Shown: positions 1 to 24,023 of the stretch, one piece after another | Layout: every line of letters starts with the position of its first letter | Position numbering within the stretch: the stretch's first letter is position 1 | IMG/VR virus record: IMGVR_UViG_3300042889_002598 | Location: 1-24,023 of that record | From: a virus | DNA length: 24,023 nucleotides | Strand: one strand, 5' to 3' | Position numbers and translations under genes: made by a program | The notes under the pieces: model-generated | Seen by the model: the letters and a program-made list of their open reading frames with translations, nothing else | Database searches by the model: none | What the model was told of the DNA's origin: nothing

Positions 1-44
1 GCGAATGAAGCCTTACCATTTTGTGATTCTAGTTCATGTGCCAT
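1..44 (-). CDS. DUF932-type phage protein, N-terminus only
   Basis: The first 14 codons of a minus-strand gene that runs off the window start read MAHELESQNGKASF. This matches the usual opening of the DUF932 (phage/plasmid-like, TIGR03299) family, typically MAHEL followed by a G(Q/K)ASF-like block. The start has an upstream AGGAGAAA ribosome binding site. A TTGTCA-N11-TATACT promoter lies just upstream at 76-98. The function of the family is unknown. Only 14 residues are visible, so the call rests on a short but characteristic N-terminus. Confidence 0.55.
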   Translation of the reverse strand, partial: MAHELESQNGKASF

Positions 45-75
45 GAGTTTTCTCCTTTTTGTTGTTGATAGTTTA

Positions 76-98
76 AGTATACACCGACCCACTGACAA
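76..98 (-). promoter_or_regulatory. TTGTCA-N11-TATACT promoter for the DUF932 gene
   Basis: On the minus strand TTGTCA (93-98) is followed after exactly 11 bases by TATACT (76-81). The same box and spacing occur upstream of six other genes in the window. The short gap is unlike a normal 16-18 base -35/-10 spacer, so TTGTCA may be an activator site or operator rather than a true -35. Confidence 0.6.
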
Positions 99-127
99 AT
101 GCAAATCGGGATAGTTATAGATGGGAT

Positions 128-140
128 AAATCGGACACTG
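128..140. promoter_or_regulatory. Repeated AAAWCGGACAYTG element, copy 1
   Basis: AAATCGGACACTG. Near-identical copies are at 7306-7318, 11051-11063 and, inverted and less complete, at 11095-11107. It sits six bases before the palindrome at 146-161, as the 7306 copy sits against the palindrome at 7317. It may be an operator; the binding protein is unknown. Confidence 0.4.
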
Positions 141-145
141 CGTAA

Positions 146-161
146 TGTGATTAAATTCACA
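146..161. promoter_or_regulatory. CRP/GlxR-type palindrome
   Basis: TGTGATTAAATTCACA, a perfect TGTGA-N6-TCACA match to the CRP-family consensus. It is one of five perfect copies in the intergenic parts of 1-7540. It lies roughly 85 bases upstream of the predicted start point of the DUF932 transcript. Confidence 0.6.
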
Positions 162-172
162 CGATCTTAAAG

Positions 173-193
173 TTATCCACAGAGTTATCCACA
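173..193. promoter_or_regulatory. Two tandem DnaA boxes
   Basis: TTATCCACA occurs at 173-181 and again at 185-193, the exact high-affinity DnaA box. Six bases later comes CACGTGC (199-205) and an A/T run. The same combination of DnaA boxes and CACGTGC recurs at 4395-4434 and 6269-6301. It may serve as a replication origin element or a DnaA-binding regulatory site. Confidence 0.6.
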
Positions 194-225
194 GGCCCCA
201 CGTGCAATTTTTTGAGGGAACAGAG

Positions 226-246
226 GAGCAGTTTTAAAACATGCTC
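226..246 (-). terminator. Conserved 3' hairpin (GAGCA-11-TGCTC), copy 1
   Basis: GAGCA, an 11-base spacer and TGCTC, starting 23 bases beyond the stop codon of the minus-strand gene at 270-689. Three further copies with the same stem and the same 11-base loop follow other minus-strand genes (809-831, 1344-1366, 4453-4475). There is no clean U-tract, so it could be a processing or protein-bound 3' element rather than an intrinsic terminator. Confidence 0.45.
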
Positions 247-269
247 AGGTTTGTATTAGTAGCCCCCTA

Positions 270-689
270 CTAAATATCTATTCTGTCAACACTGGATGAT
301 AAGTAAGTTACTTCTTCACCATATGAGACTGAATCAAAATCAATGTCATGAATTGCATTCTGTGCAGATTCCTCATCACGAGCATTAACTGTTACTGAAT
401 ATTGAACGGTTACCTCTAGTTCAAATTCTTTTGATAATTCAAAACCGCAAATATCTGCAATCTCTTGGCCAGTGCTTTCATCAATGGTACCGTGCTCGAT
501 TGCTTCCAAGGTCCACTCTTGCATTTCGTTACGCATACGGTTGCGCTCTGCAGCCTCGCCATATGAGCGCTGGGTTACCGTTTGAATGTGTGATTCAAGA
601 TTAGCAATGCGTTCTTTGTTTTCTACTAATTGAGTTTCTAAAAACTCTCGTGTCATGTAGTGATTGTCTACTTTTGTTACCTGGTCCAT
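270..689 (-). CDS. Hypothetical phage protein with N-terminal coiled coil
   Basis: 139 aa. Residues 10-65 are charged and predicted to be helical or coiled coil. The C-terminal half (from about residue 88) alternates hydrophobic residues as in a small beta-alpha domain (FELEVTVQYSVTV, then an acidic DEESAQNAI helix). The start ATG at 689 follows an AAAGAGGG ribosome binding site and a TTGTCA-N11-TATAAT promoter at 723-745, so it is probably transcribed alone and ends at the hairpin at 226-246. I recognise no catalytic motif; the function is unknown. Confidence 0.75.
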   Translation of the reverse strand: MDQVTKVDNHYMTREFLETQLVENKERIANLESHIQTVTQRSYGEAAERNRMRNEMQEWTLEAIEHGTIDESTGQEIADICGFELSKEFELEVTVQYSVTVNARDEESAQNAIHDIDFDSVSYGEEVTYLSSSVDRIDI

Positions 690-722
690 GGGGGCCCTCT
701 TTCTGTTTGGTTGATTAATTCA

Positions 723-745
723 ATTATACTGGGTGCCGCTGACAA
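723..745 (-). promoter_or_regulatory. TTGTCA-N11-TATAAT promoter
   Basis: Minus strand: TTGTCA at 740-745, an 11-base gap, TATAAT at 723-728. The leader of about 27 bases contains AAAGAGGG before the ATG at 689. This copy has a perfect -10 hexamer. Confidence 0.65.
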
Positions 746-808
746 ATTTAGTCCCACTCCTCTAGGGGATCCTTGCTAACCATAGCGTGAAACACAAGAG
801 GAGAGGGG

Positions 809-831
809 TGAGCAGTTTAGCCACTTACTCA
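809..831 (-). terminator. Conserved 3' hairpin, copy 2
   Basis: TGAGCA, an 11-base loop beginning GTTT, then TACTCA (one mismatch in the stem). It lies 55 bases beyond the stop of the gene at 887-1309. It is the least perfect of the four copies. Confidence 0.35.
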
Positions 832-886
832 GGTGGTTTCCACTCTATTTATTTATACACGCATTTCTGTGGTCGTGTTGATTTAG

Positions 887-1309
887 TTAGAGATAACGAG
901 CCACCGCATTGTATGTAGAAGTATTAACTACTTCCTCATCTGTCATCTTGAGAATACGAATTGCGTTCTCAATTTCCTGCTTCTGCTCTAGGTATGTGTG
1001 ACGACCCATTTGCTCGAACTCACGCTCAGGCTCTTTTGGTAGGTCTGCTTCTGATACTGTTAGGTCGAAGTCAATGTTGAGGGTATTGTTCCATGAGCGA
1101 TAGCCTGTACGGAAGTTTTCTGCCTTCTTGATGTTAGCAACCGCATAAGCGACTACTTCCTTCTTATACTTTTCCATAGCCTTTGTGTATTTTGCTTCAT
1201 TGGCTTCTTGATTAGTATAGTTAGTGTTAAGTTCTACTAACTTTGCCTCTAGTGCCTTGATTACCTTTGGTGTTGCGATTTTAACTGAGATTGCTTTTCC
1301 TCTTGCCAT
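887..1309 (-). CDS. Hypothetical phage protein, helical
   Basis: 140 aa, Lys/Glu-rich and mostly helical. A basic N-terminus (MARGKAISVKI) is followed by a long helix (residues 13-65) with an AKYTKAMEKYKKEV segment, then a short Trp/Asn-rich stretch (YRSWNNTLNIDFDL) and a second helix with EQKQEIENAIRILKM. The start ATG is preceded by AAAGGA. No promoter of its own is evident in the 73 bases upstream, so it may be co-transcribed with the 54-aa gene at 1383-1547 through the intervening hairpin. I recognise no known domain. Confidence 0.75.
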   Translation of the reverse strand: MARGKAISVKIATPKVIKALEAKLVELNTNYTNQEANEAKYTKAMEKYKKEVVAYAVANIKKAENFRTGYRSWNNTLNIDFDLTVSEADLPKEPEREFEQMGRHTYLEQKQEIENAIRILKMTDEEVVNTSTYNAVARYL

Positions 1310-1343
1310 GTGGGTCTGTTCCTTTACTGTTAGGGGGTTTGTT

Positions 1344-1366
1344 TGAGCAGTTTGTATTCATGCTCA
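1344..1366 (-). terminator. Conserved 3' hairpin, copy 3
   Basis: Perfect TGAGCA-11-TGCTCA, 16 bases after the stop codon of the minus-strand gene at 1383-1547. The loop starts GTTT on the plus strand, as in all four copies. Confidence 0.45.
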
Positions 1367-1382
1367 GGAATTACTAATTGTA

Positions 1383-1547
1383 TTACTTAGCCGTCCAAGT
1401 TGTATAGCGAGCCTGTCCATTGACATCTAACTTTACACGAACATTACCATTAGCCTGTGGGTTAATCTCTGTGATTACTCCTGTGACCTTTGACTTCTGA
1501 GTTGTGAAAGTGTCGCCTACCTTGTAAGTTGCTGTTGCTACTGCCAT
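1383..1547 (-). CDS. 54-aa SH3-like beta-barrel microprotein
   Basis: Translated directly from the minus strand: an ATG at 1547, 54 residues, TAA at 1383. The N-terminus reads MAVATATYKVGDTFTTQKS, then VTGVITEI, and the chain ends in RYTTWTAK. The pattern of short beta strands with a YxVGDxF opening and VTGxI turn resembles small SH3/KOW-like barrels (my inference). It is clearly paralogous to the 56-aa gene at 1654-1824. A TTGACA-N18-TATACT promoter lies at 1593-1622. Function unknown, possibly nucleic-acid or protein binding. Confidence 0.65.
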   Translation of the reverse strand: MAVATATYKVGDTFTTQKSKVTGVITEINPQANGNVRVKLDVNGQARYTTWTAK

Positions 1548-1592
1548 TTGTTTTCTCTTTTCTGTTTAGGGGTTGTTATTTGGTTATACCTA

Positions 1593-1622
1593 AGTATAAC
1601 ATTTTGGGGATAAAAATGTCAA
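1593..1622 (-). promoter_or_regulatory. Housekeeping-type promoter for the 54-aa gene
   Basis: Minus strand TTGACA (1617-1622), 18 bases, TATACT (1593-1598). This is a conventional sigma-70-type layout, in contrast to the N11 promoters nearby. Confidence 0.5.
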
Positions 1623-1653
1623 ATCGAAACCTGACATTTCTCACAATGTGAGA

Positions 1654-1824
1654 TTACTTAGATGTCTTGACCATAGCCAAGCGACGAGAGCCGTTTGCTA
1701 GGACTAGACTAACTCTAGTAACCTTATTACTGATTGGTGAGAAACCTGCGATACGACCTGTAACGCCTGTTTTGCTTGTTGTGAATAAATCACCGATTTG
1801 GTATGTGTATCCGTTAATTGACAT
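1654..1824 (-). CDS. 56-aa SH3-like microprotein, paralogue of 1383-1547
   Basis: I choose the ATG at 1824 (MSINGYTYQIGDLFTTSK) over an upstream in-frame ATG because it aligns with the N-terminus of the paralogue at 1383-1547 and leaves room for the promoter at 1861-1889 and a GAAAGG ribosome binding site. Shared features are Y-(K/Q)-(V/I)-G-D-x-F-T-T-x-K and V-T-G-x-I. The C-terminus is basic (SRRLAMVKTSK). It probably arose by tandem duplication; function unknown. Confidence 0.65.
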   Translation of the reverse strand: MSINGYTYQIGDLFTTSKTGVTGRIAGFSPISNKVTRVSLVLANGSRRLAMVKTSK

Positions 1825-1860
1825 TTGGGTCTTGCCTTTCGTTGTGGGGGTTAATTGCTT

Positions 1861-1889
1861 ATAGTATAATTTTAGCAGAAAAATGTCAG
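1861..1889 (-). promoter_or_regulatory. Promoter for the 56-aa gene
   Basis: Minus strand CTGACA (1884-1889), 17 bases, TACTAT (1861-1866). An overlapping TATACT two bases away is an alternative -10 hexamer. Confidence 0.4.
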
Positions 1890-1917
1890 AAATACCAATT
1901 TTGGGGAGGTTTTGGGG

Positions 1918-1933
1918 TGTGTCCTTAATCACA
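1918..1933. promoter_or_regulatory. Imperfect CRP/GlxR-type palindrome
   Basis: TGTGTCCTTAATCACA, one mismatch in the left half-site. It is followed by ATCTTAAA, as are (approximately) the sites at 146 and 4367. Confidence 0.35.
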
Positions 1934-2060
1934 TCTTAAAGGCGTGTCTCAACTTGACAAATTAGAGTTTGCCGACGTGGGGCCTTTCTATTTATTGATA
2001 TAAAAATAAAAGAAAGAAACACCAAAATAAAAATATTACTTGCATGCTACTCACGATAAC

Positions 2061-2783
2061 TCATTTCTTAGTTGCAGAAAAAATTATGTCACTCTTAGAG
2101 TATACACAAAGTGAGCAAGAAACGCAAGCGGAGCCCTGTTGAGAAATAAGTGGAATCTGTTTATTATTCTCAGGACACTTAGCAGCAGGTCGACCAATCA
2201 TTTCTTTTACATCGGCTTGACCAATAGCAAAATTCTTAGCAAGGTATGCCATGCGAACACCACTATTAATTTTTAGATCAACGGCAGTTTTAACATTCTC
2301 ACTATCAGCAGAAAAATACAATGATAAATTAGATACATCCTTAAGAATAAGCGCTGCACTCTTCACACGAGTGTATACCCAGAATTGAATCTCAGGGTGC
2401 TTATCAATAACTACTTTCCATGCGTATGCATAAGTATCGTTAAAGAAATCTCCGTCCCAGTGAATACGGAATAGCATTTTAGCATTGCGCTTAACACAAT
2501 CAGCCTTGAATTCTGTGATCATCTCATTAAGTAAGCGGACCATAGTTTCACCGTCTGCGTCTTTAAGCAATGACCAATTGTGCAATAGGTTTTTCTTTAC
2601 TGTTGGAAAGACCTTTTCCAATTTGCCTGCGTAGCAAACACTCTCGCAGACAGTCGTTGCGCCAGGACATGAATAAGCCTTTCCTGCGGGTAATCCGAAT
2701 GTGTTGGCAATGCTTGCTTGCTTTCCGTTGGGTGTGACAAGGTTAGCCACCTTTCTATCTTTAGATCTTAGTAGTTTAGTCAT
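2061..2783 (-). CDS. GP88-like actinophage protein with Cys clusters
   Basis: 240 aa. The N-terminus (KVANLVTPNGKQASIANTFGLPAG) and the Cys cluster C39-P-G...C46...C50-Y51 resemble a protein found in many actinobacteriophages, often called gp88-like. A second cluster near the C-terminus, C-x2-C-x2-C, plus an earlier KCPENN cysteine, could together hold a metal or an Fe-S cluster. The central part (residues 85-190) has an FRIHWDGDFF segment and a QFWVYTRVKSA strand. The start at 2783 overlaps the end of the 49-aa gene (2776-2925) and has an AAAGAGG ribosome binding site. A TTGTCA-like N11 promoter sits inside that upstream gene. Enzymatic role unknown. Confidence 0.8.
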   Translation of the reverse strand: MTKLLRSKDRKVANLVTPNGKQASIANTFGLPAGKAYSCPGATTVCESVCYAGKLEKVFPTVKKNLLHNWSLLKDADGETMVRLLNEMITEFKADCVKRNAKMLFRIHWDGDFFNDTYAYAWKVVIDKHPEIQFWVYTRVKSAALILKDVSNLSLYFSADSENVKTAVDLKINSGVRMAYLAKNFAIGQADVKEMIGRPAAKCPENNKQIPLISQQGSACVSCSLCVYSKSDIIFSATKK

Positions 2784-2925
2784 GAGGGCCTCTTTCTTTC
2801 TTTAATTCTATCATCAGGGACTGACATTTTTTTCTATCGTATTTCTTTTTATTGGGTACGGCAGAGGCAGCGTTGCTACGGCGTAGTTCCATTAGCCGTC
2901 TTAATTCCTCTTTATTTTTCTTCAT
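2776..2925 (-). CDS. 49-aa basic microprotein, probably leaderless
   Basis: ATG at 2925, TAA at 2776, overlapping the start of the next gene by eight bases. The product begins MKKNKEELRRLMELRRSNAA and is Lys/Arg-rich. Support for it being a gene comes from a good promoter, TTGACA (2955-2960)-N17-TAAGAT (2932-2937), whose -10 box ends exactly six bases before the ATG, the same leaderless geometry as the late genes, and from the coupling overlap. Function unknown. Confidence 0.5.
   Translation of the reverse strand: MKKNKEELRRLMELRRSNAASAVPNKKKYDRKKCQSLMIELKKERGPHD
2805..2827 (-). promoter_or_regulatory. TGTCA-N11-TAGAAT promoter for the GP88-like gene
   Basis: Minus strand ATGTCA (2822-2827), 11 bases, TGA-TAGAAT (2805-2810 for the hexamer). 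It lies inside the coding sequence of the 49-aa microprotein. Confidence 0.55.
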
Positions 2926-2931
2926 AAACTA

Positions 2932-2960
2932 ATCTTAGCAGACAGGGGTAAAAATGTCAA
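2932..2960 (-). promoter_or_regulatory. TTGACA-N17-TAAGAT promoter of the 49-aa gene
   Basis: Canonical -35 at 2955-2960 and -10 at 2932-2937. The predicted start point falls on the A of the ATG at 2925. The CRP-type palindrome at 2970-2985 is centred about 52 bases upstream. Confidence 0.6.
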
Positions 2961-2969
2961 TTTCTTAAA

Positions 2970-2985
2970 TGTGATAAATCTCACA
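2970..2985. promoter_or_regulatory. CRP/GlxR-type palindrome
   Basis: TGTGATAAATCTCACA, perfect half-sites. It is followed by TGCGACAC, as are the sites at 7425 and 7524, and then by CACGTGC (2993-2999). Confidence 0.6.
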
Positions 2986-3000
2986 TGCGACACACGTGCA

Positions 3001-3026
3001 TTTTTGTGCGGGGAAGCACACAAAAA
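3001..3026. terminator. Hairpin after the 3036-4211 operon
   Basis: TTTTTGTGC / GCACACAAAAA around a GGGGAA loop, directly beyond the stop of the 80-aa gene at 3036. The A/T lower stem makes it a candidate terminator on either strand, though the U-tract is part of the stem rather than after it. Confidence 0.4.
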
Positions 3027-3035
3027 TACTTTTAA

Positions 3036-3278
3036 CTATTCAGCATCATCAATAAAAACATACAATGGAATTAAATCAGTGTATGCATACTGTGTAACTT
3101 CTTTTTCACCGAATTCGTTTTGTGTTTGTATGTCATAGTTATCTCCTGTTGAGTCACTCTCAATAAAAATAACTTCAACAATGTCATTATCAATCTTGAT
3201 TAAATCACCAATCATGATTTGATCTGGTGTCAAGTTATCAGCGTGTAATAATTCCATGTTTACCATTGTATCAGACAT
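3036..3278 (-). CDS. Hypothetical acidic beta-rich protein
   Basis: 80 aa, acidic. The core (residues 18-75) contains DQIMIGDLIKIDNDIVEVIF and a terminal LIPLYVF strand, a pattern of short strands typical of small SH3/S1-like barrels (inference). Its ATG shares bases with the TAA of the preceding gene (TAATG at 3276-3280), so translation is probably coupled. It is the last gene of the five-gene operon starting at 4211. No recognised function. Confidence 0.7.
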   Translation of the reverse strand: MSDTMVNMELLHADNLTPDQIMIGDLIKIDNDIVEVIFIESDSTGDNYDIQTQNEFGEKEVTQYAYTDLIPLYVFIDDAE

Positions 3279-3601
3279 TATTCTAATCCTAACCCTAGTT
3301 CATAGCCCGTATCTTCACCATAGTATTCATTTTCATCTTGTGGCAACCATGCATCTAAGTGGTGTTGTTCAATGATAGCCCATGCTGGTGCATGGCTCAT
3401 GCCTTTATAGAATACTCCTTCAGGCATTGCAATGTATCGCATAGCGTCCATTTCTCGTGCAGCATCTAACGCTTCAATGCAAGGCTTAACCATGATTAGT
3501 GGTACTGGTGGATAGTGATTACCTTGTAAGTGATAACCGATAGCCTGTTCAAGGCTAATGTCAATGTTTTCTGCTAGGTCTTGTGCAAAATTGTTTCCCA
3601 T
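3278..3601 (-). CDS. Hypothetical phage protein
   Basis: 107 aa with a conserved-looking block GYHLQGNHYPPVPLIMVKPC followed by an acidic helix (IEALDAAREMD). The C-terminal tail is Glu/Gly/Tyr-rich. The block resembles uncharacterised small proteins of other actinophages, but no function is known to me. Both ends overlap their neighbours as TAATG, which fixes its start at 3601 and places it in the middle of the coupled operon. Confidence 0.7.
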   Translation of the reverse strand: MGNNFAQDLAENIDISLEQAIGYHLQGNHYPPVPLIMVKPCIEALDAAREMDAMRYIAMPEGVFYKGMSHAPAWAIIEQHHLDAWLPQDENEYYGEDTGYELGLGLE

Positions 3602-3822
3602 TATCGTGTTGTTACCTTTCCCATGCGGTCAATAATTTTTGTGTGCATCTTGCCTGAAGGTTCAGACAGATTAACTGTTACATACTCGTTAGCAAAGCCT
3701 ACATCTACAAAGCGCTGATAAACTTCAACGGCAGATAAAGCATCTGAGTAACGACCAACCCAATTAGGCTTAGCCCCTGAGTCATAGGTAATTGTAACTG
3801 AGTATAAGTATTCTTTTTCCAT
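3601..3822 (-). CDS. Hypothetical 73-aa protein
   Basis: 73 aa, starting MEKEYLYSVTITYDSGAKPNW. An alternating strand pattern and an AVEVYQRFVDVGF helix suggest a small alpha/beta fold. The start at 3822 overlaps the stop of the 58-aa gene as TAATG, and its stop overlaps the next start the same way. No recognised domain. Confidence 0.65.
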   Translation of the reverse strand: MEKEYLYSVTITYDSGAKPNWVGRYSDALSAVEVYQRFVDVGFANEYVTVNLSEPSGKMHTKIIDRMGKVTTR

Positions 3823-3998
3823 TATGCATTCTCCAATGTGTATTCGTTTAATTCATTACTAGCGTACCATTCGCAATACTCATTTTCAAGTGTCATGCCT
3901 TTAACGCACTCACAAAATTCTGAGTCAAATTCTCCATGACCATTACCAAAAAAGAGGACACCCTCATCATAGCAATCATAGCAATCCCAATTATTCAT
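3822..3998 (-). CDS. 58-aa Cys-rich (possible zinc-binding) microprotein
   Basis: ATG at 3998 after a GGAG ribosome binding site, TAA at 3822 overlapping the next start. It begins MNNWDCYDCYDEG; a C-x2-C pair at residues 6-9, a C-x-C pair at residues 29-31 and a further Cys at 42 suggest metal binding, although the very acidic composition is unusual. Coupling on the 3' side and tight packing after the gene at 4002-4211 support it. Confidence 0.6.
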   Translation of the reverse strand: MNNWDCYDCYDEGVLFFGNGHGEFDSEFCECVKGMTLENEYCEWYASNELNEYTLENA

Positions 3999-4001
3999 TT
4001 A

Positions 4002-4211
4002 TTAGTCTCCAATTCTTACTGCAAGTATGCGGTATGTATCTTTTAGGTTAAGTGGTGCTGAGTAGTGAGGGCGTACCTGAACACGATAAGACTCGCAATC
4101 TGCGTACCATACATCAGACTTTTCGGCTGAGATAATTTCTCCCTTTAGTGTGCGAGAGTGATAAGTTTTTCCTACAAGTAGGTTTTCTATTGTATAGACA
4201 TTTGCTGACAT
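4002..4211 (-). CDS. Hypothetical 69-aa protein, first gene of the operon
   Basis: I take the ATG at 4211 (MSANVYTIENLLVGKTYHSR) rather than an upstream in-frame ATG, because the promoter at 4243-4265 and an AAAGAGG ribosome binding site lie between them. The product is a small beta-rich protein (GKTYHSRTLKGEII, YRVQVRPHY, YRILAVRIGD), perhaps barrel-like. It leads an operon of five small genes ending at 3036. Function unknown. Confidence 0.7.
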   Translation of the reverse strand: MSANVYTIENLLVGKTYHSRTLKGEIISAEKSDVWYADCESYRVQVRPHYSAPLNLKDTYRILAVRIGD

Positions 4212-4242
4212 GAGCAACCTCTTTCTTTTTGTTATTAAATCT

Positions 4243-4265
4243 ATCCTACCATTTGGGTCTGACAA
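4243..4265 (-). promoter_or_regulatory. TTGTCA-N11-TAGGAT promoter
   Basis: Minus strand TTGTCA (4260-4265), 11 bases beginning GACCC and ending TGG, then TAGGAT (4243-4248). It drives the 4211-3036 operon. Confidence 0.65.
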
Positions 4266-4366
4266 ATCTTTCTTATTTATTTTTTCTTACTATGTAAGTC
4301 TAGCCTATTAGTCATAAACTATCAACCTACTAGCGAGTAATCTTAAATAGTGAGACGCTCAGTGGG

Positions 4367-4382
4367 TGTGTTTAATCTCACA
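4367..4382. promoter_or_regulatory. Imperfect CRP/GlxR-type palindrome
   Basis: TGTGTTTAATCTCACA, one mismatch, followed by TCTTAAA as at 1918. Confidence 0.4.
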
Positions 4383-4394
4383 TCTTAAATGACC

Positions 4395-4434
4395 TGTGGA
4401 TAAAGTGGTCTGACCTGTGGATAACGGCACGTGC
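4395..4434. promoter_or_regulatory. Two DnaA boxes plus CACGTGC element
   Basis: TGTGGATAA (reverse complement of TTATCCACA) at 4395-4403 and 4416-4424, then GGCACGTGC (CACGTGC at 4428-4434) and a T run. The boxes are inverted relative to those at 173-193. A hairpin (4453-4475) and the end of the secreted-protein gene follow. Confidence 0.6.
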
Positions 4435-4452
4435 ATTTTTTTGTTGATGTGT

Positions 4453-4475
4453 TGAGCAGTTTTAGATCTTGCTCA
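4453..4475 (-). terminator. Conserved 3' hairpin, copy 4
   Basis: Perfect TGAGCA-11-TGCTCA beginning ten bases beyond the stop codon of the gene at 4486-5436. Confidence 0.45.
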
Positions 4476-4485
4476 GGATTTTTTA

Positions 4486-5436
4486 TTATCTCCAAACTAA
4501 CTTTTTGTTTATTCTTTTGCAAGTAAAAACTTTTTGACCTGCTAATTTTGTAGCACCTAACTTTTTGCAAGCAGTTCCATTAACTAAATCTCTTTTTGCT
4601 TGCATTGCATTAAACTCTGCTTCTTTTTGTGCTAACTTATTTTTGTTAATTTCTGCTATAAGGTTATTGCAAAAAATTGTTGAGTCTGCCTTGTTCATGA
4701 GTGGAACAGGCTTATTGTAGGTGTTAAAGTAGTATTGTCTTAGGTCTGGTATGCATGTCCAAGTTAGGGCTTGAGCCTCTGCATCAGCCTTCGCTTTAGC
4801 CTCTGCATCTGCCTTAGCCTTTGCTTCAGCATCGGCTTTTGCCTTTGCTTCTGCTTCTTGCTTGGCTTTTAGTTCTGCTTCTGCTTTTGCTTTTTCTGCT
4901 GCTAATTTATCTGCTTCTGCTTTAGCCTTAGCATCTGCTTCTGCAGTATCAACCTTATTTAGTTTAACATTTAGTGGATAGTAAAATGTTTGTAGAGTTA
5001 TTGGAGAAGTTGCCACAAACTCAAACTCTGCTTTAAGTCTTAGTGGCAAAACTAATCTAGCAGATGGAAGGATTTCTAGATTGATGTTTTTTACTAAAAG
5101 TAAATCTAATCCATGACCATAAGAATAAAACCTCTGGTCAAAAATAGTAACTTTTCTTCCGTCATTGTCTACTATCGAAAAAGTTGCTTTTCTTGCATCT
5201 ACTCCGCATATTGTCATCCAGCCAATATTTCCTGACCTACATATCGAAACGCCTAAAGAAACTTTTGTGTAGTCTGCTCTTGAGTCCCAGCCACTATTTT
5301 TTTGCCATGCTGGTGCTAACTCTATGTCGTTGCCACTTACTATCTTTACAAAAGTACTAGGAATGTCATTGTCTGCATTTGCAGGGGACATAGGAATAAA
5401 TAACGCAATCAGTATAAGTGCTATTAGTTTTTTCAT
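4486..5436 (-). CDS. Secreted protein with Ala/Lys/Glu repeat linker
   Basis: 316 aa when started at the ATG at 5436, whose A overlaps the stop of the upstream gene (TAATG). An upstream in-frame start would add 12 residues ahead of a perfect signal peptide. Residues 1-22 are an export signal (MKKLIALILIALFIP, then PANA cleavage site). A beta-rich domain follows to about residue 160, then a roughly 60-residue Ala/Lys/Glu repeat built from AEAKAKAD units, predicted to be a long helix. The C-terminus has NGTACKKLGATK...VFTCKRINKKLVW, a two-Cys module I associate with exported proteins of freshwater actinobacteria. It could remodel the host envelope, act in exclusion, or be a host-acquired gene. 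The last gene of the 6039-4486 operon. Confidence 0.75.
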   Translation of the reverse strand: MKKLIALILIALFIPMSPANADNDIPSTFVKIVSGNDIELAPAWQKNSGWDSRADYTKVSLGVSICRSGNIGWMTICGVDARKATFSIVDNDGRKVTIFDQRFYSYGHGLDLLLVKNINLEILPSARLVLPLRLKAEFEFVATSPITLQTFYYPLNVKLNKVDTAEADAKAKAEADKLAAEKAKAEAELKAKQEAEAKAKADAEAKAKADAEAKAKADAEAQALTWTCIPDLRQYYFNTYNKPVPLMNKADSTIFCNNLIAEINKNKLAQKEAEFNAMQAKRDLVNGTACKKLGATKLAGQKVFTCKRINKKLVWR

Positions 5437-5618
5437 TACGCCATTTCCAATTCTTTTACGCAAGCATCCCAAAATCTGTTTTCATCAAATCTTGGATTGT
5501 CTGCACTAAACCATTCACTAAATTCAAAAATTAAATCTTGAAAAGTGTGTGAGTCAATTGTGTCTGCAAATTTATTTAGAATGTTTGCAGTTTCTACATA
5601 GTCTTTACGAGTCATCAT
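5436..5618 (-). CDS. Hypothetical 60-aa phage protein (DNPRFDENRF type)
   Basis: 60 aa. The C-terminal motif SADNPRFDENRFWDAC resembles a short protein common in actinophages, usually with an ANIL-type helix followed by DNPRFD-x-x-RF. Its function is not known. Two adjacent ATGs are possible; the first overlaps the stop of the upstream gene as TAATG. It is coupled to the secreted-protein gene downstream. Confidence 0.7.
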   Translation of the reverse strand: MMTRKDYVETANILNKFADTIDSHTFQDLIFEFSEWFSADNPRFDENRFWDACVKELEMA

Positions 5619-5824
5619 TATTCGGCCACCTTTAGAATTGCATAGGACCCACCCGCATTTATTTCATCAAGGACAGGACCGAGTGCAGGTGCAAGCAATT
5701 CCTTGAGCATTCCCTCAAGCATTGCAATACGCATTGACTCCTCAAGGGCCAATAGTCGTGCACCCACTGGATGAGTCTCGTCTACTTCTGTTACGAATTT
5801 TAGATTGTGTTCGATTTGTACCAT
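5618..5824 (-). CDS. Hypothetical 68-aa protein
   Basis: 68 aa, with a central amphipathic helix (ARLLALEESMRIAMLEGMLKELL) and a short terminal strand. A GGAAAAC ribosome binding site lies before the ATG. It is in the operon behind the 65-aa gene and overlaps the next start. No recognised function. Confidence 0.65.
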   Translation of the reverse strand: MVQIEHNLKFVTEVDETHPVGARLLALEESMRIAMLEGMLKELLAPALGPVLDEINAGGSYAILKVAE

Positions 5825-5841
5825 TGTTAGTTTTCCTATTC

Positions 5842-6039
5842 TTAGTTTGAGTTTGTAAGTGTTTGAGTGCCACGAAGTGTGCCACTAATTCCGAGAGAGT
5901 CGCAAGCGACTTTGACAGATACGCCAACAGGTAAAGTGTTAGGGTATTGTGATACGAATTGAGCAACCTGACCTCGTGATGAGAAGTTGATTTTTTTGGT
6001 AGAACCTGAAAAGGTTTCTAGTGTTATAGTGTAAGTCAT
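5842..6039 (-). CDS. Hypothetical 65-aa protein, first gene of the operon
   Basis: I choose the ATG at 6039 (MTYTITLETFSGSTKKINF) because the promoter at 6071-6093 lies upstream of it and GAAAGG gives a good ribosome binding site. The fold looks beta-rich with one helix (RGQVAQFVSQY). The leader and first codons are strikingly like those of the gene at 7026-7205 (GAAAGGTAG-TCAAAATGACT). Function unknown. Confidence 0.65.
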   Translation of the reverse strand: MTYTITLETFSGSTKKINFSSRGQVAQFVSQYPNTLPVGVSVKVACDSLGISGTLRGTQTLTNSN

Positions 6040-6070
6040 TTTGACTACCTTTCGTTTGTTTGTATAGTTA

Positions 6071-6093
6071 AGTATAACAGGGGGGTCTGACAA
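6071..6093 (-). promoter_or_regulatory. TTGTCA-N11-TATACT promoter
   Basis: Minus strand TTGTCA (6088-6093), GACCC-type 11-base gap ending TGT, TATACT (6071-6076). It drives the 6039-4486 operon. Confidence 0.65.
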
Positions 6094-6102
6094 ATTAGGC
6101 AC

Positions 6103-6157
6103 TTATTTGCTTAGGCTCACTGTGATACTCGTCACATTTATTTGCTAAGGCTCATTG
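6103..6157. repeat. Two 20-base direct repeats flanking a palindrome
   Basis: TTATTTGCTTAGGCTCACTG at 6103-6122 and a copy with two differences at 6138-6157, offset by 35 bases. The second half of the first copy runs into the TGTGA palindrome at 6121. Confidence 0.6.
6121..6136. promoter_or_regulatory. CRP/GlxR-type palindrome
   Basis: TGTGATACTCGTCACA, perfect half-sites, centred about 64 bases upstream of the predicted start of the 6039-4486 transcript, a distance compatible with class I activation by CRP-family proteins. Confidence 0.6.
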
Positions 6158-6248
6158 CTTATTTATCTTATTTAATTGTATACCTAGAAGTATAGCAAAG
6201 AAATGTCAAAAAGTCAAGGCGACACGCCGTAAATGGGAGAAATAAAAG

Positions 6249-6264
6249 TGTGACCTTAACCACA
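6249..6264. promoter_or_regulatory. Imperfect CRP/GlxR-type palindrome
   Basis: TGTGACCTTAACCACA, one mismatch in the right half-site. Confidence 0.35.
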
Positions 6265-6268
6265 TTAG

Positions 6269-6301
6269 TTATACACACCCTGTGGATAAGTCGCCACGTG
6301 C
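6269..6301. promoter_or_regulatory. DnaA boxes plus CACGTGC element
   Basis: TTATACACA (6269-6277, fits the TTWTNCACA consensus) and inverted TGTGGATAA (6281-6289), followed by CACGTGC (6295-6301) and an A run. This is the third occurrence of this combination. Confidence 0.55.
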
Positions 6302-6338
6302 AAAAAATCGCAGAGTTTTATTTCTGCGATCCTTTTTT
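6302..6338. terminator. Bidirectional intrinsic terminator
   Basis: ATCGCAGA (6307-6314) and TCTGCGAT (6323-6330) form a perfect 8-bp stem with an 8-base loop, with A6 on one side (6302-6307, a U run on the minus strand) and T6 on the other (6333-6338). It ends the minus-strand operon whose last gene stops at 6342. Confidence 0.8.
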
Positions 6339-6341
6339 ATT

Positions 6342-6431
6342 TTATTCTTTTGCAAATAAATAAAATCCATAAAATAAACAAATAAAAGAAAACCAAAACA
6401 ATGCGTTTCCGCTTACAAAAAAGTTACTCAT
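6342..6431 (-). CDS. 29-aa single-pass membrane microprotein
   Basis: ATG at 6431 follows the previous stop as TAAATG. The product starts MSNFFVSGNALFWFSFICL, is almost entirely one aromatic-rich membrane helix and ends in a charged AKE. The terminator begins just after its stop. It is probably coupled to the 38-aa gene. Function unknown; possibly a membrane-active or regulatory microprotein. Confidence 0.5.
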   Translation of the reverse strand: MSNFFVSGNALFWFSFICLFYGFYLFAKE

Positions 6432-6548
6432 TTATTTACCTTCGTTCTTTCTAATTATTGCAATGCACTCTCTAATAGCGGTTACACCATTTTGGTCACC
6501 ACGATACTCAATGATTAGATTTTCTAATTCACGAATTGTTTTTTCCAT
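6432..6548 (-). CDS. 38-aa helical microprotein
   Basis: ATG at 6548, TAA at 6432; begins MEKTIRELENLIIEYRGD and continues as a second helix (TAIRECIAIIRKN). It starts one base after the stop of the 45-aa gene (TAAATG) and is followed in the same manner by the 29-aa gene, a consistent coupled series. Function unknown. Confidence 0.55.
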   Translation of the reverse strand: MEKTIRELENLIIEYRGDQNGVTAIRECIAIIRKNEGK

Positions 6549-6686
6549 TTATGCAATCTCCAATTCGCTATAATCAACAACCTCAAAGTCATGTCGTTCT
6601 AGTGGCATAGCCTTTAGCCATGATAGTGCAGACTCAAAATCATCTGCTTCGATAGTGACCATTAGGTCAAAGTTAAATACTGGCAT
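6549..6686 (-). CDS. 45-aa microprotein
   Basis: ATG at 6686 overlapping the previous stop (TAATG) and preceded by GGAGG. It begins MPVFNFDLMVTIEADDFESA: a beta strand, an acidic loop and a helix (ALSWLKAM), as in small ferredoxin-like fragments of other phage proteins. Function unknown. Confidence 0.6.
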   Translation of the reverse strand: MPVFNFDLMVTIEADDFESALSWLKAMPLERHDFEVVDYSELEIA

Positions 6687-6850
6687 TAGTTAGCCTCCTT
6701 GTATAGGTAGTCCCAAGCCTTACGGCATAACACAATTGATTTGCAATTGTCACAACAGATAACCCCATGAGGGTTAAGGTCTAAGTCATAGACATCTACG
6801 CTTGCAGATGTAGCCCCACAAACTGAGGGGAGATTAACAAAGGTACTCAT
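6686..6850 (-). CDS. 54-aa zinc-ribbon-like microprotein
   Basis: Starts MSTFVNLPSVCGATSAS at 6850, overlapping the preceding stop as ATGA. Cysteines at 11, 32, 33, 36 and 42 (VICCDNCKSIVLC) suggest metal binding. Ends in an aromatic helix (AWDYLYKEAN). Function unknown. Confidence 0.6.
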   Translation of the reverse strand: MSTFVNLPSVCGATSASVDVYDLDLNPHGVICCDNCKSIVLCRKAWDYLYKEAN

Positions 6851-7029
6851 CTTTTAAGTCCTTCCTTTCCATAAGTGTTGATAAAATCAGGGAGAGCCAT
6901 AACGCCCTTGTAGTCTTTACATCTAGGGCAAAATCTATTCCACCCGTCAAATAGTGTTATGCAAAAAGCGCAAATGTTATCCATAGCGCATAAGCCTTGC
7001 TCATCTATAAATTGCATAGTGTCGTTCAT
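6847..7029 (-). CDS. 60-aa zinc-ribbon protein
   Basis: Two CxxC knuckles, CAFC (about residues 20-23) and CPRC (about 35-38), define a zinc ribbon. I choose the ATG at 7029 (MNDTMQFIDEQG), not the longer in-frame start, because it overlaps the upstream stop as ATGA and has GGAAGG at a good distance. It may bind nucleic acid or act as an adaptor; specific function unknown. Confidence 0.7.
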   Translation of the reverse strand: MNDTMQFIDEQGLCAMDNICAFCITLFDGWNRFCPRCKDYKGVMALPDFINTYGKEGLKR

Positions 7030-7205
7030 GCTGATACCTTCCAATCTGTCCACATAGGTAAGCGCTCAGGGTCGGTATCGTTATACCAACGCTCAATGTT
7101 CTGCTCACAATTTTGGCAGAAGGTAAATTGCTCATCACCGATTTCGGAGATAGCAGATTTCATAGGGTTATGCTCAACGCATTTTGTTATTGTTAGTGTA
7201 GTCAT
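7026..7205 (-). CDS. 59-aa Cys-containing microprotein, first gene of the operon
   Basis: ATG at 7205 after GAAAGGTAGG; begins MTTLTITKCVEHNPMKSA. Cys9, His12 and the C30-x2-C33 knuckle (FTFCQNCEQN) could form a treble-clef-like zinc site. It leads the 7205-6342 operon of six coupled tiny genes, driven by the N11 promoter at 7261-7283. Function unknown. Confidence 0.65.
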   Translation of the reverse strand: MTTLTITKCVEHNPMKSAISEIGDEQFTFCQNCEQNIERWYNDTDPERLPMWTDWKVSA

Positions 7206-7260
7206 TTTGACCTACCTTTCTTTAAGGGATTTCTTTACCCTTGTTTTTCTTTATACTGTA

Positions 7261-7283
7261 AGTGTAGCATGGGGGTCTGACAA
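7261..7283 (-). promoter_or_regulatory. TTGTCA-N11-TACACT promoter
   Basis: Minus strand TTGTCA (7278-7283), GACCC-type 11-base gap ending TGC, TACACT (7261-7266), driving the 7205-6342 operon. Confidence 0.6.
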
Positions 7284-7316
7284 ATTGAGGGGTACAAATA
7301 CTACCAAAACGGACAT

Positions 7317-7332
7317 TGTGAGGTAGGTCACA
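7317..7332. promoter_or_regulatory. CRP/GlxR-type palindrome
   Basis: TGTGAGGTAGGTCACA fits the full GlxR consensus TGTGANNTANNTCACA. It is centred about 70 bases upstream of the predicted start of the 7205-6342 transcript. A further half-site (GTCACA) follows at 7342-7348. Confidence 0.65.
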
Positions 7333-7424
7333 TGAGATGTAGGTCACACTTAAATGGTCATAAATAAACAATGACCATAAATGTCGGTGTGTCGGCTTGA
7401 CAAAATCGGCACGTGCGATTTTTT

Positions 7425-7440
7425 TGTGATGTAAATCACA
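7425..7440. promoter_or_regulatory. CRP/GlxR-type palindrome
   Basis: TGTGATGTAAATCACA, also a full GlxR consensus match, immediately after CACGTGC-GA-T7 and followed by TGCGACAC. It lies a little upstream of the TTGACT promoter at 7462. Confidence 0.65.
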
Positions 7441-7461
7441 TGCGACACGCCGTGGAGGTGC

Positions 7462-7490
7462 TTGACTTTTGGCAGGGTATGTGATAGGAT
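7462..7490 (+). promoter_or_regulatory. TTGACT-N17-TAGGAT promoter
   Basis: Canonical spacing. It probably transcribes the plus-strand small-gene operon from about 7497, upstream of the second promoter at 7567. Confidence 0.55.
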
Positions 7491-7523
7491 ACTCCTATAA
7501 CAATTAAATAACAGGCTAATCCA

Positions 7524-7539
7524 TGTGGTACACATCACA
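7524..7539. promoter_or_regulatory. Imperfect CRP/GlxR-type palindrome
   Basis: TGTGGTACACATCACA, one mismatch, followed by TGCGACAC. It lies between the two plus-strand promoters. Confidence 0.4.
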
Positions 7540-7566
7540 TGCGACACACCCAAAAAACAGGCTAAT

Positions 7567-7589
7567 TTGTCAGTACCCTATGATAGGAT
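7567..7589 (+). promoter_or_regulatory. TTGTCA-N11-TAGGAT promoter, the only plus-strand copy
   Basis: TTGTCA (7567-7572), 11 bases ending TGA, TAGGAT (7584-7589). It shows that the N11 promoter class also serves the divergent plus-strand operon. Confidence 0.6.
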
Positions 7590-7622
7590 ACTATGTATAG
7601 AAACTAAAGAAAGGTGTTCACA

Positions 7623-7769
7623 ATGAATACACTAGAAAGACTAAGAGCAGAGCAACAGGCTCGCTACGCTATCCAACGAGAAAAGGATAAGGCTAAGATA
7701 GAGGCTATGTTTGCTAATCACTCTCGCCCCCTAAATAACCAATACCTTTTAGAGAAAGAAGAAAACTAA
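7623..7769 (+). CDS. 48-aa helical microprotein
   Basis: ATG at 7623 after AAGAAAGGTG. Begins MNTLERLRAEQQARYAIQRE, a charged helix, and ends LLEKEEN. Its TAA overlaps the next ATG (TAATG). Function unknown. Confidence 0.6.
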   Translation: MNTLERLRAEQQARYAIQREKDKAKIEAMFANHSRPLNNQYLLEKEEN

Positions 7770-7888
7770 TGAACCCTTTTACATACATGATTGATTTATT
7801 AGATGAATACGATTACATGGGACCAATCGGTGCCTTTGTTGGTGTTGCAATAGCAATCATCACCGCTTTTGTTATTGGAGGTAACTAA
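7769..7888 (+). CDS. 39-aa single-pass membrane microprotein
   Basis: Begins MNPFTYMIDLLDEYDYMGP and continues into one hydrophobic helix (AFVGVAIAIITAFVI). It overlaps the upstream stop and is directly followed by the next ATG (TAAATG). Its location in an early-type operon argues against a lysis role; function unknown. Confidence 0.55.
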   Translation: MNPFTYMIDLLDEYDYMGPIGAFVGVAIAIITAFVIGGN

Positions 7889-8050
7889 ATGATAAGTAAC
7901 AATGAAGTAATTGCAGAGATTAACTCTCTTGCTAAGACACATTATGATGACATGGCACTTGCATGGTCATGGGGTTGTGCAACAGCCCTACTCACAACAG
8001 AACAGTTGCAGTTAATTCTAGGAATACTAAAAGAGAAAGAGGTAGCATAG
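7889..8050 (+). CDS. 53-aa microprotein
   Basis: Begins MISNNEVIAEINSLAKTHYD, with a second helix (TEQLQLILGILKEKE). A longer reading frame in another phase overlaps it but lacks a ribosome site; the continuous chain of stop/start contacts supports this frame. The stop TAG overlaps the next GTG start (TAGTG). Function unknown. Confidence 0.6.
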   Translation: MISNNEVIAEINSLAKTHYDDMALAWSWGCATALLTTEQLQLILGILKEKEVA

Positions 8051-8148
8051 TGAACGCTATGTACGCACACACCTGCGAGTTTTGCGGGGATACAGGTATC
8101 ATCATTTTTAGTGAGAAAGAGACCCGCATAGACCCTTGCAAGTGTTAA
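8050..8148 (+). CDS. 32-aa zinc-knuckle microprotein
   Basis: GTG start overlapping the previous stop (TAGTG), or ATG at 8059. Begins MNAMYAHTCEFCGDTGIII and ends DPCKC: a CxxCG knuckle (C9, C12) and a terminal C-x-C (C30, C32), enough for one zinc ion in a rubredoxin- or DnaJ-like knuckle. Function unknown. Confidence 0.55.
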   Translation: MNAMYAHTCEFCGDTGIIIFSEKETRIDPCKC

Positions 8149-8394
8149 GATAATTAGCGGGTACTAGTGTCAAACTAAACCATGGCACTAGTATCCAACA
8201 CTTAGGCAGACCTCGTTGGTTAGGGTTTGAGGTTTGCGATCATGGTTAAATCGTTGTCATTATGGGCGCACTATTATTTTGTGTGCATTTTCTGTATAGC
8301 ATGTATCATACATCTGGACAAAATATTCAGATTTTAGGCTATTTGGGTTTTACAAAATTTTTCAGATTTCGACGGGATAAGGTATAATATTCCT
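8149..8394 (+). ncRNA. Untranslated stretch with two strong hairpins
   Basis: No gene. TACTAGTG (8162-8169) pairs with CACTAGTA (8186-8193) around a 16-base loop, and GCAGACCTC (8206-8214) pairs with GAGGTTTGC (8229-8237, one G-U pair) around 14 bases. Neither stem is followed by a T run. They could be a 3' element of the 7623-8148 operon, a structured RNA, or recognition sites. The rest of the region (8240-8380) is A/T-rich without recognisable features apart from the promoter at its end. Confidence 0.4.
8383..8394 (+). promoter_or_regulatory. Leaderless promoter TATAAT-N6-ATG
   Basis: TATAAT at 8383-8388 ends six bases before the ATG at 8395, so transcription should begin at or beside the start codon. 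The extended -10 TG is absent here (AGG instead). Confidence 0.65.
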
Positions 8395-8604
8395 ATGGGC
8401 ATATTAGATAATCTAGAAAATTCCTGGGACATAGAAGTCAGACCAGAACCAAGCAATCCAAAGTTTGAATCAAGTCCATTCCCAGTAACAGACAACATGG
8501 GTAGAGAAGTATTTTGGAAGGATATGGGCAGACCAGAAGAGCCTAACCTGGCTGTAAAAATATTTTCAGAAATGTGTTGTCAAGGCTGTAGTTGTAAGTC
8601 TTAG
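8395..8604 (+). CDS. Hypothetical 69-aa protein with Cys-rich tail
   Basis: Begins MGILDNLENSWDIEVRPEP and ends in MCCQGCSCKS; the four clustered cysteines could bind metal. Probably translated from a leaderless transcript, and the first gene of a short operon with the SGNH-like gene 15 bases downstream. I recognise no family. Confidence 0.65.
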   Translation: MGILDNLENSWDIEVRPEPSNPKFESSPFPVTDNMGREVFWKDMGRPEEPNLAVKIFSEMCCQGCSCKS

Positions 8605-8619
8605 GAAAAACATTTCAAT

Positions 8620-9603
8620 ATGACCAAAGTAAATAAATCAAATAAACTAAATGAGATGTTTGTAAAAGATCCATTTAACTGGTCCAACTCAAGGTATAAA
8701 CTTTATTACAAAAAGGGTAAAATAGCAGATAACCAAGATCTATTGTGGACTCCAGATGAAGATAAAGATCCTTATACAGTAAATTCTATTGGATACAGAA
8801 GCGATGAATTTTCAGAAACCAGAGACATAATTCTTGCAGGCTGCTCTAATACTTGGGGAGTTGGAGTTGTACTTGATGGAATTTGGGGAAATATTTTATC
8901 TAAATCGTTAAATACAAAATCATACAATCTAGGAATATCAGGAAAAAGCACACAATTTATTGTAAGAAACACAATAGCATTTTGCAAAGAGTACGGCAAC
9001 CCAAAGTTTATATTTTGTTTATTTCCAGAATTCACAAGAATTCAGATGAAGTCTGAGGCTTCTTTTATGGTTGGAAAAGATATATTTTCAAATAGGGCTG
9101 GACGGCATGAATACAGTATTCTTCCAAACAGAAAAAATCCGATCAAAGATACAAAGTACTCTAAGGCTCCTCATTTGGCTGAAGATATGATTCCTTCAGA
9201 ATTTCTTTTTTCAATAAACCTAGACTACATCCACATGTTGGAGTTATACTGCGAATTAAACAATATAAAGTTGTTCTGGGGAACATGGGATGGATGGCAA
9301 GATGAATATTTGCATAAAAATATAGATTCTATGGATTTTAAAAATTACGTCTACTTAGAGCAAAATAAATGGGACAGAAAACCAGATAATCAATATATAG
9401 ATCAATTTTTTGAAAATGGAACTGCTATAGACTGTCATGAAGAATACAGGGAAAAATATGGCATGAATTTTGACTTCCCTATGGACGGAAACCCTAAAAG
9501 TGGTTTGCCAGGAGAAAGTGTAGTCTTAGGACATATGGCGGCACATAATCATATTCACATTGCAGAAAAATTTGAAAAGGCTTTTAAAAATGCTGGCAAT
9601 TAA
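8620..9603 (+). CDS. SGNH/GDSL hydrolase-like protein
   Basis: 327 aa. Residues 71-80 (ILAGCSNTWG) form the SGNH block I with Ser76 as likely nucleophile. Block II is NLGISGKS (104-110), and a strand KFIFCLFPEF follows. Near the C-terminus LGHMAAHNHIHIAEKF (about 303-318) resembles block V with the catalytic His, although the usual Asp three residues before the His is not present. Such enzymes are esterases that deacylate polysaccharides or peptidoglycan; next to tail genes it may trim the host glycan coat or modify a glycan. Ribosome site AGGAAAA before the ATG. The fold is likely, the substrate unknown. Confidence 0.7.
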   Translation: MTKVNKSNKLNEMFVKDPFNWSNSRYKLYYKKGKIADNQDLLWTPDEDKDPYTVNSIGYRSDEFSETRDIILAGCSNTWGVGVVLDGIWGNILSKSLNTKSYNLGISGKSTQFIVRNTIAFCKEYGNPKFIFCLFPEFTRIQMKSEASFMVGKDIFSNRAGRHEYSILPNRKNPIKDTKYSKAPHLAEDMIPSEFLFSINLDYIHMLELYCELNNIKLFWGTWDGWQDEYLHKNIDSMDFKNYVYLEQNKWDRKPDNQYIDQFFENGTAIDCHEEYREKYGMNFDFPMDGNPKSGLPGESVVLGHMAAHNHIHIAEKFEKAFKNAGN

Positions 9604-9676
9604 GTATTATATATACAGAATCAAACTAAAGTTTCGCAGAAAGAAAGATGACGATAAGCCAAGGTTTATCTATTAG
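9590..9676 (+). CDS. 28-aa basic microprotein overlapping the SGNH gene
   Basis: ATG at 9590 inside the last codons of the preceding gene in another frame. Begins MLAIKYYIYRIKLKFRRKK and ends in an acidic-then-aromatic tail (DDDKPRFIY). This basic-helix plus (D)n-FIY architecture is seen in tiny downstream proteins of other tailed phages. Small size keeps confidence moderate. Confidence 0.4.
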   Translation: MLAIKYYIYRIKLKFRRKKDDDKPRFIY

Positions 9677-9678
9677 TT

Positions 9679-9864
9679 TTAATTAAAAACGCCTTTAACC
9701 TCAAGGTCGTCATATATCAAACCCATCATATGCTGCAATGCTGGATACTGTCCATCAATGTTTTTTGCAATATCAGCATCATTCATCTTGGCCTGCTTCA
9801 TTAAATTGATGTTATAGCCATTTACTGTTTCAATCATAATCTCGATTACTTCGTGTCTTGTCAT
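9679..9864 (-). CDS. Hypothetical 61-aa protein
   Basis: I choose the ATG at 9864 (MTRHEVIEIMIETVNGYNIN), which overlaps the upstream stop as ATGA with an AAAAGGA site six bases away, over an ATG six bases earlier that leaves no spacing. It is helical (IMIETV, LMKQAKMND, ALQHMMGLIYDDLE). It is coupled to the DHH-like gene. Function unknown. Confidence 0.65.
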   Translation of the reverse strand: MTRHEVIEIMIETVNGYNINLMKQAKMNDADIAKNIDGQYPALQHMMGLIYDDLEVKGVFN

Positions 9865-10631
9865 ACCCATTCCTTTTCTTGGTCGTATGTAACAGAATAT
9901 TCTCCTGTAAATATCTCTGCATAAGAGATGATATCTCTATTATACCTTATTAGCGTTTCTATGCCAACTTTGTCACATACATACTTCATACCCTGGACTA
10001 GTGGCTCAAACTTCATCTCCTGCCCTGCTAGGGCGTTATTTAGGGTATCTATGTAACGTGTCTTGCCATAACGTTTTGATGTAAATGATTGATCAACATA
10101 ATCAAACCTTGCTTGTGCATCATTCTTTCTTGCAATGTCCGAATTGTCTGTTATGTACTTTGTTGCAGGATGTTCCATCCTTGTAGACCAGTTTCGCATG
10201 TTGTCGCTGTACTTCTCCATGTTTTTTAGAGTTGAGTCAGCGAAAGCCATGCGTATGAGGTCTTGTTCGGATAGGTCAGCCTCTATTGCGAACGAAATCA
10301 AAAAAGCGGTTGCGAAAGGAAACTTGTCGCTATATGTCGAAACGCCGAAGTGCACATTCGGATTAAACGACTCGACTGACATATTGTCTTCTAAGAGTCG
10401 CATATGGTTGCCGAGAGACACATACTCTTGACGATTCATATCGCAGTCGACGAACAAGCATTCTTCTGGATTGATCCCGTCGGCGAGACATAAAATATTT
10501 TTGTCATACGAACCGACTATTTTCGAACCGTTAAAACGCTCTAGTAATTTTGCGGACATAAAACCATCCATGTCAGGGGATATAATTAAATTCTTAGAAT
10601 ACTCCAAGGTGTCAAGTATGGCTGTTTTCAT
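9861..10631 (-). CDS. DHH phosphoesterase-like protein
   Basis: 256 aa. The opening SPDMDGFMSAKLL (residues 18-30) matches motif I of DHH-superfamily phosphoesterases (D-x-D-G-x-x-S/A), and a second acidic strand (LFVDCDMNR, 59-67) and SLGNHM (72-77) stand where motifs II and III (DHH/GNH) would be. The classical DHH triplet is degenerate. DHH enzymes hydrolyse linear (di)nucleotides or polyphosphate using Mn2+; a phage version could remove signalling or defence nucleotides, but the divergent metal site makes activity uncertain. It is on the minus strand inside a plus-strand region, with the 61-aa gene, and is divergent from the holin-like gene at 10666. Confidence 0.6.
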   Translation of the reverse strand: MKTAILDTLEYSKNLIISPDMDGFMSAKLLERFNGSKIVGSYDKNILCLADGINPEECLFVDCDMNRQEYVSLGNHMRLLEDNMSVESFNPNVHFGVSTYSDKFPFATAFLISFAIEADLSEQDLIRMAFADSTLKNMEKYSDNMRNWSTRMEHPATKYITDNSDIARKNDAQARFDYVDQSFTSKRYGKTRYIDTLNNALAGQEMKFEPLVQGMKYVCDKVGIETLIRYNRDIISYAEIFTGEYSVTYDQEKEWV

Positions 10632-10650
10632 TTTTGTAAAATACTCCCCT

Positions 10651-10656
10651 TATAAT
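10651..10656 (+). promoter_or_regulatory. TATAAT box upstream of the holin-like gene
   Basis: TATAAT ends nine bases before the ATG at 10666, giving at most a three-base leader. The overlapping minus-strand sequence (TATTAT/TTATAA) could serve the divergent DHH-like gene. Confidence 0.5.
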
Positions 10657-10665
10657 AATCTAGTT

Positions 10666-10935
10666 ATGACAATTCAGGACTGGGCCTCATTAATCGTCGC
10701 AATACTTACAATTGTATCATCACTTGGACTTGCAATCAAGTGGCTTGTAAAACATTATCTCAGCGAACTTAAGCCAAATTCTGGATCATCATTAAAAGAC
10801 CAAGTTAATAGACTTGAAAGCGCACTAGATGAACAAAGGATTGATTCACAAAGATCCAGAGATCGCCAAGAAAAGAAACTTGACGAAATGTATCAGATTT
10901 TGATTAAGCACATTGCTAAAGTTGATAAAGAATAA
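10666..10935 (+). CDS. Holin-like protein: one membrane helix plus coiled coil
   Basis: 89 aa from the ATG at 10666 (MTIQDWASLIVAILTIVSSLG). Residues 6-29 form a single membrane helix, followed by a basic segment and a charged coiled coil (SSLKDQVNRLESALDEQRID...KLDEMYQIL). This matches small actinophage membrane proteins annotated as holins or holin-like. A longer in-frame start lies over the DHH-like gene and is rejected. It is separated from the lytic transglycosylase by over 11 kb, so a lysis role is plausible rather than shown. Confidence 0.6.
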   Translation: MTIQDWASLIVAILTIVSSLGLAIKWLVKHYLSELKPNSGSSLKDQVNRLESALDEQRIDSQRSRDRQEKKLDEMYQILIKHIAKVDKE

Positions 10936-10959
10936 TTTTCCTATATACTATATATAAAG

Positions 10960-10976
10960 ATAGTTTTTAAAACTAT
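10960..10976. terminator. A/T palindrome after the holin-like gene
   Basis: ATAGTTTT-T-AAAACTAT, 25 bases beyond the stop at 10935 and followed by a T-rich stretch. A weak terminator candidate; the stem has no G/C core. Confidence 0.3.
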
Positions 10977-11050
10977 AAGGATATTCTTTTCTTTTATATA
11001 TATTTTAAGTATACACTATCCCAATCTTGGCAAATAGTTCTAAAAGTAAC

Positions 11051-11107
11051 AAATCGGACATTGGCTATTATAACAATTTGATAACTTTAAATATCATGTC
11101 CGTTTTG
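11051..11107. promoter_or_regulatory. Inverted pair of AAAWCGGACAT elements
   Basis: AAATCGGACATTG (11051-11063) and, inverted, CATGTCCGTTTTG (11095-11107). Both match copies at 128 and 7306 in the early region. They lie just upstream of the first late promoter at 11115. Confidence 0.45.
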
Positions 11108-11114
11108 TCCTTTA

Positions 11115-11123
11115 TGGTATAAT
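11115..11123 (+). promoter_or_regulatory. Extended -10 promoter TGG-TATAAT (upstream copy)
   Basis: Predicted start near 11130, which is both the first base of a hairpin and an in-frame TTG codon of the following gene. It is duplicated at 11187 (shared TTTATGGTATAAT). Confidence 0.55.
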
Positions 11124-11129
11124 TTATTA

Positions 11130-11185
11130 TTGGCTAATACCTTGGTTTGTCCTATACCCACCAACCTTGGTATTAGTCAATTTTT
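11130..11185 (+). ncRNA. Candidate small RNA or attenuator of about 55 nt
   Basis: Stem TTGGCTAATACC (11130-11141) / GGTATTAGTCAA (11169-11180), 12 bp with one G-U pair, followed at once by T5 (11181-11185). The promoter at 11115 would start transcription at the base of this stem, so the unit promoter-hairpin-T run is a complete tiny transcription unit ending just before the next promoter at 11187. Confidence 0.5.
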
Positions 11186-11186
11186 A

Positions 11187-11195
11187 TGGTATAAT
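11187..11195 (+). promoter_or_regulatory. Leaderless extended -10 promoter TGG-TATAAT-N6-ATG
   Basis: TATAAT at 11190-11195, ATG at 11202. A weak -35 (TTGGTA at 11167-11172) lies 17 bases upstream within the hairpin. Confidence 0.7.
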
Positions 11196-11201
11196 CTCAG
11201 T

Positions 11202-11597
11202 ATGCCTATTCATTCATCCCTGACCTTTGGTGCTGATCCAGTATCAATGCAGTGGAGTGTTGTCAGAGGAGATACCGCTACTTTAAGAGTAGAGTTCTAT
11301 GAAGATAATGAAACAGACTATTACGATACTTCTGGCTGGATATTTAGAGCAACCGCTTATGATCAATCTGGCAATGTTTTAGATGCCCTGGAATGTGAGC
11401 CTGGAGAAGGTTTTGTTGATATTACAGCCTACCCTTCAGTTACAAAAAATTGGGGATCTAAATACTCATCAATCGTGGCTCAACTACCATTTGATATACA
11501 AGTAACAATTCCAGAACCAATCGAAGATACTGTTTGGACTCCAGTAATTGGAACCATTCATGTTTTAGGCGACATTACACCAGGGGGTACACTATAA
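11202..11597 (+). CDS. Tail/baseplate-type structural protein (BppU-N-like)
   Basis: 131 aa from the ATG at 11202, the leaderless start. A TTG at 11130 would add 24 residues but would lie within the hairpin. The core WSVVRGDTATLRVEFYED resembles the N-terminal domain seen in baseplate upper protein-like minor structural proteins, and is shared with the genes at 22950 (WTVVRGDSAAFRV) and 14447 (YYKGDTFEFRI). The rest is beta-rich and ends WTPVIGTIHVLGDIT. Its stop overlaps the next start (TAATG), so it is probably co-translated with the large fibre. It may anchor the fibre. Confidence 0.65.
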   Translation: MPIHSSLTFGADPVSMQWSVVRGDTATLRVEFYEDNETDYYDTSGWIFRATAYDQSGNVLDALECEPGEGFVDITAYPSVTKNWGSKYSSIVAQLPFDIQVTIPEPIEDTVWTPVIGTIHVLGDITPGGTL

Positions 11598-13687
11598 TGG
11601 CAGTTATTAAGATTGTTCCAATGCCAGGCGCAGTTGGAGACAAGGGAGACGAAGGTGCTCCAGGACCACAAGGTCAGCAAGGACCAGCAGGTCAAAATGG
11701 TTTGCCAGGAACACCTGCTCTATGGTCATATCAAGGTGCATGGCAATCAAATGCTGCCTATGCAATTGGAGATTTAGTAACATACCAAGGACAACTTTAT
11801 TATACAAAGTCAGTTACAACTGCTGGAACACTTCCAACCGTTACTGCAAAGTTTGATTTAATTGCATCGAAGGGTGCAGATGGACAACCAGGTGCTAACG
11901 GCACTAATGGTGCAGATGCTATTTGGAATTATGTTGGAGAATATAGCGGTGGTGCATCATATACCGTCGGAGATGTTGCAACATATGATGGACAACTATG
12001 GTACCGTGCTAATGCAAATGGTGGAAACGTTGGAGACACACCATCACAAGGATTTATTTGGAATCTGCTTGCAGCAAAGGGTGCAGACGGAGCAGATGGC
12101 TCTAGCGGACTTGCATACTTAGGAAACTATGTCTCAGGTAATGGATATGTTACAGACCTTGCAGTTGTAAGAGGAAGCGACAATAACCTATACATCGCAA
12201 AAGCAAGTGGTGGTTTAGCAGATCCAGTTGGTAACACTGCAGAGTGGGACATATTCTCTACTAACACTGGTGGCGGAACTGCAAACATTGCAGACTTTAT
12301 TTTTACAGACAATGGTGGAGATAGTTCAATAACTCTTCCTGGCGACAAAGGTATGAGAATTGAAGCAGGAGCAGATAGTGATCTATTTTTAACTGCTGGA
12401 GATGACCTTTACATACAAACTCTTGGCGCAGGAGATGACATTCACATTCAAGCAGCAGATGATATTCGTTTTACAACAAATAACGAAGATTTTGAAATTG
12501 CTGGAACAGTGCCACAATGGACGATGAATTCAGAAGGTGAGTTTCATCTACCTGGAAATGGTATTATCTGGAATCCATCAAACTCATCTGGTGATGGATA
12601 TGGCAACGACACAATCCATCTTATTCCAAACGATGTAGATAATGACACAGAGCAAAGAATTATTATTGATCCAACTGCACCAAACCACATTCATCTTCGT
12701 GCAGGTGGAGTACAGGATTACTCTTCTGCAGACCTAATCCTTGGTGGAGAACGTGCAGGAGTTCGTGTTTCTGATACAGAGGGAACCACTGTTGTTCAGT
12801 CAAAGCAAGAAGACTGGTCTTGGTCTTATACAAATATCAATGATGTTGAAAGCACTACATACCGTGTAGGAACATCACTTGCAGAACCAGACTATAATGA
12901 TTTTACAATTCTCAATGGCGTTAAGTATGTTATTAATAATGTAGTACGAGATGAGCCACAGGGCATAACAGAGTACACTGCTATCGCAAGTGATAGCACA
13001 CAACTTGTATTTTATCCTGAATGGAGTTATACATTTACAAGAGACCGTGGAGAGTATCATTGGACCTTTAATAGAGCAGGCTACTTAAATGGACCTACAG
13101 AAACAGGCCATCTGCGTGTCACAGGTATTGTAAATGATGACGGTAATTTAGAAGTTCACGCAGATCAAAATCTTGTTATTAGTGGTGGAGAAAGTAATGG
13201 AGAGTATTTACATGACTCATCCGATATAGCAAACCAGATTGCAACTCTTGGAGATATAGCATATTATCAAAATAGTTCTTTTGCAGAAGTTCCATATACA
13301 GTTAGCGGTGGAGCACTTGAAACCCAACCAACATTTAATGGTGCTCCATTGTTTGCGGGTAGTTATACAAAGACTGGAAACCTTGTTCACTTTAGAGTTA
13401 ATGTTAACATGAGTAATATTACTAACTTTGGTTCTGGACAATACTATGTTTCAATACCGTTTACTTCTGAGTATGATGTTTATGTTCGTAATGGACAACT
13501 CAAGCATTCATCAGGAGACATGTATTCAGTGTCAGGGCATGCAACTGCTGGAAGCAATGAATTAAGACTTTACACAACAGCATCAAATGGTAAGGAAGTT
13601 GCATTTACAAGTTCAAGTCCAGTAGGACTAAACACTACTTGTGATTTCCATATATTTGGATCATATTTCTCAACTCCAAACGCATAA
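11597..13687 (+). CDS. Tail fibre with collagen-like and CBM5/12-like repeats
   Basis: 696 aa from the ATG at 11597, behind AGGGGG and overlapping the previous stop. Order: a short N-terminus; Gly-X-Y collagen-like stretch (about residues 15-38, GDEGAPGPQGQQGPAG); a carbohydrate-binding-like module (WQSNAAYAIGDLVTYQGQLYY, about 45-75); short GADGQPGANG linker; second module (YTVGDVATYDGQLWY); GADGADG linker; third, more divergent module (VTDLAVVRGSDNNLYIAK). A long beta-rich region follows and a C-terminal domain of about 140 residues ends in DFHIFGSYFSTPNA, probably the receptor-binding tip. The modules suggest binding to host surface polysaccharide. It likely trimerises through the collagen-like parts. 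Confidence 0.85.
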   Translation: MAVIKIVPMPGAVGDKGDEGAPGPQGQQGPAGQNGLPGTPALWSYQGAWQSNAAYAIGDLVTYQGQLYYTKSVTTAGTLPTVTAKFDLIASKGADGQPGANGTNGADAIWNYVGEYSGGASYTVGDVATYDGQLWYRANANGGNVGDTPSQGFIWNLLAAKGADGADGSSGLAYLGNYVSGNGYVTDLAVVRGSDNNLYIAKASGGLADPVGNTAEWDIFSTNTGGGTANIADFIFTDNGGDSSITLPGDKGMRIEAGADSDLFLTAGDDLYIQTLGAGDDIHIQAADDIRFTTNNEDFEIAGTVPQWTMNSEGEFHLPGNGIIWNPSNSSGDGYGNDTIHLIPNDVDNDTEQRIIIDPTAPNHIHLRAGGVQDYSSADLILGGERAGVRVSDTEGTTVVQSKQEDWSWSYTNINDVESTTYRVGTSLAEPDYNDFTILNGVKYVINNVVRDEPQGITEYTAIASDSTQLVFYPEWSYTFTRDRGEYHWTFNRAGYLNGPTETGHLRVTGIVNDDGNLEVHADQNLVISGGESNGEYLHDSSDIANQIATLGDIAYYQNSSFAEVPYTVSGGALETQPTFNGAPLFAGSYTKTGNLVHFRVNVNMSNITNFGSGQYYVSIPFTSEYDVYVRNGQLKHSSGDMYSVSGHATAGSNELRLYTTASNGKEVAFTSSSPVGLNTTCDFHIFGSYFSTPNA

Positions 13688-13692
13688 TATCG

Positions 13693-13701
13693 TGAGATAA
13701 T
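13693..13701 (+). promoter_or_regulatory. Leaderless extended -10 promoter TGA-GATAAT-N6-ATG
   Basis: GATAAT at 13696-13701 ends six bases before the ATG at 13708; TG is present three bases before the hexamer. Confidence 0.6.
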
Positions 13702-13707
13702 AATCGC

Positions 13708-14439
13708 ATGGCTGTTTCTAAATCTATGGACTTTCCAGGTGCAAAAAAGTCTTCTTATGCTGCACAGGTAGAACAAAGTCAGGCATCGCCATCTTTAGAT
13801 AATACTCTTTCATTTCTTCCAGTCCCTGGCCCAGTAGGACCACAAGGACCCGCAGGTAGAGACGGCAGAGACGGAAAAGAAGGACCTCAAGGACCAGAAG
13901 GAAAGCCAGGCCCAAAGGGTGATAAAGGTCCAGCAGGTAAAGATGGAGCAAGTTCTGTATCATCTTCAGGACAGCAGGCAGGATGGGCTTCATATACAAA
14001 TACTATTGAAAAACCAATCAAACTTGGAATCTCTCAAGGAGACGATGGCTGGGTAACACTTTTGTTAGACACAAAGGACAAATCACAGAATGAGACATAC
14101 CTTCCTAAAGGTTGTACCAGTCTTTGGAATAGCCACCAAAGAGCCCTAAACTTCCACGGTATCAATGAGGGCTCACAAATATTCGTAACCTACAACTTTG
14201 AACTAACTACCTATACTGCAAATACTGAGGTTTGGCTAAGAACATACTTTGCAAGCAAGGATCAGGAGTTCGTACAGTTGGTAGGGTCTTTAAAGTATCA
14301 GAATGTGTATAACCTTTCAGTCACCCAAAACATATTTATTGAAGACAAGGCTATGTGGGGCAATGGTGCAGTTCCTCAAATCAGAACAGACTTTGATGCA
14401 TCCGTAATTCTCAACTCTGTCTACGTCAGCGTGGTATAA
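13708..14439 (+). CDS. Tail fibre protein with collagen-like stalk
   Basis: 243 aa. Residues 1-38 are a polar N-terminus, 39-82 are Gly-X-Y repeats (GPVGPQGPAGRDGRDG, then KPGPKGDKGPAGKDG), and the remaining 160 residues are a beta-rich head (WVTLLLDTKDK ... EVWLRTYFASKD) ending in SVYVSVV. The stalk-plus-head layout is typical of trimeric phage fibres. The last two Val codons and the stop form part of the promoter for the next gene. Several prolines are in the Y position before Gly, the site used by collagen-type prolyl hydroxylases. Confidence 0.8.
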   Translation: MAVSKSMDFPGAKKSSYAAQVEQSQASPSLDNTLSFLPVPGPVGPQGPAGRDGRDGKEGPQGPEGKPGPKGDKGPAGKDGASSVSSSGQQAGWASYTNTIEKPIKLGISQGDDGWVTLLLDTKDKSQNETYLPKGCTSLWNSHQRALNFHGINEGSQIFVTYNFELTTYTANTEVWLRTYFASKDQEFVQLVGSLKYQNVYNLSVTQNIFIEDKAMWGNGAVPQIRTDFDASVILNSVYVSVV

Positions 14440-14440
14440 T
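14432..14440 (+). promoter_or_regulatory. Leaderless promoter TGG-TATAAT embedded in a stop codon
   Basis: TATAAT at 14435-14440 contains the TAA stop (14437-14439) of the preceding gene and ends six bases before the ATG at 14447. Confidence 0.7.
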
Positions 14441-14446
14441 AAAACC

Positions 14447-15571
14447 ATGGCATTTCCAGCAATTTACGACTTTAACTATTATAAGGGTGATACCTTTGAG
14501 TTTCGTATCTACCCAAAAAAGAATGATGGAACGGTTTTTGATTTAAGTTCATTTTATGTGCCAACAAATTATGCAAATGACCCAGATTATGTATTGGATT
14601 CATCAGCATCGTATGACAGTGCACAATTCACTATTGCCGACGGTAGAGGACCAACCAAAATTGTTAATGGACTTCCTGTTGCAGTAGAAACGTTTAAATG
14701 TTTTGCTAGAGTATCAGATGATAATACATTTGTTCAGTGTGCAATCAGGCCAACAGAAGGAAGCGGACTTCTTGCTGGAACAGAGTATGTTTATGACGTT
14801 GAGGTTAAAAAGCCAGCAGGACTCCCAGGAAGCGGACAGTACGAGATTGTTCAGACTCTCCTTACTGGTAAAATAACAGTCACAGATCAGGTTACTGGTG
14901 CTACGGAATCAACTCAAGGCTCCTTGTCAGATTATAATATTTTAGGATTAGCAGTTCCAGTTACTTGTGCAGAACCAGGTACATCAATTATTGAAACATC
15001 AGAATACTCTGGATCGGTTGTTTGGTATGAGCCAAACGGAACAACCCCTATTTCTACAACAACTTTTAGCCCAGATAAAGCGTATAAGGCAAAAATAACT
15101 ATAACTCCAAGACCACCATACAAGATTACTGGAACTCCTGCCAACAAGTTTTCAGTCGATGGTGCAAACATTACGACAAACCCTTCTTACTCTGGCACAG
15201 CATCAACTGCAGTAGTTACGGCAACATTTCCAAAGACAGCAAAATCAGTTTCTCTTTCATCTATAACTGGCATTACTTCCCCAGTAAAAAATGCAATACC
15301 AAATACATCAGTTGCTGCAACAAGCGAATATACTGTATCACTGTCTTGGAAAGAAAAATCATTAACAGATCCAGTCGTTTATGAAAACTTTACTGGAAAC
15401 TTTAAGCCAGAAAGAACATATGTAGCGCAAATACTATTAACTCCTAAAACGGGATATACTCTTTGTACAGGAATTGATGCAGACTTTTTCTCTGTTGCAG
15501 GTGCACTAAATTATACAAATAGTGAAAACTCAGGAATTATTATTGCAGAATTTCCTGTAACAGGTGCATAA
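14447..15571 (+). CDS. Structural protein with BppU-N-like start and two tandem Ig-like repeats
   Basis: 374 aa. Residues 1-150 begin FNYYKGDTFEFRIYPKKNDG, related to the genes at 11202 and 22950. Residues 165-265 and 266-374 are two homologous repeats: each has a Pro-rich strand, a (T)SEY(S/T)-x-S-(V/L)-x-W motif, F-x-P-(D/E)-(K/R)-x-Y-x-A-(K/Q)-I, a TP(R/K) turn, F(S/F)V-(D/A)-GA and an A-T-F-P / A-E-F-P end. This repeat type occurs in bacterial surface adhesins. The stop overlaps the next start (TAATG). Role: minor tail or adhesion component. Confidence 0.7.
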   Translation: MAFPAIYDFNYYKGDTFEFRIYPKKNDGTVFDLSSFYVPTNYANDPDYVLDSSASYDSAQFTIADGRGPTKIVNGLPVAVETFKCFARVSDDNTFVQCAIRPTEGSGLLAGTEYVYDVEVKKPAGLPGSGQYEIVQTLLTGKITVTDQVTGATESTQGSLSDYNILGLAVPVTCAEPGTSIIETSEYSGSVVWYEPNGTTPISTTTFSPDKAYKAKITITPRPPYKITGTPANKFSVDGANITTNPSYSGTASTAVVTATFPKTAKSVSLSSITGITSPVKNAIPNTSVAATSEYTVSLSWKEKSLTDPVVYENFTGNFKPERTYVAQILLTPKTGYTLCTGIDADFFSVAGALNYTNSENSGIIIAEFPVTGA

Positions 15572-16167
15572 TGGCAGACATCCTTTTATCAAATGAAGAC
15601 TTAACAGTTTTTGGCGGTCCAGAAAGCATTAGCCTTGATTTAGATATAGGTCCTCAAGGTGATCGTGGAAGCATTATTATTGGAACCCTTGGAGATCCTA
15701 GAAACGCTAATGTTGCATCCTATATTGTTCAAGATGTTCAAGCATTAGACATTGCTGTAGACGGAAACCCAAACTCACCAACATACAGAACTGTGTTTCA
15801 GTTCATTGCTACTCCAGGTGGACTTCAGTGGACACCAGTTGTCAGCCTTAAAACAGAATTTTACTCGTCTACAAAAACAGTAACTGCTTCAAACGGCAAA
15901 CTTGTTATCCCACCAATTAACGTAACAGATATTTATTTGTTTGAACAAAACAGCACTGTAAACTCTTCTAACTTTAGCGTACAGTACTCAATATCATCAC
16001 CAGAGTCTGGTGGCCCATTGGCAACAACTATGGTAGTGAAAGAGTTAAACTCTGGACCAGGATTTTTAGCACTACCGCTTGAAATAAAGGGTGTAGAATA
16101 TGATGGAGAGACTTGGGTTCCAATAACAGGGACTAAGGTCGTCCACCTATTTATTACGGTGGTATAA
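15571..16167 (+). CDS. Structural protein of the tail-fibre cluster
   Basis: 198 aa, starting MADILLSNEDLTVFGGPESI and coupled to the previous gene. A short collagen-like remnant (GPQGDRG) is followed by a beta-rich body (LQWTPVVSLKTEFYSSTK ... VPITGTKVVHLFITVV). No catalytic motif. The final GTG GTA TAA is part of the next promoter. Probably a fibre or baseplate component of unknown detail. Confidence 0.65.
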   Translation: MADILLSNEDLTVFGGPESISLDLDIGPQGDRGSIIIGTLGDPRNANVASYIVQDVQALDIAVDGNPNSPTYRTVFQFIATPGGLQWTPVVSLKTEFYSSTKTVTASNGKLVIPPINVTDIYLFEQNSTVNSSNFSVQYSISSPESGGPLATTMVVKELNSGPGFLALPLEIKGVEYDGETWVPITGTKVVHLFITVV

Positions 16168-16168
16168 T
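16160..16168 (+). promoter_or_regulatory. Extended -10 promoter TGG-TATAAT embedded in a stop codon
   Basis: TATAAT at 16163-16168 overlaps the TAA at 16165-16167. Unlike the others the next gene starts 18 bases downstream (GTG at 16187), giving a leader of about 12 bases with GGGTGA as a possible ribosome site. A six-codon mini-frame (ATG at 16167) ends as TAGTG on the real start. Confidence 0.6.
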
Positions 16169-16186
16169 GAAAAAGGGTGATTTATA

Positions 16187-18313
16187 GTGGCAGAAGAGAA
16201 TATTGATAATACCGTCAATGGCACGGGACTCTTCAACACCAAAATCCCAGGCCTTTCAGATCCAGCAGATATTCAGGCAGCGCTAAGACTTTATCACTAC
16301 GGAACTTATACATACGATGGTGCAAATACAAACCCAGCGATTCTTCCAGTCCCATCTATGGCAAAGCACCTTCAAACACTTGTTGATGCCGATGCAGCAG
16401 AGGTAGTAAATAGAAATGCTGCTATTGCCGTAGAAACAGCAAATAGAAATACTGCTATTGCAAACCATAATGCAGCAACCATAAATGTCCACGGTATAGA
16501 AAACACAGCACTTCTTGCAACAAAAGAATATGTAGACACAGAGATACTAGATGCAATTGATGGTGCAACAGGGGCTTATTCAGCACTTGCTGGAACTGGC
16601 CTTGATTGGAATTCTCTTGATGGAAGGTTTGATGTTGAACCAAGAATTGCAAACGTAAATACAGTAATAGAAAAAACAAATAACTTTATTTTAGAGTTAG
16701 ATGATGTAAATAAAACTATTCTTCTTAATACTTCTTCTACAATGAATTTGACTGTCCCAGCAAATTCTTCAGTAGCAATTCCAGTTGGGTTTAGATATAA
16801 TGTAGTTGAAATTGGTTCAGGAGTAACTACTTTTGTTCCAGCATCAGGTGTAACAATTAATAGTAAAAACTCACAACTATTTATCGATACGCAGTATGGA
16901 CAAGTAACATTGTTAAAGGTTGCAGAAAATTCTTGGATCGCTTATGGAGACATATATGAAGGTGCATCTTCCCCAACACCTACACCTACTCCAACTCCAA
17001 CACCTACGCCTACACCTACACCTACTCCAACTCCTACCCCTACACCTACACCTACTCCAACTCCGCCAACGCCAACGCCAACCCCTACTCCAACACCAAC
17101 ACCTACTCCTTCACCAACCCCTACTCCAACTCCTACCCCTACACCTACTCCAATAGTTGATTGCGGTGCATGTGAGCCTTATACAACAACCGCTCCAACT
17201 TGTAACGGAGAAGATAGTTATGTAGGTATTTATACTGGAACTAGAAAAACATGTAGCGACGGATCTTATGAAATTTGTACACAGCCAACCTTTACTGGAT
17301 TTGGTGAATGTCTTGCAGTTAATGTTAGTTCTTGTGGAGGTTCTGGTGGAGCAGGAACATCATGTACTCCTTCAACACCGACACCAACACCAACACCAAC
17401 ACCGACACCAACACCAACACCAACCCCAACCCCTACGCCAACCCCAACCCCAACTCCTCCTTGCAACCCTGACTGGAGTTTAATTCCTCAATCACAATGT
17501 GAAGAGTGTGGATTAGTATGGAACGCATCATTTGGTGAATGTATTAGTACAGGTTCACCTACTCCAACACCTACTCCAACACCTACTCCAACGCCAACCC
17601 CAACCCCTACGCCAACGCCAACCCCAACCCCTACGCCAACCCCAACCCCAACACCCTTTGGACCAAACTGTAATGATGTAAATACTCTTGGATCTGGAGA
17701 TTGTGCTGCATGTGGATTAGTTTGGAATCCATCATTTGGAGAGTGTGTTACTCCTTCATCACCTACACCAACGCCAACACCGACTCCAACTCCAACACCA
17801 ACACCGACTCCAACACCAACACCTACTCCAACACCAACACCAACACCAACACCAACACCAACACCAACACCAACACCAGCGCCATGTCAAACATTCTTCT
17901 GTGCTGCTTATGGAGAAGAAATATGCGTAGGAGACTTCTGTCCATCAAATTCACCAACACCAACACCAACACCAACACCTACTCCTTCACCAACCCCTAC
18001 TCCAACTCCTACACCTACTCCAACTCCTTCACCAACCCCTACCCCAACTCCTACACCTGTACCAGCACCCGCACCAACACCTTCCTGTGCTGATTTTGGA
18101 GAATTAGGAACTTACCCTAACTGCTACCCTGCTGGAGAAGCGCCAACACCACCTGCGCCAACACCACCTGCTCCAACACCACCTGCGCCAACACCACCTG
18201 CGCCAACACCACCTGCGCCAACACCACCTGCGCCAACACCACCTGCGCCAACACCACCTGCGCCAACACCACCTTCACCAACTCCTTCACCTGGAGACAT
18301 GGAACCAATTTAA
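16187..18313 (+). CDS. Large Pro-Thr-rich fibre protein with Cys-rich modules
   Basis: 708 aa from a GTG start. Residues 1-258 are an ordinary fibre-like region: helices with [20 protein letters not shown], then a beta domain ending IAYGDIYEG. From residue 263 the protein alternates long Pro-Thr runs with five Cys-containing modules. Two of these modules are near-copies ([13 protein letters not shown] and [13 protein letters not shown]). The C-terminus has nine APTPP repeats and then [12 protein letters not shown]. (Thr/Ala/Ser)-Pro alternation is the signature of plant arabinogalactan-type hydroxyproline glycoproteins and of mucin-like linkers. The next genes encode a prolyl-hydroxylase-like enzyme, a glycosyltransferase and a sugar epimerase, so it is my leading candidate for the modified substrate. 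Probably extended and exposed on the virion. Confidence 0.85.
16973..18085 (+). repeat. Five low-complexity Pro-Thr tracts
   Basis: CCNACN hexamer arrays at 16973-17152, 17366-17461, 17558-17656, 17762-17884 and 17954-18085, separated by the Cys-rich modules. Unit length 6 keeps the frame when repeats are gained or lost, so length polymorphism is expected. Codon choice differs between tracts (CCAACA-dominated in tract 4, mixed elsewhere), suggesting separate expansions. Confidence 0.9.
18140..18274 (+). repeat. Nine tandem 15-base repeats (APTPP)
   Basis: GCGCCAACACCACCT nine times in direct tandem. Only the third unit differs, by one base (GCT for GCG). Near-identity suggests recent expansion or frequent homogenisation. 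Confidence 0.9.
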
Positions 18314-18318
18314 TTTTG

Positions 18319-18327
18319 TGGTAGAAT
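18319..18327 (+). promoter_or_regulatory. Extended -10 promoter TGG-TAGAAT for the modification cassette
   Basis: TAGAAT at 18322-18327, predicted start near 18334 and a leader of about 20 bases containing AAGGAA before the ATG at 18355. This cassette therefore has a leadered transcript, unlike the fibre genes. Confidence 0.5.
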
Positions 18328-18354
18328 TGTATATCATAACAAGTAAGGAACAAG

Positions 18355-18600
18355 ATGACAAACAGGTTAGACAAGATTAAAGAAATAATTGAAAACAATA
18401 AAAACTCTTCTGTCAGTCCTTTAGATTTGGTTAATCCAAATGCAGAGTGGGCTGATGAATCTTTATCTTCAGAAAGATATAGCATTTGTCAATCGTGCCC
18501 AGAACTAATTAGATTAACAAAACAATGCAAAAAGTGTGGATGTTTTATGGCCGCAAAAACTAAATTACAAAAAGCAACCTGCCCTCTAGGAAAATGGTAA
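18355..18600 (+). CDS. Zinc-ribbon protein (DUF6171-like)
   Basis: 81 aa. The C-terminal half has C-x2-C, C-x2-C and a final Cys before PLGKW (CQSCPEL ... CKKCGCFMAAKTKL ... TCPLGKW), a pattern of small zinc-ribbon proteins common in cyanophages and pelagiphages, which I believe are assigned DUF6171. It may act as an adaptor, but no activity is established. It is the first gene of the modification operon and overlaps the next one. Confidence 0.7.
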   Translation: MTNRLDKIKEIIENNKNSSVSPLDLVNPNAEWADESLSSERYSICQSCPELIRLTKQCKKCGCFMAAKTKLQKATCPLGKW

Positions 18601-19202
18601 AAATGATAAAAGAAGAAATTGCTCCAGGAATAGTGGTATATAGTAATGTAATCCCAAATAGCGAAACTTTGTCTGTAGACATAGAAGAGGGTCTAGTGTC
18701 TGCAGGACTATCTTGGCATGCAGCATCAGTAAAAGAATATGAAGATCCAACGGTAAACAAAAAGACAAGAGACACAGACTCCTTTGGTGTAAACTATTTA
18801 GGGAAAGTAGATGATATATTTAATAAACCAATATCGGATGTTTTTTCTACAACACTAAACAATATTTTTTTTGAAAACTTTGATCCAATAGAAAAAGATT
18901 ACATGGACATGTATCAAATAAAATTAATGTCTCACGATTCATATGGAGTATTGAAGTATGGCAAAGGTCAAAAATTTACTAATCATATAGATGACCACTC
19001 AGATTATCATAGAAGGCTGTCAACGGTTTACTACTTAAATGAAAATTATACGGGTGGAGAAATTAATTTTCCAAGGTTTAATATTACTTTTAAGCCAAAG
19101 GCTAACCAGATGATTGTTTTTCCATCAACATATGTTTATAACCACTCAGTTTCTCCAGTTATTGACGGAGAAAGGTATGCAGTTGTTAGTTGGATGAGAT
19201 GA
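18594..19202 (+). CDS. 2-oxoglutarate/Fe(II) oxygenase, prolyl-4-hydroxylase-like
   Basis: 202 aa (the ATG at 18594 overlaps the previous stop; a second ATG at 18603 is also possible). The double-stranded beta-helix signature is complete: LKYGKGQKFTNH131-I-D133, the STVYYLNENYTGGEINFP strand-turn, and the distal H184 (YNHSVSPV) with R194 (DGERYAVVSWM) for 2-oxoglutarate. This arrangement is typical of prolyl 4-hydroxylase/PKHD-type enzymes, which hydroxylate proline in proteins using O2, Fe(II) and 2-oxoglutarate. The substrate is not shown; the Pro-rich fibre directly upstream (16187-18313) and the collagen-like fibres are the obvious candidates. Confidence 0.85.
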   Translation: MVKMIKEEIAPGIVVYSNVIPNSETLSVDIEEGLVSAGLSWHAASVKEYEDPTVNKKTRDTDSFGVNYLGKVDDIFNKPISDVFSTTLNNIFFENFDPIEKDYMDMYQIKLMSHDSYGVLKYGKGQKFTNHIDDHSDYHRRLSTVYYLNENYTGGEINFPRFNITFKPKANQMIVFPSTYVYNHSVSPVIDGERYAVVSWMR

Positions 19203-19762
19203 AAACGCCATTATTAGTAAATGATGTTCTAAACGAAAAAGAATTTGCACTGCTTTCTGAGACTGTCTCAAATCCAAAGTCTTTTGAATATCAAACAGGA
19301 TTTTCAAGGTATGTAATTGCTAACAACAAACTTCCCGTATTAGGAGAGATAGCAGAAAGACTTATACCTACTGCAAGAGAGATATTTGGAAGCCAGACAC
19401 TACTTCCTACATACACACTGTTTGCACATTATGAAGGACAAGATCCTGCTCCAAGCCTTTACAAGCACAAAGACGACAATGCATGTACCTATACTTTAGA
19501 TGTGTGTGTTTATCAGACCGAGCCGTGGGATCTATGGGTAGATGATAAGAACTATACTCTTTATCCAAATCAGGCACTTGCATATTATGGAAACGACCAA
19601 ATGCATTGGCGTGAAGAGTTTCCTAATCCAGAATCTGGACATGTTGCTATGACGTTTTTTCACTTTGCAGAACCTGACCATTGGTATTTTACAGAGGGGC
19701 CAGAATATTTGCAGGTAGTTAGAGAAAAAATTTCAAAAGAGGTTTGGAATGCAAAAAAATAA
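19199..19762 (+). CDS. Second 2-oxoglutarate/Fe(II) oxygenase-like protein
   Basis: 187 aa from the ATG at 19199, which overlaps the previous stop as ATGA. It has an H-x-D pair (KH90-K-D92) in a jelly-roll strand context (LFAHYEGQDPAPSLYKHKDD), a YPNQALAYYGNDQ turn, and a distal H136 with R138 (MHWREEF). The similarity is weaker than for the preceding gene, and it could be a divergent hydroxylase with another residue or sugar as substrate. Its place between the prolyl-hydroxylase-like gene and the glycosyltransferase suggests a role in the same modification. Confidence 0.65.
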   Translation: MKTPLLVNDVLNEKEFALLSETVSNPKSFEYQTGFSRYVIANNKLPVLGEIAERLIPTAREIFGSQTLLPTYTLFAHYEGQDPAPSLYKHKDDNACTYTLDVCVYQTEPWDLWVDDKNYTLYPNQALAYYGNDQMHWREEFPNPESGHVAMTFFHFAEPDHWYFTEGPEYLQVVREKISKEVWNAKK

Positions 19763-20693
19763 AGTAATTATAAATGCTTGGACTGGCATGTTTGGTATTA
19801 GAATGCACGAGTATGCATTCGCTAAGACATATGCATACAAAAATAATATGGACTTAGAGATTGTTTCTAATTGGGAAGGTTCTGTTATGTTTAAAAATGC
19901 AACAGAATCTTTGCTTGAACCTGAAAAGTTAAGAAGATATTTAAAAAATGGTCAAGCATCATTAGAAGAAAAAAATAGTGAAACATTAAAGTACTATCCA
20001 GATGCTATTGTTTGGGATGCAAATCATCATTTTGAAGAACCATATAAAAATAATAACTGCTCAATAATAACAAATGGAACAAATGCATACCAAGAGTCTA
20101 TATTTGATGAAATGGACCTGTCTTACATAAAAAATATATTTGAAATAAGTGATTTTATAAAAGAATCAGATACCTACAAATATTGGGAGTCAAAAGCAGG
20201 AACGTACGATGTTGCTCATCTTCGCAGAGGGGACATTGCAGATATTCAATACAACATAAACAATGAACAGGGATACTCTGTAGTTTCTAAAAACTCATAT
20301 TTTTCTGCATTTGAAAAATTTGGATATGATAAAGACAGCATAGAATGGATCTCTAACGATCACACGAAAAAATGGCATACAGATAGACCAGACATGGTAT
20401 TCTTGCCTTGGTCTTATCCAGAAGGTGCAAAGTTTGATGAAAAAATAGGATTTGATTTTCTTGACGATTGGCTAAAGATGTATTTTGCTAGAACTATCTT
20501 TAGAGGCAATAGTAGTTTTTCTTTTTGGGCAGGGCTTTTATCTCCAACAGCAAAAGTTTATTCTCCTGTCGTAAACAAACAATTAATTTATGGTCGCAAT
20601 GGGCTAACAGAAGAAATAGATTTAGATTTTACTGAGGGTAACGAGAATCACTGGATGTATTCAGAGCCATATAGACAGATAAGGATAAGATGA
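19749..20693 (+). CDS. GT11-like (fucosyltransferase-type) glycosyltransferase
   Basis: 314 aa, start at 19749 inside the end of the preceding gene. Residues 155-163 (VAHLRRGDI) match the H-x-R-R-G-D motif that binds the GDP-sugar in alpha-1,2/alpha-1,6 fucosyltransferases. Residues 252-262 (RGNSSFSFWAG) match the S/N-x-S-x-F-S-W-W-A motif of GT11. The N-terminus has the TGMFGIRMHEYAFAKTYA pattern equivalent to the GGLGNQM-F-YA start. Family members transfer L-fucose from GDP-L-fucose. Because the next gene makes GDP-L-galactose, L-galactose is the likely sugar here (inference). Confidence 0.75.
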   Translation: MQKNKVIINAWTGMFGIRMHEYAFAKTYAYKNNMDLEIVSNWEGSVMFKNATESLLEPEKLRRYLKNGQASLEEKNSETLKYYPDAIVWDANHHFEEPYKNNNCSIITNGTNAYQESIFDEMDLSYIKNIFEISDFIKESDTYKYWESKAGTYDVAHLRRGDIADIQYNINNEQGYSVVSKNSYFSAFEKFGYDKDSIEWISNDHTKKWHTDRPDMVFLPWSYPEGAKFDEKIGFDFLDDWLKMYFARTIFRGNSSFSFWAGLLSPTAKVYSPVVNKQLIYGRNGLTEEIDLDFTEGNENHWMYSEPYRQIRIR

Positions 20694-21721
20694 GAACAGC
20701 ACTAGTACTTGGAGCAGGTGGCTTTATCGGCAGCCATATGGTTAATAGGCTTAAGTCAGAAGGATACTGGGTTAGAGGTGTTGATTTAAAGCACCCAGAT
20801 TTTTCTAACACACAGGCAGATGAGTTTATTGAAAGAGATCTTTCAGTTTATGAAAATGTTGAAAAAGTAATTCAGTTTAAAGGTTATCAAGGAAACTTCT
20901 ATAGTGAAATTCCATATAGACTAATTACAGGGTTTGATGAGATCTATCAATTTGCAGCAGACATGGGTGGCGCTGGCTATATCTTTACTGGAGACAATGA
21001 TTCTCAGATTATGGAAAACTCTGCGCTTATTAACCTCAACCTACTTAGAGCACAGTCAAGGCTTAATGAAAAATATGGAATTAACAAAACCAAGATATTC
21101 TACTCAAGTTCTGCTTGCATGTATCCTGACTACAAGCAGTTAGATGTTAATAACCCTGGACTTAAGGAGTCTGACGCATACCCTGCAGATCCTGACAGCG
21201 AGTACGGATGGGAAAAATTGTTTAGTGAAAGAATGTTCTTAGCATTTAATAAAAACAATAAGATTCCAGTAGCAATTGCCAGATACCACAACATATATGG
21301 CCCAGAAGGAACTTGGGATGGTGGAAAAGAAAAGGCCCCTGCTGCAATGTGCAGAAAAGTTATAAAAGCAGACGACTCTATAGAAATTTGGGGGGATGGA
21401 GAACAAACTCGATCATTCCTATATATAGACGAATGCATAGAAGCAACAAGAAGGCTTATGCAGTCCGAATTTAAAGGTCCAGTAAATATTGGTTCTGAAG
21501 AAATGGTGACCATTAATCAGTTAGTTGATATTGCATGCAGCGTTGAGGGCAAAAGTTTAAATAAACATCACATTCCTGGCCCACTAGGTGTGAGAGGAAG
21601 AAATTCTAATAACGACTTGGTTAGAAAAGAGTTAGGCTGGGACTATTCTATGACTTTAAAAGAAGGAATTAAAAATACCTATCTTTGGATTAAAGATCAA
21701 ATAGAAAAGCCCCAGCACTAA
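20690..21721 (+). CDS. GDP-mannose 3,5-epimerase (GDP-L-galactose-forming)
   Basis: 343 aa, start overlapping the previous stop (ATGA). An extended SDR Rossmann domain, G8-A-G10-G-F-I-G14, with the plant-type GME signature ADMGGAGYI (90-98), SSSAC143-MYP, EY172GWEK176L, HNIYGPEGTWDGG-K-E-K215APAA, WGDGEQTRSFLYIDEC and IPGPLGVRGRNSNN. C143, Y172, K176 and K215 correspond to the Arabidopsis catalytic residues C145, Y174, K178 and K217 with a constant offset of two. The enzyme converts GDP-D-mannose to GDP-L-galactose (and GDP-L-gulose), drawing on host GDP-mannose. It is very close to canonical GME, so I am confident of the family. Confidence 0.9.
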   Translation: MRTALVLGAGGFIGSHMVNRLKSEGYWVRGVDLKHPDFSNTQADEFIERDLSVYENVEKVIQFKGYQGNFYSEIPYRLITGFDEIYQFAADMGGAGYIFTGDNDSQIMENSALINLNLLRAQSRLNEKYGINKTKIFYSSSACMYPDYKQLDVNNPGLKESDAYPADPDSEYGWEKLFSERMFLAFNKNNKIPVAIARYHNIYGPEGTWDGGKEKAPAAMCRKVIKADDSIEIWGDGEQTRSFLYIDECIEATRRLMQSEFKGPVNIGSEEMVTINQLVDIACSVEGKSLNKHHIPGPLGVRGRNSNNDLVRKELGWDYSMTLKEGIKNTYLWIKDQIEKPQH

Positions 21722-21722
21722 C

Positions 21723-22286
21723 TTACTTAGGGAATTTAGACATCCAGAACTTAGTTCTTGGAGTCATGCCTTTCCAGGCAATCCAGTTTTCTCCACCATT
21801 ACTCATGTGGTGTGCAATTTGTGCATTTAGAACTGGGTTAAAAAGTTCAGCATTTGCAGATAACTCAAACTTGTCTCTACGATCAGGACCAAGCGAGTCA
21901 ATCATATTGATCTGGAATATTCCGTATGATGAGTCTCCAGTGCTTTCATTTCCGTTAAAAGCCAATGGGCGACCATTAGACTCTTTCTTTGCTACAGCCC
22001 AAGCCTCAACAAGGTTCTGTCCCTTGAAACCAACTAGGGATAACATTTTCTTTAGTTCTAAATCAGTAAGAGATGTCTTGTTTGCAAAACTCTCCAGCAT
22101 TTTTTCCTTAGAAACCAAAAAAACCTCTTTCGAGGTTGTATCCGATGTCTGAGCCTGTTCAAGACTAAGGTTATTCTTCGTGCTTAGTTCTGGGGTAGCA
22201 TTAGCAGCATTAGAAAATACACTGACAAGTGCCACGATACTGAGTGTGCTAATGATCTCTTTGTTTCTTTCGATAAATTTAATCAT
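21723..22286 (-). CDS. Exported lytic transglycosylase (lysozyme-like fold)
   Basis: 187 aa from the ATG at 22286 (MIKFIERNKEIISTLSIVAL), which has a strong AAGGAGG site; a longer in-frame start is rejected. Residues 1-30 are a signal peptide (ALVSVFSNAANA). Residues 95-187 are an SLT/lysozyme-like domain: catalytic Glu102 in AKKESNGRP, the SSYGIFQINM segment (119-128), then a helix and NWIAWKG. It cleaves peptidoglycan glycan strands and may open the wall during entry or lysis. It lies on the opposite strand to its neighbours and has its own promoter (22334-22362 region) and structured leader. Confidence 0.8.
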   Translation of the reverse strand: MIKFIERNKEIISTLSIVALVSVFSNAANATPELSTKNNLSLEQAQTSDTTSKEVFLVSKEKMLESFANKTSLTDLELKKMLSLVGFKGQNLVEAWAVAKKESNGRPLAFNGNESTGDSSYGIFQINMIDSLGPDRRDKFELSANAELFNPVLNAQIAHHMSNGGENWIAWKGMTPRTKFWMSKFPK

Positions 22287-22307
22287 AGTTTCCTCCTTAG
22301 AAAACAA

Positions 22308-22333
22308 TAACACCCTGGTAGGTGTTACTACCA
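22308..22333 (-). promoter_or_regulatory. Overlapping dyads at the 5' end of the transglycosylase transcript
   Basis: TAACACC (22308-22314)/GGTGTTA (22321-22327) and TGGTAG (22316-22321)/CTACCA (22328-22333) overlap and cannot form together. The second sits directly beyond the -10 box. They could be an operator or a 5' hairpin affecting translation and stability. Confidence 0.4.
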
Positions 22334-22362
22334 AGTATATCATGAGATTTTTGATAAATCAA
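22334..22362 (-). promoter_or_regulatory. TTGATT-N17-TATACT promoter of the transglycosylase
   Basis: Minus strand TTGATT, 17 bases ending TGA, TATACT (22334-22339): both a -35 and an extended -10. Confidence 0.55.
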
Positions 22363-22372
22363 CTTTAGATGG

Positions 22373-22381
22373 TGGTATAAT
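22373..22381 (+). promoter_or_regulatory. Leaderless promoter TGG-TATAAT-N7-ATG
   Basis: TATAAT at 22376-22381, ATG at 22389. It is divergent from the transglycosylase promoter. Confidence 0.65.
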
Positions 22382-22388
22382 AAATATT

Positions 22389-22937
22389 ATGCCTGTATCA
22401 TCATCTAATTATCCTACTATGAAATACCCTATTGCTTCAGATCCCGTGAATGTACACGGAGATTTTAAGGTTTTGGTAGATGCTTTAAACAATATTCTTC
22501 CACCATTGGGCATGACAAGTGTTTCTTCTCCTGTAAGGAATAATACTAGTTTTGCTTTGCCAGCAGGAGTACCAGTTTATATTTCAGGAAATGTATCTCA
22601 CAGCGGTCAAATGAAAACAACTGTAGAGAGATATAACCCATCAGCAAGCAATCATAATCCAGACTCTCCCATACTTGGCTTGATACAGACAGGAATCTCT
22701 GCATTAAGCGATGGCGTTGCTGTCGTTTCTGGAGTATTACAAATGAATACAACAAGTCTAGGTGCACCAGGAACAAAAGTTTACATTAATGGAAGTGGAG
22801 AACTTGTTGGAGGAAGACCATTAACTGGTCCAGCAAGATATGTAGCAGTAGTTGCAGTTCAGGGCACACAAGGTTTAATAGTTGTTCAAACAAAAGGAAA
22901 CGGTACTTGGGGTGCACTCAAGGACGGTTTGTCGTGA
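22389..22937 (+). CDS. Putative minor structural protein
   Basis: 182 aa, starting MPVSSSNYPTMKYPIASDP. A beta-rich body with LPAGVPVYISGNVSHSG, GLIQTGISALSDGVAVVSG and a final VVAVQGTQGLIVVQTKGNG resembles capsid-decoration or tail-associated beta-barrel proteins with a 'cement' type pattern (inference; no family match I can assert). It is flanked by structural genes. The stop codon is part of the next promoter. Confidence 0.6.
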   Translation: MPVSSSNYPTMKYPIASDPVNVHGDFKVLVDALNNILPPLGMTSVSSPVRNNTSFALPAGVPVYISGNVSHSGQMKTTVERYNPSASNHNPDSPILGLIQTGISALSDGVAVVSGVLQMNTTSLGAPGTKVYINGSGELVGGRPLTGPARYVAVVAVQGTQGLIVVQTKGNGTWGALKDGLS

Positions 22938-22943
22938 TATAAT
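22935..22943 (+). promoter_or_regulatory. Leaderless promoter TGA-TATAAT with stop codon as extended -10
   Basis: The TGA stop of the preceding gene (22935-22937) is the TGN of the extended -10. TATAAT at 22938-22943 ends six bases before the ATG at 22950. Confidence 0.7.
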
Positions 22944-22949
22944 AACATT

Positions 22950-23339
22950 ATGGCTACCTTTAGAAATCAACCCACAGACTCTTATGCACTTGGTGCAGCC
23001 CCACCAGAAATTCGTTGGACAGTCGTTCGTGGAGATTCAGCAGCCTTTCGTGTTTATGTAACTAATGATGCAAGAGTCCCTCTTCTTCTTGAAGACTGGG
23101 AAGTTGCTATGGATATTTATAGACCATCAACTGATGATGTTATTTTATCTTTATCTCCTGAGCCAATTGAGTTTCAGGATGAGGAAGGAAGTTTTACAGT
23201 TACTTTAACATCAGCACAATCTCAACTTCTTGAGACAGGAGACATCTTCGATATACAACTCACAGAACTTCTATCAGAGGGCAGAGTTTGGACGGTAGCC
23301 AGAGGGTCAATGGTTATCCTTGAAGATGTAACCCAGTAA
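22950..23339 (+). CDS. Tail/baseplate-type protein, paralogue of 11202-11597
   Basis: 129 aa. EIRWTVVRGDSAAFRVYVTND parallels MQWSVVRGDTATLRVEFYED at 11202 and ends similarly (VWTVARGSMVILEDVT versus VWTPVIGTIHVLGDIT). The BppU-N-like domain assignment is inferred from this pattern. Its stop overlaps the next start (TAATG). Presumably each copy serves as an adaptor for a different fibre or structural protein. Confidence 0.65.
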   Translation: MATFRNQPTDSYALGAAPPEIRWTVVRGDSAAFRVYVTNDARVPLLLEDWEVAMDIYRPSTDDVILSLSPEPIEFQDEEGSFTVTLTSAQSQLLETGDIFDIQLTELLSEGRVWTVARGSMVILEDVTQ

Positions 23340-23545
23340 TGCCAACACATCAATTAGCACATGCACAGATTCAAGATCTTGATTTAAGACGAATTCGAAT
23401 AGATCATATTCAGCCAAAAGCAAGAGTTGAAGAGGTTTTGCCATTTAGAGTTAAGTTTACAAACGTAAGTGTGTTTGGATATTCCAAAACTAATCCACCC
23501 CCAATTCCACTACAAGTTATTGGCTACAGCAACTACATTCTCTAA
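23339..23545 (+). CDS. Small structural-cluster protein (SNYIL-ending)
   Basis: 68 aa, start overlapping the previous stop. Basic N-terminus (DLDLRRIRIDHIQPKARVEE) and C-terminus PPPIPLQVIGYSNYIL. A similar short protein with an LPFRVKFTNV middle and a PPPIPL...NYIL end is often seen near tail genes in actinophages; its function is not established. Confidence 0.65.
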   Translation: MPTHQLAHAQIQDLDLRRIRIDHIQPKARVEEVLPFRVKFTNVSVFGYSKTNPPPIPLQVIGYSNYIL

Positions 23546-23563
23546 TAGTATTATTAAAAGGGG

Positions 23564-23572
23564 TGTTATAAT
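23564..23572 (+). promoter_or_regulatory. Leaderless promoter TGT-TATAAT-N6-ATG
   Basis: TATAAT at 23567-23572 ends six bases before the ATG at 23579, which is the start of the truncated last gene. Confidence 0.65.
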
Positions 23573-23578
23573 TACCAC

Positions 23579-24023
23579 ATGGCCAAAGTATCAATTCCAG
23601 CAGTTAAGAGTCTATTCCAAACTGGAGATAGACCTACTCAAGAAAACTATGAAGATTTAATCGATACCGCATCTGCTCAAGCAACAGACTTGGGTTCTGC
23701 AGGTAACAATGAAAACACAATCACTGGTATTGAGAACGTAACTGTTGTTGATAACTTTGACGCTACAGTTTGGCGAATGGTCAAGTATATTGTTTCAATA
23801 TCAAAGACCTCTGCAGGGGACAACAAGTTCTATGCAACCGAACTCACAATTCTCGTTGATGGTACAAATGTAAATGTCAGCGAATATGGAACAATCGACA
23901 ATAGTGGGAATATTGGCACCATTAATGTCTCTCGCACTGGAAATACCGTGGCTTTAACAGTCACTCCAGATCCTGCGACAAAGCCAGTCACAGTTCGTTA
24001 CGCACGAATTGGACTTAAGGCAT
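23579..24023 (+). CDS. Structural-cluster protein, 3' end outside the window
   Basis: An open frame of 148 codons with no stop before the window end. It begins MAKVSIPAVKSLFQTGDRPT, then has a fibre-like beta-rich body (YIVSISKTSAGDNKFYATEL ... TVRYARIGLKA). The N-terminus (VKSLFQTGDRPTQENYEDLI) resembles the start of several tail-fibre proteins. Support comes from the perfect leaderless promoter. Function otherwise unknown. Confidence 0.7.
   Translation, partial: MAKVSIPAVKSLFQTGDRPTQENYEDLIDTASAQATDLGSAGNNENTITGIENVTVVDNFDATVWRMVKYIVSISKTSAGDNKFYATELTILVDGTNVNVSEYGTIDNSGNIGTINVSRTGNTVALTVTPDPATKPVTVRYARIGLKA

Follow-up and report, generated by a model that had tools for sequence, protein, structure and literature searches.

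How is transcription organised where two copies of a promoter-like box flank a terminator-like hairpin directly ahead of a tail fibre operon, and what would the hairpin be for? The question is raised by a locus in the IMG/VR virus record IMGVR_UViG_3300042889_002598, whose whole analysed stretch of 24,023 bp is hereafter called the window. The reading favoured here, which is considered rather likely from the comparison of related phages, is that positions 11113-11185 constitute a complete small-RNA gene for a phage RNA of about 56 nt that would work through its loop, and that a separate promoter (P2) would produce a leaderless fibre mRNA.

The sequence TTTATGGTATAAT occurs at 11111-11123 and at 11183-11195, 72 bases apart and with no further exact copy in the window, and an exact repeat was obtained in 0 of 100 shuffles, which bears out the pair reported by the initial annotation. 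When two mismatches are allowed, four matches are found against 1.9 expected, so that the exact pair alone stands out. The 12-bp terminator-like stem with a T5 run that had been described between the copies is likewise confirmed by the fold (-20.8 kcal/mol, z -5.6; equal stability in 0 of 200 shuffles), with inner pairs extending beyond the 12 bp (Table 1). The T-run had been said to end just before the second copy, which is wrong: that copy opens with the last three T of the run. The 13-base repeat is partly the tail of the terminator; the element common to both copies is the extended -10 box TATGGTATAAT, and their likeness mostly reflects this element. Generic scans do not single out the repeat-hairpin unit. 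Specifically, a terminator scan made no call at the window hairpin because the loop is longer than the 8-nt limit of the scan, the first box (P1) was not called by a sigma-70 promoter scan of the window because it has no -35 element, and promoter-like sites in 8000-24023 are as frequent as in shuffles (49 observed vs 49.0). A second near-repeat, ATTGGCTATTA / ATTGGCTAATA (window 11060-11070 and 11129-11139, 69 bases apart), spans the 5' base of the hairpin.

Table 1. Features of the small-RNA gene, of its upstream boxes and of the fibre operon in the window.
Feature	Position	Strand	Support
Tandem GTTAY boxes, 11-bp period (ATAACAATTTGATAAC on +), candidate P1 regulator site	11070..11085	-	Comparison of P1 upstream regions
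P1, extended -10 box TATGGTATAAT, no clear -35	11113..11123	+	-10 at least 5/6 in 64/64 distinct loci
Predicted small RNA, ~56 nt, from stem base to T5	11130..11185	+	Fold, start geometry (80/80), covariation
5' arm of lower stem, 12 bp	11130..11141	+	Fold; double changes in 14/14 pairs
Conserved loop GTCCTATACCCACC, core ATACCCAC at 11154-11161	11149..11162	+	Core upstream in 134/136 loci listed
P2: TTGGTA, 17 bp, TATAAT with TG extension; predicted fibre operon promoter	11167..11195	+	10/12 consensus
3' arm of lower stem	11169..11180	+	Fold; covariation
Terminator T-run, overlapping the second repeat copy	11181..11185	+	At least 4 T in first 8 bases past stem, 63/64 loci
First fibre-operon gene, phrog_1084-like, 131 aa, predicted leaderless	11202..11597	+	PHROGs E 1.8e-5; box-ATG gap 6
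Collagen-like tail fibre gene of the operon	11597..13687	+	phrog_5073 tail fibre E 7.6e-16

Relatives were collected through the protein and through the loop. A first protein search with the product of 11202-11597 gave 60 viral contigs, and a broader protein alignment gave 594 confirmed relatives, the best 80 of which were taken as loci; the two sets have some contigs in common. After exclusion of loci with too little upstream DNA (L023 and L057 in the first set; L275, L276, and L287 in the second), 136 protein-anchored loci were listed, namely the window, 58 of the 60, and 77 of the 80. A search with the loop pattern matched at least 120 stretches. In 134 of the 136 protein-anchored loci listed, the loop core ATACCCAC lies no more than 190 nt upstream of the fibre gene. 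Of the other two, L320 has its hairpin farther off, at about 650 bp, and L326 lacks a match. Starting from the loop, all the 123 testable matches among the 127 listed (L063-L189) precede a protein with a P2-ATG start and an RGD motif, the other four lying at an edge. In another set of 18 matches, 17 precede a member of the family of the first fibre-operon protein (16 with RGDT/S, L337 with RGDE), and the remaining one, L349, has no P2-ATG within reach. The linkage of hairpin and fibre gene holds both ways, from protein to loop and from loop to protein, in counts that include many closely related hairpin sequences and are not counts of independent events.

For the alignment, 64 distinct loci were drawn from the 134 by means of identical 60-mers around the loop, with the exact core ATACCCAC required; the invariance of the core among them is partly due to this selection, of which the figure of 134/136 is free. 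The starts of L293, L303, and L311, for which the script had taken a nearer -10 box, were reset by hand in the alignment, and the counts given here on the loop core and boxes, the start geometry, and the T-run predate this reset. With regard to copy number, each of 16 records holds one match in the gene direction (E 3e-14 or better). The hairpin is echoed on the antisense strand in 15, and four weak matches at other places (E 0.017-0.42) are taken as chance. Among eight further records, which like the 16 carry no completeness estimate, seven hold one match (E 3.8e-16 to 1.6e-4) and two show antisense echoes. The 34-kb record of L326 has no hairpin match anywhere, so the small RNA may be dispensable there.

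The comparison shows a conserved RNA fold, its strand, the promoter geometry, the T-run, and a separate P2 with a leaderless layout. A first set comprises 46 distinct hairpins and 18 pairs; of its 828 cells, 94.8% are paired, with double changes in 10 of the 18 pairs; four of five covariation measures were reached by 0 of 500 shuffles and the fifth (further pair types) by 103 of 500. A wider set comprises 80 distinct hairpins and 14 pairs. Here 93.7% of 1115 cells are paired, double changes affect 14 of 14 pairs (189 cells), and all five measures were reached by 0 of 500 shuffles, with 27.5-49.9% of cells paired in slid controls. The stem sequence varies while its pairing persists, the covariation pattern of an RNA that is under selection. 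Moreover, the first set has 76 G.U cells on the + strand vs 1 on the other, and the wider set has 110 vs 2; these cells, being almost exclusive to the + strand, argue that the selected molecule is the + strand RNA. The loop is near-invariant, C-rich, more constant than the stem and the most conserved part of the hairpin, a trait missed by the initial annotation. Since a plain terminator can do without a fixed loop, constancy of this degree suggests that some partner probably recognises the loop.

The element combines the stable stem and subsequent T-run of an intrinsic terminator (T-run in 63 of the 64 distinct loci; weak in L320 and also in L337) with two traits of phage small-RNA genes for which the evidence lies in the sequence, namely a promoter at the RNA start and an RNA structure conserved on one strand. 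Rfam release 15 gave 0 matches at the gathering score for the window and 0 matches at E up to 1 for L142 and L170, and the search with window 10900-11300 gave one sub-threshold match, to MIR5269 on the opposite strand (E 2.4, 17.1 bits vs 60). A literature search, to whose coverage most subscription papers and preprints do not belong, returned no description of the hairpin RNA.

At P1, the -10 box is accompanied by the TG extension in 61 of the 64 distinct loci. The start predicted with a 6-nt spacer falls, in all 80 sequences, between -1 and +3 relative to the first paired base, a range of which the upper bound (+3) is the part tested, as the folds began at -1. The proposed start at 11130, at the base of the stem, is therefore upheld as a conserved predicted geometry, and the self-contained RNA of about 55 nt that had been proposed from the first box gains support from the comparison, since P1, the predicted start, the hairpin, and the T-run are conserved in divergent phages. 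Upstream of P1, GTTAY-N6-GTTAY occurs in 37 of 62 distinct but related regions, which are not 37 independent cases, against a shuffle mean of 0.05, and periods of 10 and 12 occur in one region each. A second GTTAY-N6-GTTAY site is present in the window at 7497-7512, far from any hairpin of the small-RNA family.

Other repeats lie in the same phages. TTATCCACA boxes occur in 4 of the 62 P1 regions, and tandem pairs of this DnaA-box-like sequence, 12 bp apart, lie between left-part genes in the window (173-193) and in two further genomes, G001 and G012; in G012, one such pair directly precedes the -10 box belonging to the gene before the hairpin. Cumulative GC skew gave no indication of a replication origin at the hairpin, its minimum being elsewhere in the window, G001, and G012. 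A sharp drop of the skew in the window is caused by a 708-aa protein with long PT repeats (16187-18313).

The second box is predicted from its conservation to be a separate promoter that makes a leaderless fibre mRNA, a role missed by the initial annotation. TATAAT is complete (6/6) in 64 of 64 distinct loci and lies 6-10 nt ahead of the ATG in all of them (search window 4-13; gap of 6 in the window). An SD-like motif is present at 0 of 64 P2 genes, the box itself occupying that place, vs 114 of 184 other genes without a start box. The P2 genes, thus, show a -10 box just before the start and no SD, as leaderless genes do, for which a TANNNT box some 12 bp ahead of the start codon is reported (PMC3160421). 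The arrangement TGNTATAMT-N6-ATG occurs four times in the window vs 0.05 expected, and the box-to-ATG distances of G001 peak at 6 (13 cases), a recurrence suggesting that leaderless promoters form a class here, to which P2 belongs. Between the end of the stem and the P2 -10 box lie 8-21 nt in 61 of the 64 loci and 34-47 nt in the other three. A paralogue of the first fibre-operon gene is encoded at window 22950-23339 (phrog_1084 E 3.6e-11), with TGATATAAT 6 nt before its ATG.

For the production and end point of the RNA, the action of its loop in trans, the regulator, and the occlusion of P2, we infer the following course of events. A regulator bound at the tandem GTTAY boxes probably sets the activity of the extended -10 promoter P1, which would start the RNA at the base of the hairpin. 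The hairpin with its T-run would serve both as the bulk of the RNA and as terminator, and the C-rich loop, as the working part, would be presented to a partner in trans, be it an RNA or a protein. Beyond the stem, P2 would separately make the leaderless fibre mRNA, and a polymerase that terminates transcription from P1 would come to rest on P2, whose firing it could delay. The trans model of the loop is drawn from the analogy with the C-rich loops of the actinobacterial 6C RNA, which reportedly bind mRNAs.

The occlusion step could also be the whole purpose of the unit. In such a cis-acting timing gate, P1 transcription and the terminated polymerase would occlude P2, the fibre operon would fire once P1 is off, and the RNA would be a by-product. 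The position of the P2 -35 within the 3' arm of the hairpin, the short distance from the stem to the P2 -10 box in most loci, and the regulator-like repeats upstream of P1 are consistent with this mechanism, and the constant linkage of the hairpin to one operon suits a role in cis equally well. However, a gate of this kind leaves the near-invariant loop and the RNA-strand covariation unexplained, and it does not accord with the wider spacing in three loci or with the distance of the L320 hairpin from its fibre gene; it is, all considered, unlikely.

More doubtful still is a gate resembling that at the lambda late promoter, where a short terminated RNA, the leader (6S) RNA, precedes a long gene block under the control of Q. 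Accordingly, P1 RNAs would end at the hairpin until a loop-reading phage factor lets the polymerase into the fibre and later genes. The likeness consists of the short terminated RNA before a long gene block, and the location of the hairpin close to where the long rightward block begins, in the window and in the two genomes checked, its single copy per record, and the conserved RNA element at a terminator are all compatible with it. Unlike in lambda, a second promoter here directly serves the first gene, P2 being found directly after the hairpin in 64/64 loci; in addition, a long P1 mRNA would have no SD-like motif for that gene (0/64), and further extended -10 boxes stand ahead of other genes in the block.

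A leader function, in which read-through brings the hairpin into the mRNA and a phage protein binds the loop for feedback or attenuation, is improbable, and the attenuator ahead of the fibre operon that the initial annotation had offered is correspondingly less supported. Because the fibre gene is served by its own promoter and lacks an SD-like motif, a P1 mRNA reading through to it would be ill suited to translation, and the T-run past the stem is retained in nearly all loci. The one case in its favour is L320, where the hairpin looks like a leader because the T-run is shortened to TTTTC and is followed by AGGAGG and the ATG of an inserted gene (L320:780-890), ahead of the fibre operon. By eye, the product of this inserted gene is a 2OG oxygenase resembling the one that Pfam calls at window 18594. 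Lastly, the TTG at 11130 is indeed in frame with the ATG at 11202, 24 codons ahead of it, and the frame is open in the window and in seven relatives from the first protein search, but the suggested leaderless protein with 24 extra residues is scarcely credible, with an open start in 8 of 79 sequences (the other 71 have no start codon, or are out of phase, or are stopped) and with the RNA-type covariation of the region against it.

A target of the loop was sought for the small RNA acting in trans, the favoured reading. The 9-mer complement of the loop core, GGTGGGTAT, has 23 sites in 14 records, 14 of which are the hairpin antisense, and its reversed control has 24, hence no enrichment; complements of 7-8 nt near gene starts gave no gene common to G001 and G012. 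Two 7-mers exceed their reversed controls in both genomes, TGGGTAT (25 vs 12 in G001, 26 vs 14 in G012) and GGGTATG (19 vs 8 and 17 vs 11, respectively). A ribosomal RNA target was rejected, as 406 and 464 of 1000 shuffled loops did as well as the 8-nt match to Escherichia coli 23S rRNA.

Among known systems, the 6C RNA has two hairpins, whereas the element described here is a single hairpin, belongs to a phage gene, and has no Rfam match. The 6C family model, presumably among the 4227 Rfam models used, gave no match, nor did any other Rfam family in the window, L142, and L170. The likeness to 6C lies in the stable hairpin with an exposed C-rich loop, the mode of action being proposed by analogy (PMC9569102). 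Stable small non-coding RNAs are described for the cluster A mycobacteriophages L5, D29, and StarStuff and for the Rhodococcus phage WC1 (PMC5712189, PMC10986025); they share with the present RNA the intergenic location in phage DNA, the Actinomycetota phages as carriers, and the unknown function. They were shown by RNA sequencing, whereas the hairpin RNA is known from its sequence alone, and the most abundant of them derives from a region of about 500 bp at the genome end, unlike the fixed-loop hairpin of about 56 nt before fibre genes. The lambda OOP RNA (77 nt) and the P22 sar RNA (68/69 nt) are also short phage RNAs, and OOP has a promoter of its own, pO, like P1 here; they pair with known phage mRNAs (cII, ant), whereas no phage target was found for the RNA described here (PMC12197685).

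The phages in question are little known. The G001 DNA polymerase is closest to those of Streptomyces phages (up to 54.4% identity), three of which were looked up and belong to the Stanwilliamsviridae. WhiB, taken as an actinophage mark (PMC6802176, PMC10202952), is encoded in 14 of 14 related records, a set to which the window, a fragment, does not belong, and in one of 14 control genomes (Corynebacterium glutamicum); the hosts are, therefore, probably Actinomycetota. By a mechanical choice of ORFs, leftward genes predominate next to the hairpin on its left side in the window, G001, and G012, save for one or two rightward ones immediately ahead of it, and a long rightward block lies on its right; the far left of G012 is rightward again, and the end of G001 is leftward. 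Directly upstream of the RNA gene, window 10666-10935 codes for a small protein with, by eye, an apparent membrane segment and a charged tail, and similar proteins are found at the same place in L320, L326, and G012. Bacterial carriers were considered and none was accepted, the 45 pattern matches in genome contigs being about the number expected by chance on our own estimate and the best covariance match having E 0.02. Three cultured Stanwilliamsviridae phages gave no hairpin match, at a distance that the model may not reach. In annotated phages, the 8-kb region had no DNA relative at megablast reach, the 99-bp unit gave one match at chance level (E 0.9), and the first fibre gene and its paralogue had no protein relative.

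In a wider and decidedly more tentative interpretation, the RNA would form a new family, present once in almost all records examined across a large lineage of uncultured Actinomycetota phages, and its C-rich loop would act on a conserved host RNA or protein as a shared device of host takeover. The small-RNA gene adds a structured RNA family, backed by covariation, to a widespread and little-known group of phages, in which, to judge from the sequences, the promoter of a small RNA appears to be coupled to a leaderless one for the fibre genes. Its near-invariant loop is a candidate active site and may be used as bait for the partner.
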